A program made the position numbers and the translations under genes. Positions 1-64,000 of a stretch of 64,000 nt of DNA are shown here, piece by piece (position 1 is the first letter of the stretch; every line of letters starts with the position of its first letter). The notes below the pieces were generated by a model. The model was given only the letters and a program-made list of their open reading frames with translations, was not told where the DNA came from and did not search any database. Location of the stretch: the NCBI GenBank assembly GCA_903880015.1, contig CAIRNS010000011.1:1-64000 (forward strand), written 5' to 3'. The DNA comes from an uncultured Elusimicrobia bacterium. Its GTDB lineage: Bacteria > Elusimicrobiota > Endomicrobiia > Endomicrobiales > CAIRNS01.

Positions 1-3000
1 CACCATCTCCTGGCCTTCCGTCTCACTGCTCAGCGATACCACCACCGGCTCCTCGCCCATCAACTCCCCGTACGCCTGCGCCAGCCAGTCCTTGCCTGTT
101 CCCGCGTCACCTACCAACAACACATGCTCGCCCAACGCTCGGGCTCTGAGCAGTTCCCGGATCGTATCCAATCCTGACGGGGTCCACTTCAATATGCCGT
201 TATATTGCGCCGGATCTTTAGGTGTTTTTTTCTCAAGAGCATACTCAACTTCACCGTCTATAACTATCCAGTGTTTGCCGTCGCGATTACTAAAGTACTG
301 TACCCGGTTCTCAATGCCCGCGCGATCAGCCGCCGTCACCGCCATTTGGTTCGCTAATGCCGCCGCATCACCGCCGTTGCCCAACGCTTGTGCGATAGAA
401 CGCCCATACTCCGCCTCGATGACCCCCCTGAGCGCCGACCGCTGTGTACTTTCTAAAGCAGCAATAAAATTCTGCGTGCGCCTGACCGTTGTCTCTTCCG
501 TCGCTTCAGGGTTGTTCCAATGATACAACTCGTGATCCACCGCCGCCGCTAAAAGAATTGCATTGCCCTCTTGCAATGCAAGCGCATCTACATACATCAC
601 ACCCGCCTGCATATCCATACTGCCCAATACCCCATATCCTTCACTGACAACTATCGTAAACGGTTTCGTGGCAGGATAGCCCGCAAGAACCGATGCGACG
701 GTCTCCTGCAATTGGTCTTCTTGTTGCTGCTCGACAACAGCGCCCCACTGGTCGTCATTTTCGCTACGCTCGCAAACCGGGTTGCCGCTAACCAGTGCAA
801 CCTTCCATGCGCCTACATACCGGGAGCTCACATTCAACTCATTTTGTTTGCGCAAAACATGCGTCAACCTGCTGCGTTTTCCCGTATCGTTACCAGCCAC
901 CGTACGGACACGGGGGATTGGTTGAATCAATGCCGTGCCCCAGCTTTTTGCAAAGAGGCGCACCAGCCCGCCCGCATGTGCAAAAACCGATTTCATCAAT
1001 TCTATGGGCGTCGCGTTCCGTATCCGCCCCGCATTATACATGCCGTGCGTCCGCGTAACGCTTTCGTTGATTACAACGACACTGATAAACGCCGCCGTTA
1101 ACACAGGGATGGCAATCAGCGGCATAGTGACGGCAAGCGTTACTATGACGCTTAACAATCCAGGAATTACATACGGCAAGCCCAATCCTATTGAAGCAAG
1201 AAGTTTCTCATTGAAATTCCTATAATCATCGTCGAGCGTACTGCGCCCGTCACGGGATGTGCTGTCCAATCCACGGTGAATCCAATCGACAATCACATGC
1301 GCGAATGCAAATCCAACCGTCGCCCACAATACGCCGGCGCCCATACCCGCAACCAAACCAAGTCCCATATAATATGCCGCCACAGGCATGATAACCATGC
1401 CTGTCAACGGAAACAGTATTGACTCAATACGCGGCGCTATCTGTTCGATGTACCGGCGGTATGCCGCCAGACCCCACCGCGCTTTCACCGCGGCAGCACC
1501 TATTGCCAAGGGGCGTTCCTCTTGCCCCGCAAATGTCATCTTCCCATCACGCCACACAAACCGCAGGGCCAGCCCGTTGACAATAAATATCCCCGCTAAC
1601 CCATCGCGCTCAGCAACACTGCCCCGATATTCAATCGGGCCCAGGCGCGCGCCCATGTCCCGATTCCATTCTTCCGCCACGCTGTTCATCGCCGCTGTAA
1701 ATGAATCCTTGGTCATGGAACTCTTGTCCGCAATCAACTGTTGTAATTTTATTTCCGCCGCGCTTATCAGCACTTCTTTATCGCCGCTCGTTTTCAAACC
1801 ATTATTTTCTGACACCAGACATTGCGAAAGATTGTACAACGCCAGGGTCTGCGCCAGGATATCACCCTGCTCACGCGCCACCCGCGCGTATGTCGCCCCG
1901 GATGTGACCGCGTCACCGCCCGTACGCGGGGTGATTACCGCGTAGGATATCCGCGCGCGATCAAGCAGTGCCTGCATCCCGGCTGTATGAAATCCGCCGC
2001 ACACCATCACCGATGTCCGTCGACCTCCTGCACCATTGACCGCTTCGCGTATAGTGTCCATAAACACGGCGTTGCGCGCAAGATTGGTTGTATTATACGC
2101 GTCCAGTTCTTTTATTACGCCGTCCAACCGGGCCATACTGCCGTCATAAGCGTATTGGTTCCACAACGATTGGAACTCGGTTCTGTTGGTCGTGTAATAG
2201 CGGTAATCCTCAGCCGTCACCTGCGTATCAACGACATTCGCCAGTATCTCCATGAAATACACCATGAACGCCACATCACGCGCGCTCCGGGTATCAGCGT
2301 TGGCCCGCATAATGTCGCGGATAAGCGCATTCTCCTCAGCAATTAACCGGGTTAGATGTAACCGCGCAGATATCTGCCGGTACTGCATGAATCCGTTCAG
2401 TGACGCCATGTCGCGCTCAAGAGCAATGTTCCCGCTCAGCGCCGCACTATACACTGCGTCGTAAAAATTGTCCTGCTCATCAGGACGGTTTGCCAGCGCC
2501 GTAAGCGCCGCATACGCTCGAAACGGCATGGTTTTCTTTAATGCCGCAAGCAATTGCCGCAGTTCCCTATTTATCCGTCGAGGATTAATTTCCCGGTGCA
2601 TCCCCTGCAGCAGCAGAAACGCGCTGATGTTGGGGTAACGGGTCATCTCTATCGCGCCGGCTCGGGCGAGTTTTTCTAAGAGCCGGTAATACTTTTCGGC
2701 GCTGATGCTCCCGGTACCGTTGGCGGCAATCAACCGGGCTATTTGCTTCTGCCGGCGATTGTAGTACCGATCCTTGACCGTATCCAAGTTCCGACGCATA
2801 TTGGCAATCAATCCGGCGGACGACTGCTTTCCCGCAAGCAGGCGGGTTAATCGCTTCAAATTGGATTCATACAACACCTGGTTTTCAAGTCCGCTCAGCT
2901 CCGCTTTGTGCGCGCTCGTCGCGCAATAATATTCCGCGCCCGTCAGATACCCTTTGTCCATCAATGCAGTCGCCAACTTCTGCCGACGATCAGTATCAGC

Positions 3001-3372
3001 GATGTCGCGCAGCCACGCGGTGTCGACCTGCCCCCGCGCGCCCTCAAGATATATCTTTTCGATTCCCCGCCGGGACTCTATCGCTCCCAGCACGCCGGCT
3101 ATGTTGCGTTGCACTTCTCCATTGCAATGCATATCCTGAATTATGACCACCAACCCGTCGGACCCGTTATCACGCTGCGTTTCTACCCGCCCAAACGATG
3201 CAGGAATAATCAATCCTAATCCCGTATCCTTGCTCAGTACGCTACCCGCAAAAAGCCCGCCGCTCACCGCTTCTATCGCCCCAACAACTGATGGGCTGAC
3301 GATGAGACTCGCCGTCAGAAGAAGTGCTAACGCTTTGCGCACCATGATGAGGTTCAGATACCGGTATTTCAT
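1..3372 (-). CDS. Giant exported/membrane ORF 1, 3' end beyond window (TraB/TIKI-like, HExxH, P-loop ATPase)
   Basis: The first 1124 codons are seen; the C-terminus lies off the left edge. Start ATG follows GGGAGG at 5-nt spacing and overlaps the upstream stop as ATGA. Residues 1-25 form a hydrophobic signal or anchor. Residues about 70-480 contain a QDMHC motif (His82) and a GGFHTAG motif (His462), resembling the TraB/GumN/TIKI fold; that assignment is inference. Hydrophobic stretches lie at about 655-700 and 733-772. A VDHELYHW motif (HExxH, His947/His951) suggests a zinc peptidase-like site. Near residue 1088 a Walker A motif, GDAGTGKD, starts a P-loop domain like the MoxR/AAA+ group. The order signal, QDxHC, GGFH, membrane segment, HExxH is shared with the giant ORF at 33679-42570, so the two are paralogous in their N-terminal halves. 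Catalytic activity of each part is unproven. Confidence 0.85.
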   Translation of the reverse strand, partial: MKYRYLNLIMVRKALALLLTASLIVSPSVVGAIEAVSGGLFAGSVLSKDTGLGLIIPASFGRVETQRDNGSDGLVVIIQDMHCNGEVQRNIAGVLGAIESRRGIEKIYLEGARGQVDTAWLRDIADTDRRQKLATALMDKGYLTGAEYYCATSAHKAELSGLENQVLYESNLKRLTRLLAGKQSSAGLIANMRRNLDTVKDRYYNRRQKQIARLIAANGTGSISAEKYYRLLEKLARAGAIEMTRYPNISAFLLLQGMHREINPRRINRELRQLLAALKKTMPFRAYAALTALANRPDEQDNFYDAVYSAALSGNIALERDMASLNGFMQYRQISARLHLTRLIAEENALIRDIMRANADTRSARDVAFMVYFMEILANVVDTQVTAEDYRYYTTNRTEFQSLWNQYAYDGSMARLDGVIKELDAYNTTNLARNAVFMDTIREAVNGAGGRRTSVMVCGGFHTAGMQALLDRARISYAVITPRTGGDAVTSGATYARVAREQGDILAQTLALYNLSQCLVSENNGLKTSGDKEVLISAAEIKLQQLIADKSSMTKDSFTAAMNSVAEEWNRDMGARLGPIEYRGSVAERDGLAGIFIVNGLALRFVWRDGKMTFAGQEERPLAIGAAAVKARWGLAAYRRYIEQIAPRIESILFPLTGMVIMPVAAYYMGLGLVAGMGAGVLWATVGFAFAHVIVDWIHRGLDSTSRDGRSTLDDDYRNFNEKLLASIGLGLPYVIPGLLSVIVTLAVTMPLIAIPVLTAAFISVVVINESVTRTHGMYNAGRIRNATPIELMKSVFAHAGGLVRLFAKSWGTALIQPIPRVRTVAGNDTGKRSRLTHVLRKQNELNVSSRYVGAWKVALVSGNPVCERSENDDQWGAVVEQQQEDQLQETVASVLAGYPATKPFTIVVSEGYGVLGSMDMQAGVMYVDALALQEGNAILLAAAVDHELYHWNNPEATEETTVRRTQNFIAALESTQRSALRGVIEAEYGRSIAQALGNGGDAAALANQMAVTAADRAGIENRVQYFSNRDGKHWIVIDGEVEYALEKKTPKDPAQYNGILKWTPSGLDTIRELLRARALGEHVLLVGDAGTGKDWLAQAYGELMGEEPVVVSLSSETEGQEMV

Positions 3373-3875
3373 GTTTTCCTCCCAAAAGAAAAACCGGCCT
3401 TTGCCTGCAGGCCGGTTACCAAAACTTTCTTTACACATGACACTACTGCTGTATCGCCGCGCGCCAGCGATATATGTCCCGTCTTTATCATCTCTAATCC
3501 GCCGGTTGCTCCGGACGGGGCACCGCGGCAACAAAATAATTTCCTCTGCTGATCAATCGGCGGGACAGTGTTCCCAACTTCCGGAATTGATTGGACCCGC
3601 ATAACTAATACCGAGCGGAAAAAAAGGGGCGCACAGACACGCTCATCGCCGGTGTACCCGGTTCCTGATTGTCGATCGGCGGGTGCCGTTATTGATCCCG
3701 TGTTCACTGCATCTACCGACCCTACCATATCGCACATCAATTGCGCCGACTGCTCTGCGGTTAGTAATCGATAGGGTGACTGCGCCCACGCTATGCCCCC
3801 GGGCACACACAAGGATGCCGTCACTATTGACAGTGTTATCAGGCAAGATGAAATTAACTGCATCAAGCTTTTCAC
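3369..3875 (-). CDS. Small secreted protein of unknown function, coupled to giant ORF 1
   Basis: A 168-residue ORF starting with GTG, preceded by GGGAG at about 11 nt. Residues 1-31 are a clear signal peptide ending in a GIAWA cleavage site, so the product is exported. The mature part has several cysteines and no family I recognise; its start (SPYRLLTAEQSAQL) weakly recalls leader-type motifs, but I do not assign it. The stop overlaps the start of giant ORF 1 as ATGA, indicating translational coupling. The last codons run through a terminator-like hairpin, so translation of this gene could control read-through into the giant gene. An alternative in-frame ATG at 3863 lacks a well-placed ribosome binding site. 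A 7-T run in the coding strand near 3619-3625 is a possible frameshift site; I cannot rule out that the second half is read in another frame. Confidence 0.6.
   Translation of the reverse strand: MKSLMQLISSCLITLSIVTASLCVPGGIAWAQSPYRLLTAEQSAQLMCDMVGSVDAVNTGSITAPADRQSGTGYTGDERVCAPLFFRSVLVMRVQSIPEVGNTVPPIDQQRKLFCCRGAPSGATGGLEMIKTGHISLARGDTAVVSCVKKVLVTGLQAKAGFSFGRKT
3382..3417 (-). terminator. Terminator-like hairpin inside the end of the small ORF, just before giant ORF 1
   Basis: On the minus strand AACCGGCCT (3417-3409) pairs with AGGCCGGTT (3400-3392) across an 8-nt loop, followed by TTTTTCTTTT. The structure lies in the last codons of the small secreted ORF and about 10 nt before the GGGAGG ribosome binding site of giant ORF 1. 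It looks like an intrinsic terminator or attenuator that a translating ribosome could melt. Confidence 0.65.
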
Positions 3876-3898
3876 AGGTATATGAGCTCCCTATCATT

Positions 3899-3927
3899 AG
3901 TATAAGAGAAAAGGGTGCAATTAACAA
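3899..3927 (-). promoter_or_regulatory. Sigma70-type promoter for small ORF and giant ORF 1
   Basis: The minus strand reads TTGTTA (3927-3922), a 17-nt spacer, then TATACT (3904-3899). The predicted start of transcription near 3892 leaves a leader of about 17 nt to the GTG at 3875. It would drive the small secreted gene and, by read-through, giant ORF 1, separately from dapB upstream. Confidence 0.65.
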
Positions 3928-4049
3928 GGACTTTTTGAGGAATATTTGTGAAACTTGTTTTGCCCTGAAAGGGCGCAATTCATCGCTGCGGAAAAAATAT
4001 CTCCGTGACCGGGAAGAAATGAAAGAGGAAGAGTAATTTTTGTGCGTTA

Positions 4050-4829
4050 CTACAGCGCAGAACTGGGGTTGAGTACATCCTGCATGTCGTATAATCCGGC
4101 GGATTTTTTGGCGAGCCAATGGGCGGCGCGGAGGGCGCCGGCGGCAAAAGTGTCGCGGGAATGCGCGCGGTGGACCAACTCTATGCGTTCACCCGGGCCC
4201 GCAAAATAAACGGTATGGTCGCCGACAATGTCGCCCGCACGGACCGACATAACGCCGATTTCTTCTTGTTTCCGGGGGCCGGTGAGACCCTTTCGGCCGT
4301 ACACCCCGTCTTTTGCCATGTCACTGCCACGGGTTTCAGCTATCACCTGCGCCAAATGAGCGGCGGTTCCTGAGGGGGCGTCTTTTTTCTGATTATGATG
4401 CAATTCAACAATCTCGACATCGTATCCCGGCACGGCTTTTGCCGCGGCGCGAGCCAAAGTAAACAGAAGATTTACGCCAATGGACATGTTCGGCGAAAAA
4501 ACGATGGGAATTGTTTTCGCAGCGTCTTTAATCCGCAGTACCTGATCGGGCGACAATCCAGTAGTTCCGATAACGATTGCCTTCTTCTGGGCAAGAGCCA
4601 CCGCCAGATGTTCCATGGTCGCGACAGGTGAGGTAAAATCGATGGCCACATCGGCACGGAAAAGAGCTTCAGAAAAATTGTCAGTGATTTTTAGGGTACC
4701 GGTACCGATACTCGCATTGCCGGTATGTTCGACCGCGCCGACCACCCGGAAAACATCATCCGCCGCGGCAAGCCGGATAATGCTCGCCCCCATCTTCCCC
4801 GCCGCCCCGCAAACCACTAAATTTATCAT
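4050..4829 (-). CDS. dapB: 4-hydroxy-tetrahydrodipicolinate reductase
   Basis: This 259-residue protein reduces 4-hydroxy-tetrahydrodipicolinate with NAD(P)H in the diaminopimelate/lysine pathway, in the cytoplasm. The N-terminal Rossmann nucleotide motif reads GAAGKMG (residues 8-14). The family active-site signature ELHHNQKKDAPSGTA is complete around residues 145-160, and the C-terminal part keeps RAGDIVGDH and HRAHSRDTF. Length is normal. It is the last dap gene of a lysA-dapF-dapA-dapB minus-strand series, but a 312-nt gap with hairpin repeats separates it from dapA, so it may be expressed at a different level. A GGGA-type ribosome site precedes the ATG. Confidence 0.96.
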   Translation of the reverse strand: MINLVVCGAAGKMGASIIRLAAADDVFRVVGAVEHTGNASIGTGTLKITDNFSEALFRADVAIDFTSPVATMEHLAVALAQKKAIVIGTTGLSPDQVLRIKDAAKTIPIVFSPNMSIGVNLLFTLARAAAKAVPGYDVEIVELHHNQKKDAPSGTAAHLAQVIAETRGSDMAKDGVYGRKGLTGPRKQEEIGVMSVRAGDIVGDHTVYFAGPGERIELVHRAHSRDTFAAGALRAAHWLAKKSAGLYDMQDVLNPSSAL

Positions 4830-4880
4830 GATATTCCCATGCCTTTCATCAGAAACTTGTACCGCTTATATGTTCTCAAT

Positions 4881-4914
4881 TTTTGATCCCCTTTTGAAAA
4901 AGGGGGCTCAAAAA
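4881..4914. repeat. A/T-flanked C/G hairpin between dapA and dapB
   Basis: TTTTGAtCCCCTTTT pairs with AAAAGGGGG and a following TCAAAA, giving a strong hairpin with T or A tracts on both sides. It could act as a terminator on either strand. It is one arm type of the dispersed CCCCCTTTG/CAAAGGGGG hairpin family seen elsewhere in the window. Confidence 0.6.
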
Positions 4915-4954
4915 AAGTGATGTATTTTCTTCTTGAAATCTAATTAACCGTTAA

Positions 4955-5100
4955 ACACGGAAAATCCTCCCCCGCCCTCCTTGGTCAAAGGAGGGAGCAC
5001 AAACAACATGCAGACATATGGAAAAACCCAACATAATAAATTATTTTCATTGTCTATCCGTCGCCCCCTTTAACAAAGGGGGACACAGGGGGATTTGATG
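4955..5100. repeat. Inverted pair of dispersed C/G hairpin repeats (MITE-like) between dapA and dapB
   Basis: A forward copy (AACACGGAAAATCC then CCCTCCTTGGTCAAAGGAGGG, 4955-4998) faces a reverse copy (CCCCCTTTAACAAAGGGGG then ACACAGGGGGATTTGATG, 5063-5100). Each arm is itself a hairpin; together they form imperfect terminal inverted repeats around an A/T-rich core of about 65 nt. No ORF is inside. With the hairpin at 4881-4914 this accounts for most of the 312-nt gap between dapB and dapA. Confidence 0.7.
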
Positions 5101-5141
5101 TTTCTGTTAATCATCAATCGCCTGCACAGCTTCGCGAGCAA

Positions 5142-6017
5142 CTATTTCAACAGCCCGTATGCTTTCAACGCCTTTTCAAGGGTGGGCTTATTTGCATCTT
5201 CAATCGCGCACATGGGCAGACGAAGGTCGGGTGAACACAGTCCGAGCATCCCCATGGCCGTTTTTACCGGGATGGGATTGGTTTCAATGAACATCGCCTG
5301 AATCAACGGAAGAAGCCGGTAATGCAGTTTCTGCGCCGCGGGAATATCCCCTTTTTGCCAGGCGGAAACCAGGGCTGCCGTGTCGGCGGGGACAATATTT
5401 GCTACGACGGAAACTATGCCGGTTCCGCCGATGGAAAGCACGGGCAAGGTCAATGCATCGTCACCCGACAACAGGTCCATGCCCGGACACAATGCATGGA
5501 TATGCGCCATCTGCTCGAGCGAGCCGGACGCTTCTTTGATTGCCGTTATGTTCGGGCATGCGGCGGACAGTTTTTTGACGGTAGCCGGACTTATATTAAC
5601 ACCCGTACGACTTTGGATATTGTAGAGCATCAAGGGCATTTTAACGCAATCAGCAATCGCCTTAAAATGAAGGAACAATCCTTTTTGAGTCGGTTTGTTG
5701 TAATACGGCGACACCAGCAAGGCGCCGTCGCAACCGGCCTTTTCCGCGAACACCGTCATGGCAATAGCTTCATCGGTGCTGTTGGAACCCGTGCCGGCAA
5801 CAACCTTCACCCGCTTGCGGGCAATTTTCACGACGGCAGCAATAACCTGTTCGTGCTCTTCGTTCGACAGGGTAGCCGATTCGCCGGTCGTCCCGCAGGG
5901 AACAATGCCCGCCGTCCCGCTTTTAATGTGCCACTCAACAAGTTCCTCTATCTTGGCATAATCAACCTGGCCATTTTTAAACGGCGTTACCAGAGCTACA
6001 AACGATCCTGAGAACAT
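5142..6017 (-). CDS. dapA: 4-hydroxy-tetrahydrodipicolinate synthase
   Basis: A 291-residue TIM-barrel lyase that condenses pyruvate with aspartate semialdehyde, the first committed step to diaminopimelate and lysine. Visible family residues are the PCGTTGES threonine pair near residues 41-48, the YNIQSRTGVN tyrosine/arginine motif near 133-142, and the Schiff-base lysine in ITAIKEASG near residue 161. GTGSNST (about 76-82) is also typical. Length is normal. It lies 21 nt downstream of dapF and is presumably co-transcribed with lysA and dapF. The IQS in place of the usual VP in the tyrosine motif is a tolerated variation. Confidence 0.96.
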   Translation of the reverse strand: MFSGSFVALVTPFKNGQVDYAKIEELVEWHIKSGTAGIVPCGTTGESATLSNEEHEQVIAAVVKIARKRVKVVAGTGSNSTDEAIAMTVFAEKAGCDGALLVSPYYNKPTQKGLFLHFKAIADCVKMPLMLYNIQSRTGVNISPATVKKLSAACPNITAIKEASGSLEQMAHIHALCPGMDLLSGDDALTLPVLSIGGTGIVSVVANIVPADTAALVSAWQKGDIPAAQKLHYRLLPLIQAMFIETNPIPVKTAMGMLGLCSPDLRLPMCAIEDANKPTLEKALKAYGLLK

Positions 6018-6038
6018 AAAACCCCCATACCTACGATT

Positions 6039-6866
6039 TCAAATTTCTATTTCACCGGTAAATGATATTTCCGCGGGACCTTCAAGATTGACATTGGACA
6101 CCGGGGACAGAAAATCACCACCGCCGTTAAGGGCATAGGAAACCTTCAGCGTGTATCCGCCGCGGGTAATGCACTGTACCGGGGGCTTGACCAATCCGCG
6201 CAACCCGGCGATAATAGCGCTTGCCGTAACGCCGGTGCCGCAGGCAAGCGTTTCACATTCCACGCCGCGTTCATAGGTGCGAACGAATATCGTATGTTCG
6301 TCCTTTTTCTGGACAAAATCAACATTCGTTCCCGCCGGCGCAAACGCCCGGTGATAGCGGACCATCTGACCGATGCCTTCTACATCAAGTTTTTCTATGT
6401 CATTGACAAATATAACCGTATGCGGCACGCCGGTGTTGATGAACGAAACATCAAACTCCCGCTTTTCAACTTTCAAAGTGAAATCAAGCCGCGCGTCTTT
6501 TGGTTCATATAAGCCCAGGCGCACTGTTTTTCCGATAATCTCGGCATTGACCAGGCCGGCATCCGTTTCAAACGACATTTTTTTTGCGGCAATGCCGACC
6601 ACATGGGCAAACCGGACGATTGACCTGCCGCCGTTGCCGCACATTGACGCCATTGAACCGTCTGCATTATAAAATCTCATGCGGAACTGCGCGGTGGCGC
6701 TTGACTCAAGAAGAATAAGCCCGTCCGCGCCGATAGAAAACTTCCGGGCACACCATTTCTGCGCTAATGCCGGTATGGCGCGCGGCAAAATCTTTTTGCG
6801 GTTGTCAACGACGATAAAATCGTTGCCGGCCGCTGATATTTTATAAAACGGTATTTTCTTTGTCAT
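6039..6866 (-). CDS. dapF: Diaminopimelate epimerase
   Basis: This 275-residue enzyme converts LL- to meso-diaminopimelate for peptidoglycan and lysine synthesis. The N-terminal AAGNDFIVVDN motif is present. Both catalytic cysteines are seen: the first in SMCGNGGRS (about residue 76), the second in ETLACGTGVTASA (about residue 210). Length is usual. It starts 2 nt after the lysA stop codon, which means tight coupling in a lysA-dapF-dapA unit. Aspartokinase and the LL-diaminopimelate-forming step (DapL or DapD/C/E) are not in this window. Confidence 0.96.
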   Translation of the reverse strand: MTKKIPFYKISAAGNDFIVVDNRKKILPRAIPALAQKWCARKFSIGADGLILLESSATAQFRMRFYNADGSMASMCGNGGRSIVRFAHVVGIAAKKMSFETDAGLVNAEIIGKTVRLGLYEPKDARLDFTLKVEKREFDVSFINTGVPHTVIFVNDIEKLDVEGIGQMVRYHRAFAPAGTNVDFVQKKDEHTIFVRTYERGVECETLACGTGVTASAIIAGLRGLVKPPVQCITRGGYTLKVSYALNGGGDFLSPVSNVNLEGPAEISFTGEIEI

Positions 6867-6868
6867 AG

Positions 6869-8113
6869 CTATTCCCTACCCAGCCGTTCAACGGCGACCA
6901 GATCGGCGTAGGTCTCGCGCCGGCGAATTAAAACGATACGCGAACCGTCAATCATAACCTCTGCGGCACGTCCCCGCGAGTTATACTGCGACGACATTGC
7001 CATGCCGTACGCACCGGTACACGCAACCGCCAGACGGGAGCCGGGCTCCGGCACTGCCAGCGTGCGGTCCAATCCGAGAAAATCGCCGGTTTCGCAGATA
7101 GGGCCGACCACATCGGCCTGCACCTGCCGCGCCGCGGTTTTCTTTACCGGGACGATGTCGTGATACGCCTCATACAAAGTGGGGCGGATTAAGTCGTTCA
7201 TGGCGCCGTCAACAATAAAATAATTTTTACCGGCGGAATTTTTGCGATACACTACGCTGACCAGAAAAACCCCTGCGTTGCCCACGATGGCGCGCCCCGG
7301 CTCACAGATAAATGTTCCCGTAAAACCCTTAAAGACCGGCACAACGGCGTCGCGCAGTTCGCGCGGCGTCGGCGGAACTTCGTTCTGATAGCGAATCCCC
7401 AGCCCGCCGCCCATGTTGACATACCGCAGTGTAATATTTGCCGCCTGCAGCTGCAGACGGAGCTTCTCTATCTTTACCGCGGCATTATGAAACGGCTTGA
7501 CTGTCGTTATCTGGGAACCGATGTGGCAATGAATCCCTGCGACATCGATATGCGTAATCTTGGCGGCAGTCCGGTAGGCGGCTACGGCTTCATCGTACGG
7601 TATGCCGAACTTCGCTTTGCCGGTCCCGGTCGAAATATACCGGTGAGTTTTCGCATCCACATCCGGATTGACGCGAAACGCGATGGAAGCTGTTTTTTTC
7701 AACCGCTTGGCAACGGATGCGATTGCCGCCAGCTCTTCCATTGACTCTACATTAAACATCAGAATGCCGGTAGCAAGGGCGTACTCGATCTCTGCAATGG
7801 TCTTGCCGATACCGGCATACACTATTTTCTTGGGCTCAAAACCCGCGCGCAACGAGCGGTACAGCTCTCCGCCCGAAGTAATGTCCGCGCCGGAGCCCTG
7901 TAAAATTAATTCTCTTAAAACCGTATAATTGGTGTTTGCCTTTGTCGCATAACACACCAGATGAGGAAGACCCTCAAATGCAGCGTCAAACGCTTTGTAA
8001 TTGGATATCAGACGGGCGCGGGAGTAGACATATACGGGCGTGCCAAAGCGCCGCGCCACCGTTTCAAGAGAAACATTTTCGCAATATAATTCGTTTTTCC
8101 GGTACGCCAGCAT
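6869..8113 (-). CDS. lysA: Diaminopimelate decarboxylase
   Basis: A 414-residue PLP enzyme of the alanine-racemase/ornithine-decarboxylase fold III class that decarboxylates meso-diaminopimelate to lysine. The PLP lysine is in CYATKANTN near residue 45. The GIHCHIGSQ histidine motif, the glycine-rich NMGGGLGIRY and the EPGRAIVGNAG phosphate-binding motif follow, and the ICETGDFLG cysteine motif near residue 330 completes the active site. I place the start at ATG 8113 because AGAGGA stands 4 nt before it; an in-frame start 54 nt upstream adds non-conserved residues. It is the first gene of the dap series. Confidence 0.95.
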   Translation of the reverse strand: MLAYRKNELYCENVSLETVARRFGTPVYVYSRARLISNYKAFDAAFEGLPHLVCYATKANTNYTVLRELILQGSGADITSGGELYRSLRAGFEPKKIVYAGIGKTIAEIEYALATGILMFNVESMEELAAIASVAKRLKKTASIAFRVNPDVDAKTHRYISTGTGKAKFGIPYDEAVAAYRTAAKITHIDVAGIHCHIGSQITTVKPFHNAAVKIEKLRLQLQAANITLRYVNMGGGLGIRYQNEVPPTPRELRDAVVPVFKGFTGTFICEPGRAIVGNAGVFLVSVVYRKNSAGKNYFIVDGAMNDLIRPTLYEAYHDIVPVKKTAARQVQADVVGPICETGDFLGLDRTLAVPEPGSRLAVACTGAYGMAMSSQYNSRGRAAEVMIDGSRIVLIRRRETYADLVAVERLGRE

Positions 8114-8250
8114 AGATTCCTCTTTTTTCCTCAAAAACACCTTATTACAAGCTACTAAATTGGTCAATTCTTGTCAACGAACGAAGCACGAAAAGCATTA
8201 TTAAATATGATGTTTTTTGAGAAACATGCCGCTGTTCGAAGCGCCATTGT

Positions 8251-9180
8251 TTAGTGTTTTTTTTCACGAGATGCGAGGAAATGGTCAAATTTGTAAGTAT
8301 ACGCAGTCAGTATATCGGTTCGGCTCAGCCACATCGCCTGGGCATTTTCTTTCATGGCTTCAGCTCTGTTGCCGCGGTGAAAAGACAAAACAGCAAGAAA
8401 AAAATGGATACTGCCTTCTTTCGGCGCCTTGTCCTGCGCAATGCGCAGAAAGTGTTCTGCCAGCGGCAGATTATTGTTGCGCAAATGAACGAGCCCCGCC
8501 GCAAGATAGCCCTCGACGCGACCCGGGTCAATCTCGATAGCGCGGGAAATGCTTTTTTCAGCGCCGGTAAAGTTTTTTCCCTGTTCGTACAGATTCCCCA
8601 AATGCAATAAGTCGTCGTAACGCTCTTCACGGAAGATGGCCTGCTGTAACAGCGTAATGGAAAGATCCAAATCACCTGAATTTTCAGCGCATTGAGCCAT
8701 CGCGCGGTACAGTTCCGTGGTAGGTTGTATGGCCATTGCTTTACGAAAATATTCCATTGCCTGCGTCATCAACCCTTGTTGCAGGTAAAGTTGAGCCATG
8801 GCAAAAGAGGCATTGAATGATTTCCGGTTATAGCGAAGAACGGTCACAAACTCTTGGCGCGCGAGTTCGTAGAGTTCATTGTGCTGATACACCTGCGCCA
8901 CCAACAAGTGCGCATCTTCCTTTTTCGGGAAAAGGGTTATCGCTTCCTGGCAAAATTCAACAGCCTTCTCAGAATTTCCGGCGTCTGCGTATGTCCGGGA
9001 AAGCTTCAAAAGAATTTCATAGCGCTCTTTCTTGGAATGTTTCTGCGCAAGCACCAGTTTGCACTCTTTGACGATGGCCGCGTGATTGGACGCAGGTGGT
9101 TGCGCGTCGGCAGCAACGGACTGCGCGCGCACCAAAGAACAACACAAGAAAATCAGGGCACTACTTAAAAGTATCTTCAT
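8251..9180 (-). CDS. Secreted TPR-repeat protein
   Basis: A 309-residue protein with an N-terminal signal peptide (residues 1-19, ending SLVRAQ) and a body made almost entirely of tetratricopeptide repeats from about residue 35 to 290. Repeat signatures such as the A-x-x-Y-A motif with 34-residue spacing recur (for example GNSEKAVEFCQEAITLFP and NFTGAEKSISRAIEIDP). It probably works in the periplasm as a scaffold. Its start overlaps the end of the patatin gene by 20 nt, so it belongs to the same operon as that gene and the TolC-like channel. Partner proteins cannot be told from sequence. A 137-nt gap to lysA follows and shows no ORF. Confidence 0.85.
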   Translation of the reverse strand: MKILLSSALIFLCCSLVRAQSVAADAQPPASNHAAIVKECKLVLAQKHSKKERYEILLKLSRTYADAGNSEKAVEFCQEAITLFPKKEDAHLLVAQVYQHNELYELARQEFVTVLRYNRKSFNASFAMAQLYLQQGLMTQAMEYFRKAMAIQPTTELYRAMAQCAENSGDLDLSITLLQQAIFREERYDDLLHLGNLYEQGKNFTGAEKSISRAIEIDPGRVEGYLAAGLVHLRNNNLPLAEHFLRIAQDKAPKEGSIHFFLAVLSFHRGNRAEAMKENAQAMWLSRTDILTAYTYKFDHFLASREKKH

Positions 9181-10108
9181 CGGAAATTCTGTCTATTAAA
9201 TATTTTTTTATCTGCGGCACCATACGGCGGGCGGCCAGCACGCCTGCATCGATACATTCTCGGGATCGGTTCAAATCGACCACGGTAATGTCCTGGACAT
9301 TGGGACGGATGACTATGTCCGCCAATTGGAGTTTTTCGTTTTCAAGCAGTTTCCCCTGAATGTACAGCGACTGGATAAGCATCATAAACACATTGGAAAT
9401 CCGGTTCTTTGAAAAGTCGGAAGTCACCGAAACGGCGATGGTGACATCCGCGTCAGAAAGTTTTGCAATGTCGGTCGGCAGGTTATCGACCAATCCACCG
9501 TCAATAAGAAACCGGTGCCGGTATTCCACGGGGTCGAATATGCCGGGGATGGTGGCGCTCGCCCGCGCGGCAAGCCCGACATCACCTTCCCGCAATATTA
9601 TCCGCTCCCCGGTCATAATATCCGCCGCGACGCAGACAAAAGGGATATTGAGCTGGTCAAAACGCTTGTGCTCAATGGCGGCGTTCATGAAATCTTCAAG
9701 CGCCTGCGTTGACAGGAGATGTTCGGAAATAAGCAAACTGATGATAGATGTTGTTTTGAGGTTGGTAATCTTGTCCCATTTGATGGTTTCGCCGATAGTT
9801 TCAATTTTTTCTATCGGTACGCCGGCAGAGTACAAAGCGCCGACCAGCGCGCCGACGCTGGTGCCGACAACCATGTCGACGGGTATTTTTTCTTCAATTA
9901 AAACCTTCAAGACACCTATATGTGCCAACGCCCGTGCGCCGCCGCCACCCAGCACCAAAGCCACTTTTGGACGATGGGGCGGTGACAAACGGATAGTTTT
10001 TTGCCAGAGAAAATCAGCGATATTTTGCTCTTCGTCAAGAGCACGGAGAGAAGAACTGCTCAATAACAGAATGATGAAAAGAAGGAAAAGGCGGCGAGTC
10101 GTGGGCAT
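9161..10108 (-). CDS. Patatin-like phospholipase (RssA/NTE family), exported
   Basis: A 315-residue patatin-family serine hydrolase. After a signal peptide (residues 1-23) the oxyanion motif GGGGARALAHIG appears near residue 53, the nucleophile elbow GTSVG near 83, and the catalytic dyad partner in LIDGGLVDNLP near 200. These are the complete Ser-Asp dyad motifs of the family. Members hydrolyse phospholipids or other acyl esters; the signal peptide suggests an envelope location. It lies between a TolC-like channel gene (18-nt gap) and a TPR gene (overlap). The neighbourhood suggests an envelope-lipid or secretion role, which is inference. Confidence 0.9.
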   Translation of the reverse strand: MPTTRRLFLLFIILLLSSSSLRALDEEQNIADFLWQKTIRLSPPHRPKVALVLGGGGARALAHIGVLKVLIEEKIPVDMVVGTSVGALVGALYSAGVPIEKIETIGETIKWDKITNLKTTSIISLLISEHLLSTQALEDFMNAAIEHKRFDQLNIPFVCVAADIMTGERIILREGDVGLAARASATIPGIFDPVEYRHRFLIDGGLVDNLPTDIAKLSDADVTIAVSVTSDFSKNRISNVFMMLIQSLYIQGKLLENEKLQLADIVIRPNVQDITVVDLNRSRECIDAGVLAARRMVPQIKKYLIDRISDEDTFK

Positions 10109-10126
10109 GAATCTATCCCGAACTTT

Positions 10127-11368
10127 CTATTTTCTGATATTGCCGGTGGCCCACTCCAATGTTGCCTGGCTGTCTAACACTTGTTCGAGGGTGTCGAGTT
10201 TCAGCAGTGCCCGTGCCAGTTTTTTATCGGAAGCATTTTCAAGGGAAAAACGATTGTCAAAATCTCGGGCCTGGTTTCTCCAAAAAACATAATCCAGAAA
10301 CGCCTGTTTGACATCGAGGCGCACTTGGTCCTGAATGTTCGCGCGGCGAATCTTGGCTTCACGAGCCATATTTCTCCGTTGTTTGACGCGGTACCACGAA
10401 GCCCATCCGTCAAAAATCGGCAGATTTACATTAATGGTCGCATTCCAATTCTTCTGATTGAGCGGCAGATTATCGCCAAACCACTCGTAGTTGGCGCCCA
10501 GCGTCACCGTAGGATAGCGCTCGGACAGAGAAAGATTAACCCGCAAGCTGTCGATGGTTTCCTGAAACTGTGTTTGGCGCAGTTCCGGCCGGTATTCAAA
10601 CGCCCACGCCATGCACTTGTTGAGGTCGCAGGCGTCGTCAGGTAGAATGAGTTCACCGGTGAGCGCGATCTTCGTATCAAGTTCAAGGCCGATTATATCG
10701 AGAAACTGAAGACAGGATTTTGCGTACTCGTGTTCGCTTTTTTGAAGACGAACGTTCATCAATGCATCATCATAGCTCTGGGCGGTGCGGAAAGAAACTT
10801 TTTTGGCGGAAGCTGATGATAGCTCCCGGCGGTGCAGTGCGATTTTTTCCTGCAAAATCCGGCACGCGTAAAATGCTTTTTTTACATCGAGAATGACTTT
10901 ATTGTGGGCAACATCTGACTGGGTCTTTATCTGGGACAGGTTAATCTCGGCAAGGCGCACATTAGTCGTATACCTGCCACTCGCGTAAAGATACTGCCAC
11001 AGGGAAAGACGAGTCGAATAATAAAAATCCTTGACGGCATCCGGCAGATAGAGCGAACCGAACGACGGCGACAATATCGTAGGGGTCTCGTTGGCGAATT
11101 TCGACGCGTTTAAATTGAGGTCGATTTTTGGAAAATTCTGCGCGCGCGCCTCATTGACCCGCTGTTTGGCGTATTCAATCTGTTCGGCAAAAGCCAGAAG
11201 ATCCTGACTGTTATGCAGTGCGATCTCGACACAGTCGTCAAGCGTGAGCGTGCGTTCGACGGCGTCACCGGGGACACGCGGCGCCGGCTCGGCACACAAA
11301 CAGCGTACCGGCGCGTACATAATCACGCTGGCAAGCACTACCGTGCGGACAAGAGAAGTTATCGACAT
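10127..11368 (-). CDS. TolC-family outer-membrane channel protein
   Basis: A 413-residue outer-membrane efflux protein (OEP family). A signal peptide covers residues 1-26. The opening LTLDDCVEIALHNSQDLL is the typical start of the first helical repeat, and a second repeat begins near residue 235 (EYRPELRQTQFQETIDS), as expected for the duplicated TolC fold of beta-barrel strands and long coiled-coil helices. It overlaps the end of argH by 10 nt and precedes the patatin and TPR genes. No pump or adaptor gene is adjacent, so its partner may be encoded elsewhere. It is one of three TolC-like genes in the window. Confidence 0.88.
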   Translation of the reverse strand: MSITSLVRTVVLASVIMYAPVRCLCAEPAPRVPGDAVERTLTLDDCVEIALHNSQDLLAFAEQIEYAKQRVNEARAQNFPKIDLNLNASKFANETPTILSPSFGSLYLPDAVKDFYYSTRLSLWQYLYASGRYTTNVRLAEINLSQIKTQSDVAHNKVILDVKKAFYACRILQEKIALHRRELSSASAKKVSFRTAQSYDDALMNVRLQKSEHEYAKSCLQFLDIIGLELDTKIALTGELILPDDACDLNKCMAWAFEYRPELRQTQFQETIDSLRVNLSLSERYPTVTLGANYEWFGDNLPLNQKNWNATINVNLPIFDGWASWYRVKQRRNMAREAKIRRANIQDQVRLDVKQAFLDYVFWRNQARDFDNRFSLENASDKKLARALLKLDTLEQVLDSQATLEWATGNIRK

Positions 11369-12687
11369 AGTTTTTTTAGATTAGTAAGCTGGCGGAGAAC
11401 GGACTGCCGTGAAGTTCCGCCTTCTGATTTTTTTGTCTGTACAATCCGCAGCGGGTCGATGACGGCCATGATATCGCTTTGTATCAGCGGAGAATATTTC
11501 TGCCAGTCACCCAGCGACAGATCTGCCAGGGTGGCGTTATTTTTGACACACTGCAAAACAATCTGTTTGACCAGCCCGTGCGCCTGCCGGAATGGCATTT
11601 TTTTCTTTGCCAGATAATCGGCGACTTCGGTAGCGGCAAGAAACCCCCGCTCGGTTGCTCTAAGCATGTGTCCGGGATTAATCTTCAGCGAATCAATCAT
11701 GTGTTCGACAACCGTCAGAACTGCCGTTATCGTATCAACCGTATCGAATACCGGCGGTTTATCCTCTTGCATATCCCGGTTATAACACAACGGAATCCCC
11801 TTCATCAGGGTTAATAAAGCCATGAGATTGCCGTACACCCGACCCGTTTTCCCCCGAGCGATTTCCGCCACATCGGGATTGCGTTTCTGGGGCATAATGG
11901 AAGAACCGGACATAAAACTATCGTCTATATGCACAAAATTGAACTCGGCGCTCGACCAGATGACCAGCTCTTCGCACAACCGCGAGACATGCATCGCAAT
12001 AATGCCGGCTACCGCTAAAAACTCAACGGCAAAATCCCGGTCACTGACAGCATCCATGGAATTGTCGCTCACCCCGTCGAAGGAAAGCAGTTTTGCGACA
12101 AACCGCCGGTCGATGGGAAACGATGTCCCGGCAAGCGCGGCGCTGCCCAACGGCAATATGTTGACCCGCTTCAAACAGTCATCAAGCCGCTGGCAATCTC
12201 GCTGAAACATCCATCCGTACGCCAAAATATGCTGAGAAAACAGCACCGGTTGCGCCGGCTGCAGGTGCGTATAGCCCGGCATGACGGCGTCGATATTCTT
12301 GTGCGCCTGGTGCACAATGGCCCGCTGGATATTTTTTAATAAGCTTTGGATGTTCCCGATCTCGTCACGCACATACATCCGGAGATCCAGAGCAACCTGG
12401 TCGTTCCGGCTCCGGGCGGTATGCATTTTCCCGCCGACAGGACCTATCCGCCTGATAAGTTCTTTTTCTATCGCGTAATGAATGTCTTCTTGCGCCGCAA
12501 CGCCCTTGCCTTTTTTCACATCGGCAAGAATGGCCGCCAGGCCCGCGATAATCGCCGCGCCGTCTGCTGAGGGAATAATCCGGCATTTGACCAGCATTTT
12601 GACATGCGCAACCGAACCGGCGATATCGTATACCGCCAGCCGTTTATCGAATGCAAATGAGTCGATGAATGATGAGCAATTTTTCAT
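11359..12687 (-). CDS. argH: Argininosuccinate lyase
   Basis: A 442-residue enzyme of the fumarase/aspartase superfamily that splits argininosuccinate into arginine and fumarate. The superfamily signature GSSIMPQKRNPD is seen near residue 275, with the flexible catalytic serine in it. TARSRNDQVALDLRMY (near 112) and PGYTHLQPAQP (near 155, catalytic histidine) are further typical motifs. I choose ATG 12687, one nucleotide after the argG stop, because an upstream in-frame extension would lie within argG and is not family-like. It is the last arg gene; the TolC-like gene overlaps its end. Confidence 0.96.
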   Translation of the reverse strand: MKNCSSFIDSFAFDKRLAVYDIAGSVAHVKMLVKCRIIPSADGAAIIAGLAAILADVKKGKGVAAQEDIHYAIEKELIRRIGPVGGKMHTARSRNDQVALDLRMYVRDEIGNIQSLLKNIQRAIVHQAHKNIDAVMPGYTHLQPAQPVLFSQHILAYGWMFQRDCQRLDDCLKRVNILPLGSAALAGTSFPIDRRFVAKLLSFDGVSDNSMDAVSDRDFAVEFLAVAGIIAMHVSRLCEELVIWSSAEFNFVHIDDSFMSGSSIMPQKRNPDVAEIARGKTGRVYGNLMALLTLMKGIPLCYNRDMQEDKPPVFDTVDTITAVLTVVEHMIDSLKINPGHMLRATERGFLAATEVADYLAKKKMPFRQAHGLVKQIVLQCVKNNATLADLSLGDWQKYSPLIQSDIMAVIDPLRIVQTKKSEGGTSRQSVLRQLTNLKKLCR

Positions 12688-12688
12688 A

Positions 12689-13888
12689 TTATTTTTTGAG
12701 CAATGCCTGCACTTTGAGCGGCAGACCGAAAAGGTTGATAAACCCTTCAGCGTCTTTCTGATTATAAATTTCATCGCGGCCGAAGGTCGCCAGTTTTTCC
12801 CAGTACAAAGAATTTTTTGACGCGCGCGACGCAACGGTAATCGTGCCTTTGTACAGTTTCAACTTCACGGTACCCGTCACATTTTTCTGCGTTTCATTGA
12901 CGAACGCATCCATCGCCCGCCGTAGCGGAGCAAACCACAACCCGTAATAGGCCATCTCCGCATATTTCGGCGCAATCGTTTCCTTGAAATGAAAGGTGTC
13001 GCGATCAAGGGTCAAGTATTCAAGTTCGCGGTGCGCGCTATACAACAGCGTTGCACCCGGCGCTTCGTACACGCCCCGAGACTTCATGCCGACCAAGCGG
13101 TTTTCAACAATATCCACCCGCCCGATGCCGTGCGCCCCGGCAATGGCATTGAGCGATTGTATCAGCTCGACAGGGGTTATTTTTTTCCCGTTGACCGCGA
13201 CCGGTGTGCCGTGTTCAAAACTAATCGAGACAAAAACCGGTTTGTTGGGCGCCTTTTGCGGCGAAACGGTCATCTGGAACATTGATTCATCATATTCATT
13301 GGCAATATCTTCCAGAATACCACCCTCGTATGATATATGCCAAAGGTTGGCGTCAGAAGAATATGGTTTTGCTTTCGTCACCGGAATCGGAATAGAGTAT
13401 CTGCGGGCGTATGCTATGGCGTCTTCCCGCGACTTTATCTCCCACTCGCGCCACGGCGCAATAATCTTCAGGTTCGGCATGAGCGCTTTAAACGCTAACT
13501 CGAAACGCACCTGATCGTTGCCTTTTCCCGTAGCGCCATGCGCGACCGCATCAGCATGCTCGGCACGGGCTATATCGACAATTTTCTTGGCGATAACCGG
13601 CCGGGCAAGCGCCGTTCCCAGCAGATACTGCCCTTCGTACACCGCGCCGGCGCGCAGGGCCGGGAAAATATAATCGGTGACGAACTCTTTTTTTGCGTCA
13701 ATGATATAACACTTTGAAGCGCCGGTCCTGAGCGCTTTTTCTTTAAGAGAAACCAATTCTTTTCCCTGGCCGACATCGATGGCGACGGCAATTATCTCCG
13801 CGTGATATTTTTCTTTGAGCCAACGCAGAATGATGGATGTGTCGAGCCCCCCCGAATACGCAACAACTATTTTTTTGATTGTGCCCAT
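12689..13888 (-). CDS. argG: Argininosuccinate synthase
   Basis: A 399-residue ATP-pyrophosphatase enzyme that joins citrulline and aspartate with ATP. The N-terminal PP-loop [11 protein letters not shown] (residues 8-18) is intact. Other typical stretches are [15 protein letters not shown] near 114-128 (ATP and aspartate binding) and SYEGGILED near 190. Length is normal. It overlaps argD by 22 nt and ends one nucleotide before argH, so argD, argG and argH form a tightly packed unit. Confidence 0.97.
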
Positions 13889-15048
13889 ACCAACGCTCCC
13901 TCTACCGTATCGATCACCTTGTCAACATCGGCGGTGGTAACCACCAGCGGCGGCAGAAACCGTAAAACGGTATCCTGCGTACAGTTAATGATTACGCCAT
14001 TATCCTGACAGAATTGTACCACATCTCGTCCGGGGAAATCAAGTTCGATTCCGACCATAAGCCCCCTGCCCCGAACCTCCCTGATGCAGGACTGCCGTTT
14101 CTTAAGCTCACCCAGTTGTTCAATAAAGTACGCCCCCGTTGCCTTGACCCGCTTCAACAGCGACGGCGTCAAAAATTTCAGCAGGGCGAGCGACGCCGCA
14201 CAGGACACCGGATTGCCCCCGAAGGTCGAACCGTGATCACCGTATACGAATGTATCGGCGTACGGCGCGGCGACAACGGTTGCCCCTATCGGGAGACCGC
14301 CGGCCAAACTCTTTGCCAGAGTAAAAACATCGGGCCTGACCCGGAAGGTTTGCCATGCAAATAGATTCCCGGTTCTTCCCATGCCGGTCTGTATTTCATC
14401 GAACATCAAGAGTATCCTTTTTTTGTCACACAACACCCGGAGATCCTTGAGGAACCGGACATCAGCCGCCGCAACGCCGCCCTCGCCCTGTATCGGCTCG
14501 ATAAGGATTGCGGCAGTCTTTGCCGAGATACACTGATTGACGGAGTCAATACTGTTTAAAACAGCATGTTTAAACCCGGCAAGAAGCGGTTTAAAATGCG
14601 CATGAAACTTTTCCTGGCCGGTAGCCGACAAGGTCGCTATGGTTCTGCCGTGAAATGAATTTTTAAAAGTGATTATTTCATATTTCCCGGTGAATTCGCC
14701 CCATTTTCTGGCTAACTTAATAGCGCATTCGTTGGCTTCGGCGCCTGAATTCGAAAAAAATACTTTGCCCGGCATTGACCGCGTAATCAACTCTCGGGCA
14801 AGCGTTACCTGCGGTCCGGTGTAATACAGGTTGGATGTGTGCATCAATGCACCCATTTGCTTTTGTGCCGCCGCCACGACGGCAGGATTGCAGTGCCCTG
14901 CGTTGCACACGCTGATTCCGGCAAAAAAATCGAGATATTTATTGCCCGCGGCATCCCACAGATATTGCCCTTTTCCGCGGACAAAAACAACATTGTTCCG
15001 CCGGTATGTTTGCATGATATATTTTTTTTCGTCCTTTTTGATATCCAT
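13867..15048 (-). CDS. argD: Acetylornithine aminotransferase
   Basis: A 393-residue class III PLP aminotransferase. Motifs include [17 protein letters not shown] near residues 97-113, [11 protein letters not shown] near 215-225 and the PLP lysine in [13 protein letters not shown] near 245. AAGGGG-type Shine-Dalgarno (AAGGGGAAATCA) precedes the ATG. It catalyses N-acetylornithine formation in arginine synthesis; ArgD enzymes of some bacteria also use N-succinyl-diaminopimelate, which could link it to the nearby dap genes, but nothing in the sequence proves this. A 265-nt repeat-filled gap separates it from argB. Confidence 0.94.
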
Positions 15049-15084
15049 TGATTTCCCCTTTTATTGAAATCTCATTGACAATTA

Positions 15085-15308
15085 CACACGGCAAATCCTC
15101 CCCCACCCTCCTTTGTCAAAGGAGGGAGATTCCGGTTATCCCCTTTTGGAAAACGGAAACTCAGAGAAGTTTGTTGTTACTTACATGTATCACTTATCAA
15201 CAATTGACAAAACAGCCCGAACACCCTTCCCCGCATCCTTTTTTCAAAGGAAAAGTTCCCCCCCCCTTTGACAAAGGGGGACACAGGGGGATTTTATTTT
15301 TCCGTGTG
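15085..15308. repeat. MITE-like element between argB and argD
   Basis: The ends are CACACGG (15085-15091) and CCGTGTG (15302-15308), a perfect 7-bp inverted pair. Just inside lie facing hairpin arms: CAAATCC then CCCTCCTTTGTCAAAGGAGGG on the left, and CCCCCTTTGACAAAGGGGG then ACACAGGGGGATTTT on the right. The core of about 120 nt has no ORF but holds a third, degenerate hairpin (TCCTTTTTTCAAAGGA). Together they fill the whole gap between the two arginine genes. Confidence 0.7.
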
Positions 15309-15313
15309 ATTGA

Positions 15314-16069
15314 TCACTTAATGATTGTTCCGTTTAATTGCTTCAAACTGCCGGCGCCGTCGGCGATGATAACCTCGCGCACCCCGCGGCGCACTGAAGC
15401 GGCGCAGGCCTTGATCTTTGGAATCATGCCGCCGGTCACCACCTTACGCCGCAAAAGCCCCGGTATCTCGCAGGTATGAATCAACGGAATGGTGCGGCCA
15501 TGTTCGTCCAGAACACCCGGGACATCTGTCAAAAGAATTAGCCGTGACGCGTGCAAAGCTACCGCGACCGCCATAGCCAGTGAGTCCGCGTTGACATTAA
15601 GTGTCGTCCCTGCGGCATCGCAACCCAGTGACGACAGCACCGGAAGATAGCCCGCTGATAACAATGTATCTATCAGCTTCGTGCGAACTTTAACGGGTTC
15701 GCCCACAAAACCATATTGCGGCAACCGCTTGCACACCACCAGTCCCGCGTCCTTACCGGAAATACCGCACGCATGGACACCCTGCTTTAAAAGACCGGCT
15801 ACAAATTCTTTGTTGACTTTCCCGCTCAGGACCATTTCCACAACTTCCAAAGTGGCTTGGTCGGTAAACCGGAACCCCTTGACGAAACGGCTGGCTATGC
15901 CCAATTTTTCAAGCCAGATATTGATCTCAGGACCGCCGCCGTGAACCAGCACTACTGCTTCCTTTTTCACCAGCGCGGCAAGCTCAGCAATGAATTTCTT
16001 CCGGGCCGGAGGGTTTTTGCTTAAACTCCCGCCAAATTTTATGACGGTAAGTTTTTTTCTATTTTTCAT
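15314..16069 (-). CDS. argB: Acetylglutamate kinase
   Basis: A 251-residue amino-acid kinase that phosphorylates N-acetylglutamate with ATP. The N-terminal VIKFGGSLSKNP and the VLVHGGGPEINIWL motif (near residues 40-53) bind phosphate and substrate; LNVNADSLAMAVA (near 155) and LLTDVPGVLDEHG (near 178) are further family motifs, with VTGGMIPKIKA near 211-221 near the C-terminus. It is short for the family but complete in motifs. AGGAGAG precedes the ATG. It lies 12 nt downstream of the PD-(D/E)XK nuclease gene. The short form lacks the long N-terminal helix linked with arginine-sensitive hexamers in other species. Confidence 0.94.
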   Translation of the reverse strand: MKNRKKLTVIKFGGSLSKNPPARKKFIAELAALVKKEAVVLVHGGGPEINIWLEKLGIASRFVKGFRFTDQATLEVVEMVLSGKVNKEFVAGLLKQGVHACGISGKDAGLVVCKRLPQYGFVGEPVKVRTKLIDTLLSAGYLPVLSSLGCDAAGTTLNVNADSLAMAVAVALHASRLILLTDVPGVLDEHGRTIPLIHTCEIPGLLRRKVVTGGMIPKIKACAASVRRGVREVIIADGAGSLKQLNGTIIK

Positions 16070-16081
16070 GATTGCTCTCTC

Positions 16082-16834
16082 CTATACTATACTGAATTGG
16101 CATGATTTTTTAAAATCGCAGCGGTGACAATTCGCTGTATTCGGTGCAAACTCCTTATGAATAATCTTGCGGGCGACACCGATGACGCGCTCTTTTGCCG
16201 CCGCAAGCTGTTCCGGCGTTCTTTTCGTAAAAAGTTTTACATCATGCGCCAGAAAATAATACACCAGTTCGCGCGGCATAAAACCAAACACTGCTTGAAA
16301 CGCAATAGCATAAACACTCAACTGCAAATCGGCGTCCACCTTCGCTTGATCCCACAATTCACTATGCGTTTTGTAATCAATGACAGCATATGTGCCGTCA
16401 GGATATTTGTCAATCCGGTCGATAATCCCCATAAGTTTATGGCGCCCAAGCTTGCAGACAAAATGTTTTTCCAGGGAAACTATCTCGACAACCGATGCGA
16501 ATGACGAAGCAAAATACCGTTCCAGCATTTTCCGGCCTTTTTCATAAAACTCCAGCGTCTGCTGAGGCGAGGTGAACCCTTCATTTACCCAGCACACATC
16601 ATAGGACTCGATAAGCTGGTCAAGCGTTGTCTCTTTTCGCTGATGATACTGCTCGAGCGTCTTATGAATCGTCTGTCCGAGCGATATAGCCGGCGTCGCG
16701 GGAACATATTTTTTATCGCAATATACCGTCCGGTATTTGACCGGACAAAACTCATAGGTATTTACCCGGGAATAGCTGATATCCATTCCGGGGGCAAACA
16801 ATTCAGAAATGCGGGCCACTAATTTCTTAAACAA
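16082..16834 (-). CDS. PD-(D/E)XK nuclease family protein, probable Fe-S type (RecB/Cas4-like)
   Basis: A 250-residue RecB-like nuclease. SYSRVNTYEFCPVKYR (residues 20-35) is the usual opening of the PDDEXK_1 family; the catalytic core reads MGIIDRIDKYPDG then YAVIDYKTH (near 135-158), matching the D...ExK pattern with Asp and Lys kept, and DLQLSVYAIAF supplies the family Q-x-x-x-Y motif. One cysteine near residue 30 and a C-terminal cluster, NCHRCDFKKSC, are placed as the four ligands of an iron-sulfur cluster in AddB/Cas4-type nucleases. The start is TTG preceded by AAAGGAAAG. No cas genes or CRISPR array are nearby, so a repair role is more likely than CRISPR adaptation. Confidence 0.8.
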   Translation of the reverse strand: MFKKLVARISELFAPGMDISYSRVNTYEFCPVKYRTVYCDKKYVPATPAISLGQTIHKTLEQYHQRKETTLDQLIESYDVCWVNEGFTSPQQTLEFYEKGRKMLERYFASSFASVVEIVSLEKHFVCKLGRHKLMGIIDRIDKYPDGTYAVIDYKTHSELWDQAKVDADLQLSVYAIAFQAVFGFMPRELVYYFLAHDVKLFTKRTPEQLAAAKERVIGVARKIIHKEFAPNTANCHRCDFKKSCQFSIV

Positions 16835-16870
16835 TTGATCTTTCCTTTGACTCAGCGAAAAGCGAGAGGT

Positions 16871-17452
16871 TCAAACGCTTTTAGTGCGGTAAAAAACCAC
16901 CACGGTGTCGCCGTATTTTTCAGAACGGAATTGTTCGAGTTCAGGAGGAACGACAACCGCCTCTTTCTCGTGGCGCTGACTGAGAATCCATCCCTGCGGC
17001 GACAGTAATCCCGCAGAGCACACATGCTGCAGCGTTAATCCGGTCAAGGACAAAGGTTTTTTGTGCGCGTCTTTGTAGGGCGGACCCATAAATATAATGT
17101 CAAACGGTTTACCGGTAACCCCGCCTAACCCCAGCACTATATCCACTTTGACGATCCGGCAGCGATCAGTCCATTTAAGCATGATTGTATTGGCGGTTAT
17201 CAACTCCTGCGACCGTTTGTCCGATTCGACGAACACAACATCTGCCGCTCCCCGCGAAAGCGCCTCCAGCCCCACAGCGCCCGTCCCGGCGTAGAGATCC
17301 AAAAAATGCGCTCCGTCAATCCGGGGCGTCAGAATGTCAAACAACGATTTTTTGATTCTTGCCAGTATCGGCCGCACGGACAAATCTTCGATAGGCAAAC
17401 TTTTCAGCATGCGCCCCCGTGCCTCACCCGCGATAATTCGTAATCCGCTCAT
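16871..17452 (-). CDS. rsmD: 16S rRNA (guanine-N2)-methyltransferase RsmD family, with altered motif IV
   Basis: A 193-residue SAM-dependent methyltransferase of the RsmD (G966 N2) family. The opening LRIIAGEARGRML and VRPILARIKKSLFDIL are family hallmarks; the SAM site is DLYAGTGAVGLEALSRGA near residue 55. The catalytic motif IV, normally (D/N)PP(Y/F), reads GPPY here (IIFMGPPYKD), one GAT-to-GGT change away from Asp. That may damage activity or be a sequence error. I place the start at ATG 17452; an in-frame TTG at 17479 lies next to the tRNA terminator. It heads the minus-strand run that continues into the PD-(D/E)XK gene and argB. Confidence 0.88.
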   Translation of the reverse strand: MSGLRIIAGEARGRMLKSLPIEDLSVRPILARIKKSLFDILTPRIDGAHFLDLYAGTGAVGLEALSRGAADVVFVESDKRSQELITANTIMLKWTDRCRIVKVDIVLGLGGVTGKPFDIIFMGPPYKDAHKKPLSLTGLTLQHVCSAGLLSPQGWILSQRHEKEAVVVPPELEQFRSEKYGDTVVVFYRTKSV

Positions 17453-17477
17453 CGTTTCCCGCTTCCTTATTTTTGAC

Positions 17478-17505
17478 AAAAAAAGAGAGCAACCGGCGCT
17501 CTCTT
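17478..17505 (-). terminator. Intrinsic terminator downstream of tRNA-Ala
   Basis: On the minus strand AAGAGAGC (17505-17498) and GCTCTCTT (17490-17483) form an 8-bp stem with a 7-nt loop, followed by a 7-T tract. It lies 56 nt after the 3' end of the tRNA and before rsmD, so it should end tRNA transcription. Confidence 0.8.
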
Positions 17506-17560
17506 AAAAATATCTCTTGCTATTCGACGGATATTTTCATGTTAATTGCGTTAAATTTTA

Positions 17561-17633
17561 TGGAGCTGAGGGGGATCGAACCCCTGGCCTCCTGCATGCC
17601 ATGCAGGCGCTCTCCCAGCTGAGCTACAGCCCC
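17561..17633 (-). tRNA. tRNA-Ala (anticodon GGC)
   Basis: The minus strand folds into a full cloverleaf of 73 nt. The acceptor stem is GGGGCTG with CAGCTCC (one G-U pair), the D arm holds AGCTCAGCTGGGAGAGC, the anticodon stem is CCTGC/GCAGG with loop ATGGCAT giving anticodon GGC, and the T arm reads GGTTCGATCC. The discriminator base is A. The CCA end is not encoded. Confidence 0.96.
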
Positions 17634-17781
17634 ATCAAACAAGATACTTGGTTGTCATCCCCGCGGGCATACACGGGAATCTGGTTTTGCTCTTTCTGCA
17701 AAAATCTATCAACGAATAATAGCTAAAAACAAATGAATTTGCAAGTGACGGGGCACTACAACAAGCCAGCGAAGGGTGCCG

Positions 17782-18795
17782 CTACCAGAGGTCGCGGGCC
17801 GTGGCGATTATCTGCATGTCGTCAGCGACAATACCGCGCATCGATCCCTGAGCGACCAGAACGCTGCGCAGTAATATCTGTCTGCCTGAGGATGAACCGA
17901 CAATGGCGACTTCGAACCCGCCCGGGAACAGTCCAGAGGCTGCCGCAAACACCGGCACCGTTTTCGGGGCTGTCGCCCAGCCTGCGCTGTTGGCAGAGAC
18001 ACCATAGCCGTACCCACCCAGTATGAGCCCGGTAACGATTGAAGTGAGCACCGTACACTTGTACTGCGGGATTACATGTGCCGCTGAAACGGTAACGGCC
18101 CCGGTTGCCAGAGTAAATAAGGAAAATGCGGATGCCGCGCTTAGATTATCTGAATCCCATGCGTAGCGGATATTGGCGTTGTACAACGCTTTTATCGCAT
18201 TCGCGCGGCGAGTAGTATTGGTAATATTCATCAACTGGTTATAATCCGCATATTGAACGCTGCGCCATTCTATCAACCGGTAGCACGCATGGTCATAGAT
18301 CGGTTTGGGATTATCGCTGGTCACATAGTAATAGTTAAACCGAAAAAGATCGATCCTGACTGTGTTCGTCCCGGTGAGCACCTGCATCGATGAATCGTTA
18401 TTGGCGAACAAAAGGCTATTCCCGACGCTGGCGGAAACAAAATTAGTGGTGCCGGTCGTCAGCGTGCCGGCATCCTGAATGGTCGGGAGGATACTGCCGG
18501 TCAACCGCGCGGGGCAGCCGGTCAGAGAAATTTTATTTAAGTAACCGGTATCGTTGGCTGAGTTTTCAAACAAACGCTTGTTTGACCCGACCCTCAGATA
18601 TATTTTATTCAAGGTCTTTTGATTGACTTCCCGGAGATTGACCGAGGCCTCGTAACCGGTAAAACCCCGCGTCATCGTCGACATAAGCATAACCAACCCC
18701 GGCGTAATGATGCCCAAGATGACAACGGCCATCATCACTTCCGTCAAGGTAATCCCGCGACTGCTACTTGTTGATATATATTTGGATTTGATCAT
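17782..18795 (-). CDS. Type IV pilin-like (pseudopilin) protein
   Basis: A 337-residue protein with a prepilin signature: a short basic leader, then cleavage site RG|ITLTEVMMAVVILGI with Glu at position +5 and a hydrophobic helix of about 20 residues. The rest is a soluble domain without a recognised family. Such proteins are cut and methylated by a prepilin peptidase and join a type IV pilus or type II secretion pseudopilus. Its start overlaps the end of the large PA14 pilin by 32 nt, and it is the last gene of the three-gene pilin cluster. Size is nearest to GspJ/PilW-type minor pilins; that match is tentative. Confidence 0.8.
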   Translation of the reverse strand: MIKSKYISTSSSRGITLTEVMMAVVILGIITPGLVMLMSTMTRGFTGYEASVNLREVNQKTLNKIYLRVGSNKRLFENSANDTGYLNKISLTGCPARLTGSILPTIQDAGTLTTGTTNFVSASVGNSLLFANNDSSMQVLTGTNTVRIDLFRFNYYYVTSDNPKPIYDHACYRLIEWRSVQYADYNQLMNITNTTRRANAIKALYNANIRYAWDSDNLSAASAFSLFTLATGAVTVSAAHVIPQYKCTVLTSIVTGLILGGYGYGVSANSAGWATAPKTVPVFAAASGLFPGGFEVAIVGSSSGRQILLRSVLVAQGSMRGIVADDMQIIATARDLW

Positions 18796-21700
18796 AGCTG
18801 TAGTGCAAATCGATATTCTGCCGGTAACATTCTATGCTGACAATATACGATCCACGGCTAAACGCCGTTACCGGCCAGTCGTACGATGTCGCGGTGGTCA
18901 AGTGAGCGGCATCTTTCCCCCCCGCAACCGCCAGACTGTTATCGCTGCAGTAATACCAGGTTACCCCGCGGTCAGGAGAATATTTCAAACTATATCCAAG
19001 CAGGGTTGATTCGGAATAACTGCTCGAATAATCGGCAGTATAGGGTTGCCCGTCCCAACGCTGCCACTGTGCAGCCCATTCAAAATGAATGCTGCCGGGA
19101 TTGTCAAATGTGTCGCTGATGAGCGGTTTTGTCAGAGAGACCATGGGAATTTGGGAAATTTGATCCTGCCCTGTATACAATCCTGCGTCAAGAAAACCCT
19201 GAATCATCGACATCAGCACGAACTTTCCCATCTGTACGGTGCCGAAATCTGCCTGGGTAGCAAGACCCGACGCCACAATATAACAGGTACTGCTCCCGAA
19301 AACATCTTTGATGACGGCGCTTGAATTGTACGGACTGCCGCGGGTGGAATCGTAATATATTCTGGTCCCGCTCGGGATGGAAATAACCGTGCGCAAGTTT
19401 TGATACACCGCATCGTTCCATTCGGTGGGTAAATTTCCTGTACCATAATCAAGAACAAACGGCCGCGGCGCGTCGATGGTGGCAAGTAAAGGGAAATTAA
19501 ACACTGATGACATGGTCAATCCCAAAGCGGTAAGAGTGCCGGTGTAGGTGCCCGACTCATGGCAAAATGGTCCGGATCCGCCGCTGGCTTTACCGTTGAT
19601 AAAAGATGAGCATCCCTTTGACCCGGTTCGCACCGTCCGGTTACGGTCGAAGTCGGAAAAAGTCGTATGATTGGCCCGGTAAAATTTCCCGGCGCCGGTG
19701 GCGATATTGCCCGTGCTGATCCAGGCGCTGTATTGATCGTCGGGATACAATTCGCCCAGCCAATACTTTGCGTACCAGCTGTTAAGCGTATTAGCAACGA
19801 TACGGCTGCGGTTGAGTGCCGGGCCGTACGGCAGTATCTCATCGACAAAGACCGAACTCGTTTCGCCGGTGGTGCTCCACGGCGTTTTGATAAAGGGAAT
19901 GGCATTGGGCAAGGGGTCTATGTCGCTGCCGAACTCACCGCCAACACCGTAATAATAATAACTGAACCCATTCATCGCCGACCATATGGCCTGCGTATTA
20001 AGCAACCCCGACCGGTATGTCTGAAAAAACCGAGGAACATCGACATCAAGGCCGTCGTCGCCCCAGCCGGCGGCAGTTTTGGTAAACCCGCTGTAGCTGT
20101 TCGCGGTATTGGGCACAGACCGGAAATACCAGTTATATCCATGCGCCTGCTTGACATCCAGATACGGGCAATGACGCGGGTCACCAATGAATTGAAATTG
20201 TTCGGTGGCGGGGGGCGTAACGCCCACCCACACATAGGTGCGGGAAAGATTATAAAATGGCGCACTCGTCCCAACGGAAAGATTGTCGCCAATCCGCGTC
20301 TCGATTGCGTGTACATCGGTAGAAAGAGCGCCGGGCGCCAGCGTGATGATCCATCGGGCGGTATTCTTGGTAGCACTGGACATCGTCAGATCGTCATCAA
20401 AACCTCCGTCAACGGGACAAGGAATATATTCCATGCCATAGAGCTTGTTGGCGGCGTTTAATCCGCCGCTCACGCTCGATGTCGAATGAATAACCGGCGT
20501 ATCGTACAAAGTGAAAAGCGTTCCGCCGGCGGATGGATGACTGACCACGCACATCGTTCCCGCCGAAAGATCGAATACGGTATCCCGCTGATAGCGGGTG
20601 GTCGCATCACCGGAAATCTTCTGAACAGTTATATTGGATGTGTTTATTGTATCGCTGGGAACATACACCGTGGCAACGGCAATGCGGGAAAAATCTATGG
20701 GCTCTTCCTCCTGACGGGGACTGCTCCAGCAGAGTTTTGCAACAGCATTGGTGGCATTCTCATAGTAATCCATCTGTACGGCATGCGATTGGCCGGCAGT
20801 AAAAGGAAATGACATCGTACAAGTATTGGTGCTGACGGAATGGTCGTTCCAATTGTCAATGATGAGCACACCGTCAATAGAAAGCCGCACACCGTCGTCT
20901 GTCACTGTTTTGAATGTGTATATTTCTGAATACTTGGGATGAATCGTGCCCGTCCAGCGCACGGAAAATTTATCGGCGGGGACAGCGCCACCCGGTGACC
21001 CGGTTGACCAGTCAAAATTAATGGATTGGTCCATCCGGGACATTTTGAGATTAGCGGCATTAAACGGATCCGACGGAGGAGAAATGCCGCTCCAGCTGTA
21101 ATAGAGACCGTTTGCGCCGCTGGCCCCGACCGTATACGGATACACCCGTAATTTCACCTGGCTACCGGCAGCATACGACAACTGCTCAGGATGAGTCACC
21201 AGACGCGCATGGGGATAGTTCGCCGGATCTTTTGCCGCATCGGAATAATTGCGCATCGGTGGCAGCGGCAAAAGTTCCCCGTGCAAGTTTACCAACAGAA
21301 TATTTTTCAGCGAGGCCGGATCGCTGTTCATTTGCTCAAGAAGCATGCGCAAACTGATCTCCGGAACCGGTTGGTTGTTGAGTACTGCCTGGGCTTTATT
21401 ATAATCGTACAGACGCACTTCATCAGGATAGCGCACGGCATGATTATACTGATCGCAGAGATTATAACTCTCGGGATTGGTTATTACGCCGTCGATATTG
21501 ATCTGCCCCTGTATTTTTTCCGGGTCGTAGAAATAGAAATCGGTATTGTCCGCCTTGCGCAACAATCCGGGATAAAAATACACCAGCGGCATGGCTACAT
21601 CGTTGGTGTAGGTCTCATTATTTATATACGGCTTGTAATATCTGTCGCGACCGTAGGCAAGCCGGCGAATCCAGTGCGTCCGCAGTATCAGCCCGGGATT

Positions 21701-22306
21701 TCTTGTCTGCAAATCCGACAAAACGGACTCGAACATCGGCACCATAGTCGACAAAGAGGACCACCAGCCCGGGACATTTTCAACGGCAATGATATACACA
21801 TCCATGGTCATGGTCGGCACAAAATCGGAGGAGATAGTTTTAAGAATACTGACGGTTTCCGCCAGCACCGCCCCGGGAACGGCCGGATTAGCGGGCGACG
21901 AGCGATAAAACCGTACATATACTTTGCGGGCGAATGGCTCTTCGGGAACCCGGACAACCGAGATGCGACGCAGATACTTCCAACCGGCGGCAACCGTCTT
22001 ATTGCCGCTGATGGGATGAGCCGGATCGGAAATATTTTTGTCGCTTGTCAGTATGGGGCTGTAGGTTGTTCCGTCATCGTAATCGTCCAAAACATTAATA
22101 TTGATTTTTTCGGAACCCGACACCAGCGCACGCAGTTGCTCCATCACCTGTATGGATTTTTCGGTAGCAAAAACCCGTTCCCTGAGCTGGACCGACTGTC
22201 GGCTCATAAATGATTGTACATACACAATCGTCAGCCCGATAACGGCAAGGATGACCGTCGCGATAAGAACTTCAGCCAAAGTAAGTCCGCGATTATTTCT
22301 TAGCAT
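18764..22306 (-). CDS. Very large pseudopilin with PA14 domain, probable pilus-tip adhesin
   Basis: A 1180-residue protein, far above the 150-350 residues usual for pilins. The N-terminus RG|LTLAEVLIATVILAVIGLT is a prepilin peptidase site (Glu +5) plus the hydrophobic assembly helix. Residues about 400-535 match a PA14 domain: a YSWSG opening, FSVRWTGTI, YTFKTVTDDGVRLSIDG, IIDNW and a closing AKLCWSS strand. PA14 domains bind glycans in many adhesins. The remaining 600 residues are unassigned and rich in Tyr, Trp, Ser and Gly; the C-terminal 80 residues resemble a beta-sandwich. The gene is between a PilX-like gene (47-nt gap) and a smaller pseudopilin (overlap). A surface-exposed tip role is inference from architecture. 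Confidence 0.82.
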   Translation of the reverse strand: MLRNNRGLTLAEVLIATVILAVIGLTIVYVQSFMSRQSVQLRERVFATEKSIQVMEQLRALVSGSEKININVLDDYDDGTTYSPILTSDKNISDPAHPISGNKTVAAGWKYLRRISVVRVPEEPFARKVYVRFYRSSPANPAVPGAVLAETVSILKTISSDFVPTMTMDVYIIAVENVPGWWSSLSTMVPMFESVLSDLQTRNPGLILRTHWIRRLAYGRDRYYKPYINNETYTNDVAMPLVYFYPGLLRKADNTDFYFYDPEKIQGQINIDGVITNPESYNLCDQYNHAVRYPDEVRLYDYNKAQAVLNNQPVPEISLRMLLEQMNSDPASLKNILLVNLHGELLPLPPMRNYSDAAKDPANYPHARLVTHPEQLSYAAGSQVKLRVYPYTVGASGANGLYYSWSGISPPSDPFNAANLKMSRMDQSINFDWSTGSPGGAVPADKFSVRWTGTIHPKYSEIYTFKTVTDDGVRLSIDGVLIIDNWNDHSVSTNTCTMSFPFTAGQSHAVQMDYYENATNAVAKLCWSSPRQEEEPIDFSRIAVATVYVPSDTINTSNITVQKISGDATTRYQRDTVFDLSAGTMCVVSHPSAGGTLFTLYDTPVIHSTSSVSGGLNAANKLYGMEYIPCPVDGGFDDDLTMSSATKNTARWIITLAPGALSTDVHAIETRIGDNLSVGTSAPFYNLSRTYVWVGVTPPATEQFQFIGDPRHCPYLDVKQAHGYNWYFRSVPNTANSYSGFTKTAAGWGDDGLDVDVPRFFQTYRSGLLNTQAIWSAMNGFSYYYYGVGGEFGSDIDPLPNAIPFIKTPWSTTGETSSVFVDEILPYGPALNRSRIVANTLNSWYAKYWLGELYPDDQYSAWISTGNIATGAGKFYRANHTTFSDFDRNRTVRTGSKGCSSFINGKASGGSGPFCHESGTYTGTLTALGLTMSSVFNFPLLATIDAPRPFVLDYGTGNLPTEWNDAVYQNLRTVISIPSGTRIYYDSTRGSPYNSSAVIKDVFGSSTCYIVASGLATQADFGTVQMGKFVLMSMIQGFLDAGLYTGQDQISQIPMVSLTKPLISDTFDNPGSIHFEWAAQWQRWDGQPYTADYSSSYSESTLLGYSLKYSPDRGVTWYYCSDNSLAVAGGKDAAHLTTATSYDWPVTAFSRGSYIVSIECYRQNIDLHYSYDQIQIYINK

Positions 22307-22353
22307 AAAATATTTTTCTCAGTGACGGTGCGAAAAAGAGCACAGTGGCATGG

Positions 22354-23607
22354 TCATTGCATTTCAGACAATCCGGTGGAAACCCGGTAGGTGGATTTCA
22401 TTTCCCGATATTGGCATATCTGCTGACGAACCATGTCCAGGATGCCCGCATCATACTGAATTTCAGCCACATCCGTCGCTCCTGAACGGGATAAAGTAAG
22501 CCCACCATAAGCGACCACGCAACCGCTGATATACGCAGGGTCGTTGATAGTCGCCGTTCCCGTGACATAGATGAGTCCGCTGTAGGTACTATTTGACCCC
22601 ACACTGATAGTCAGATTCCCCTGAACAAAAAGTATACCGCTTGAACGCAGCGGGTGGGCGACGGTAAAAACGGCGTCGCCACTGATATAAATAAGTGACA
22701 TATCCGGCAGTTCCGCCGGAAGCGACGCCACATCGGGAACCATATAGTCAGACAATATCCTGAGTTCGGCGGTCGAAACACCCAGCACATAGGGGACGGT
22801 ATGATCATCCAGATAAAACGAGCTGGGGTTTGAGGCGGCCGTCGTTCCGGTAACGGTCGCTGCAGCATTTATACTCGGCGCACTGCCGCTGGCCCTGCCG
22901 CAACCATAGGTACCGCCGTCAATGCGTCCTTTTGCGTTAACCGTAACTTTACGCGACCCGTTCGTCCCGCCGTTGGAAACGATAACAGCGCAGGGAACCT
23001 GAATGGTAAGCGATATCCGTCGTATCTCGGTTGAAACGCGCGAGGTAGAAATAACCTTGTTCGGAGCAACATTGAAAGCAGCCGCGACATTGCGCTTGCG
23101 GTAAATATATCCTTTGCTTGAAATAGCCCACACATAGCCATTGCCATTCTGTTCGCCTGAATACAACCGCTCGCCGGACACATCATGAACTGCGTTGACA
23201 TCGTAGGCCGCAACCGTGGTATTGGTTTGCCGTTTGACTTCATAGCGCCCCCATATCAGGCCGTCTTCGCTCAGCTGATATTCCTTTACAATGCCAATGG
23301 AAGGGTCGATAGTATCACAGTGCGCCGTATCGGTACTGTAGCGGGGATCGAACGCCCCGTCGGCCCACGCGTACCGCGTATACGGCACCCCGCTTTTAAC
23401 GGGCTGAATTGACTGGCGCTTGAACCAGGCAATGGCGTCAACCAATCCGGAGCGAGAAATGTTATCAACTTCGGCACTAAGATGCTGCTGATTTTTTGTA
23501 TTTTTAAAGGATGTCACGATAAGCCGTGTCCCGACCGCCACAATAATGGTCAGAACAAGAGAAAGGATCAACGCGATGGCAAGGGCGGTACCTCTGCTGT
23601 TATGCAT
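22354..23607 (-). CDS. PilX/GspK-like minor pilin
   Basis: A 417-residue protein starting MHNSRGTALAIALILSLV, which resembles PilX-type minor pilins: an RG|TALA start followed by a hydrophobic helix, without the Glu at +5 of major pilins. The helix continues into an amphipathic stretch up to about residue 70 (SRSGLVDAIAWFKRQ). The C-terminal half is rich in Gly, Ser and Thr with repeated beta-strand patterns (VQGNLTISVGSNSTYSG), like a polymer-forming or beta-helix domain. It is the first gene of the pilin cluster, with a good promoter 38-66 nt upstream. Confidence 0.7.
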   Translation of the reverse strand: MHNSRGTALAIALILSLVLTIIVAVGTRLIVTSFKNTKNQQHLSAEVDNISRSGLVDAIAWFKRQSIQPVKSGVPYTRYAWADGAFDPRYSTDTAHCDTIDPSIGIVKEYQLSEDGLIWGRYEVKRQTNTTVAAYDVNAVHDVSGERLYSGEQNGNGYVWAISSKGYIYRKRNVAAAFNVAPNKVISTSRVSTEIRRISLTIQVPCAVIVSNGGTNGSRKVTVNAKGRIDGGTYGCGRASGSAPSINAAATVTGTTAASNPSSFYLDDHTVPYVLGVSTAELRILSDYMVPDVASLPAELPDMSLIYISGDAVFTVAHPLRSSGILFVQGNLTISVGSNSTYSGLIYVTGTATINDPAYISGCVVAYGGLTLSRSGATDVAEIQYDAGILDMVRQQICQYREMKSTYRVSTGLSEMQ

Positions 23608-23644
23608 GAAGAGTTAATGTGGGTCCCTTTTTTCTTCTCTTCAG

Positions 23645-23673
23645 GTTATAGCAGAATCCCGATTATTTTTCAA
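23645..23673 (-). promoter_or_regulatory. Promoter of the pseudopilin cluster
   Basis: The minus strand reads TTGAAA (23673-23668), a 17-nt spacer, then TATAAC (23650-23645). It points into the PilX-like gene at 23607 and gives a leader of about 30 nt. It lies back to back with the tmk promoter. Confidence 0.65.
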
Positions 23674-23705
23674 GGGTTTTATGTTATAGTTTTTACTTTA
23701 TTTTT

Positions 23706-23734
23706 TTGACACCAATATGCGTATTTGTTACAAT
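23706..23734 (+). promoter_or_regulatory. Promoter of the tmk operon
   Basis: TTGACA (23706-23711), a 17-nt spacer and TACAAT (23729-23734), a near-consensus sigma70 promoter. Transcription should start near 23741, about 3 nt before the GTG at 23744, so the tmk mRNA would be almost leaderless. The in-frame ATG at 23717 lies inside the promoter spacer and cannot be the start if this promoter is used. Confidence 0.75.
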
Positions 23735-23743
23735 CAGTGCACT

Positions 23744-24379
23744 GTGAAGAAAAATTTTTTTATAACTTTTGAAGGGTGCGAGGGGTCGGGAAAAAGTACG
23801 CAGTCACTCTTGTTTTGTACCCACCTTAAGCGGATGGGGATTGCTGCCGTCCACACCCGCGAACCCGGCGGCACCGGCGTTGCCGAATCGATACGCAAGA
23901 TTCTGCTTAATCCAAAAAATTCTATCGCTCCGGTTACGGAGCTCTTTTTATACGAAGCGTCCCGGGCACAGCATATGCACGACATCATCCTGCCGGCGCT
24001 CTCAGCAGGAAAAATCGTTGTCTGCGACCGATTCACTGACGCCACAATTGCCTATCAAGGCTATGCCCGCGGACTCGACATAGCGATAATCCGCCGGCTC
24101 AACGCGATTGCAACCGGCAACCGCGCGCCGGATTTGACGATATACCTGGACATCGCTCCGGCAAAAGGTCTTCTCAAAGCAAAAGCGATAAAAAACGGCG
24201 GGGACCGCCTTGACCGGGAAACCCTGTCATTTCACCGGAAAGTTCGCCGCGGATATTTGGCTGCTGCCCGCGGAGAACCACAACGCATCAGAATCATCAA
24301 GACGGCGGAAACGATTGAAGAAACACAATCGCTAATCATCGAGACAGTGCGCAATGCAAAACGTGGCATACCCCTTTAA
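23744..24379 (+). CDS. tmk: Thymidylate kinase
   Basis: A 211-residue P-loop kinase that turns dTMP into dTDP. The protein opens MKKNFFITFEG followed by the P-loop GCEGSGKST, then TREPGGTGVAESIR (dTMP binding), and DRFTDATIAYQGYARGLD near residue 95, all typical of Tmk. GTG 23744 is chosen because the promoter overlaps an upstream in-frame ATG and because the family normally begins this close to the first strand. No Shine-Dalgarno sequence is visible, which agrees with a leaderless message. holB follows after 5 nt. Confidence 0.94.
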   Translation: MKKNFFITFEGCEGSGKSTQSLLFCTHLKRMGIAAVHTREPGGTGVAESIRKILLNPKNSIAPVTELFLYEASRAQHMHDIILPALSAGKIVVCDRFTDATIAYQGYARGLDIAIIRRLNAIATGNRAPDLTIYLDIAPAKGLLKAKAIKNGGDRLDRETLSFHRKVRRGYLAAARGEPQRIRIIKTAETIEETQSLIIETVRNAKRGIPL

Positions 24380-24384
24380 TTCAT

Positions 24385-25353
24385 ATGTCTTTTAAATCGA
24401 TTATCAATCAGAAAAAAGCAAAAGATATCATCGCGGGTCAAATACTGTCCGGAAAGATCCCGCACGCTTATTTATTTTTGGGGCCTGACGGCGTCGGACG
24501 GAAAAAAATGGCGCTGGAACTGGCAAAAACCCTTAACTGCCATCATCCCAATACCCCCATTGCATTGGGGACCTCTCCCGCCGCGGTGCTTACGGAACCT
24601 TGCGACCACTGTCTTTCGTGCAAAAAAATCGATACAGCGACGCACCCTGATGTACAAACCATCGATTTTGAATGGCAAGCACGGCGCGAAAACAAAGAAC
24701 TTGAAAAACAACGGTCTATCAAAATCGAAACCATCCGGGCCGTACAACACGAAATAAGCCTGAAACCGACTGAAGGTCGATGGAAAGTATTTATTATCGA
24801 CCCGGCTGAGAAAATAACGCTCGACGCCGCCAATTGCCTGTTAAAAACTCTTGAAGAACCGCCGCGGTGGACAATGTTGATTCTGCTGGCACGCCATAAA
24901 GAGAATCTGCCGGCGACCATCGTATCCCGCACCCAGTCCGTACCGTTTGGACCGTTGCCGGAGAAAGATATTGTTGCCTGGCTGATTCTTAACGGCGGAC
25001 TTTCCAACGACGACGCTCATGAAATCGCACGATTATCGGAAGGTTCACTGACAACCGCTCTCAAACTGGTTGCCGATAAGACAACTGTTTCGGAACCGCT
25101 GCTTTCCCGGGTAATCCGACCGGACGCTGCGACCGCTGACCTGCTGCGCATCAGCCAGGAATATGCCAAAACTTCCGATGCTTTTCTCGACAAACTGCTG
25201 GCGGAAGCAAAACAACAGTTCCGCAGGGAGCCGCACCGTTTCGCGCCGATGGTGGCGGAAATTTTGCGGACCCGTCAATTGATCAGTAAAAATGTAAGTT
25301 CACTGATGGCACTCGACGCTTTACTTCTTAACCTGAACCAGAGAGGGACCTAA
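24385..25353 (+). CDS. holB: DNA polymerase III delta-prime subunit
   Basis: A 322-residue clamp-loader AAA+ protein. HAYLFLGPDGVGRKK (residues 27-41) is the Walker A region, which in delta-prime is non-canonical; the zinc-binding CDHCLSCKK follows near 73, and ANCLLKTLEEPPRWTMLIL near 150 contains the sensor-type LEEPP motif. The C-terminal half is a helical domain. The gene lies between tmk and a ricT-like gene (1-nt gap), the order often seen in bacteria. It is the minor, non-hydrolysing subunit of the clamp loader in the replisome. Confidence 0.92.
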   Translation: MSFKSIINQKKAKDIIAGQILSGKIPHAYLFLGPDGVGRKKMALELAKTLNCHHPNTPIALGTSPAAVLTEPCDHCLSCKKIDTATHPDVQTIDFEWQARRENKELEKQRSIKIETIRAVQHEISLKPTEGRWKVFIIDPAEKITLDAANCLLKTLEEPPRWTMLILLARHKENLPATIVSRTQSVPFGPLPEKDIVAWLILNGGLSNDDAHEIARLSEGSLTTALKLVADKTTVSEPLLSRVIRPDAATADLLRISQEYAKTSDAFLDKLLAEAKQQFRREPHRFAPMVAEILRTRQLISKNVSSLMALDALLLNLNQRGT

Positions 25354-25354
25354 T

Positions 25355-26293
25355 ATGCCCATCGCCGCCGGAGTAATGGTACGCCGCATCAAAGAAAAAT
25401 TGTACGCTGAAACCGGACACCTTGATTTTGCCATTGGTGAACGGGTTGTCGTCGAAACAGAGCACGGCCAGGAAATCGGCATGATCTGCGAGCGGGAGAA
25501 GCTTATAGAAAAATCCAAAGAACCCATCGGGAAAATTCTGCGCAAACTGACGCCTGACGACAAAAAACGCATTATTGACAACGAAGAAAAGGGCTGCCAG
25601 GCACACAAAACTATTGTGACCAAAATAGAAGACCACGAATTGGGCATGAAACTCACCGCAGTGCATTTCACCTTTGACCGGTCTAAACTTTTCGTGTACT
25701 ACACGGCTGAATCACGGGTTGATTTCCGTGAGCTGATTAAGGATCTCGGACATATGCTCAAAACGCGCATTCAGATGGTCCAGATCGGCGTCCGCGACGA
25801 AGCCAGAATGATTGGCGGGATCGGAACCTGCGGTCGCCAACTGTGCTGCCAGGGTTTTCTCAAGGACTTTTCATCGGTGACCATCGACATGGCCAAAGAA
25901 CAGGATTTATCGCTCAACACCGCCAAGCTTTCCGGGCTCTGCGGGCGGTTGATGTGCTGTATCGGCTACGAAAATGCTTTTTACCGCGACACCAACAAAA
26001 AGTTACCGCCCTACGGATCGACCGTCACAACGCCCTTCGGACAAGGCACGGTAATAGCTGCCAGTTGCATCAAGGAAGCCGTGACCGTACATTTCGACGA
26101 CGGCCAAAGCAAACTGGTGCCCCTTGCGGATATTTCCAATATCATCCCCAGAAAACCGGGCTCGGGCGTTCCCGTCAGGGAACCGGCGCCGGCACCGGCG
26201 AAACAAAGCGGCCGCCCGCCACGGCCGGAAAAACCGTCAGCGGGACATCAGTCCCGTCAACGCAACCATCACAACCGGGACCGCAGAAAATGA
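25355..26293 (+). CDS. PSP1-domain protein, RicT/YaaT-like
   Basis: A 312-residue protein with the PSP1 C-terminal domain. The cysteine-rich stretch GIGTCGRQLCCQGFL near residues 158-172 and LSGLCGRLMCCIGYE near 194-208 are the family signature; in Bacillus RicT these cysteines bind iron-sulfur clusters in the RicA-RicF-RicT complex that adjusts RNase Y. The tail from about 275 is rich in Pro, Ala and basic residues. It follows holB by 1 nt and its stop overlaps the metG start as ATGA. Presence of RicA/RicF partners is unknown. In other phyla the gene regularly sits beside holB and tmk. Confidence 0.9.
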   Translation: MPIAAGVMVRRIKEKLYAETGHLDFAIGERVVVETEHGQEIGMICEREKLIEKSKEPIGKILRKLTPDDKKRIIDNEEKGCQAHKTIVTKIEDHELGMKLTAVHFTFDRSKLFVYYTAESRVDFRELIKDLGHMLKTRIQMVQIGVRDEARMIGGIGTCGRQLCCQGFLKDFSSVTIDMAKEQDLSLNTAKLSGLCGRLMCCIGYENAFYRDTNKKLPPYGSTVTTPFGQGTVIAASCIKEAVTVHFDDGQSKLVPLADISNIIPRKPGSGVPVREPAPAPAKQSGRPPRPEKPSAGHQSRQRNHHNRDRRK

Positions 26294-27870
26294 AATCAAA
26301 CCGATTCTATCTCACTACCCCCATTTATTATGTCAACGATTATCCTCATATAGGTCACGCCTATACCACGATTGCCGCCGACATACTGTCCCGCTGGTCC
26401 CGCCTTAATGGTAAAAATGTTTTCTTTTTAACCGGCACCGACGAACATGGCGCCAAAATTTGCGATGCTGCGCAAAAAAACAATCAAACACCTCTGGCGT
26501 TTTGCGACGGTATAGTCGAAGGGTTCCGCTCTGCATGGAAAAATCTGGCTATTGAGAACACTGATTTTATTCGAACCACGGAAAAGCGCCATGAAGCCGC
26601 TGTCCAGAAACTTCTCAGTGTACTCCACGAAAAAGGATTTATTTATAATAACACCTACAAAGGGTTGTACTGCGTTGGTTGTGAGAAGTTCATTTCTGAA
26701 ACGGACCTGGACGACACGGGTTGTTGCCCTGACCACCGCCAGAAACCGGCACACCATGAAGAAGAGAATTATTTTTTCAAGCTCTCTGCCTTTCAGCAAC
26801 AGCTCATCGACATCATTTCCGATGAAAAGCATCCCCAGCATATCGTCGTGCTCCCGCGCGAACGCCGCAACGAGATACTGGGCAAGCTTAAGCAGGGCCT
26901 GGACGATATCAGTATTTCCCGTATCGCTCTTACCTGGGGCATCCCCCTGCCGTTTGATGCCAAACAGACCGCCTATGTCTGGGTTGACGCACTGATTAAC
27001 TACATCAGCGCCGTGGGCTACGGCGAACTGCCTGGGGCCGATTCCCCCGATGCCGCACAACGCATCAATGATTTTAATACATGGTGGCCAGCCGATCTAC
27101 ATCTGATGGCCAAGGATATTCTGTGGTTTCACAGCGTCATCTGGCCAGCAATGCTGCTGGCCGCCGGCGTGGCCCTACCCAAAAAGATTTTTGCACACGG
27201 ATTTTTTACCATCGACGGCAACAAAATGTCGAAAACCATCGGCAATGTCATCCGCCCGGATCAGTTGATAGAAAAATTCGGTGTTGACGCGACGCGCTAT
27301 TTGACCGTATCGCTGTTTCCTTTCGGCAGTGACGGAGATATATCGTGGGACGCGCTCACTGACAAATATAATGTTGACCTGGCAAACAATTTCGGCAACC
27401 TCATATCCCGGACGCTTTCCATGACGCAGAAATATTTTTCGGGAACGATCCCCCCTGCCACCGACAGCGCGCCGGACCTCATCGATCGCGTTGCAAAAAT
27501 ACTGGCTGATGTCCCCGGTGCCGTTGATGCCCTCGAGTTTCACAAGATCGCTGACCGGATACAATGCGCGGTCACGCTGGTGAATCAACAGATAGAGCAG
27601 GATGCCCCATGGAAAATGGCAAAAGAAGCCAACCAGCGCCTGGGCGCGGCAATGAACTCCTATCTTCAGACAACGGCGCTGATAACGTTGTATCTTGTCC
27701 CGTTTATGCCGTCGATATGCCAGAAAATATGGGAATCGTTCGGCGCTGTTGAACCGGTCGCCACCGCCGCACACGCATATTTTACTGCTTCAGTTCCACC
27801 GACTACCTTCGTGCGCTCCGGCGCAGGTATTTTAAATCCCGGCATCCTGTTCCCCCGCATACAAAAATGA
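26290..27870 (+). CDS. metG: Methionyl-tRNA synthetase
   Basis: A 526-residue class I aminoacyl-tRNA synthetase. Motifs: TTPIYYVNDYPHIGHAY (HIGH, residues 9-25), FLTGTDEHGAKI, a metal-binding knuckle YCVGCEKF...CCPDH near 128-150, YVWVDALINYISAVGY, and the KMSKT loop GNKMSKTIGN near 315. It lacks the C-terminal tRNA-binding (Trbp111-like) extension. The start ATG overlaps the ricT-like stop codon. A longer reading of the same frame back to 25843 runs through ricT and is not real. Confidence 0.96.
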   Translation: MKSNRFYLTTPIYYVNDYPHIGHAYTTIAADILSRWSRLNGKNVFFLTGTDEHGAKICDAAQKNNQTPLAFCDGIVEGFRSAWKNLAIENTDFIRTTEKRHEAAVQKLLSVLHEKGFIYNNTYKGLYCVGCEKFISETDLDDTGCCPDHRQKPAHHEEENYFFKLSAFQQQLIDIISDEKHPQHIVVLPRERRNEILGKLKQGLDDISISRIALTWGIPLPFDAKQTAYVWVDALINYISAVGYGELPGADSPDAAQRINDFNTWWPADLHLMAKDILWFHSVIWPAMLLAAGVALPKKIFAHGFFTIDGNKMSKTIGNVIRPDQLIEKFGVDATRYLTVSLFPFGSDGDISWDALTDKYNVDLANNFGNLISRTLSMTQKYFSGTIPPATDSAPDLIDRVAKILADVPGAVDALEFHKIADRIQCAVTLVNQQIEQDAPWKMAKEANQRLGAAMNSYLQTTALITLYLVPFMPSICQKIWESFGAVEPVATAAHAYFTASVPPTTFVRSGAGILNPGILFPRIQK

Positions 27871-27898
27871 GAGCAGCGAGCACTGATAGATTTGAAAG

Positions 27899-27938
27899 AA
27901 CGGCAAATCCCCCTCGCCCCCTTTGCTAAAGGGGGAAT
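27899..27938. repeat. Single copy of the C/G hairpin repeat between metG and tatD
   Basis: AACGGCAAATCCCCCTCG is followed by CCCCCTTTGCTAAAGGGGG, the same sequence as other family members in this window. Only one arm is present, without the inverted partner seen elsewhere. Confidence 0.7.
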
Positions 27939-27992
27939 CAATGACATTGCAATGATATTAGAAAGATGTTATGAAAAATCGTAGTAAATATT

Positions 27993-28760
27993 ATGATTGA
28001 AACACACGCGCATTTACTCGATGAGAAGTTTGACCTTGACCGCGACACTACCATTGCGCGCGCCCGCACCGCCGGCGTTGACGCCATTATCGAAGTCGGC
28101 TGCGAGCCGGCGAACTGGCAAAAAACTATCGCCTTTGCTGTTGCGCACAAAAACATATCCTGCGTTCTGGGAATACATCCTCAGGAGACCATTGCGGCAG
28201 AGCCCGCCGTACTGGACACACTCAAAAATCTGTGCACCCATCAAAAAGTAGTCGGCGTAGGCGAGACAGGGCTTGACTACCATTTTGAAACATCACCCCG
28301 GGATATGCAGAAAGAAGTTTTTATCCATCACATGGATATCGCGCGTTCTCTCAAAAAGCCCCTCGTCATTCATTGCCGTGAGGCCTACCGGGACTTGCAC
28401 GATATTCTTACCGGTCAATGCTCAAAACCGGGAAGCTTTTTTGGCGTTATTCATTGTTTTTCCGGAACACTATTTGACGCCCGGGAACTGACCGACATGG
28501 GTTTTCTTCTCGGCATAGACGGCCCAGTCACCTATCCATCCGCAAGAAATCTCAAAGAGGTCGTCACTGCCATCCCCCTTGAATCCCTGGTCATTGAGAC
28601 CGACTGCCCGTATTTACCACCGCAAGAGTACCGCGGTCAACGCAACGAACCGTCCTACCTCCCTCTGATAGCCCGTGAGATAGCCCATTTAAAGAATATC
28701 CCCGCGGAAACCGTAACCGCCGCCACAACAATCGCCGCAAGAACCCTTTTTGCATTATAA
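27993..28760 (+). CDS. tatD: TatD-family metal-dependent hydrolase
   Basis: A 255-residue TIM-barrel metallohydrolase. The metal ligands are visible: ETHAHL at residues 3-8 (usually DTHCHL), GVGETGLDYHF near 88-98, the histidine of VIHCREAY near 125, VIHCFSGT near 155, and ETDCPYLPP near 200. Members act as 3'-5' DNA exonucleases or D-aminoacyl-tRNA deacylase-like enzymes. The first motif has Glu instead of Asp, which is a tolerated variation. It is the last gene of the tmk-holB-ricT-metG series; a weak promoter (TTGCAA, 17 nt, TATGAA, 27947-27975) could start it separately, with no clear Shine-Dalgarno. Confidence 0.92.
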   Translation: MIETHAHLLDEKFDLDRDTTIARARTAGVDAIIEVGCEPANWQKTIAFAVAHKNISCVLGIHPQETIAAEPAVLDTLKNLCTHQKVVGVGETGLDYHFETSPRDMQKEVFIHHMDIARSLKKPLVIHCREAYRDLHDILTGQCSKPGSFFGVIHCFSGTLFDARELTDMGFLLGIDGPVTYPSARNLKEVVTAIPLESLVIETDCPYLPPQEYRGQRNEPSYLPLIAREIAHLKNIPAETVTAATTIAARTLFAL

Positions 28761-28785
28761 GTCTGCCCATCTCCGCCATATCTAC

Positions 28786-28815
28786 TTGTTTTTCATTTAG
28801 TGTTATATATATAAT
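28786..28815 (+). promoter_or_regulatory. Possible promoter of the glycosyltransferase-like gene
   Basis: TTGTTT (28786-28791), 18-nt spacer and TATAAT (28810-28815), in an A/T-rich stretch just upstream of the gene. The -35 box is weak. Confidence 0.4.
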
Positions 28816-28860
28816 ATTCGAAAATATATCGTCGTCATTGGATTGCGCGAGGCAACCGCA

Positions 28861-30627
28861 ATGCTTCTCAGGAAAGGTATCCCGTGCCGATTGTGCGGGA
28901 TTCAAGGTTTAATACTGATGGCCGCAAGATTCCCTTACTACAAAGAAATCGCTTTGCTGTTGCTGATTCTTGCCGGCTACATATTGCATAGTGTTTATAT
29001 GGGAAGCTTCACCGTCAATTGCGCCACTGACATTAGCTCCCTTGTCGCTGCACAAGACATCACAACGAAACTTGATAGTTTCTCCTCTAAGATTGGGCAA
29101 CCAATCCATAATCTAATCACAGCATTTCAGCATTCACGACTGCCTCCGCTGTATGCTCTGAATGCGGTTCTCATCACAAAGATTATCGGCAGAAATTGGA
29201 CAATGATGAATATTGTTAACAATTTCCCCTATCTGTTCATACTACTGGTGTTCTGCTATCTAACCGGCAGGGAAATCAAGGACAAAGAGACCGGCATACT
29301 GGCAAGCGTATTGATAGCATTATACCCTCTTGTATACGGCAGTTTCCGCTTGTACTGCATAGATTTTTCCATCATGGCAATGACTGTCATGTCCTTTTAT
29401 TTTTTGTTACGGTCGAAAAACTTTCAAAAGACCCCAGAAACTATCGTGTTCGCATTGTGCTGTGGCTGGGGGATGCTGCTTAAAGACCCCTTTGGATGTT
29501 TCATAGCTGGCCCGACATTATACGCCCTTTTTTGCCGATGTAACCATCCACAAAATCCCGAGAAGGGAATACTGAGCCGGCCCGCAAATATTCTCATCGC
29601 CGCAGTGCTATTTTTGATAGTCATTTCCCCCTATTATTTCAACATCACTATTCTAAAATTTATATTGATCGACCGTCAAATCAGTAACGAACCCGCGCAG
29701 CATGCATGGTACACTTTCGATAATCTGAGGTTATTTACTACTGGCCTGTGGGAGAACCAGCTGAGCCCTCCGTTCTTTATTGCTTTTATCATCGGGCTGT
29801 ATTTTGTTGTCAAACATAAATATCTGACATCTGTAAAACCAATGATTTTTCTGTGGATCGTCGTGCCGACAGTTATAGTACTCTTTATGAACCAGCAAAA
29901 AAGCGTGCGCTATGTACTCCCCCTGATGCCGGCATATGCTCTCGTAACTGCAGCTGGGTTGAGAACCATACTATGGACGCGCCGCGGCATCGTGATTGTC
30001 TGTATCATTCTAGTGGCAGGGCTCCTTCAGTACCGATATATTAGTTATGGATCTTCAGATATTTCTGTAAACATTATGGGCAAACAGTGGCATTACTTCT
30101 CCCGCTCTGAACTGAATCAAAAGTTTTCCGATATGCAGAACACCGGAGAGCGTATGCAGGGAATATATCAGGGGCTCATGGAAAGATATAGACAATCGGG
30201 CAATAAGAGCACACTGAATTTATTGATTCCCCTACGAATAACCAGCGGATTCACTGACTTTATTGATATATATTTCTGGTTTCAAAACAGCAAAACAACT
30301 ATCAATACAATCTCTTTGTTGGAAAAGGGGATTGAAACACTCGAACAAATCTATCAAGATCGGAACAAGATCGACGCCATTCTTTTCCTGCTGCCTAAAG
30401 AAAAGATCCCATTAATCCGCAGAGATTTTCATTTGCCTTTTGCTATTCTGCAGGAATACTATTCGCCATGGAATTCAAACATAATAAGAAATTACCAGTT
30501 GATGACCGCCGCTGATTGGGCTGTGCATGAAAGGACTTGGAATAAACTTGAACGAGAATTCCCCCAGAAAAAGCTTTTGTATAACGATGCCGAAATCGAG
30601 GTATATCTTTTTAGCCGTTCTCAATGA
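28861..30627 (+). CDS. Multi-spanning membrane glycosyltransferase-like protein (GT-C / ArnT-PMT type)
   Basis: A 588-residue integral membrane protein. Residues about 25-50, 90-150, 150-215, 230-265, 300-325 and 340-400 are hydrophobic and predict roughly 10-12 membrane helices, followed by a soluble C-terminal domain of about 190 residues. This is the layout of GT-C enzymes such as ArnT and dolichyl-phosphate-mannose transferases, which use polyprenyl-phosphate sugars. The first loop has acidic residues (NCATDISSLVAAQD), but the usual catalytic motif is not clear, so the assignment is tentative. ATG 28861 has GAGG 8 nt upstream; longer reading uses TTG. Base composition is more A/T-rich than the neighbours, suggesting a later arrival between tatD and the radical SAM gene. 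Confidence 0.65.
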   Translation: MLLRKGIPCRLCGIQGLILMAARFPYYKEIALLLLILAGYILHSVYMGSFTVNCATDISSLVAAQDITTKLDSFSSKIGQPIHNLITAFQHSRLPPLYALNAVLITKIIGRNWTMMNIVNNFPYLFILLVFCYLTGREIKDKETGILASVLIALYPLVYGSFRLYCIDFSIMAMTVMSFYFLLRSKNFQKTPETIVFALCCGWGMLLKDPFGCFIAGPTLYALFCRCNHPQNPEKGILSRPANILIAAVLFLIVISPYYFNITILKFILIDRQISNEPAQHAWYTFDNLRLFTTGLWENQLSPPFFIAFIIGLYFVVKHKYLTSVKPMIFLWIVVPTVIVLFMNQQKSVRYVLPLMPAYALVTAAGLRTILWTRRGIVIVCIILVAGLLQYRYISYGSSDISVNIMGKQWHYFSRSELNQKFSDMQNTGERMQGIYQGLMERYRQSGNKSTLNLLIPLRITSGFTDFIDIYFWFQNSKTTINTISLLEKGIETLEQIYQDRNKIDAILFLLPKEKIPLIRRDFHLPFAILQEYYSPWNSNIIRNYQLMTAADWAVHERTWNKLEREFPQKKLLYNDAEIEVYLFSRSQ

Positions 30628-30681
30628 CAAACTAATCCCCTTGAATTGAACTCTCGAATCGTTCTGTGAAATGACAGAGGG

Positions 30682-32124
30682 TTACTGTGCGCGGGAGGAA
30701 TTGTGCTGGGTGATATAGATGAGAAAAGCAACAATGCCGTTGAGTAGCGTCTTCATGACGGGAATACTGAGCGGCATAGTAAGAAAATGCCACAGAACCC
30801 GCGGATGCAGGCGCAGATAAAACCGTGCGACAATGCTTTTTGCATATCGTGCAAGTATCGTTGACGACAAACCCCGCGGAACGAATACATAACTATACTG
30901 GTTCAACAACCGCCAATCTTTTTTAAATGTTCCATACTCTTGAGCGCGCTGATAGTCGATTGAACCCGGCATCGGAGTAAATATGTTCAGGGTGAGAAAA
31001 TCAAGATCTGAGTTTAGAATGAATCGTTTCGTTTTCTCGAGACTTGTCTCTGTTTCCGGCAAGGTTCCCAGCATAAAGTATCCGTGACAGATAATGCCGG
31101 CTGCCCGTATCTTGCAGATTGATTCGGTAACCATTTCTGGATTTATTTCCTTGTGAAGAAACTCTAAACAGTCCGCCGAACCGCTTTCAATGCCAAACCC
31201 TATCTGCCAGCATCCTGCCCGCTTCATAGCAGCCAGAACATTCTCGTCGATGATATTCGCCCGCAGATTACATGACCATGTCAGCGGAAGTTTTTCACGG
31301 ATCAACAGGTCACAGAGCGAGAGCACGCGTACCCTATTGACGCCGAATGTGTCGTCATATATTTGTACATCCCTAATGCCGTAATCTTGCACCAGCGTTT
31401 TCATCATTCCAAAAACATATTCGGCACTGTGTTCTCGATAACAACGATCACCCCAGACAGCCCGACTGCAAAAAGTGCACAAATAGGGACATCCGCGCGA
31501 GGTAACGATTGAAAGTGAGGGGAGATGGCGAAATGAGAACAACGCCGGGTGATAGTGCCGTCGAATGTCCGGTAACAGATCCCATGCAGGGAAGGGGAAA
31601 GAATCGATATTGTCGCGTGTTTTCCGCGCAGACGTGCTGTGCAACTCACCATTGTGCCAAAACATCAATCCGTTGACTGAGAGTAATGGCGTCCCCTGTT
31701 CACGGGCAACAAGAATCTCGCCCAGCGTATCCTCACCCTCGCCGATAACGCCGGCATCAAAATGAGGGAACGACTCCATTGTCTCACGGGGCAAGGCGCT
31801 CATATGCACACCGCCGATTACTATAAACAATGCATGGTCAATGGATTTCAAGCGCGCGGCAAGCGCTCCAGCTGAATGAATTGCCACGGTAGCGGCGGTA
31901 ATCCCCACTAAGTCCGGCTTAAAAGCAATGATCCGGTTCACTGCCTGCTCGACACCAAGTGACAATGCTTCACAATCAAGCAACGATACAGTGTGTCCCC
32001 GCTGACGCATAGAGGCAGCAAGCGCGCAAAGCCCCAACGGCGGCATACAAATGCCCGCCGCGGATAATTTTCCGTATCTTTCCTTCATGCTTAACGGGGG
32101 ATTAACTAGAATTATTCTTTGCAT
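30682..32124 (-). CDS. B12-binding-domain radical SAM protein (BchE/HpnJ-like)
   Basis: A 480-residue protein with an N-terminal cobalamin-binding-like Rossmann region (IILVNPPLS, PPLGLCALAASMRQRGH, DLVGITAATVA) up to about residue 160. A radical SAM barrel follows with CPYLCTFC, the CxxxCxxC site for the 4Fe-4S cluster and SAM, near residue 205, and the FGIESGS motif near 300. The DxHxxG B12 motif is not seen in full. Family members modify hopanoids, chlorophyll, antibiotics or lipids; the target here is unknown. The start at 32124 gives a family-like first strand; a GTG 63 nt upstream is also possible. It is convergent with the glycosyltransferase-like gene. Confidence 0.82.
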   Translation of the reverse strand: MQRIILVNPPLSMKERYGKLSAAGICMPPLGLCALAASMRQRGHTVSLLDCEALSLGVEQAVNRIIAFKPDLVGITAATVAIHSAGALAARLKSIDHALFIVIGGVHMSALPRETMESFPHFDAGVIGEGEDTLGEILVAREQGTPLLSVNGLMFWHNGELHSTSARKTRDNIDSFPFPAWDLLPDIRRHYHPALFSFRHLPSLSIVTSRGCPYLCTFCSRAVWGDRCYREHSAEYVFGMMKTLVQDYGIRDVQIYDDTFGVNRVRVLSLCDLLIREKLPLTWSCNLRANIIDENVLAAMKRAGCWQIGFGIESGSADCLEFLHKEINPEMVTESICKIRAAGIICHGYFMLGTLPETETSLEKTKRFILNSDLDFLTLNIFTPMPGSIDYQRAQEYGTFKKDWRLLNQYSYVFVPRGLSSTILARYAKSIVARFYLRLHPRVLWHFLTMPLSIPVMKTLLNGIVAFLIYITQHNSSRAQ

Positions 32125-32222
32125 GTAGAGATTGTGTTGCGCGTCGGAACGCCTATAAAACTGCCTGCCATCGCCGGTTATAGACACATATTTTTAAAAA
32201 GTATATCAAACACCACATTCTA

Positions 32223-32253
32223 TTGCAAATTCCATGATTTTTTTTGATATAAT
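32223..32253 (+). promoter_or_regulatory. Extended -10 promoter for the short radical SAM gene (leaderless)
   Basis: TGATATAAT (32245-32253) is an extended -10 element; the nearest -35-like hexamer is TTGCAA (32223-32228), at a long 19-nt spacing. The expected transcription start falls on the A of the ATG at 32260, so the message would have no leader. No Shine-Dalgarno sequence is present. Confidence 0.6.
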
Positions 32254-32259
32254 CTGCCT

Positions 32260-32847
32260 ATGGCAATAACCTATACACTTCACAACAGCCTCTATATCAA
32301 CCTGACCAACCGTTGTTTGATGGCTTGCACATACTGCATCAAATACAAATGGAAAGGAAAATTTTACGGCCAGAACTTGCGCCTGTCTGCCGAGCCAAGT
32401 GCGCAAGATGTTATCAAGGAAATAAAAGATCCTAAAAAATTCGATGAAATTATATTTTGCGGCTACGGGGAACCGTTGATACGCCTGGAAGTGCTTAAAG
32501 AGGTCGCCGCGTGGGTACATTCCCGCGGCGGACGCGTTCGCATCAACACATCGGGACATGCCAATGTCTTTCATAAACGCAACATCCTTCCCGAATTGAA
32601 AGGGCTGGTAGACGCCATATCCATAAGCCTCAATGCGTCTTCACCGCAGCAATACAACCGCCTCAACCGACCAAAAAAGAAAACTAATGCTTTCAAAGAA
32701 ACTATTGCCTTTATCGCGGAATGCAAGAAATACATCCCCTCAGTAACGGTAAGCGCCGTCAGCTTGCCGGGCGTTGATGTTGCCACAGTGCGGACTATCG
32801 TAAAAAAACTGGGCGTCGCATTCAGACAACGACCGTATCTCGATTAG
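32260..32847 (+). CDS. Short radical SAM protein, TatD-associated type
   Basis: A 195-residue radical SAM domain protein. The cluster motif CLMACTYC is at residues 20-27, the glycine motif FCGYGEPL near 68, and INTSGHAN and SISLNASSPQQYNRL follow in the usual barrel positions. Length and the LYINLTNRC opening agree with the small TatD-associated radical SAM family known next to tatD in many bacteria. Here tatD lies about 3.5 kb upstream, parted from it by the glycosyltransferase-like and B12 radical SAM genes. The substrate is unknown. Confidence 0.85.
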   Translation: MAITYTLHNSLYINLTNRCLMACTYCIKYKWKGKFYGQNLRLSAEPSAQDVIKEIKDPKKFDEIIFCGYGEPLIRLEVLKEVAAWVHSRGGRVRINTSGHANVFHKRNILPELKGLVDAISISLNASSPQQYNRLNRPKKKTNAFKETIAFIAECKKYIPSVTVSAVSLPGVDVATVRTIVKKLGVAFRQRPYLD

Positions 32848-32903
32848 CGTTCTGAAATGACACATTTGAGAGAGCTGATGATTCATACGATAGCGGGAAT
32901 ACA

Positions 32904-33500
32904 GTGGTGAAAAAGAACAATTATTTTCTTGTGGTTTTTCTTTTTTTATGTGTAGCTTGCACTGTCATATACGCGGCCTCTGCCGGAACGCCGGAGACAC
33001 AAACCGGCAAAACAGTGTGGCGAAAACAGGTAGGATGTAACCTGAGGACCGTCGAATTGCAGCGTGTCAGTGAACAGACAATCATCGGCGCTGAAAACAA
33101 ATTCCCCACCCGCCAGAGAACAATCAAAAAATCTGTCTACAAACTGGTTTTAATGGACGCAAGCGGCAAGCCGGAGAAAACCTACGACCTGTCAAAATGC
33201 CGCCGGATCCGTATGATAGCCACTGCCTATTATCCCGGCGACCCCCTTGCATGGCGCGATGGCACCGAAACCTATTTGGGCCTTGAAATGCAGCGCGGCA
33301 TCGTAGCCGTCGATCCGAAAATAATCCCCCTAAAAACCCGTGTGTATGTCTCCGGATACGGCTATGGCTATGCTGCTGACACCGGCAACGCCATTATCGG
33401 CAACCGCATAGACCTCGGCGTCAACAACGCCGCTGAAGAGAAATCATGGATGCATCGCCCAGTCACCGTCTACATTCTCGGAAAAGCCGACACCTGGTAA
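32904..33500 (+). CDS. Secreted 3D-domain protein
   Basis: A 198-residue exported protein: signal peptide at residues 1-27 (ending IYAASA) and a C-terminal 3D domain, named for three conserved aspartates. These are seen in VDPKIIPLKTRVYVSGYG (first Asp), AADTGNAI (second) and GNRIDLGVN (third). The domain is shared with MltA lytic transglycosylases and with Gram-positive cell-wall proteins, and usually acts on peptidoglycan. The middle region, LRTVELQRVSEQTI, is unassigned. The start is a GTG, with a second GTG directly after; I keep the first. It is directly upstream of giant ORF 2, 178 nt away. Confidence 0.85.
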   Translation: MVKKNNYFLVVFLFLCVACTVIYAASAGTPETQTGKTVWRKQVGCNLRTVELQRVSEQTIIGAENKFPTRQRTIKKSVYKLVLMDASGKPEKTYDLSKCRRIRMIATAYYPGDPLAWRDGTETYLGLEMQRGIVAVDPKIIPLKTRVYVSGYGYGYAADTGNAIIGNRIDLGVNNAAEEKSWMHRPVTVYILGKADTW

Positions 33501-33568
33501 CCCCTCCCTATCTGCCGGTTTTCACATAAATTTCACAAATTTTCCTTCGTTATTACTTGAAATATAAC

Positions 33569-33589
33569 TATAATATCTGTATATATAAT
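33569..33589 (+). promoter_or_regulatory. A/T-rich promoter region of giant ORF 2
   Basis: Two TATAAT boxes (33569-33574 and 33584-33589) lie about 90-110 nt before the giant gene. A TTGAAA (33557-33562) is 21 nt from the second box, which is too far for a classic promoter, and no good -35 fits the first. Start of transcription is therefore uncertain. Confidence 0.4.
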
Positions 33590-33638
33590 TACACCGTATC
33601 AATGGGCATTGAAGACCACGGAAGGCTGGATAACCAAC

Positions 33639-33664
33639 CCGGAGCGTTGCAAACCGGATTTTTT
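33639..33664 (+). promoter_or_regulatory. Weak hairpin and T-run in the leader of giant ORF 2
   Basis: CCGG (33639-33642) pairs with CCGG (33654-33657), followed by six T residues and then GGAGGAA before the ATG. The stem is only 4 bp. The order GCAAA, CCGG, T-run, GGAGGAA, ATG repeats that found before giant ORF 1. Confidence 0.3.
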
Positions 33665-33678
33665 AGCAGTGGAGGAAC

Positions 33679-36600
33679 ATGACAATTAAACTAATGAACA
33701 ATCGTTCTCGGAAATTTATTTTGCGCGCTGCACAGACATCAATAGCCAGAATTTTTTTCTCACATTTCACGAGAATCACTGCGGTAGTGACCTGTGTGTG
33801 TTTTTTATACAGCGCGGTCCTGAGCCAGACAATTCATGCCATAGTCACGCCGGCAGAAGAAACGCACAGTTCATTGAATGCGTATTCGGGTGAGTTTAGC
33901 GTTCCCTATGCGCTGGGAAGAATTACTGACGCACAATACATGCGCAGCGACCGTGTTGTAATAAATATTCAGGACCTGCACTGCCATGCTGAGGTGCAAA
34001 GGAACATCGGGAAAATACTCGGACTCATTGACCGGCAGTACGGATTATCCAAGGTATATGTGGAAGGCGGCGTAGGCCCAGTAGACACTTCGTGGGTACA
34101 GGCGCTTGATAACCGGAAATACCGCGAAAAAGTTGTGGAAACGCTCATGGACGGCGGCGTTTTAACCGGTTCAGAATATTATTCGATACTGAGCGGCAAA
34201 TTCAATCTTCTGCAGGGGTTGGAAGACAAAACTCTCTACACCCAAAACCTTGCGCGTCTGGGAACCATCATCAACCAACGAGCAGAAATGCAGTCCCGAT
34301 TACCTGAGTTTGCAAAAAGCATAACAACCATTCAAGACCACTACTATACATCACGCAACCAACAACTAAACCGGATAATCGCCCGCCACGATGCCGGCGC
34401 ACTATCTGCCGAAAAATATCTCCGCCTGCTGCTGCAGCTGGCAAAAAGAGCGGATGCGGACCTCAACGAATACCCCAACACGGTATCCTTCGTACGGCTA
34501 TTTGAACTGCAAAAAGGGCTAAAATCAAAGAAGATAAACAAACAGCTGGTGCATTTTTTAGGAACGCTAAAAGAGAAGTTACCGTACGCGACATACCGTC
34601 GTTTGATGGACAACTCTTCCGGCAACGCGCGGGCAGAAGAGCTGTATGCGGCGCTAAAGCGTGCGTCAAACGAGCATGCGCTCGACTTGACCAGTGAGTA
34701 TAAGGAGCTACATCGCTTTTTCACCTTTGCAGATGAAAATCAGAACATAAACCCAGTCGCGCTTGTTCGTGAAGAAAAAAAGCTTATCAGCGACCTGCAC
34801 GATCGGTTCAGCGCAAGCGCGGCAGAGCGCGAAGTGGCTTATATAGCAGACTTCTTTGAATATGTGGAAAGATATGTCAACAACAAGTTGTCTGCGGAAG
34901 ATCACCGCTATTATGTGAGCCATCAGGCAAAATTTCGACAGTTGTGGGCGAAATATACAACAACAAACACCCTGCCCGCACTGGAACCATATTACGCAGT
35001 TCTGGACAAGTTCTATGCTGTCAACATCGAACGCAATAACTCCTTTTTGAAAAATATTTTTTCAAACGACCTTCCTGCGCCGGCAGCCGGCGGCGTTCTT
35101 CGCGTTCCCCGCGTTGACCAACTTGCCACAGTAACCGAGTCACTGAAATCAGCCAAAGAAATCATTGTGGTGGTTACCGGCGGATTCCACACCGACGGGC
35201 TGACCCATCTGCTCAAAGACCGCGGCATATCATACCTAGTCATCACCCCTTCAATTACCAAAGATGCAAAAATAGCAGAAGCGACATACAGCGAACTTGC
35301 CAAGCAGCAGGCGGCGGTGTTCGGCGCACAGGCGTTTGCCCTGATGCTCGAATCGACCTTTTTGAAATCAAAAAAATCAACCGCTGACATTAATGCATCC
35401 GATTTTGCCGAAGCGCGGGCGTGGGCGGAGAAACAACGCATACCGGCGGCACAAATCGAACAATTTATCAATAATTTTATAACCAGGAAAAAGGCGAATG
35501 AAGTATTTGCCGAAACCTATGTCCGGCAATGGTGGAAAACGGAAAAGAATCAGGGTAAAGACAGTGCCGCTTTGCTGGCAGAACTCAATAAATCTCTTGA
35601 GGGGACTGAAGCCAAGGCCGCACTGTCTGATGATGAATCTTCCCTTACTTTAACCAGCGGCGACGCACCGGTCACGATACGCTTGACGGATGCAACAGGG
35701 CAATATGTCTCCTCCGACGGTTCCCGCATTGCAGCGAAACGGGAATTGCGCGAAGTAGCGATTGTAGCCGCGGTCGCCACCTTATTTTTTATCATCAGCG
35801 CGATCGTGCCCAATGTCTCAGGGATTAGGACTGCTATCACCGCGCTTACGCTCGGCGTTGCCTTGTGGAAGGCGATAAATGGACTGACGATGCAGTATCA
35901 GGCTAGTGTCATTGAGCAAGCGGTACAGAAGGCACAAGGCTATCCTGCAATCAAGGCCCGCACAGACATGATCGCGCCCGGCATGACGGTTGCTAATTAT
36001 TTTGAAGATATTAAAACCAGGTATAAACTTCCTCAGAACATTCTGCTGACAATCCTATCCGACCAACCGGACAAACCGGCGATGGCGTATCATCAACAGG
36101 AAAAAGCACTCAATAGAATCGGTATCAATCCGCGGGTTTTCTATGAAATCGAACGGATAGACAAAAATGTTGCCCGAAGCATCATTGTTATGCATGAACT
36201 CACTCATCTGCGTGAAGAAGCAGTGTTTACCAAGATGTCGGGGAAAATAACCACAGCATTGCAACGACTTACTGCTTCGGGCGGCGGCGAGCTTATCGCA
36301 TACCGCAGGCAGATGAGACATGCATATTTGTTATACCCAGGAATGGTTCGGTCTATATTCAAGCGTATGACCTTCACATTAAACCCCGGTAAAGGCACGC
36401 CGGTTGCGCCACAAGGCCCACCCGCGCAAAAAAAACCATTCTTTAGTTTTCCCGGTGTCACGGTTACAAACCTTGACGATGTTAAGAAAATCGTCAGAGA
36501 AACAATGATAGAGCAAGGAAAAGACAGAAATGAAAACACCTCTGATTTTGACAGCGAAGTCACCTACTACTCCGTGTTGCTTTGGACGGTCAATAACGGA

Positions 36601-39600
36601 GATCCTACAGCAATAACCATTGAAGACCAAAAAATCGCGGAATCATTTTATGCTACTGCTAATATGACCGATCAAGAGCTCAACGATTTCGGGGTGGTGG
36701 AATATGACAATATGCAAGAACCGACTGCACAGGAACGAAAAAATATATTGATGGTCAATCTTGGACTGAACGCCGGGTTGGGCAGCAGCGTTAAGCGCGG
36801 CGAATACAAAAAAAATCTTATTAAACAATTCCTGAATCTCATCAGCCCTGGAATAGGAGCGAAAGGAACCGACCTCTATTTCCTTCTTCAGATAAACGGG
36901 AAGGAAGTACCCGTCAATATATCTGAGATAAAACTTTTACAGGCCGCCGTAAACGCTAAAATGTTCGGCAAACTGGCCGTTCGTGAAGTGGTAAATATCG
37001 AGTCAGCTCCCTCAATCCTTGGCTTGTATGACCAGATGAACATTTACGGCAGAAATGGCATTGATCATCCTTGGAAAAAATTAACATACCGGCAAATATT
37101 CGCCCAGGAAGGCATTCAATTGGACGAACCCCATCGCGTGGGATTTCTTCCCGGATTAAACCGTGAAATCCCTAAAAAGATGCCGACCGATGAAGAACAA
37201 AAAATCGAAAACTTACGCGCGGCGGGAGAAAGCAAAAAAAGTTTTCCTCCTCAAATTACCGCTTCAGGCAGTCATGGACAAGTGATTTTTTGGCTACTCA
37301 AAAACCTGCTTGACCCTGAATTTGAGGAAAAACAGGGATGGGCAGAAGAAGGGAAGAGTACCATTATCGCCATTACCAATTCTGACGGAGTAGGCAATCG
37401 CGTCGATGCAAAAATAGCTTCGCATGTCGCACGGACCAATACACCCATTGCCATGCTGGCGACTCCCAGGACTACTGATGATGTCAAGGGAGGTATTTTT
37501 GGTCTTTTAACAAAAGGTTCAACCCGTTTTCCCTGGGTACTTGAATTAGCGGTAGCCGCCAAAAATAAGGAAAAGGAAGTATTCTTAAGAAAGGGAGTGG
37601 AGAAAGACGGCGCTGCGCCGGGAGACGGTGGCAGATTCGGCAAACAGCTATTTAACACCAATTCCGTAGTTCTCAATCTTTCCGTCCTAGGGCCTTTTGT
37701 GCGGGAACTGAAAGATTATATGGGCCTGGATGAGTACCTGGAATTGATCACCCCGAGCCCTATCGTAAGCGACAAAATGCAGGGTGCGACACCGTATGTG
37801 CAGATTGAGGGTGCTATGGGCACATCGATTCTAAAAATCAATGCTTATTTGGAATCTAAAATAATATTGGGCGATCCAACGATCATGGCGTTGATGAAGA
37901 AATATTCCATCCCAACACAGAACTTCAAGTTTTTGCGGATTATTAACATACCTCGCAAATTTTTTGCTCCCGTAAAGTTTTCCTGGGACTTTATTTATCA
38001 AACTCTGACATCATTGATGAAAATCAATACGGAAACATGGATTCCTGACATGATGCGAGAAGACACATTCCCCAAAATAATGCCTGATGGAGATGACGGA
38101 ACCTCGAAATGGTATCTGGAAATGCACAATTGCCAGCAAGCATTCGGACAGGCTGATCTGAGCAAATGCACCAGCTTCGATGCTTCAGGTATTAGGGAAG
38201 AATGTGCCGTCACATGGTCGGATGCCGCCTTTGTAGGCACCTTTGCCATTTCGAGCAGATACAAAGGGTTGATTAATCTTAATGAAGCACTCAACGATTC
38301 ACTGCTTCCCGGAAGAACAAAAGGATTCCTCTATTTTGAGAACGCAGTAATTGACATAGATGAAAAGGGCATACTCACATTTTCTACCGATGTTGGCGGC
38401 AGCAAAAAACAATGGACATTACAATATCTCAGCAACGGAAAGTTCAGAGAGTTGGTCACCACGCAGAAAGATTCCGGAGCGATATCGTTTACCAGTACGG
38501 TTACGGGAGACAAGGCATTCATCTCGCACGCGAGAATTAAATCGCTCGGGACATATCTCATCAAATTCGGCACCGCCGGTTGGCGCCCTGAAACAAAGGA
38601 TTTCACTCTTGCCCGCGTTCAACTTTTTGCTGAGGCATTAGCAAGAACATATGAAACCGAGAACGGCGACGACCGCAGCAGGGCAATTCTTATTGGTTTT
38701 GATCCCCGCAAGAACAACAAGGAATTCGTCAGAGAAATGGCAAGTATTCTTACGGGACACGGCATCTCGGTAGACATCATCGCACAGGAACCCACCATCA
38801 CGCCGGCATTAGCTATTTTTGCCGCAGAAAAACGCTATGGCAAAGATTATCATTATGTGGTAAATTTTTCCGCCAGCCACAGCAGTAACCGATATAGCGG
38901 CATCAAACTGCTCCTGCCTAACGGCAGACCCGCACCGGATGCTACCACACAGACAATCCAAAAAATTGTGAATGAATTAGGGGATAATAAGAATAATGAG
39001 GCTATCCCGTCGCTTGTATACGATGATGCAAAAGCAATTGGTTTGCTGCACGAAGTCAGCGTAACGGAGGCGGTTAAAGAATATGTTGACCCCTTCATCA
39101 GAGCCAAGCGAGATTCCGGCGCTTGGGACAAAGTAACAGCATACCTTGCGGCTGACGACCGGGCCTTTATAACTTTCGACGCCATGCAGGGCGGCTCAGT
39201 AAGTTATTGGGAAGCAATAATGGATCGCCTGCTCATTGATGTAAACGATGCCCGCAAACAACTGAACCTGCCACCGCGCACGGCAGATTCACTCTTCAGG
39301 ACCGTTCATCGCGCCAACGCTGATCCGGCGTTTAGCGAAGTTGGCGGGGTGCCAAACCCTTATACGCGTAAAAACATAGCAACTATCCTCGGTCTGCTTA
39401 ACGAAAACTCTCGGCCTGATCATGAGCTTGCGATTATGGTCGATTGCGATGGAGATTCAGTTGCTGCCGCTGATAAAGAAGGGACGCTGAAAGCAAACGA
39501 GATCGGCGCAATCCTTCTCTATGAAGCGGTCAGAAAACAGTGGACTAACACGGTGAAACAAGACGAATGGCCCGATCTATTGATCACTCAGTCAATCGCA

Positions 39601-42570
39601 ACAAGTGGCATGGCACACGCATTAGCAACCTATTTCAACAACCAAAATGAAAAAAACCATATCAGCGCTCGGATAAAATTTACACCGGACACCGAAGTTG
39701 GATTTAAAAGTTTACCGCCGGCGATGGATGACCTTGCTGCAGCGGGAAAAAAAGCGGATCGTCCTTTTAAACGCGTCCTGGGCTTTGAATCAAGCGGGCA
39801 TGTCTGGGCTGATGGATGGACTGGCATGGATGACGGATTATTCGTAGGATTCGACCTCATCGCCGCCGTGGCAGGCTGGAATGAGGACAAAAACAGTTTA
39901 CCACCGTCATTTAAGGGATTATCGCAGATTCGCAAAGAGATTGATGCCCTCATCGGTTCCCGCTATGCTTTCGAAGAGCAGTCTGTCGAGGAATCAGCAG
40001 CCGCACGATCATCGGCATTGTTTAAGCTTAATGAAAATGAAATTACAAGAACCATAAATCAATTGCTTGAATTGAATAATTATCCTGCCAAGGTTCAAGA
40101 ATGCATACTGACTGACGGAGTAAAAATAATTCTCACCAACGGCGACTGGCTCCTTATACGAAAATCTGGCACTGAACCCCAGTTCCGCATCGCCACCCAA
40201 GCAATCATGCCCAACGATGCCCCCCCAGAATCATATCGCAATAGCACGCTTTTTGCCATCTGTAAAGAACTATTGGGCGCTACGGAAACAAACGACGGGG
40301 ATAGCGATGAAGCAGCGCTCAATGCAAGTACAAACCCGCTGCCGGCTGATAAAGAAGTACTGCAACCGGTCATTAAGGCTATCTCATCGCCCTTGGCAGC
40401 GGCTGTCCTTCTACTCAACAGTGCTATTGCCGAAAATATCGGCGGTGATCGACCAATTTTTGCGGCCGCCCCGGTAATCTCAAAAATGCTGTGGGGCGTT
40501 TTGATGAAGGACGCGACCCCTCTTTCCGGACTCAAACGACGCGCTGAAGTGACCGGCGGCGTGTTTATCGCCGCCAGAACGGCTTCTTCTCAGCAAGAAT
40601 GGACTGACCTCCTGAGACAAACAATAATAGCCGCCTCGAACCATGCTAATCGTCAGTCCATAGTTAATGACGGTTTATTTGTCGTTATCTCTCAAGAAAC
40701 AGGAGAGGCGAACTTTACAACGGGGAACGGAGAGAAAACTTCTTCAATCCTTGCCAGACAAATCACCTGCGGCAACGGCTATATCGTTGAATTCATATCT
40801 CCCTACTTTGAAGACGGTCGCGATACGATACCGCAGCAATTGCTTACATTCATCAGCGAAGATCCGCGGGTACGGGCGGTCTTTCCCGATTCGATTGGCA
40901 CCGAAAACCGTGACAGCGGGGCGCCGTATGCGGTCATCGAGAATAGCAATATGGATGAACGGTCCCTGGCGGCACAACCCGTACGCTTTGCCGCGATGGG
41001 ACAAGCAGTGCGCATCAACGCCCTGGAGCATGCGGACACTCCTGAACTTCTTGGCAGTATCCGTGATATTGAGACAGCGTTCATTAACCGCAACGCGCGA
41101 CAAGTGTCCGCACGCCCTTTCCTGACAGCGGGCGTCATAATCGACACTTTCGAAGATCTACATCGGTTAAATTCTGCTCAGCGGCTTGAGGAACTCAGAG
41201 ATTCAGCACCGGGACACAGCAATGACGGCACCAGTTATTTAGCCGTATCCCTGAAGCTCAGCCCCGCGATACTGGCGGAAGCGCTTAAACCCAACAGCAA
41301 GACACACCGGGAGTTGGCGGAGATAGTCACTAAAATGCATGCGGCGAAATTGAGCGCAACGATAAGTATTGCCATCGAAAACCTCGATACTCCGGAGGGG
41401 TTTGCCCAGTTCCATGCGGCCGCCGGCATACTGCTCGCAGAAAATCAGATTGACGCCAACAGCATCACCCTGCGCCAGGAAGCCATGAACCGGGAGCAGG
41501 TCAATAAACTTGTTCCTGCTGATTTGAACACCGTTGTCCATGGCGTTAAAATCAATGCTCTGCTTGCGGTTCGTTTTGAACAATCTGATTTTTATATCGT
41601 CCGCCCTGCGTTCGCTGAAGAAGGCATCGGGTATGACATGACCTATGTGTTAGGCAGTAATTTGGTGTCAAGCGTTCCCGCACGCGCAAGCTTAGAATTA
41701 ACGCGGGAGACCGCGCAAGAAACAATTGTTGTTGACCCGCAAATCGCTGCAAAAGAACTTGATGCATTGCGCGCGAAAACAAGCGCAGTTTGTCTCGGAG
41801 ACGATATGCGTGCTGCTGTCCGCGATGATGCATCGCTGGAAGACGGAATACGCGCATTCATACTGTCGCTCTTTAGAGCAAAGAAAACAGATCCGCAGTA
41901 TCAGTTTAACGAAGGGTTTGATGAAGGATTTGGCGCCCGTGCTGCAGCTGCGGATACTGAAATCAACCGACTCCTGACATTCTCATGGTTCCCCAATGCT
42001 GACCTTGATCGGAACGTAGCAGCGTTGCGCTTGGCAGAACAATGCATCGCCCAGCTGACGCTGCCAATAACCTCGAAAAAACCCGGAGACCCGCTGCGTG
42101 ACAGCCGGCTCCTCGGCACACTATATGCAAAGCTGGGAACATTGCTCATAAAAGACACTCCCGCCGGTATGCCGATTGATAATGTCCGGCTGCAAGCGCG
42201 CGCGCAAGCGGCGCGCTACATTAGTAAACTGCAATCACCCGGAACTGTAGCAGGGAGTTCGGCGGCGGGCACCTTTGACAGAGATACACGGCAACTAAAC
42301 AGGTTGGGTGAACAGGCAGAATCAGTACTCAAAGAAGCTACCAACGGGTCGTCTAAAGCATCAATCATACAACCCCGGGCGCAGGAGCTCATCAACCGAC
42401 TGGGCGCATATATGGATATGCAGGATGTGGATAATCCCTCATACAGCATAGCAGCTCAATGGATTATACAATTACTGCCCTATGGCAAGTTTGAGTTCAA
42501 AACAACCATCAGGAAATTTACTCAAGAATCACTGCCCGAAGCAATGCGCGCGGTACTGGAAGCTGCCTAA
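33679..42570 (+). CDS. Giant ORF 2: TraB/TIKI-like + HExxH + UDP-sugar pyrophosphorylase + phosphohexomutase fusion
   Basis: An uninterrupted 2963-residue protein. Residues 1-55 are basic then hydrophobic (signal or anchor). Residues 95-510 hold QDLHCH (His101/His103) and VVTGGFHTDG (His504), like TraB/GumN/TIKI folds. Membrane segments follow at about 693-735, then HELTH (839-843). Residues about 1020-1450 match the UDPGP family: NLGLNAGLGSS (1026), GSHGQV, TNSDGVGN (1234), DDVKGG (1267), FNTNS (1325), QIEGAMGTS (1375) and FFAPVK. Residues about 1628-2190 match the phosphohexomutase family: FGTAGWR, SASHSS with the phosphoserine position Ser1733, DCDGDS (1922-1927) and RKSGTEP (2161). The last 750 residues are unassigned. 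Together the two enzymes would turn hexose 6-phosphate into a UDP-sugar. GGAGG precedes the ATG. Activity and cell location are inference. Confidence 0.85.
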   Translation: MTIKLMNNRSRKFILRAAQTSIARIFFSHFTRITAVVTCVCFLYSAVLSQTIHAIVTPAEETHSSLNAYSGEFSVPYALGRITDAQYMRSDRVVINIQDLHCHAEVQRNIGKILGLIDRQYGLSKVYVEGGVGPVDTSWVQALDNRKYREKVVETLMDGGVLTGSEYYSILSGKFNLLQGLEDKTLYTQNLARLGTIINQRAEMQSRLPEFAKSITTIQDHYYTSRNQQLNRIIARHDAGALSAEKYLRLLLQLAKRADADLNEYPNTVSFVRLFELQKGLKSKKINKQLVHFLGTLKEKLPYATYRRLMDNSSGNARAEELYAALKRASNEHALDLTSEYKELHRFFTFADENQNINPVALVREEKKLISDLHDRFSASAAEREVAYIADFFEYVERYVNNKLSAEDHRYYVSHQAKFRQLWAKYTTTNTLPALEPYYAVLDKFYAVNIERNNSFLKNIFSNDLPAPAAGGVLRVPRVDQLATVTESLKSAKEIIVVVTGGFHTDGLTHLLKDRGISYLVITPSITKDAKIAEATYSELAKQQAAVFGAQAFALMLESTFLKSKKSTADINASDFAEARAWAEKQRIPAAQIEQFINNFITRKKANEVFAETYVRQWWKTEKNQGKDSAALLAELNKSLEGTEAKAALSDDESSLTLTSGDAPVTIRLTDATGQYVSSDGSRIAAKRELREVAIVAAVATLFFIISAIVPNVSGIRTAITALTLGVALWKAINGLTMQYQASVIEQAVQKAQGYPAIKARTDMIAPGMTVANYFEDIKTRYKLPQNILLTILSDQPDKPAMAYHQQEKALNRIGINPRVFYEIERIDKNVARSIIVMHELTHLREEAVFTKMSGKITTALQRLTASGGGELIAYRRQMRHAYLLYPGMVRSIFKRMTFTLNPGKGTPVAPQGPPAQKKPFFSFPGVTVTNLDDVKKIVRETMIEQGKDRNENTSDFDSEVTYYSVLLWTVNNGDPTAITIEDQKIAESFYATANMTDQELNDFGVVEYDNMQEPTAQERKNILMVNLGLNAGLGSSVKRGEYKKNLIKQFLNLISPGIGAKGTDLYFLLQINGKEVPVNISEIKLLQAAVNAKMFGKLAVREVVNIESAPSILGLYDQMNIYGRNGIDHPWKKLTYRQIFAQEGIQLDEPHRVGFLPGLNREIPKKMPTDEEQKIENLRAAGESKKSFPPQITASGSHGQVIFWLLKNLLDPEFEEKQGWAEEGKSTIIAITNSDGVGNRVDAKIASHVARTNTPIAMLATPRTTDDVKGGIFGLLTKGSTRFPWVLELAVAAKNKEKEVFLRKGVEKDGAAPGDGGRFGKQLFNTNSVVLNLSVLGPFVRELKDYMGLDEYLELITPSPIVSDKMQGATPYVQIEGAMGTSILKINAYLESKIILGDPTIMALMKKYSIPTQNFKFLRIINIPRKFFAPVKFSWDFIYQTLTSLMKINTETWIPDMMREDTFPKIMPDGDDGTSKWYLEMHNCQQAFGQADLSKCTSFDASGIREECAVTWSDAAFVGTFAISSRYKGLINLNEALNDSLLPGRTKGFLYFENAVIDIDEKGILTFSTDVGGSKKQWTLQYLSNGKFRELVTTQKDSGAISFTSTVTGDKAFISHARIKSLGTYLIKFGTAGWRPETKDFTLARVQLFAEALARTYETENGDDRSRAILIGFDPRKNNKEFVREMASILTGHGISVDIIAQEPTITPALAIFAAEKRYGKDYHYVVNFSASHSSNRYSGIKLLLPNGRPAPDATTQTIQKIVNELGDNKNNEAIPSLVYDDAKAIGLLHEVSVTEAVKEYVDPFIRAKRDSGAWDKVTAYLAADDRAFITFDAMQGGSVSYWEAIMDRLLIDVNDARKQLNLPPRTADSLFRTVHRANADPAFSEVGGVPNPYTRKNIATILGLLNENSRPDHELAIMVDCDGDSVAAADKEGTLKANEIGAILLYEAVRKQWTNTVKQDEWPDLLITQSIATSGMAHALATYFNNQNEKNHISARIKFTPDTEVGFKSLPPAMDDLAAAGKKADRPFKRVLGFESSGHVWADGWTGMDDGLFVGFDLIAAVAGWNEDKNSLPPSFKGLSQIRKEIDALIGSRYAFEEQSVEESAAARSSALFKLNENEITRTINQLLELNNYPAKVQECILTDGVKIILTNGDWLLIRKSGTEPQFRIATQAIMPNDAPPESYRNSTLFAICKELLGATETNDGDSDEAALNASTNPLPADKEVLQPVIKAISSPLAAAVLLLNSAIAENIGGDRPIFAAAPVISKMLWGVLMKDATPLSGLKRRAEVTGGVFIAARTASSQQEWTDLLRQTIIAASNHANRQSIVNDGLFVVISQETGEANFTTGNGEKTSSILARQITCGNGYIVEFISPYFEDGRDTIPQQLLTFISEDPRVRAVFPDSIGTENRDSGAPYAVIENSNMDERSLAAQPVRFAAMGQAVRINALEHADTPELLGSIRDIETAFINRNARQVSARPFLTAGVIIDTFEDLHRLNSAQRLEELRDSAPGHSNDGTSYLAVSLKLSPAILAEALKPNSKTHRELAEIVTKMHAAKLSATISIAIENLDTPEGFAQFHAAAGILLAENQIDANSITLRQEAMNREQVNKLVPADLNTVVHGVKINALLAVRFEQSDFYIVRPAFAEEGIGYDMTYVLGSNLVSSVPARASLELTRETAQETIVVDPQIAAKELDALRAKTSAVCLGDDMRAAVRDDASLEDGIRAFILSLFRAKKTDPQYQFNEGFDEGFGARAAAADTEINRLLTFSWFPNADLDRNVAALRLAEQCIAQLTLPITSKKPGDPLRDSRLLGTLYAKLGTLLIKDTPAGMPIDNVRLQARAQAARYISKLQSPGTVAGSSAAGTFDRDTRQLNRLGEQAESVLKEATNGSSKASIIQPRAQELINRLGAYMDMQDVDNPSYSIAAQWIIQLLPYGKFEFKTTIRKFTQESLPEAMRAVLEAA

Positions 42571-42709
42571 AAAACGACATCGCTCACATGCCGCGGAGAT
42601 AATCGCTTCGCAACACACTTTACTGCGTTGTTTTTGACCTTTTCGTCCCCCTATATCTGTTTGCAGCCCTGATAAAGCAGTGGGGATTACAGGCGAACGA
42701 TGACAATTA

Positions 42710-43042
42710 TTAATCAGATTTTATCATTATCAGCATCATCTTAAATTTTTCGATTGCCTGCAGTGCATGGGGCTTATTGGCGGGCAAAATGATGTAATCG
42801 CCTTTGGTAACCGCATGGCGCACCCCGGCGATAAATATTTCTGCTTTTCCGTCAACAATATATACCAGCGCATCGAACGGGGCAGTATGCTCGCTGAGCC
42901 CCTGATCGCGGTCAAAAGCAAATATCGTTGCCGTGCCGGTACTTTTTCGTATAATTTCCTGGCTCACTATGGCGTTTTCCTGATAGCTGACGGCTTCTTC
43001 AAGACACACTACAACCCCTACCTTGCTTTTACCCTGTTTCAT
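42710..43042 (-). CDS. Small cupin-domain protein
   Basis: A 110-residue single-domain cupin. The two cupin motifs are visible: LSEHTAPFDALVYIVDGKAEI (first, near 50-70) and DYIILPANKPHAL (second, near 84-96), with the histidines that bind metal. Function is unknown; small cupins often bind ligands or act on sugars and aromatic compounds. It is convergent with giant ORF 2 and divergent from the tetR-like gene, with its own promoter. GGGGGGATT precedes the ATG. Confidence 0.85.
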   Translation of the reverse strand: MKQGKSKVGVVVCLEEAVSYQENAIVSQEIIRKSTGTATIFAFDRDQGLSEHTAPFDALVYIVDGKAEIFIAGVRHAVTKGDYIILPANKPHALQAIEKFKMMLIMIKSD

Positions 43043-43094
43043 CACAATCCCCCCATGATTCTCGTAATTGACGGTGGTGACTTCTCACAAAGCC

Positions 43095-43123
43095 ATACTA
43101 CCATATCGCATAGTTGTTGTCGA
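43095..43123 (-). promoter_or_regulatory. Promoter of the cupin gene
   Basis: The minus strand reads TCGACA (43123-43118), a 17-nt spacer and TAGTAT (43100-43095), with a leader of about 45 nt to the cupin ATG. Confidence 0.5.
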
Positions 43124-43148
43124 TGGGACTCTTGCCTGTCACCCCCCG

Positions 43149-43177
43149 TTGACTATTTGCGACTAAAAGAATATACT
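43149..43177 (+). promoter_or_regulatory. Promoter of the tetR-emrAB-tolC cluster
   Basis: TTGACT (43149-43154), 17-nt spacer and TATACT (43172-43177). The predicted start near 43184 lies inside the palindromic operator, so a bound repressor would block it. Confidence 0.75.
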
Positions 43178-43200
43178 AATGACTGACCAGTCAGTCATTA
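43177..43200. promoter_or_regulatory. TetR-type operator palindrome
   Basis: A 24-bp palindrome with 11-bp perfect arms: TAATGACTGAC facing GTCAGTCATTA around a 2-bp centre. The core TGACTGACCAGTCAGTCA resembles known binding sites of TetR/AcrR repressors. It begins on the last base of the -10 box and covers the transcription start of the TetR gene that follows, so autoregulation of the cluster is likely. Confidence 0.8.
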
Positions 43201-43254
43201 TAACTGTACGGCCGGCGTAGCATGCGGAAACCAGAGCCAAAAAGGAGACATTTT

Positions 43255-43860
43255 ATGCCATCAGTTCTCAGTAAAAAAGAAACAATGCGCAAGCATATCA
43301 TTGTCGCCGCAATCCGAGTTCTTAACGATAAAGAATACCATGAATGTCTTATCGATATAATTGCAAAAAAAGCCGGTATAGGCAAGGGGACAGTATACTT
43401 GTACTTTAAAAGCAAACAGGAACTGTATTATTCCATACTTTTTGAACTGGTACATGAAGCAAGAAGAATCGCCGGCGCAGCAATAAAAGGCAGTAGCACG
43501 CCCCCCGAACAATTGCGCATGCTTCTTGAACAACTAAACGGCTTCATTGATTCACACGGCAACGCTTTTATAATAGCCAGAGCGGAAGCAGGAAATTTCA
43601 AAGGAAAAATGCTGGTGTTATCCACACAATTGTACGGTGGGCTATTGGAACAGATAGGGAAAATATTTGAAGACGGCGTCACTAAGAAAATATTTAATAC
43701 ATATCCGCCGACATTTATGGGCGCGCTGATTATGTCTTCATTGTTGACAGCAGCAAAATATAGACAGATGAACAGACCGGGGGCGCGCGCGGTTACCCCC
43801 GCACTCCTGGCGGAAATATACATGAACGGCATTTGCACAAAAAACAAGAGGAGCCAATGA
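43255..43860 (+). CDS. TetR-family transcriptional regulator
   Basis: A 201-residue repressor-type protein. The N-terminal helix-turn-helix is standard: RKHIIVAAIRVLNDKEYHE then IDIIAKKAGIGKGTVYLYFKSKQELYY (residues about 12-60). The C-terminal ligand domain is hydrophobic and not assigned. AAGGAGA at 8 nt supports ATG 43255; an in-frame start 33 nt upstream is less suited. It is the first gene of an efflux cluster whose promoter carries the palindromic operator, so it probably represses the cluster until an inducer binds. The stop overlaps the next start as ATGA. Confidence 0.9.
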   Translation: MPSVLSKKETMRKHIIVAAIRVLNDKEYHECLIDIIAKKAGIGKGTVYLYFKSKQELYYSILFELVHEARRIAGAAIKGSSTPPEQLRMLLEQLNGFIDSHGNAFIIARAEAGNFKGKMLVLSTQLYGGLLEQIGKIFEDGVTKKIFNTYPPTFMGALIMSSLLTAAKYRQMNRPGARAVTPALLAEIYMNGICTKNKRSQ

Positions 43861-44846
43861 TGACAACACCTAAGAACCCCATGGTAAAAAAATCTGATAC
43901 TGACGGTACTATCGACGAACCTATAACGGATGTCACCCTGTACACCAGGAAAAGAGTAATGATTCCCCTTATCTCTGCCGGCGCGGTGGTAGTGATTGCA
44001 TGTGTGTACTGGTATTTCAGTATTGCCGGCACGGTGTATACCGATGATGCGTATGTTGACGGAAACAGGGCAATCATCAGCTCGAAATACGCGGGCAGGA
44101 TTGCCGAACTCTCGGTTGAAGAGGGAGACAGCGTACAGGCAGGAAAGATTCTGGTCAAGTTGGATGATTCCGACCTGCGCGCGCAGGAAAAACAGTCGCA
44201 AGCGGCGCTTGACTACGCGCGCCACACCCTTGAACTGGCTCAGGTCAACGGCACGAAAAATGAAGAAGATTATGCGCGGGCAGAATCCCAGTTTACCAGC
44301 GGGGTTATTACCAAAGAACAGTTTGACCACGCAAAGAAATCGTTGGAAGCTGCTCGGGCGCAGAATGCCATTGCCCAGGCGCAGGTTGCTTCCGCATCAG
44401 CGCAGCTGGGAGTTGTCCAAACCCAGCTCAAAAACATCATCATAGAATCCCCCATGAACGGAGTTGTTGCCAAGAAGTGGGCTATGCCCGGAGATGTGGT
44501 GCAGGTCGCTCAGCCAATATTGACGGTATATGACCTGGATCATCTGTGGGTTACCGCAAATCTTGAAGAAACAAAGTTCGGCCGCATTCGCTTAAACCAG
44601 ACGGTGTATGTGTATCTCGACACTTATCGTAGCCACGCATTTATCGGAAAAGTAATTCAGCTCGGCGCCAACACCGCCTCGCAATTCTCGCTGATTCCCC
44701 CCAACAACGCTTCGGGAAACTTTACCAAAGTCACTCAACGGATCCCGGTTAAAATATCCATCGCGTTAAAGGACGATTCTGGACGGAACGGACCCGTCAG
44801 GATCCTTCCCGGCATGTCGGCGGAAGTACGGCTTAAAATAAAATAA
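43857..44846 (+). CDS. EmrA/HlyD-type membrane fusion protein
   Basis: A 329-residue periplasmic adaptor. After a short cytoplasmic part, one membrane helix spans about residues 35-57. Then VYTDDAYVDGNRAIISSKYAGRI (in the family this reads TDDAYV...) starts the barrel-sandwich lipoyl domain, followed by a coiled-coil hairpin (residues about 105-190) and the second lipoyl half, IIESPMNGVVAKKWAMPGDVV. This is the EmrA pattern. The start ATG overlaps the tetR stop, with AGAGGAG upstream. It links the inner-membrane EmrB-like pump downstream to the TolC-like channel. Confidence 0.9.
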   Translation: MMTTPKNPMVKKSDTDGTIDEPITDVTLYTRKRVMIPLISAGAVVVIACVYWYFSIAGTVYTDDAYVDGNRAIISSKYAGRIAELSVEEGDSVQAGKILVKLDDSDLRAQEKQSQAALDYARHTLELAQVNGTKNEEDYARAESQFTSGVITKEQFDHAKKSLEAARAQNAIAQAQVASASAQLGVVQTQLKNIIIESPMNGVVAKKWAMPGDVVQVAQPILTVYDLDHLWVTANLEETKFGRIRLNQTVYVYLDTYRSHAFIGKVIQLGANTASQFSLIPPNNASGNFTKVTQRIPVKISIALKDDSGRNGPVRILPGMSAEVRLKIK

Positions 44847-44847
44847 T

Positions 44848-45702
44848 ATGGCAACCATTCCCCATCACACGATAAAAAATAAACTAATAGAACAAATGCC
44901 GTCGCTCCACCACGAGCACGCTTCTTATAAATGGTGGGTGCTTCTCAGCATAATGATAGGTACCTTTATCGCCGTTCTTGACGCGACTATCGTTAATGTG
45001 GCCCTGCCGAACATCATGGCATCATTCGGGACAACGGTCGACAAAATCGAGTGGGTGGTGACCGCCTACATGCTTGTTTTCGGCATCGTTTTACCGGCTT
45101 CCGGCTGGATTGCTGACCATCTCGGATACAAAAGGACCTACTTTGCGGCACTATTCATTTTCACCTTCGGCTCATTTTTGTGCGGCTTGTCGTGGGATGA
45201 AACATCCCTGATTTTTTTCAGAGTAATCCAGGGATTCGGGGCCGGGTTCATCATGCCGGTTGGCATGGCAATCGTGATACGGGAGTTCCCCGTCAATCAA
45301 AGAGGCATGGCGCTGGGTTTTTGGGGTGTCGCCGCGGCAGCGTCGGTTTCATTCGGTCCATTGATAGGCGGATATCTTATTGATAATGTAAGCTGGCAGG
45401 CAATATTCGATGTCAATGTTCCCGTCGGCATATTCGGCATGTTCGCGACCTTGATAATCCAGCGAGAATATCGGGCAGCGGCGGCACGGAATTTTGATTT
45501 TCTGGGATTTATTTCCATGGCCGTGTTTTTGACGGCCCTGCTCCTGGCGTTGTCCGAAGGTAACGCATCATGGAATACCGGCGGATGGACTTCGAATTTC
45601 ATCCTTACCTGTTTTGCCATTTCCGTAATCGGGTTCATCATCTTCATATACGCAGAATTGACCGTTGAACACCCCATTCGTCGAACTGAAACTGTTCGCT
45701 GA
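44848..45702 (+). CDS. EmrB/DHA2-family MFS transporter, N-terminal part (frameshifted)
   Basis: The first 284 residues of a 14-helix drug:H+ antiporter of the DHA2 family. The motif LDATIVNVALPNI in helix 1 is the DHA2 hallmark, and GWIADHLGYKR in the first cytoplasmic loop is the MFS motif A. The frame ends in non-family residues (RRTETVR) right after ELTVEHP. Reading continues in the +1 frame at 45665-46465. Removing one C from CCCC at 45673-45676 restores the family-like text EHPFVELKLF. It follows the adaptor gene by 1 nt. Confidence 0.8.
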   Translation: MATIPHHTIKNKLIEQMPSLHHEHASYKWWVLLSIMIGTFIAVLDATIVNVALPNIMASFGTTVDKIEWVVTAYMLVFGIVLPASGWIADHLGYKRTYFAALFIFTFGSFLCGLSWDETSLIFFRVIQGFGAGFIMPVGMAIVIREFPVNQRGMALGFWGVAAAASVSFGPLIGGYLIDNVSWQAIFDVNVPVGIFGMFATLIIQREYRAAAARNFDFLGFISMAVFLTALLLALSEGNASWNTGGWTSNFILTCFAISVIGFIIFIYAELTVEHPIRRTETVR

Positions 45703-46465
45703 TTTCAACTTTGGCGTGACGAATCTGATTTTCTTTATCTTTGGTTTGAGCTTGTTCGGTAGCACCTTTCTCCTGCCGCTGTACCTGCAAAACTCGCTGG
45801 GATATACCGCCTACCAGGCAGGGCTTGTGTTCCTGCCAGTCGGCATACTGCAGGGTATCGTCACGCCTGTGGCCGGCATGATGTCGGATAAATGGGACGC
45901 CCGCGGCCCGGCAATGGTCGGCATTGTTCTGCTGGCAGTCAGCTTTTATCTTAACAGCACGATGTCGCTTTTTTCCGAACATACGCAAATCATGCTGCCG
46001 CTGTATTTGCGAGGCGTCGCCATGGGGCTTCTCTTTACGCCTTTGAGCCTACTGGCGTTAACCGGCATTCCACGGGACCGCATGGCGCAGGCATCGGGGC
46101 TGTTCAATGTTGTTCGGCAAATCGGCGGCAGTTTCGGTATCGCGATATTCGGCATGATTCTCACGCGCAGAAGCATCTATCATATGGCGATGTACGGGCA
46201 GGCAATAGATGTCAACGGGCCAATGTATAAATCGGTGGCTGCCAATCTTGCCCGTTTTGTCCAATGGACTGATGGCAATACTGCGCGGTGGAGCTCGATG
46301 CAGGCAAACGCTATTATCGGCGCCCATGTCGGACAACAATCGTTTGTGCAATCCGTGGATGATGCATTTTTTGTCGCCGCCGTAGTAAGCGCCGTTGCTG
46401 TATTCCCCATCCTTCTCTTGCGGCGGCCGAAAAAAAATACTGAAACCGTCGCCGCGGTTGAATAG
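45665..46465 (+). CDS. EmrB/DHA2-family MFS transporter, C-terminal part (frameshifted)
   Basis: The remaining 266 residues, holding about 7 membrane helices of the same transporter, starting at FVELKLFADFNFGVTNLIF, which matches the DHA2 linker and helix 8. The frame overlaps the first part by 38 nt and has no plausible start of its own. The sum of both parts, about 539 residues, equals the normal EmrB length. A one-base insertion in a short C run is the cause; it may be a sequencing error, a true inactivating mutation or a slippery site. Confidence 0.75.
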   Translation: MNTPFVELKLFADFNFGVTNLIFFIFGLSLFGSTFLLPLYLQNSLGYTAYQAGLVFLPVGILQGIVTPVAGMMSDKWDARGPAMVGIVLLAVSFYLNSTMSLFSEHTQIMLPLYLRGVAMGLLFTPLSLLALTGIPRDRMAQASGLFNVVRQIGGSFGIAIFGMILTRRSIYHMAMYGQAIDVNGPMYKSVAANLARFVQWTDGNTARWSSMQANAIIGAHVGQQSFVQSVDDAFFVAAVVSAVAVFPILLLRRPKKNTETVAAVE

Positions 46466-46493
46466 CCCCACACTACACTTTGCGAGGGATTCC

Positions 46494-47825
46494 ATGAAAA
46501 AAGTATGCAGTATGCTCATCATTACAGCGTTTGTTTCCCAAGGGGCACTGTGGGCGGAACCGGCGAGTCAATCTGTTGCCGGGCAAAAAGAATTGTCGCT
46601 TGAAAGAGCGATTACACTACTCGTAGAAAACAATCCTGCGATACGAGAGGCCGAACAGAGCGCTGAGGCAGCCGTCGCCCGAAAGCGCCAAAAAGCAGGC
46701 GATCTGTTCCCTCAGATTGACTTGGCGGCAAGTTATACAAAATTATCGCCGGACCCCTCCGTCGATTTTCCGGGTCTCGGCTTGATACAGTTCTTCCCGG
46801 AACAGAACTACGACGCACATATTGTCGCGCGGCAAACGCTGTTTGATTTCGGCAAAAAATGGGATACGTATAAAGCCACGAAATACTCCTCAGAAGCGGC
46901 GAAGAACGCCGCCCGGGCGGTCAAATCAAATCTCAAACTGCAGACAGTGTACACATTCTATTCCATACTTCTCCTGCAAAAAAGCATTGAAGTTCAGAAT
47001 CAGGAACTCAAATCCCTCAACGAATATTTGGAAATTACGCAAAAAAAACTTGCCAGCGGAACAGCTACGGGATTTGATGTTTTAACGATACAGGTCAAGC
47101 TCGAGGAAGCAAAAAACAAGAAAATCGACTTGGAAAATAATTGCGCCAAACAATTGATTACGATGAGACGCCTGATATGCCTGCCCGACAGCGACTCGGA
47201 AGCGGTGACCGGGGACTTGCAGGTGCAGTCCGAGCCGATTGACACCGCATCGTTCCTTGCACTGGCGGCACAAGAGAGACCTGAATTAAAAGCGGCGCGC
47301 GCGACCACTGTGAGCGCAAAAATGTTGCTCGGATCATCGCGCTCAGAACGATATCCCAGTATTAATCTTTTTTATGAATACGGATATAAAAACGGCTATT
47401 TGCCCGACCTTGCGGCTATCGTACAGGATACGGTTGCAGGCGCCCGGTTTGATATGCCATTGTTCGGCGGGTTTACAACGTATAACAAAATCAAGGAAGC
47501 GCAGGCACAGCACGCATCACTGCAAGCACGTGAAAAAGATATGGAAGGACTGGTTATCGCCGAGGTAAAGCAGGCCGCTTCGGATGTAGAAACAAACGCT
47601 AAAAAAATCGATGCCGCTGTGCTCCATGTAAAGCTTGCTCAGGAGGCTGTATCTCAAGCGAAGGTACGCTTTGAGAACGGGGTTATCACCAACCTCGACA
47701 TGCTCAACGCGGACAACGCGCTGGCAGAGGCAAAACTTCTCCAACTACAGGCAAATTTCAATTATATCGTCAGTCGCGAAACACTCAAGAAAGCAGCCGG
47801 GATTGAACCCGGGACAAAGAATTAA
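46494..47825 (+). CDS. TolC-family outer-membrane channel of the EmrAB-type cluster
   Basis: A 443-residue OEP-family protein. The signal peptide is residues 1-20 (ending GALWA). LSLERAITLLVENNPAIREAEQSAE opens the first repeat, and a second repeat starts near residue 255 (LAAQERPELKAARATT); long heptad-rich helices in between fit the periplasmic tunnel. GCGAGGG precedes ATG 46494. It is the last gene of the tetR-emrA-emrB cluster and should complete a tripartite pump. A nested hairpin (GGTGCG/CGCACC, 47827-47860) follows the stop without a T tract. Confidence 0.88.
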   Translation: MKKVCSMLIITAFVSQGALWAEPASQSVAGQKELSLERAITLLVENNPAIREAEQSAEAAVARKRQKAGDLFPQIDLAASYTKLSPDPSVDFPGLGLIQFFPEQNYDAHIVARQTLFDFGKKWDTYKATKYSSEAAKNAARAVKSNLKLQTVYTFYSILLLQKSIEVQNQELKSLNEYLEITQKKLASGTATGFDVLTIQVKLEEAKNKKIDLENNCAKQLITMRRLICLPDSDSEAVTGDLQVQSEPIDTASFLALAAQERPELKAARATTVSAKMLLGSSRSERYPSINLFYEYGYKNGYLPDLAAIVQDTVAGARFDMPLFGGFTTYNKIKEAQAQHASLQAREKDMEGLVIAEVKQAASDVETNAKKIDAAVLHVKLAQEAVSQAKVRFENGVITNLDMLNADNALAEAKLLQLQANFNYIVSRETLKKAAGIEPGTKN

Positions 47826-47851
47826 GGTGCGGCCGCGGCATTCCCCGCTCC

Positions 47852-47880
47852 TTGACGCACCGGTTGTATTATCTTACAAT
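47852..47880 (+). promoter_or_regulatory. Promoter of the LsrF-like aldolase gene
   Basis: TTGACG (47852-47857), 17-nt spacer and TACAAT (47875-47880). The predicted leader of about 40 nt contains GCGAGG before the ATG. Confidence 0.65.
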
Positions 47881-47927
47881 GTTTTTATTGAGCTCTATTG
47901 ATATAAGCCTTAAAAGCGAGGTATACC

Positions 47928-48725
47928 ATGGATTGGGGAAAAGCAAATCGGTTAAAGAATATTTTCGGCAAAGACGGCAAGTGTTTCTTGATGCCGATTG
48001 ATCACGGGTATTTCCAGGGACCGACGAGCTGTCTTGAGCAACCGTGGAAAACAGTTGAACCGCTGGTGGATTATTTTGACGCACTTTTCTGCACGCGCGG
48101 GGTGTTGCGCTCCGTCATCCCTCCCTCATTTTCAAAACCTATCATCCTACGGGTTTCCGGCGGCACCAGCATGGCGGGCACAGACCTTGCTAATGAAGGA
48201 CTCACTACTTCCATCGAAGAGATACTGCGCTTAAACGTTACGGCTGTCGGTTTGTCCGTATTTGTCGGATCCGATTACGAACACCAGACCCTGATGAACC
48301 TTTCACAAATGGTCAATGACTGCGAGCGCTACGGCATCCCGGTCATGGCGGTCACCGCAGTCGGTAAAGAGCTTGAAAAGAGAAATGCCCGGTATCTGGC
48401 GATGTGTTGCCGTATTGCAGCGGAACTCGGGGCCAGCGTGGTCAAAACATACTGGTGCGAAGAATTTGAAAAAATCATAAATGGGTGTCCCGTGCCCGTA
48501 ATTATTGCCGGTGGGCCAAAATGCGAGACTGAAAAAGAGGTCTTTGAATTTGTTTATGACGGCATGAGCAAAGGCGCAGTTGGTTTAAATCTCGGGAGAA
48601 ATGTCTGGCAATGCACAAATCCCGTGCCTATGGCCATGGCGCTAAATGCCATAGTCCACGAAAAAGCCGATGTTGCAACAGCCATGAATATATTTGAAAA
48701 AGCGAAAAACAAAACTGCACGGTAA
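47928..48725 (+). CDS. LsrF/DhnA-type class I aldolase
   Basis: A 265-residue TIM-barrel of the DeoC/FbaB aldolase family. It is closest to LsrF: LDWG-type opening MDWGKANRLKNIF, the DHGYFQGPT motif near residues 23-31, CTRGVLRSVIPP near 56-67, VGSDYEHQ near 105-112, and the Schiff-base lysine region VVKTYW (Lys173). LsrF in enteric bacteria is the thiolase that ends autoinducer-2 breakdown; no lsrK, lsrR or transporter is nearby, so another ketose-phosphate substrate is just as likely. GAGG precedes the ATG. The zinc dehydrogenase gene lies 300 nt downstream. Confidence 0.8.
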   Translation: MDWGKANRLKNIFGKDGKCFLMPIDHGYFQGPTSCLEQPWKTVEPLVDYFDALFCTRGVLRSVIPPSFSKPIILRVSGGTSMAGTDLANEGLTTSIEEILRLNVTAVGLSVFVGSDYEHQTLMNLSQMVNDCERYGIPVMAVTAVGKELEKRNARYLAMCCRIAAELGASVVKTYWCEEFEKIINGCPVPVIIAGGPKCETEKEVFEFVYDGMSKGAVGLNLGRNVWQCTNPVPMAMALNAIVHEKADVATAMNIFEKAKNKTAR

Positions 48726-48729
48726 AGGG

Positions 48730-48771
48730 TACGGCAAATCCCCCTATTTCCCCCTTTGCCAAAGGGGGATA
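48730..48771. repeat. C/G hairpin repeat, left arm
   Basis: ACGGCAAATCCCCCTATTT is followed by CCCCCTTTGCCAAAGGGGG. It faces the copy at 48961-49005, so the pair could be the ends of one element spanning the 300-nt gap. Confidence 0.7.
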
Positions 48772-48906
48772 ACAGCTGAGACAAGCAACAAAGAGAGATT
48801 TCCTTTTCTTGGACTAACAGCTGAGACAGGCAACAGCAAGTATATTCCTTTTCTTTGAAATAACTGCTGCGACGGGCAACTTCGGAAAAATTTCTTTTAG
48901 GAATGT
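48770..48906. repeat. Degenerate tandem repeat of 45-46 bp, three copies
   Basis: Copies begin at 48770, 48815 and 48861. Shared text is TAACAGCTGAGACA(A/G)GCAAC at the start and a TTTCCTTTTCTT-type run at the end; the third copy is TAACTGCTGCGACGGGCAAC. A shorter, decayed fourth copy may follow near 48919 (TAATTAGCAGAGAAC). No ORF or known element matches. It fills the space between the two inverted hairpin repeats. Confidence 0.75.
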
Positions 48907-48960
48907 TTTCTTTGAGAGTAATTAGCAGAGAACTTTCCTTTACTTGGGGAGGAATTGGCT

Positions 48961-49005
48961 GATAACTCCCTCCTTTGGCAAAGGAGGGCGGGGTTGGATT
49001 TGATG
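48961..49005. repeat. C/G hairpin repeat, right arm
   Basis: TGATAACTCCCTCCTTTGGC pairs into CAAAGGAGGG and continues GCGGGGTTGGATTTGATG. In reverse complement it matches the left arm at 48730-48771, giving an inverted pair around the tandem repeats. Confidence 0.65.
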
Positions 49006-49025
49006 TTGTTTGAGGAGAAAAGCGG

Positions 49026-50054
49026 GTGGCTACAATGAAAACGGCAGTTTATTACAACAATAACGACATACGGATTGCTGAACGACCGCGACCGGTTATC
49101 GGGCCTGCGGAAGTGCTAGTGAAAGTCAGAGCAAGCGGGATTTGCGGTAGCGATGTCATGGAATGGTACCGGACAAAAAAGGCTCCGCTGGTGCTGGGCC
49201 ACGAGATTGCCGGCGAGGTTGTCGAGACGGGCGCCGATGTCAAAAATATAAAAATTAACGACAGAGTGTTCGTTTCCCATCACATTCCCTGCAACACCTG
49301 CCGGTATTGTTTATCCGGCCACCATACAGCGTGCGAAACCCTGCATACGACCAACTTTGACCCCGGCGGATTTTCGCAATACATACGGGTGCCGGCACTT
49401 AATGTAGACCGCGGCATATTTGTATTGCCCGATACGGTTTCTTTCGAGGAAGGGACCTTTGTCGAACCACTGGGATGCGTCATTCGCGGACAACGGATTG
49501 CCCAGTTCAAACCCGGACAACAGGTGCTTATTCTGGGCGGAGGGATATCGGGGATACTGCATCTGCTGCTCGCCAAAGCATGCGGGGCGGGTAGCGTTAC
49601 CGTCACTGATGTGGTGGATTCCCGATTGAAAACAGCTCAACGATTCGGCGCCGATTTTGTTATCGACGCCCGACAGGATGTCGCAGCGGCATACAAAAAA
49701 CAATATGGCTTTTTTGCCGACCTGGTAATCGTCTGTACCGGCGCCCTGCCGGCGTTTAAACAGGCCCTGCAATCAGTCGAGCGGGGCGGGACCATCCTCT
49801 GTTTCGCCACAACTGAACCGCAGACAAACCTTGAGATTCCCTTAAATGATTTCTGGAGAAACGAGATTACCCTGCTGCCCTCGTATGGAGCGGCGCCGTC
49901 AGATTTGAACACAGCAATAGAACTTCTGCGCAATAAACGGATTCCGGCAAAAGAAATGATTACTCATCGACTGCCGCTGGACGAGACAGGGCGGGGGTTT
50001 AAGCTGGTGAGCGAAGGAACAGAATCTTTAAAAGTGATTATCGAGCCGTTTTAA
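49026..50054 (+). CDS. Zinc-dependent medium-chain alcohol/polyol dehydrogenase
   Basis: A 342-residue MDR-family enzyme. Catalytic zinc ligands appear in GICGSD (near residue 41) and GHEIAGEVVETG (near 62-73), and the structural zinc in CNTCRYCLSGHHTAC (near 91-105). The Rossmann motif is LILGGGISGILHLL near 165-178. It is closest to sorbitol/threonine dehydrogenase-like members, so the substrate is probably a polyol or hydroxy acid. GAGGAG, 8 nt before GTG 49026, supports this start over ATG 49035. It may act with the LsrF-like aldolase upstream, but the genes are split by a repeat-filled gap. Its end overlaps tsaB convergently by 17 nt. Confidence 0.88.
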   Translation: MATMKTAVYYNNNDIRIAERPRPVIGPAEVLVKVRASGICGSDVMEWYRTKKAPLVLGHEIAGEVVETGADVKNIKINDRVFVSHHIPCNTCRYCLSGHHTACETLHTTNFDPGGFSQYIRVPALNVDRGIFVLPDTVSFEEGTFVEPLGCVIRGQRIAQFKPGQQVLILGGGISGILHLLLAKACGAGSVTVTDVVDSRLKTAQRFGADFVIDARQDVAAAYKKQYGFFADLVIVCTGALPAFKQALQSVERGGTILCFATTEPQTNLEIPLNDFWRNEITLLPSYGAAPSDLNTAIELLRNKRIPAKEMITHRLPLDETGRGFKLVSEGTESLKVIIEPF

Positions 50055-50724
50055 CGGCAGAACTTATCGCGGGGGCCTTTTCTTCCGCCCATGACCGTCT
50101 GATATAGAGTGGTTCGACGCGGTGGTATTGCGTGCCTTTAACGACGGCTGCCTTCAACGCAAGAATACCTGCGCGGGGATAATTGAAATAGTCGGGCGAT
50201 AGCGTTGCCCGCGGTAATTTCCGCACAAGAAAATCATGTTGTGTAATAACTGCATCGCCCGCCAGCGTCACCCGGGACTTCATTTTCGACACCCGCCGAC
50301 AAAAGGATTCAAGCGATTCAATCCTTACTTCACGCGTGCCCGGATGGGCAACAAACACTTCCTCGCGCAAAGCATCGATAAGCCCGATAACAACGGACCC
50401 CTGACCGCCGGCCGGTACCCCAACCTCAAGAACATCCAATGCCGTACAACCGACCAGCGGCACGCGCAAATGGTGCGCCAGCGTTCGTGCGCACGACAAC
50501 CCGACACGGATACCGGTAAAACTTCCCGGTCCGGTGGTAACAGCAATCTTTCCGATGTCCCGCAAAACCCAACCGGCTTCGTGTAACACGCGATCGATGG
50601 ACGGAAGTAATTGTTCAGAATGTTTTAATCCCGCATGGCGGAACAGTTCCGACACCAGCGTGTTGTTTTCCGCCAGTGCGACGCTCATGGTGTGCCCGGA
50701 TGTTTCAATCGCGAGAATTTTCAT
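50038..50724 (-). CDS. tsaB: tRNA threonylcarbamoyladenosine biosynthesis protein TsaB
   Basis: A 228-residue ASKHA-fold protein. MKILAIETSGHTMSVAL and GPGSFTGIRVGLSCAR (near residues 65-80) are the family signature. TsaB binds TsaD and TsaE to form the complex that puts t6A at position 37 of ANN-decoding tRNAs. It overlaps tsaE by 4 nt and is the last gene of the minus-strand group thiL-tsaE-tsaB. TsaD and TsaC are not in the window. Confidence 0.94.
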   Translation of the reverse strand: MKILAIETSGHTMSVALAENNTLVSELFRHAGLKHSEQLLPSIDRVLHEAGWVLRDIGKIAVTTGPGSFTGIRVGLSCARTLAHHLRVPLVGCTALDVLEVGVPAGGQGSVVIGLIDALREEVFVAHPGTREVRIESLESFCRRVSKMKSRVTLAGDAVITQHDFLVRKLPRATLSPDYFNYPRAGILALKAAVVKGTQYHRVEPLYIRRSWAEEKAPAISSAVKTAR

Positions 50725-51242
50725 ATAGAATTATCCTTACCGCTGCGCTTTTCCTTCCGCCGTGGCAACCATGCAACTGTGATTTCGCGGGCATTGTCCC
50801 CTGCGGATTGAAAATCAATATTCCAATACGATTTCACCGAGGAATGAACAATCTTGTCTGCCCATTCGATAAGACAAATACCGTCGCCGTATAAATATTC
50901 TTCCAACCCAAACGAATCAAATGACAATCCTTCCAAACGGTATAAATCAATATGATATAACGGCGTCCCGCGGACGCAATACTCGTTGACGAGAATAAAA
51001 CTGGAGCTTCGCAGATATTCGCGTAAGCCCAATCCTGCGGCTACTCCCTGAGCGAAAGTCGTTTTCCCACTACCCACGGATCCGCAAAGGAATACAACAT
51101 CCCCCGGGCGAAGATGACGCGCTAATTTTTTCCCGCATGCCCGCGTTTCGGCGGCTGAAACGCTGAGTATGCGCGCCGGTGAACGCTTACGCGAAATGCC
51201 GGAACTCTGACGAAGGAAGCGGATAGGACTGCTCTTTAACAT
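50721..51242 (-). CDS. tsaE: tRNA threonylcarbamoyladenosine biosynthesis ATPase TsaE
   Basis: A 173-residue P-loop ATPase. The Walker A motif GSVGSGKTT lies near residues 54-62, SSSFILVNEY and LYHIDLYRLE follow, and CLIEWADKI near 145 is the usual end of the core. The family-like part begins near residue 26; the first 25 residues overlap the end of thiL by 56 nt and are unusual, but I see no later ATG, GTG or TTG with a ribosome site, so I keep this start. It works with TsaB and TsaD in t6A synthesis. Confidence 0.9.
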   Translation of the reverse strand: MLKSSPIRFLRQSSGISRKRSPARILSVSAAETRACGKKLARHLRPGDVVFLCGSVGSGKTTFAQGVAAGLGLREYLRSSSFILVNEYCVRGTPLYHIDLYRLEGLSFDSFGLEEYLYGDGICLIEWADKIVHSSVKSYWNIDFQSAGDNAREITVAWLPRRKEKRSGKDNSI

Positions 51243-52188
51243 AATATTTTATCTCGCGGCCGGCGGTTATCGTGCCAATGACCGTTGCTTCGGGCAATGC
51301 TTTCTTAACCGCTGCCGCTGCAGATGCCGGGAAGGTAAACACCAGTTCATATTCTTCGCCGCCGGTAAGGACTGTCGATATCAGCGGAGGCGTTCCGGTA
51401 CGGCACAGGTGCCTCAGATGCGGAGAAACCGGAACACGGTCAAGATCGATACGCGCCCCCACGCAACTTTCTTCACCGATACAACGGAGCGACGCCGCCA
51501 ATCCGTCTGAAGAGTCGATCATGCCGGTAATCGTGCCGGTTTTCGCTAATCGCCGGGACGCATCCAGACGGGGTTCGGGTAGACAGTGTTTTTTGAGCAG
51601 GTACCTGCGGCTCGCAGCATTAATTTTAACCTTATTTTTCAGTATAAAAAGGCCACCTGCAGAGTCCCCGAATGTCCCAGTAACAGCAATATAATCCCCA
51701 ACTTGCGCACCGCCCCGGGTTATGGCGGCACCATTTTTTATTTCACCAATTAAAGTGATTGATATTACAATGTCTTTCTCACTTTTTACTGTATCGCCAC
51801 CGCAGATTTTTGCGTTCCATTTGCGGGCGGATTCATTCATGCCTGTGTATAACTTTTTTACAAAATCAACCGGCGTATTTCCCGGCAAAGCCAAACCTAC
51901 CAGACAATAGCGAGGTTTGCAATCCCCCATAGCGGCAAGATCACTGATATTTACGGCAATTGCTTTGTAGCCGATATCGCGCGGGGAGGACCAATCGCGC
52001 CGGAAATGGGTGTTTTCAACGAGGATATCCGTAGTGACAGCCAGTGAATAATTTTTCGATATTCCGGCGACAAATGCATCGTCGCCGATCTCAACCGGCA
52101 AGCGGACGCCCCCGGCAACTTTTGCGCGGATAATAGAAATTAATCCGTTTTCGCCGATATCTTTGACCAGCGGGATATTTTTTGACAT
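51187..52188 (-). CDS. thiL: Thiamine-monophosphate kinase
   Basis: A 333-residue kinase of the PurM/ThiL fold that phosphorylates thiamine monophosphate to thiamine diphosphate. GIGDDA-type motif IGDDAFV near residues 32-38, TTDILVENTHFRRDW near 51-65, AVNISDLAAMGDCKPRY near 77-93, CGGDTVKS near 125 and IDSSDGLAASL near 210-220 are all present. Its gene follows the small membrane protein without a gap and overlaps tsaE. Other thiamine genes are not in the window. Confidence 0.94.
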   Translation of the reverse strand: MSKNIPLVKDIGENGLISIIRAKVAGGVRLPVEIGDDAFVAGISKNYSLAVTTDILVENTHFRRDWSSPRDIGYKAIAVNISDLAAMGDCKPRYCLVGLALPGNTPVDFVKKLYTGMNESARKWNAKICGGDTVKSEKDIVISITLIGEIKNGAAITRGGAQVGDYIAVTGTFGDSAGGLFILKNKVKINAASRRYLLKKHCLPEPRLDASRRLAKTGTITGMIDSSDGLAASLRCIGEESCVGARIDLDRVPVSPHLRHLCRTGTPPLISTVLTGGEEYELVFTFPASAAAAVKKALPEATVIGTITAGREIKYYVKEQSYPLPSSEFRHFA

Positions 52189-52410
52189 TTATTTCTGCGC
52201 GGGAGGGTTTTCCGACTGAGCTTTTTTGAGCGCTTGTGCTTCCTTATCGTCGCGAATGCTGGCAATACCGGCAATAACCGCAAGCAAGCCGCCGCAACAG
52301 AGCATTGCCGGAATCATGCCGCGGGCAATAACCATCACATCGGGCATCCAGCGGGCAATCCCCACCAATCCAACAAAAATGAACATCAGACCGAATACAA
52401 TAGCAAGCAT
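52189..52410 (-). CDS. Small two-helix membrane protein
   Basis: A 73-residue protein with two hydrophobic segments (residues about 2-20 and 33-52) and a charged C-terminal tail (DDKEAQALKKAQ). No family is recognised. It ends immediately before the thiL start and begins 1 nt after the response regulator stop, so it is part of the same transcript. Its coding nature is supported by tight packing and typical helix composition. Confidence 0.65.
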   Translation of the reverse strand: MLAIVFGLMFIFVGLVGIARWMPDVMVIARGMIPAMLCCGGLLAVIAGIASIRDDKEAQALKKAQSENPPAQK

Positions 52411-52411
52411 G

Positions 52412-52780
52412 TTAGTTTCCTCCGCACAATTCTATCGCTGTTTTGACAAGGGCTGCCGTATTGAACGGTTTTTGCACGAACAGTTTAACCTGGGGATACT
52501 TTTCAAATAATCCCCGCGCAGCCGGTAGTCCGGTCATGACGATAACCGGGATCGCTCTGGTCGCTTCGTTTTCATCAAGCAATATCTGTAAAGAGTACCC
52601 GTCTATCCCCGGCATCACTAAATCAAGTATGATCAGATCTGGCCGGGAGGACTCAACCATATCGATAAATTTAGTGCCGTTGGGCCAACAGACAACTTCG
52701 TATCCGACCGCTTCAAACGCAAACTGCAGCAGATCAATGATATTTTCGTCGTCGTCAACAATCAGAATTTTCTTTTTCAT
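52412..52780 (-). CDS. Single-domain response regulator (CheY-like)
   Basis: A 122-residue receiver domain and nothing else. The acidic pair is in ILIVDDDEN (residues 4-12), the phosphoacceptor in LIILDLVMPG (Asp near residue 53), the conserved Thr in VIVMTG near 82 and the Lys in FVQKPF near 104. It lacks an output domain, so it acts by protein contact. MKKKILIVDD is the natural start; a start 12 nt upstream also exists. Its first codons overlap the thioesterase gene by 26 nt. No histidine kinase is in the window. Confidence 0.9.
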   Translation of the reverse strand: MKKKILIVDDDENIIDLLQFAFEAVGYEVVCWPNGTKFIDMVESSRPDLIILDLVMPGIDGYSLQILLDENEATRAIPVIVMTGLPAARGLFEKYPQVKLFVQKPFNTAALVKTAIELCGGN

Positions 52781-53186
52781 AAGCGGCGTCAAACGATGCG
52801 CGGAGTTCCGCGGGGAAACGGACCGGTTTAAAAGTGGCGTCCACCAGAGGATGGCGGGTACTCCCCGTCACCAGCAAACGACCGGCACCCGTAATCTCAT
52901 AGGAAAATGTCACACTTGCGGCGCCACGCTGGGCAAGACGGGTGTGAACGATGACCATATCGTCATAGCGTGCGGGTGAATGGTACTTGCAGGAACAATC
53001 CATGACCGGGAAATACAATCCTTGTGCTTCCATATCGCGATAACAGAGCCCGTGCTCACGCAACCACTCGGTGCGTCCCCGCTCGAAATACACCAGATAA
53101 TTGGCATAATACACCATACCCATCTGATCAGTATCTGCATAGGGAATACGAATAGAAATTTCCGTTTTCGGCATCGGGTCGCTCAT
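52755..53186 (-). CDS. YbgC/4-hydroxybenzoyl-CoA-type thioesterase
   Basis: A 143-residue hot-dog-fold acyl-CoA thioesterase. The signature DTDQMGMVYYANYLVYFERGRTEW covers residues about 18-41 and carries the catalytic Asp (first D of DTDQMG). Length is typical. Substrates are short-chain or aromatic acyl-CoAs; in Gram-negative bacteria ybgC sits with the tol-pal genes, which are not seen here. A strong promoter leaves only about 6 nt of leader before the ATG. Confidence 0.9.
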   Translation of the reverse strand: MSDPMPKTEISIRIPYADTDQMGMVYYANYLVYFERGRTEWLREHGLCYRDMEAQGLYFPVMDCSCKYHSPARYDDMVIVHTRLAQRGAASVTFSYEITGAGRLLVTGSTRHPLVDATFKPVRFPAELRASFDAAYEKENSDC

Positions 53187-53198
53187 GAATTGAAATTT

Positions 53199-53227
53199 AT
53201 TATAAGATATTCAATAGTATTAGTCAA
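53199..53227 (-). promoter_or_regulatory. Promoter of the thioesterase-thiL-tsaEB group
   Basis: The minus strand reads TTGACT (53227-53222), a 17-nt spacer and TATAAT (53204-53199). Transcription should start near 53192, about 6 nt before the ATG at 53186. No Shine-Dalgarno sequence is visible in so short a leader. Confidence 0.75.
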
Positions 53228-53261
53228 GGCAAATACACTAGGGTTGCTTGAATCAATCCCA

Positions 53262-53290
53262 TTGACAAACGACGGAATTCTTATTATAAT
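53262..53290 (+). promoter_or_regulatory. Consensus promoter of the RND efflux operon
   Basis: TTGACA (53262-53267), 17-nt spacer, TATAAT (53285-53290): a full sigma70 consensus. The predicted start at 53297-53298 coincides with the ATG at 53298, so the mRNA would be leaderless. It is back to back with the thioesterase promoter, 34 bp between -35 boxes. Confidence 0.8.
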
Positions 53291-53297
53291 TCTTTCG

Positions 53298-54704
53298 ATG
53301 CGATTATATAAGATGTCCATGAAAAAACAAATCGTTTTGGTTATTATCGGAACGCTGATCGGTGGCTATTTCCCCGCGGCCGCGTCAGATCAGTTTCTAA
53401 ACACCTGCCTCAACATCGCTACGGCGCGCGATAAGCGACTGGCAGTTGCTGGTGAACAAATCAATTTGGCAAAAGTACGGTGCCTGCGATCTGCCCGCAG
53501 TTTTTTCCCCATGGTCGCCGCGGAGCGCACTCTGGTCACGGGAAAGACGCTAACCGATCAATACGAGTCGGAACAGTTCGGACTACGCGCATCCCAACCG
53601 GTGTACGAGGGAGGCCGTGCGCGATACACCTACCGCTACGACAAAATGACCCTTGAAGCATCCCGCTTTAATTACACCAAAACCCGGGAAGAACTCCTCT
53701 ACAAAATCAAACTCGCATATTTTGAGATGCTGTCGATAAAAATGGAATATGTCGCCCTAAAAAAAGCCTTCGATGTTATCGAAAAACTCAATGCCAAGGT
53801 TCAGATAGAATACTCAGCAAAAGCGATTTCCGAACTGGACCTTGAAGAAGCGGCGAATTTCCGCGATAAGACCGCAAACCTTATCAAAGCGTCGGAAATA
53901 AATTTGGCATTGGCAACAAAAAAAATGACGACCTTCGTCAGCGTTGAATCGCTCGACGATGTCCCGGTACTGATGCCTGATGGCTTGGCTGACGATGTCC
54001 CGGAAATATCGTTTACTTTGAAGGATTGTTTGGGTTTTATTGCCAGCAACAATCTGGATGTACGGCTCTACCAGTTACAGGTCCTGATGGCTGATTTCCG
54101 GCGGAAGATAAACCGTTCGAAAGCAATTCCGAAACTGTATATAGACGGGTTCTACGGCAAAAGCGGCGAGGCCTTCGTCACCCAACCGCTCGCTCTTACC
54201 ACCGCATGGAGCGTGTCCGGGAGATTGGCATGGACATTGTGGGGCAATACTTTTGAGGCCGTTCAGGCAAATGAAAAAACCGTACCGACAAGCATAGTCA
54301 GTGTTTCCGACCGCACCGAAAGTTCCACCCTGCAGATGAAGCTCGGATTGTTTGATGACTTCGGGTATTTTGTTGACGGGAAGGAAAGCAGTGTCGGCAT
54401 CCAGCAGACACAGGCAGACTACAAGGAAATGATGGATAAATCATGCCTGGACCTGGAAAAGGCCTATAACGATTATGACAACTCACTGCGCGTGGCGCGC
54501 CAGCTAAAAAAAGAGATAGAGCTCACGCGGCGCAATCTGGAAGTTATGCGCAAGCGCAATCAGCTCTATGAGGTTCCGACGGTCCAGGTCATGGAAACCA
54601 CTTGGAAATACGCTGATCTTATTTCGTCCTATGCACGGACCGTCTATCAAAATTATGCGTCGGTCACTGAGATGGAACGATTGACTTTAATTTCTTTGCG
54701 ATAA
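53298..54704 (+). CDS. TolC-family outer-membrane channel of the RND operon
   Basis: A 468-residue OEP-like protein with a signal peptide (residues about 8-30, ending FPAAASD). FLNTCLNIATARDKRLAVAGEQINLAKVR starts the first repeat, and a second one begins near residue 245 (TLKDCLGFIASNNLDVRLYQLQVL). Heptad-rich helices between them suit the periplasmic tunnel. ATG 53298 is leaderless with the promoter seen; ATG 53319 (MKKQIVLV) is the alternative and makes a shorter, neat signal peptide. The adaptor gene follows after 32 nt. Confidence 0.85.
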   Translation: MRLYKMSMKKQIVLVIIGTLIGGYFPAAASDQFLNTCLNIATARDKRLAVAGEQINLAKVRCLRSARSFFPMVAAERTLVTGKTLTDQYESEQFGLRASQPVYEGGRARYTYRYDKMTLEASRFNYTKTREELLYKIKLAYFEMLSIKMEYVALKKAFDVIEKLNAKVQIEYSAKAISELDLEEAANFRDKTANLIKASEINLALATKKMTTFVSVESLDDVPVLMPDGLADDVPEISFTLKDCLGFIASNNLDVRLYQLQVLMADFRRKINRSKAIPKLYIDGFYGKSGEAFVTQPLALTTAWSVSGRLAWTLWGNTFEAVQANEKTVPTSIVSVSDRTESSTLQMKLGLFDDFGYFVDGKESSVGIQQTQADYKEMMDKSCLDLEKAYNDYDNSLRVARQLKKEIELTRRNLEVMRKRNQLYEVPTVQVMETTWKYADLISSYARTVYQNYASVTEMERLTLISLR

Positions 54705-54736
54705 TATTCGCTGTAGGTGATTGTAAGGGGGCTCTT

Positions 54737-56014
54737 TTGGACTTTAGACATTTTCTTGAATCGATGAAGGAAAAGCAGTACATCCTTATTGAAAAATTGC
54801 GTGGGGTTGTTGACTCCCTCAAAAATTTTATTCCCGACACCATCAGGGAACGCATCGACATAATCATGTCAGGGCGGATCGGGGTTATAGCCGTCACTGT
54901 TGTAGTGCTTTTGATCGGCGGGTTCGGCGTCAAAAAGATTTTTTTTCCCACCGTAAAGAAAGTTGCGGAAGCCGTTGAACTGGTGCAGGTTAAAGTCCAA
55001 AAGGCCAAGCGACAAAATTATACCGACTCTTACAGCGTTATGGGAACGATTAAAGGCGCTATTGAGAATGAACTGCGCTTTGAAATTGAGGGGATCATCG
55101 CCCGGTTCAACTTCAGCGAAGGCGCCCGGATTCCGCAGGGAAAATCGATTTGTTCGCTCGACCCGAAGGACTCCTATACCAAATCAGATTTCGCCCGCAG
55201 TAAATACTCCAGTGAACAATCAACTTATTTTTCTGCCGCACAACGCCTTAAGACCTATGAAGAGCTTTTCAAGATGAAAGCCATTTCTGAAAGCAAGCTT
55301 CAGGAAGCCCGCTTTGAGACAAAATCAGCTGAAGCGCGGATGAAAGCCACACTGTCTGAGTTGGAACTTTCGCAGTCAAACCTTGCCAAGACCAATCTGC
55401 TGGCGCCTAGCGACGGACTGCTGGCGGAAATATTGATAAAAGCGGGTGACTTCGTGACCCCGCAGGATGTGGTAGCAAAGTTTATCTCAGGTGGCAGCAC
55501 CAATTTTGAAGTTGATGTCCCGGAGAAAGATGTCAACAAACTTAAAATCGGCATGAAGGTAAAACTGAACTGCGACTCACAGCCCGGAAAAGATTTTTTC
55601 GGCGAGCTTGCCGAGATAGCACCCACAGTCAAGGAGCGGACACGCACCACAACGATCAAAGTTAAACTGGAAAATCCGCAGGGCGTCCTGCGGTCGGGTA
55701 TGTTCGGGCGCGGCATGGTTATCTTGACTGAGCTGCAGAATGTTCTTTTGGTCCCCTCGGAAAGCGTTGTCACGCTGGGTGAGTCTACTTTCCTAGTGCC
55801 ACTGGTAAAACCTGATGCTGCCGTTCCCGGTGAAGGAACCATTGAGATGCGTACGGTTAAAACGGGAACAAAACTCACGAAAATGACCGTCGTTGACAGC
55901 GGCATCAATCCCGACGAAATGGTGGTTATAGAAACACAGGGTCAACTCTCCGATGGCATGAGAGTAAAATTCATCGAAGCAATCATCGACAAACTGGAGA
56001 ACCAGCCGCAGTGA
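54737..56014 (+). CDS. RND-type periplasmic adaptor (membrane fusion protein)
   Basis: A 425-residue HlyD/AcrA-like adaptor. One membrane helix lies at about residues 48-68 (IGVIAVTVVVLLIGGFGV). The lipoyl-type halves are ELRFEIEGIIARFNFSEGARI near 110 and LLAPSDGLLAEILIKAGDFVTP near 222, flanking a coiled-coil hairpin; a beta-barrel (VDVPEKDVNKLKIGMKVKL) and membrane-proximal domain follow. The start is TTG with AAGGGGG at 5 nt; ATG 54764 is an alternative. Unusually, an extended cytoplasmic segment of about 45 residues precedes the helix. It joins the TolC-like channel to the two RND pumps downstream. Confidence 0.88.
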   Translation: MDFRHFLESMKEKQYILIEKLRGVVDSLKNFIPDTIRERIDIIMSGRIGVIAVTVVVLLIGGFGVKKIFFPTVKKVAEAVELVQVKVQKAKRQNYTDSYSVMGTIKGAIENELRFEIEGIIARFNFSEGARIPQGKSICSLDPKDSYTKSDFARSKYSSEQSTYFSAAQRLKTYEELFKMKAISESKLQEARFETKSAEARMKATLSELELSQSNLAKTNLLAPSDGLLAEILIKAGDFVTPQDVVAKFISGGSTNFEVDVPEKDVNKLKIGMKVKLNCDSQPGKDFFGELAEIAPTVKERTRTTTIKVKLENPQGVLRSGMFGRGMVILTELQNVLLVPSESVVTLGESTFLVPLVKPDAAVPGEGTIEMRTVKTGTKLTKMTVVDSGINPDEMVVIETQGQLSDGMRVKFIEAIIDKLENQPQ

Positions 56015-56063
56015 TGTTGTGCGGTATCTATATATCTCCCTGTGAAAGGGCCCATACAATCCT

Positions 56064-59000
56064 ATGATTGAACTTGGGATCCGCAAACCGATAACTGTTT
56101 TGATGCTGGTGCTGGGAATCATCCTGTTTGCCGTCGTCACATTCTCCCGCCTGCCTGTCGAACTTTACCCCAACACCGAATCCGGCGAAATCAGCGTCAT
56201 CACCCGTTTGCGGGGAGGTATCGCCGCCACCGAAGTGGAAAAATATGTAACCAAACCACTGGAAGAATCATTTTCTGAAATCAACGGTCTTAAAGAAATG
56301 ATTTCTTCATCCCGCGAATCAGAATCGAACATTCAACTGCAGTTCCACCACGGCGTAGACACCAACTTCATCATCATCGATATCCGGGAAAAACTGGCGA
56401 TGGTCAAGAATGTTCTTCCGCGCGAAGTGGAAAAACCAATCATAGCCAAGTTCCAGCAATCCGACGCTCCCATCATCATCGTTTCTCTTGCCTCGGAAAA
56501 ATATTCCGCCGAACAATTGCGAATCATGGCCGAAGACAAGATCAAAGAAAAACTGATGCGCATCAGCGGCATAGCAAATGTCGAGATTGGCGGGGGACGC
56601 GAGCGCAAATTCCTCATTGACTGCGACAACTCGCGGTTGATTGCCAACAAACTGCCGATTCTTTCGGTCGTTGAACGCATCAACCTTGCCAACATCTCCA
56701 TTTCAGCCGGCGAACTTATTGAAGACAACAAAAAAGACATTATTCGCGTCACCGGCGAATATAAAAATCTTGACGAAATCAGCAATACCGGTATAGCCAT
56801 CACTCCGGCCGGGTCAGTCGTGCGGCTGCTGGACATCGCAAAAGTGCGGGATTCTTATTATGAAGCAACCTCGTTTGCCCGTCTCAACGCTAAGCCCGTG
56901 GTGTCGTTATATATTCAGAAAGAATCTACCGCCAATACCATCAAAGTCGCGCGCGATACCGAACGGGTGATAGCCGACCTACAAAAAACGATGTCGGGCG
57001 AACTAACCATCACAATCGTCAAAAATGACGCCGAGTTTATTCTCAAGGCCATTGCTTCGCTCCGCGAAGCCCTTATTGTCGGCGCCATACTGTTGATCGG
57101 GATATTATTCGTATTCATGCGTAACCTGCGCACCATTCTGATAGTTATCACCACGCTGCCGTTAAGTTTATGCTTATCGGTCGTGATGATGTATTTCTCT
57201 CACCTGACTTTCAATGTGATGACGCTCTCGGGGCTTGCCATGGGAATCGGCAATGTGATGGACAATGCGATTGTTATTCTTGAGAACATTTCCCACCATT
57301 TTGTTCGCAAAACATTTCCTGACAAAAAGACCATGATTATCGAAGGCACCCGGGAATTGGCGCTCCCTATATTGGCGTCGTCTATTACCATGACCATCGT
57401 ATTTCTGCCGTTGACATTTATCGACCCGGAAATCCGCCAGATGTATGTCCCCTTCGCGCTGACGATTACATTCGCACTCGCGGCATCAGTTATCTGCACT
57501 CTCTTATTTGTCCCACCGCAGTGTTACCGCTGGCAAAACAATTTTCACCTGGATTTCCAAAAGTGGTACATGTATGTCCTGCGCAAATATGAACGACTGC
57601 TCGGACTTTCTTTTAAGTACCAGTTTATCGTCTGGACAGTGATTGCGCTTCTTCTGGCGGCTTCCGTACGCATCATTACCACGCGCGATTCGGAATTTAT
57701 GGACCCAGGCGACGCGAACACTTTCCGCGTTGGGATTCAGTTCCCCCCCGCAACCCGGATAGAATCCTCAAACGAGATCGTTAAAAAAATGGAGAAAGCC
57801 ATACTCACCTACCCGGTTGTGGACCGCGTATCCTCGAAAGTCGAAAAACTGCATACATTCATCGAAGTACGGGTAACCAGCAAACCCGAAAGTTTTAAAG
57901 AGATCTTCCGGAAACGGTTTGGGGAGTTTTCCCCCGCATTCGTCTATTTTCAGGAGTCAGGAGCCAGTACTTCTAAAGAAATGTTTATTGATTTTTTTGG
58001 TAATGATTATGATATCCTCAAACAACTTGCTTTTGCTTCATCGGGCCGGTTATCTCAGGTAAAGGATCTTTCGGACATCAAAATACGCATGCGGGAAGAC
58101 GAACCGGAGATTCATATTCATGTCGACCATGACAAGCTTTCTCTGTTCGGGCTGACAACGCTGTATTTCGGCAACACGCTCCACTGCCAGCTCCGGGGGC
58201 TCATAGCCACCCAATACCGCAGTGAGGGCAAGCAAATCGAAACTATTTGCCGACTACTACCCGGGACGGTGGCCAGCATTGCCGATGTTCCCTTTCTCAG
58301 CGTCATATCGCAAAACGGCGACACCGTGCAGGTCGGACAGGTCGGCGAGATTTCTCAGGTTAAATCGACTCAGGAGATTTGGCATAAGAATAAGAAGCGC
58401 TTTATCCAGATAAGCGCCAACCGCGCGAAGATCGGATTGACCACAGCCGCCGAGAAAATAACAAAAACTCTTAAAAGCATTTCATTCCCCAAAGATTATT
58501 CGTTTAATCTTTCAGGCGATTATGAAAAAACAGTGCGCAATCAAAACCAGTTCACTTTGGCAATAACCCTGACCATCATATTGATTTATCTCGTGCTCGC
58601 TTCGCTGTTTGAATCGTACACCCAACCCCTGCTTATCATGTTCGCACTGCCACTTTCAGTAATCGGCGTGGCATTTTCTTTATGGGCGTTTAACAAACCT
58701 CTCAGTTTAGGGGTATGGATTGGCTTGATGATTTTATTCGGGTCGGTTGTGTACGGCTCTATCATTATCGTCGAAAAGATTAACACCCGGCGCAAGGGAA
58801 GGACTGACTTGATTCGCGTCATATTTGAATCCTGTAAAGAGCGCTTGCGTCCTGAACTGATAACACTTTTGATGAAAACACTGGGGCTGGTTCCGATGGT
58901 TCTCAGCAAAGACGAGGCGGCGTCGATGTGGCGCTCACTGGGATTGACCGTTCTTTTCGGCACTATAACGGGATCCATTCTTACTCTGTTCATCGTGCCG

Positions 59001-59135
59001 GTGGCTTATCTGTCGATGGAAAAATTAACAAAATGTATGGAAGAAAATCTGCCGCCGATGATGCGCGGTCTCATCGAGCGGATAAAGTGGCTAGGGGAGT
59101 TCGTGTTGCGTAAATTGAAATTGATTTATTCTTGA
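56064..59135 (+). CDS. RND-family inner-membrane transporter 1
   Basis: A 1023-residue AcrB/HAE-type RND pump, 12 membrane helices with two large periplasmic loops (residues about 35-330 and 555-840). The opening MIELGIRKPITVLMLVLG is typical. In helix 4 the proton-relay motif reads MDNAIVILENI: the first Asp is kept (AcrB Asp407), the second is Asn (Asp408). In helix 10 the position of AcrB Lys940 is Tyr (SVVYGSIIIVE). The pair of RND genes suggests a mixed trimer like MdtBC. It lies 49 nt after the adaptor gene. Confidence 0.9.
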   Translation: MIELGIRKPITVLMLVLGIILFAVVTFSRLPVELYPNTESGEISVITRLRGGIAATEVEKYVTKPLEESFSEINGLKEMISSSRESESNIQLQFHHGVDTNFIIIDIREKLAMVKNVLPREVEKPIIAKFQQSDAPIIIVSLASEKYSAEQLRIMAEDKIKEKLMRISGIANVEIGGGRERKFLIDCDNSRLIANKLPILSVVERINLANISISAGELIEDNKKDIIRVTGEYKNLDEISNTGIAITPAGSVVRLLDIAKVRDSYYEATSFARLNAKPVVSLYIQKESTANTIKVARDTERVIADLQKTMSGELTITIVKNDAEFILKAIASLREALIVGAILLIGILFVFMRNLRTILIVITTLPLSLCLSVVMMYFSHLTFNVMTLSGLAMGIGNVMDNAIVILENISHHFVRKTFPDKKTMIIEGTRELALPILASSITMTIVFLPLTFIDPEIRQMYVPFALTITFALAASVICTLLFVPPQCYRWQNNFHLDFQKWYMYVLRKYERLLGLSFKYQFIVWTVIALLLAASVRIITTRDSEFMDPGDANTFRVGIQFPPATRIESSNEIVKKMEKAILTYPVVDRVSSKVEKLHTFIEVRVTSKPESFKEIFRKRFGEFSPAFVYFQESGASTSKEMFIDFFGNDYDILKQLAFASSGRLSQVKDLSDIKIRMREDEPEIHIHVDHDKLSLFGLTTLYFGNTLHCQLRGLIATQYRSEGKQIETICRLLPGTVASIADVPFLSVISQNGDTVQVGQVGEISQVKSTQEIWHKNKKRFIQISANRAKIGLTTAAEKITKTLKSISFPKDYSFNLSGDYEKTVRNQNQFTLAITLTIILIYLVLASLFESYTQPLLIMFALPLSVIGVAFSLWAFNKPLSLGVWIGLMILFGSVVYGSIIIVEKINTRRKGRTDLIRVIFESCKERLRPELITLLMKTLGLVPMVLSKDEAASMWRSLGLTVLFGTITGSILTLFIVPVAYLSMEKLTKCMEENLPPMMRGLIERIKWLGEFVLRKLKLIYS

Positions 59136-59136
59136 G

Positions 59137-59177
59137 AACGGCAAATCCCCCTGTGTCCCCCTTTTTCTAAGGGGGAT
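59137..59177. repeat. Single C/G hairpin repeat between the two RND genes
   Basis: AACGGCAAATCCCCCTGTGT followed by CCCCCTTTTTCTAAGGGGG, the same family as in the dap, arg, metG and LsrF intervals. It sits inside the RND operon and could weaken transcription into the second pump gene. Confidence 0.7.
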
Positions 59178-59273
59178 AAAGGCGGAAGACTCAGCTAAGC
59201 GGATGGGTTTGTAGTTAAGGGGCAGTGTTCGCGCTCGTTATTTATTAATTATTTATTTTACTGAGGAGCATTT

Positions 59274-62200
59274 ATGAATTTTATGCGCTTGCCGGTGGAA
59301 CGGCCCGTAACAACGATTATGATCTTTGTCGGCGTGGTCATTATGGGGGTGATCTCCTGGAGCCGTATTCCACAAGAACTGTTCCCATCGATGGAATATC
59401 CCCAAGTGACAATCGTCACCAAATACGAAGGCGCGGGGCCCGAGGAATCAGAAAAGCTCATCAGCAAACTGGTTGAAGAAACGCTCGGGACGGTCAAAAA
59501 TGTTAAAAAGGTCGCTTCGGTATCTAAAGAGGGAGCGTCCATCGTCACCGTCGAATTCCGCTGGGGAACGAACATGGACCTGGCGGCCATGGATGTGCGC
59601 GAGAAAATCGATTTGATTAAGGAAGCTTTGCCGAAAGACGCGCACGAACCTATCGTGCTCAAATTTAATCCCATGCAGGTAGAAGCGATGATCCTCTCGG
59701 TAAGCTATACCAACGAGGATTCTGACCCATGGAAAATGGCGGACCTGAGAACCTTCTGCAAAAAAAGCATTAAAGACGAATTGGAACGGCTCGACGGCGT
59801 TGCCAAGATTGAGATACGCGGTGGAGAAAAAAAAGAGATACTGGTCGAAATCGACAAAGGGCGCCTCTTGGCAAACCAGGTGTCAATTACTGACATCATC
59901 TCCTCTCTGCGTGACGCCAATGTAACCTATCCCGCCGGAACCATCAAAGAAGAAACATCGGAATACCTGGTAAAAACGGTCGGCGAGTTCCAGACACTCA
60001 ACGATATCGCTCAATTATCGTTCGGCAAACGCCTAGACACCAGCGAACGACGGTACCGCCAGCGGCGCATCCGCAATGAAGAGCCCGCGCGCAGTGACAA
60101 GATAGTTTTTATCCGCGATATAGCTGATGTCAAGGATTCATTGAAAGAAAAAACCGGTTTTTCCCGCTACAACGGCAGAGAAAATATTTCTCTCGGCATT
60201 TACCCCCAGTCAGGCGCAAATCTTATTCGTATTTCTGACTTGGTACGGAAAAAACTCACGGAAATCACCGGACGATTACCCGCCAATATCGATGTCAAAA
60301 TCATATATGACCAATCGGAGTTCGTCAGCGCGTCCATCAATGACATTTATATGAACGCCCTTGAGGGAGGCATCTGTTCGCTTATCATCCTGCTCATTTT
60401 CATGAGAAGCTTGTCGGCTTCTATCATCATCAATCTGGCAATACCATTGTCGACATTCGTCACACTCATTTTCATGTATTTTCAGAACATATCGATAAAC
60501 ACCATGTCTCTGGGTGGTATCGTCATCGGGTTCGGCATGGTGGTAGATAACGCCAATGTGGTCATGGAAAATATTATTGTCGCCTACCACAAAGAGCCCA
60601 CCAAGGATAAAAAAGACCTTATTTTTGATTCCGTCAATGAACTGGTTCCCACGGTCCTCAGCTCGACCATAACGACTATCGCCATTTTCATTCCCTTTAT
60701 TTTCATCACCGGGATGGCGGGGCAGTTGTTCAAACAGCTCGCGTTAACCATTTCGTTCGGCATGGTGGCATCCATTTTTGTGGCTTTGTTCCTGGTACCG
60801 ACGCTACTACTGAAAATGGACCTTTCGAAATTCAGTACCGATTTTGGGAAAAAGTTTGCGGAACATACTTTTACCCCTCTTTTGCGCAAGGTTTTGCAAT
60901 GGCCATGGAGAAAACTGCTGATGGTCCTGGGCGTGTATACCGCTCTGGCAGCCGTGGTTTTTTACTTCATCCCGAAAGAGTTTATGCCGAAATCCGATGA
61001 CCGGCATTTTGTCCTTAACATAAACATGCTGCCGGAAACGCCGCTCAAGGATACCAATGATTTAACCAGACGTATTGAAAAGATTATTTCCCGCTACAGC
61101 GAGGTCAAGGACCTTTCCGCCGTTGTCGGATCGACCGGCGACGAGCTGGGCACCGCAGCTGTTGAAACCCTCGGTTCATACCAGGCGCGAATAGTCGGGC
61201 GCCTCACGGAAAAGGGCTTGCCGACCGAAGAAATTGTCGGTGAAATTAATAGTGAGATACAAAAATGGAATATACGGGGCATGGAAACTGAATTCATTAC
61301 CCAGCAGGGGTTGTTCGGCACATCCATCGGAGCCTCAAGCGGACTAACGCTGGAAGTCAAAGGCAAAGACCTCGACAAATTGCGGACGCGCTCGGAAGAT
61401 ATCAAAAAAGCCATGGGGGAATTGCCGGAGTTCTACGGTATCAAAATATCCCCGATGGATCTTGTGCCGGAACTCAAAGTTCAGGTTGACCGGGAACGCG
61501 CTTCGCTTTTCGGACTTTCTACGCAGGATATTTCCGCCATGGCTCTTGCCGCAATCAAGGGATATGTTGCGACTAAACTCAAATTAAAAGACGAGGAACG
61601 AGATATTAGGGTATGTCTGCGCCCGGAAGACCGCGATACGCTCCAGAAAGTCATGGAAATGACCGCCTATTCGCCGTGGGGCATGACGATACAGCTTAAA
61701 CAGGTAAGCCAGGCGGCCATGGTGCGGTCCGTCCCGGAAATAAAACGCTCGGAAGGCCAGCGCATCTATCTGGTAACCGCCGGCATTAAAGGTAATTTTT
61801 CCGATGCGGTAAGAAAACTGCAGAATATTCTTGATGAAATGCCGCCGAAAGATGACATCACCACGGCAATCACCGGCGAAATGCTGGCCATACGGGAATC
61901 GATGCAATCGTCCGTTTTCGCGATGATCCTGGGGGCAATTATTATTTACATGATCCTGGCCTCAGAATTTGAGGCGCTGGTCCAGCCCCTTATAGTAATG
62001 TGCGCGGTTCCCCTAGGCGTTCTGGGAGCCGTGTATACCCTCTTCTTTACCGGACAATCCATTAACTCTATCTCGATGCTGGGCATGATCATGTTAACCG
62101 GACATGCCGTCAGTATATCCATCTTTTTGGTCGACCGCTACAATTTCATGAGCGAAAACAACGCCGCTGGGCTTCCCCTGGACGATTTGATTATCCAGGC

Positions 62201-62450
62201 GACCGTACATCGCTTGCGCCCCGTTCTTATGACCACCATGGTGACCATCATCGATCTTATGCCGCTGGCACTCGGGCTGGGAAAACACGGTTCAGGAGCA
62301 ACCCAACCCATGGCCATCACCGTTATCGGAGGTCTATCTTTTGCGCTGGTGCTGTCCCTGCTTTTCGTCCCCCTCATCTATCGCCTCACCAGCAAAAAGG
62401 AACTGCGGGAACCCGCCAGCGCCATCCTCACACCTGTCATCCCCGAATGA
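59274..62450 (+). CDS. RND-family inner-membrane transporter 2
   Basis: A 1058-residue RND pump. It opens MNFMRLPVERPVTTIMIFVGVVI, has periplasmic loops at about 35-345 and 560-870, and ends in the usual helices (GLSFALVLSLLFVPLIYRL). Helix 4 reads VVDNANVVMENI, again Asp then Asn; helix 10 reads HAVSISIFLVD, with Ser at the Lys940 position. It is divergent in sequence from pump 1, so the two are old paralogues rather than a recent copy. A ribosome site (GAGGAGC-like, CTGAGGAGCATTT) precedes the ATG. It follows pump 1 across a repeat-bearing 138-nt gap. Confidence 0.9.
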   Translation: MNFMRLPVERPVTTIMIFVGVVIMGVISWSRIPQELFPSMEYPQVTIVTKYEGAGPEESEKLISKLVEETLGTVKNVKKVASVSKEGASIVTVEFRWGTNMDLAAMDVREKIDLIKEALPKDAHEPIVLKFNPMQVEAMILSVSYTNEDSDPWKMADLRTFCKKSIKDELERLDGVAKIEIRGGEKKEILVEIDKGRLLANQVSITDIISSLRDANVTYPAGTIKEETSEYLVKTVGEFQTLNDIAQLSFGKRLDTSERRYRQRRIRNEEPARSDKIVFIRDIADVKDSLKEKTGFSRYNGRENISLGIYPQSGANLIRISDLVRKKLTEITGRLPANIDVKIIYDQSEFVSASINDIYMNALEGGICSLIILLIFMRSLSASIIINLAIPLSTFVTLIFMYFQNISINTMSLGGIVIGFGMVVDNANVVMENIIVAYHKEPTKDKKDLIFDSVNELVPTVLSSTITTIAIFIPFIFITGMAGQLFKQLALTISFGMVASIFVALFLVPTLLLKMDLSKFSTDFGKKFAEHTFTPLLRKVLQWPWRKLLMVLGVYTALAAVVFYFIPKEFMPKSDDRHFVLNINMLPETPLKDTNDLTRRIEKIISRYSEVKDLSAVVGSTGDELGTAAVETLGSYQARIVGRLTEKGLPTEEIVGEINSEIQKWNIRGMETEFITQQGLFGTSIGASSGLTLEVKGKDLDKLRTRSEDIKKAMGELPEFYGIKISPMDLVPELKVQVDRERASLFGLSTQDISAMALAAIKGYVATKLKLKDEERDIRVCLRPEDRDTLQKVMEMTAYSPWGMTIQLKQVSQAAMVRSVPEIKRSEGQRIYLVTAGIKGNFSDAVRKLQNILDEMPPKDDITTAITGEMLAIRESMQSSVFAMILGAIIIYMILASEFEALVQPLIVMCAVPLGVLGAVYTLFFTGQSINSISMLGMIMLTGHAVSISIFLVDRYNFMSENNAAGLPLDDLIIQATVHRLRPVLMTTMVTIIDLMPLALGLGKHGSGATQPMAITVIGGLSFALVLSLLFVPLIYRLTSKKELREPASAILTPVIPE

Positions 62451-62463
62451 TTGTATCGGGGAT
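62439..62463 (+). terminator. Hairpin at the end of the RND operon
   Basis: ATCCCCGA (62439-62446) pairs with TCGGGGAT (62456-62463), a perfect 8-bp stem with a 9-nt loop that holds the stop codon of pump 2. No T tract follows, so termination may need Rho or come from the convergent lipoprotein gene. Confidence 0.4.
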
Positions 62464-62494
62464 ATGGTGTTTCCGTTCAGATTGCAATAATTAT

Positions 62495-63373
62495 TTAGCG
62501 GGTGTGAATGACGGGGGGGACGGGGATAATCATTGACTGCGTGCCTTCTCCGACTATGCGGATTTGTTTGATTTGGAAGGCACTGTATTTCTTGGCTATT
62601 TTATTGGTCTGTTCAATCAGCAATTTTTGTGTCAACGGTTTCAAACTCGCACTCATCTGATTGGCGGCCTTAATAATCAGTTCCTGATCTTGAAAAGCGA
62701 CATATCGCAGTTTAGTGTTGTTAAGCACCACTGACAAGAATGGATTACTGCGGTTCATCGTATTAAACTGAGATACAATGAGCCGCCCCGCAAATTCATT
62801 CATACTCATGCCCCGGTCGGCGTTTGGGACAACATAACTCTCGACACTGCCGTTGTTCCCCGGAAACACCCGGGACTGCTCGGCAAACAACAATTGCGCG
62901 TCACCACCGTATTCCAATTCAAAAATCAGCCGTTCTTCGTAATCGCCCCGCGATATCCGCTGATAAAAATAATCCTTTACATCCTGTAGATACTCGATAA
63001 TGCGCAATCCGATCTGCCACGCAGGATCGTTGCCGGTTAGGACTAAAAACTTTAGCGAGGCGTCGGTTGACAGAGCAACCCGTGTGATGGTAAGCACCGC
63101 ACCCTGAATTTCCTCCATCACTTTGGTCAGTTTTTTTGCATCGGTGGTCGTGAGCTCCGACAAACGAATGTCAAGGTACAGCGTGTCACCGACAACTTTT
63201 GCCGTACCCTCCATGCCATACTCTTTTTTTATCAATTCCTGCACGGACGCCGCCACCCTGTCGGCGGGATATGACGGGCGGTTGCAAGCCGTCAAACCAA
63301 CAAGAAGAATCGGCGCCAGCACCGCAAGGATGACTGATGTGACGCGAGAATAAGATATTTTCATCAGATTCAT
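62495..63373 (-). CDS. Putative lipoprotein of unknown function
   Basis: A 292-residue exported protein with a signal peptide and lipobox LVGLTAC, lipidated at the cysteine near residue 30 and so membrane-anchored. No family is recognised. The middle has mixed alpha/beta text (YPADRVAASVQELIKKEYG, IQGAVLTITRVALST). Two ATGs compete (63373 and 63364), and neither has a good ribosome site; a TATAAT box at 63386-63381 places the first exactly at the transcription start. It is convergent with the RND operon. Confidence 0.75.
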   Translation of the reverse strand: MNLMKISYSRVTSVILAVLAPILLVGLTACNRPSYPADRVAASVQELIKKEYGMEGTAKVVGDTLYLDIRLSELTTTDAKKLTKVMEEIQGAVLTITRVALSTDASLKFLVLTGNDPAWQIGLRIIEYLQDVKDYFYQRISRGDYEERLIFELEYGGDAQLLFAEQSRVFPGNNGSVESYVVPNADRGMSMNEFAGRLIVSQFNTMNRSNPFLSVVLNNTKLRYVAFQDQELIIKAANQMSASLKPLTQKLLIEQTNKIAKKYSAFQIKQIRIVGEGTQSMIIPVPPVIHTR

Positions 63374-63380
63374 AATTGTC

Positions 63381-63386
63381 ATTATA
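63381..63386 (-). promoter_or_regulatory. -10 box of the lipoprotein gene
   Basis: TATAAT on the minus strand, with a weak -35 (GTGTCT, 63409-63404) at 17 nt. Expected start is at 63374, one base before the ATG at 63373. Confidence 0.4.
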
Positions 63387-63473
63387 TAATATTTTGAGAA
63401 CAGAGACACCCTGCGGAAAACAACCGACTGAATTTGAAAACACCATCATACTCATCACACCAAATATATGCGA

Positions 63474-63524
63474 TAAAAAACACCCCGACTGCCGATACAT
63501 GAAAGGTATCGTCAGGCGGGGTGT
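63474..63524 (-). terminator. Strong intrinsic terminator
   Basis: On the minus strand ACACCCCGCCTGACGATAC pairs with GTATCGGCAGTCGGGGTGT, a stem of about 19 bp with two G-U pairs, then a run of six T residues and AT. It ends transcription of the partial minus-strand gene at 63541-64000. Confidence 0.85.
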
Positions 63525-63540
63525 ATGGTGCTCTATACGA

Positions 63541-64000
63541 TTATGCCGCGCCGAGCAGGTCGCGGATTAACTGCGGAGCGACCTCGGTAACGACTTTCTG
63601 TCCATCAGACTTCATGATGCGGTCGGCGTACAGCGGCAGAAGCTTCAAGAACAGCGAAATGGCAAACGGCAGAGTGGCCGCGGTCCCAGTCCGGTTAATG
63701 ATATCCATCAACTCGTTCATGACGCGCAGGGCTTCCTGCTGTACCTCGTAATACGGTTTATTCGCGCGGGCAAGTGCATCCACCCGTTCCGCCATGGCAG
63801 CAATATCGGCAGGAATTACAGCCCCATCCTGAGCAGCTCCGAACACTTTCCCCTGCACTTGAGCGGCAACGAACATTCCGTTAAACGCCGGCGTCAGGTC
63901 GCTCAGGTCAGTCGATTCGGCGTTCTGACGCAGAATATCCTGCTCCCACACCCCTTGAATGAACCCGGCAATTTCCATCATCAGCGCCTGATTCTCACTA
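63541..64000 (-). CDS. C-terminal part of an ORF that begins beyond the right edge
   Basis: The frame is open to the window edge; the last 152 codons are seen, ending LIRDLLGAA. It is helix-rich and charged (VDALARANKPYYEVQQEALRVMNEL), with no recognised family and no signal or membrane segment in the visible part. An in-frame ATG at 63981 could be a start, but the frame continues upstream, so I call it partial. The strong terminator 17 nt downstream suggests a long or well-expressed transcript. Similarity in composition to the C-terminal helical parts of the giant ORFs is an impression only. Confidence 0.6.
   Translation of the reverse strand, partial: SENQALMMEIAGFIQGVWEQDILRQNAESTDLSDLTPAFNGMFVAAQVQGKVFGAAQDGAVIPADIAAMAERVDALARANKPYYEVQQEALRVMNELMDIINRTGTAATLPFAISLFLKLLPLYADRIMKSDGQKVVTEVAPQLIRDLLGAA

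Follow-up and report, generated by a model that had tools for sequence, protein, structure and literature searches.

Why would two enzymes of nucleotide-sugar synthesis be built into one giant protein behind a signal-like N-terminus, and what could they make there? The question is raised by an open reading frame (ORF) of 2,963 aa at 33679-42570 on the forward strand of the window, the whole 64,000-nucleotide stretch of Elusimicrobiota DNA that was analysed. A sequence-only reading of this DNA had proposed that a UDP-sugar pyrophosphorylase and a phosphohexomutase are fused in one exported or anchored protein.

The giant open reading frame and its family

The ORF is a single, uninterrupted and stop-free frame, and a GGAGG ribosome-binding site (33671-33675) lies just 5' of its ATG. 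Most of the genomes searched are multi-contig drafts, which would favour an assembly or binning artefact joining separate genes. Against this, codon-position base composition stays even from one end of the ORF to the other, one frame runs over 8.9 kb, giants that carry a pyrophosphorylase, a mutase and the same N-terminal domain are present in separately assembled genomes, and selection acts across the giants. An assembly join, a possibility that the sequence-only reading itself had raised, is rejected on these grounds, and an artefact of either kind is very improbable. Upstream of the ORF lies a PMT_2-type glycosyltransferase gene (28843-30627, forward strand), and downstream a TetR, HlyD, MFS and outer-membrane efflux set (43222-47825, forward strand). 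The ten neighbours scanned around the ORF include no further nucleotide-sugar genes, and no RNA families were found near it.

Relatives were found by a search of Elusimicrobiota genomes (G-numbers below, G000 being the window's own) with the central part of the ORF, which retrieved giant ORFs from numerous genomes within the window's order, followed by alignment of their N-terminal domain. They share ~560 N-terminal residues (ND; 33691-35385, forward strand), the family-defining domain, with 24-37% identity to the window and the motifs IQDLHCH, VEGG and TGGFHTDG. The window ORF matches the ND profile with an E of 7.3e-231; because the window contributed to the underlying alignment, it is the 24-37% identity that counts as independent evidence. 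ND is present in 70 of the 341 genomes of the phylum, mostly Endomicrobiales, with Endomicrobium, Ruminimicrobiellum and other Elusimicrobiota among the named relatives, and ND-bearing ORFs reach 11,814 aa. The window's own genome has ND at about 16 places, the ORF being one such paralogue; another member, with ND, HExxH and an AAA_5-like stretch at its cut end, is truncated by the window edge (1-3552, reverse strand). The ORF thus genuinely belongs to a family of giant modular proteins that are membrane-anchored and specific to Elusimicrobiota. ND has no sequence match in Pfam or PDB, and Pfam gave only scattered weak matches across the ND and protease-like region. An EreA/ChaN/TIKI-like fold was considered for ND; the fold-search match to erythromycin esterase EreC (E 0.1, prob 0.35) is non-significant and a weak lead only. 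G014, a single-contig genome of the same genus as G019, G022 and G024, is absent among the ND-matching genomes, and the giants seem to have been lost in this one Endomicrobium-like lineage.

Hydropathy, charge asymmetry and the ND alignment identify an N-terminal hydrophobic segment (residues 30-48; 33766-33822, forward strand), which follows a basic stretch and ends in a signal-peptidase-like IHA. The basic N-terminus, the hydrophobic segment and its AxA-like end are conserved in the family (charge asymmetry in 99 members), which makes export or anchoring of ND probable, and the earlier claim to this effect holds for the N-terminus. Hydropathy and charge analysis reveal a second membrane stretch at residues 693-738 (35755-35892, forward strand), one strong and one weaker helix, hairpin-like as in the relatives. 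A tight, charge-free hairpin lies between ND and cargo in 32 family members, and basic residues are concentrated in its flanks rather than its loop (mean K+R 2.4 ahead of the hairpin and 0.03 in the loop); such flanks would be predicted to face the cytoplasm. As the stretch mostly takes the form of a hairpin in relatives, by parity the enzymes stay on the side of ND, and the suggestion that it returns them to the cytoplasm is doubtful.

A gluzincin-like metalloprotease signature, H839-E840-x-x-H843 with E871 (36193-36291, forward strand), sits beyond the hairpin, and HExxH occupies this place between hairpin and cargo in many family members. HExxH was observed 60 times in 107 family ORFs, compared with 1.85 expected from shuffles. 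In 29 relatives selected for the motif, both the HExxH residues and E871 are invariant or near-invariant, with the nearly invariant glutamate 28 residues beyond HExxH. HExxH and a downstream glutamate, the hallmarks of gluzincins, are both present in the window ORF, in a region modelled at a pLDDT of ~50 with the fold unconfirmed. By its sequence, the region looks like a gluzincin-type metalloprotease. HExxH is missing from several enzyme-cargo giants, including the PGI-PGM giants of genus g10, and is therefore no general rule of the family.

The pyrophosphorylase and mutase modules

Pfam, alignment, a PDB profile search and motifs delimit the UDPGP-family pyrophosphorylase module at residues 1022-1461 (36742-38061, forward strand). 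Pfam matches UDPGP (PF01704) at residues 1224-1461 (E 1.1e-8, 34.7 bits, cut-off 22). The family's motif order GHG, NxD, KGG, NTN, E and PVK is kept, the first motif being SHG, and the conserved pyrophosphorylase residues are H1199, N1234/D1236, K1270, N1326/N1328, E1377 and K1433. The elements from GHG to E align across ten related UDPGP modules. A profile built from these ten retrieves UDP-glucose pyrophosphorylases from PDB (best E 2.3e-18) and no other enzyme; we take the matched entries to be the Trypanosoma/Leishmania-type, yeast, plant and human enzymes. The glycine-rich loop reads LNAGLGSSVKR (1030-1040), with A rather than the G of NGGLG at its third position and an unsure equivalence of its lysine. 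In the UDPGP tree, the module has an end branch of 1.53 and clusters with unfused UDPGPs of another class (support 86/82; 35% identity). It has motif order and active-site residues in common with the eukaryotic-type UDPGP family (PF01704), but differs as a divergent subfamily, with NAGLG for NGGLG, that is embedded in a giant ORF. Judged by these alignments, the module is a complete, predicted UDPGP-type pyrophosphorylase.

The alpha-D-phosphohexomutase module (residues 1628-2174; 38560-40200, forward strand) was delimited by Pfam, alignments, motifs and a Foldseek search with its model. Pfam matches PGM_PMM_I (PF02878) at residues 1629-1767 (E 3.7e-22, 78.9 bits, cut-off 22.5). PGM_PMM_II stays under its cut-off (17.1 bits; cut-off 29.3), and PGM_PMM III and IV, which are above cut-off in relatives, have no Pfam match in the window module. 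This weakens a claim to standard alpha-D-phosphohexomutase membership over the full length; the family assignment itself relies on domain I, the motifs and the fold. Alignments with other giants show S1733, D1922/D1924/D1926, E2037/S2039 and R2161/S2163/G2164/T2165 to be invariant; in the PGM/PMM family the corresponding residues are the phosphoserine and those that bind metal, sugar and phosphate, respectively. An R to S substitution follows the metal aspartates. An AlphaFold model from six sequences is moderate (pLDDT 59), with a weak C-terminal half, and Foldseek matches it to phosphoglucomutases and their kin in PDB (best 9du5, E 2.7e-17, probability 1.0). Among its kind the module diverges furthest, by a wide margin (end branch 4.27, top identity 28-30%), and it is separate from the order's small PGM genes. 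It also misses the NCBIfam GlmM/PGM equivalog cut-off (76.8 compared with 439 bits), its best match being Arch_GlmM, so no sugar is assigned to it. It shares the fold, as modelled, and all four active-site motifs with the PGM/PMM/GlmM family, and by alignment and model it is a complete, putative alpha-phosphohexomutase. Pfam finds no recognised domain in the C-terminal tail (residues 2201-2963; 40279-42567, forward strand).

These results bear out the fusion proposed by the sequence-only reading: both Pfam families are matched where it had placed them, UDPGP and PGM_PMM_I are above Pfam cut-offs, the mutase model leads to PDB phosphoglucomutases, and the active-site residues of both modules are kept in the alignments. 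All the motifs it had quoted are found in the right order and at the right coordinates: AGLGSS (1032), NSDGVGN (1234), DDVKGG (1267), FNTNS (1325), QIEGAMGTS (1375) and FFAPVK (1428) in the pyrophosphorylase, and FGTAGWR (1630), SASHSS (1731), DCDGDS (1922) and RKSGTEP (2161) in the mutase. Catalytic activity of the two modules is plausible from these residues.

Recurrent cargo and a glucan synthase companion

UDPGP of the window type also occurs unfused. In G062, G063 and G064, which belong to a different class, its small gene has a small PGM gene as immediate neighbour; in G065 the two lie ~2 kb apart. Within the window's order, PF01704 is confined to ORFs no shorter than 1,138 aa (13 genomes). 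Genes that are neighbours in one lineage and fused in another classically mark a functional pair, and UDPGP and PGM would thus be such a pair. A simple replacement of GalU by the fused UDPGP is unsupported: among 60 relatives, with or without UDPGP, canonical GalU is nowhere above its curated cut-off. Weak GalU matches occur in every genome, so another source of UDP-glucose is possible.

Pfam and our own profiles reveal recurrent enzymes behind ND in the relatives, namely PGI, PGM, UGP/USP-type pyrophosphorylases, PGK and adenylate kinase (ADK). PGI and PGM occur together in giants of G010, G011 and G058, and one G018 giant carries ADK, two PGM modules, PGK and PGI. G053 giants contain PGK, ADK, PGI, a PMM-like stretch and a methyltransferase, and G019 has ADK, aldose epimerase and PGI modules. 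Further ORFs, ND-bearing or giant, that join a pyrophosphorylase to a mutase occur in G019, G022 and G017 (C9, contig-limited), with three UDPGP-superfamily subtypes represented. The G022 giant combines a USP-type pyrophosphorylase, which matches solved UDP-sugar pyrophosphorylases in a PDB profile search (E 7.6e-34), with PGI and PGM; the G019 giant combines PGM with a third UDPGP-like type, for which the PDB search gave no match.

PGI is found in all 38 near-complete genomes, and those with a fused copy also have a standalone one. The fused copies are therefore additional, and compensation for a lost standalone PGI is rejected. A giant adjoins the standalone PGI gene in thirteen genomes around the window's, whose own PGI gene lies at another place. 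Fused and standalone PGIs split in the tree (100/99), and the fused ones share an N to L change beside the catalytic glutamate while the active-site R, E, H and K are kept. Purifying selection on the fused modules is strong (dN/dS ~0.10), as measured in three close relatives rather than in the window ORF: dN/dS is 0.09-0.10 for PGI, 0.10-0.14 for PGM and 0.17-0.43 for the spacer before PGI. One ORF (L047, G045:C58) has its PGI pieces in non-collinear order within one frame (profile 330-435, 2-333, 416-476) and is scrambled or chimeric.

A possible consumer of UDP-glucose is encoded in the same genome, outside the window. An ND giant of 8,368 aa (G000:C7:105448-130551; loci L171, L172 and L178) carries a 1,3-beta-glucan synthase module (PF02364, GT48; E 9.1e-23 and 1.1e-32) together with GH2-like and SecA P-loop-like stretches. 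A profile of five giant-ORF GT48 modules matches yeast FKS1/GSC2 with an E of 7e-52. The companion modules resemble fungal and plant FKS/callose synthases (GT48, PF02364) in this profile match, but they lie inside bacterial giant ORFs; the window ORF itself has no GT48. Ten other Elusimicrobiota genomes have GT48 in giant ORFs. GT48 and a window-type UDPGP lie within one ORF in G018 and G024, and in G058 GT48 and a PF01704 match share one ORF of 7,385 aa. The overlap of UDPGP and GT48 at the genome level, within ND-bearing genomes, is only suggestive (P 0.08), so the same-ORF cases carry the argument. Their occurrence in one polypeptide points to UDP-glucose as the probable sugar and a beta-glucan as the probable product. 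The earlier pathway logic, in which the mutase product is the pyrophosphorylase substrate, is strengthened by the recurrent giants, the adjacent small genes and these GT48 cases. To our knowledge, the GT48 synthase family is known only from eukaryotes; no bacterial case appeared in the literature searched. The giant-ORF modules would form a bacterial reservoir of this otherwise eukaryotic family.

Possible functions and related systems

The best reading, to which we give an even chance, is a membrane-anchored multi-enzyme protein that produces the UDP-glucose from which a glucan is made. Its N-terminal part would hold it at the membrane and act as a scaffold, the enzyme modules would find their UTP on the cytoplasmic side, and mutase and pyrophosphorylase would convert a sugar phosphate, possibly by channelling, to UDP-glucose for the glucan. 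In its favour are the kept catalytic residues, the recurrent pyrophosphorylase-mutase giants and those with PGI, PGM, PGK and ADK, the selection on fused PGI and PGM, the adjacent small genes, the absence of above-cut-off canonical GalU from 60 relatives, and GT48 in the companion and together with UDPGP in single ORFs. By signal peptide and hairpin parity, the downstream enzymes could be outside, where no UTP is expected. Their substrates (UTP, ATP and sugar phosphates) belong to the cytoplasm, and substrates and charges point inside; we favour a cytoplasmic position for the enzymes, with low confidence. The outside-pointing parity, the very divergent mutase with domains II-IV below Pfam cut-offs, the scores under the equivalog cut-offs, the possible other source of UDP-glucose, the origin of the dN/dS and PGI evidence in relatives and the only suggestive genome-level overlap of UDPGP and GT48 all speak against this reading.

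One alternative is an exported polyprotein from which the HExxH module, with or without ND, cuts out enzymes that act outside the cell or in a partner cell. The conserved signal-like N-terminus, the excess of HExxH with its conserved E871, and self-contained modules with fast-evolving spacers between them are consistent with this, cleavage may occur in some enzyme fusions of diatoms (PMC2173943), and many relatives, by their names, live in protists or guts. However, the g10 PGI-PGM giants have no HExxH, groundwater assemblies also yield relatives, no cleavage site or protease family was identified, and UTP is required; we consider such a polyprotein unlikely. It is equally unlikely that the modules are degenerate and serve as sugar sensors, binding domains or scaffolds. 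The long branches of mutase and UDPGP, the sub-cut-off PGM_II and the existence of scrambled PGI giants would fit, but the window ORF keeps all catalytic motifs, close relatives show the low dN/dS, and several enzymes of one pathway are retained together. An active pair might also handle another sugar and provide, for example, UDP-GlcNAc or UDP-galactose to envelope glycans, with no relation to a glucan synthase. The Arch_GlmM match of the mutase and the USP-type module in place of a UGP-type one in G022 favour this, whereas the window-type profile finds only UDP-glucose pyrophosphorylases in PDB and GT48 shares a polypeptide with UDPGP in three genomes; on balance this is rather doubtful, though it deserves some weight. 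Extending the UDP-glucose and glucan reading to the family is tentative: it is possible, though we would not presume it, that in Endomicrobiales and some other Elusimicrobiota PGI, PGM, UGP/USP, PGK, adenylate kinase and FKS-like GT48 are modules of giant membrane-anchored, possibly self-processed glucan-factory proteins.

A UGP/PGM fusion as such is already known from Phaeodactylum and Phytophthora, where it is cytosolic and a proposed supplier of a membrane glucan synthase (PMC2173943). It likewise unites phosphoglucomutase with UDP-glucose pyrophosphorylase on a single chain, but it is eukaryotic and consists of two enzymes with a spacer of 8-25 aa. The window ORF is bacterial, has ~170 aa between its modules and carries them behind a signal or anchor, a new domain and a protease-like module. 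Elusimicrobiota are rich in huge proteins, none of which was assigned a functional category in a survey (PMC11573180); adhesion was proposed for giant ORFs of Omnitrophota, which have no assigned metabolic functions (PMC10066038). Those are also giant ORFs, some with membrane segments, whereas here central carbon and nucleotide-sugar modules are recognised. Giant proteins go unmentioned in a genomic study of Endomicrobia (PMC11257099). We found no prior report of the module set, the ND family or the GT48 link in the literature searched, which covered few subscription papers, and these appear to be unreported. Conserved, recurrent and catalytically intact sugar-phosphate modules provide a first testable function for the unexplained giant proteins of the phylum. 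If the pathway is real, it would test whether one-chain enzyme fusion serves channelling to a membrane synthase, as suggested for diatoms.

Other ND giants contain SecA-DEAD, helicase, HD and other cytoplasmic-type domains. About 15 of the giants have a bundle of ~10 membrane segments, 1,100-1,900 aa after ND; the GT48 profile gave no support for glucan synthases among these many-TM giants. One giant ORF (L043, G018:C97) contains an exact 717-residue tandem duplication (residues 1770-2486 and 2510-3226), each copy with a whole PGM module.
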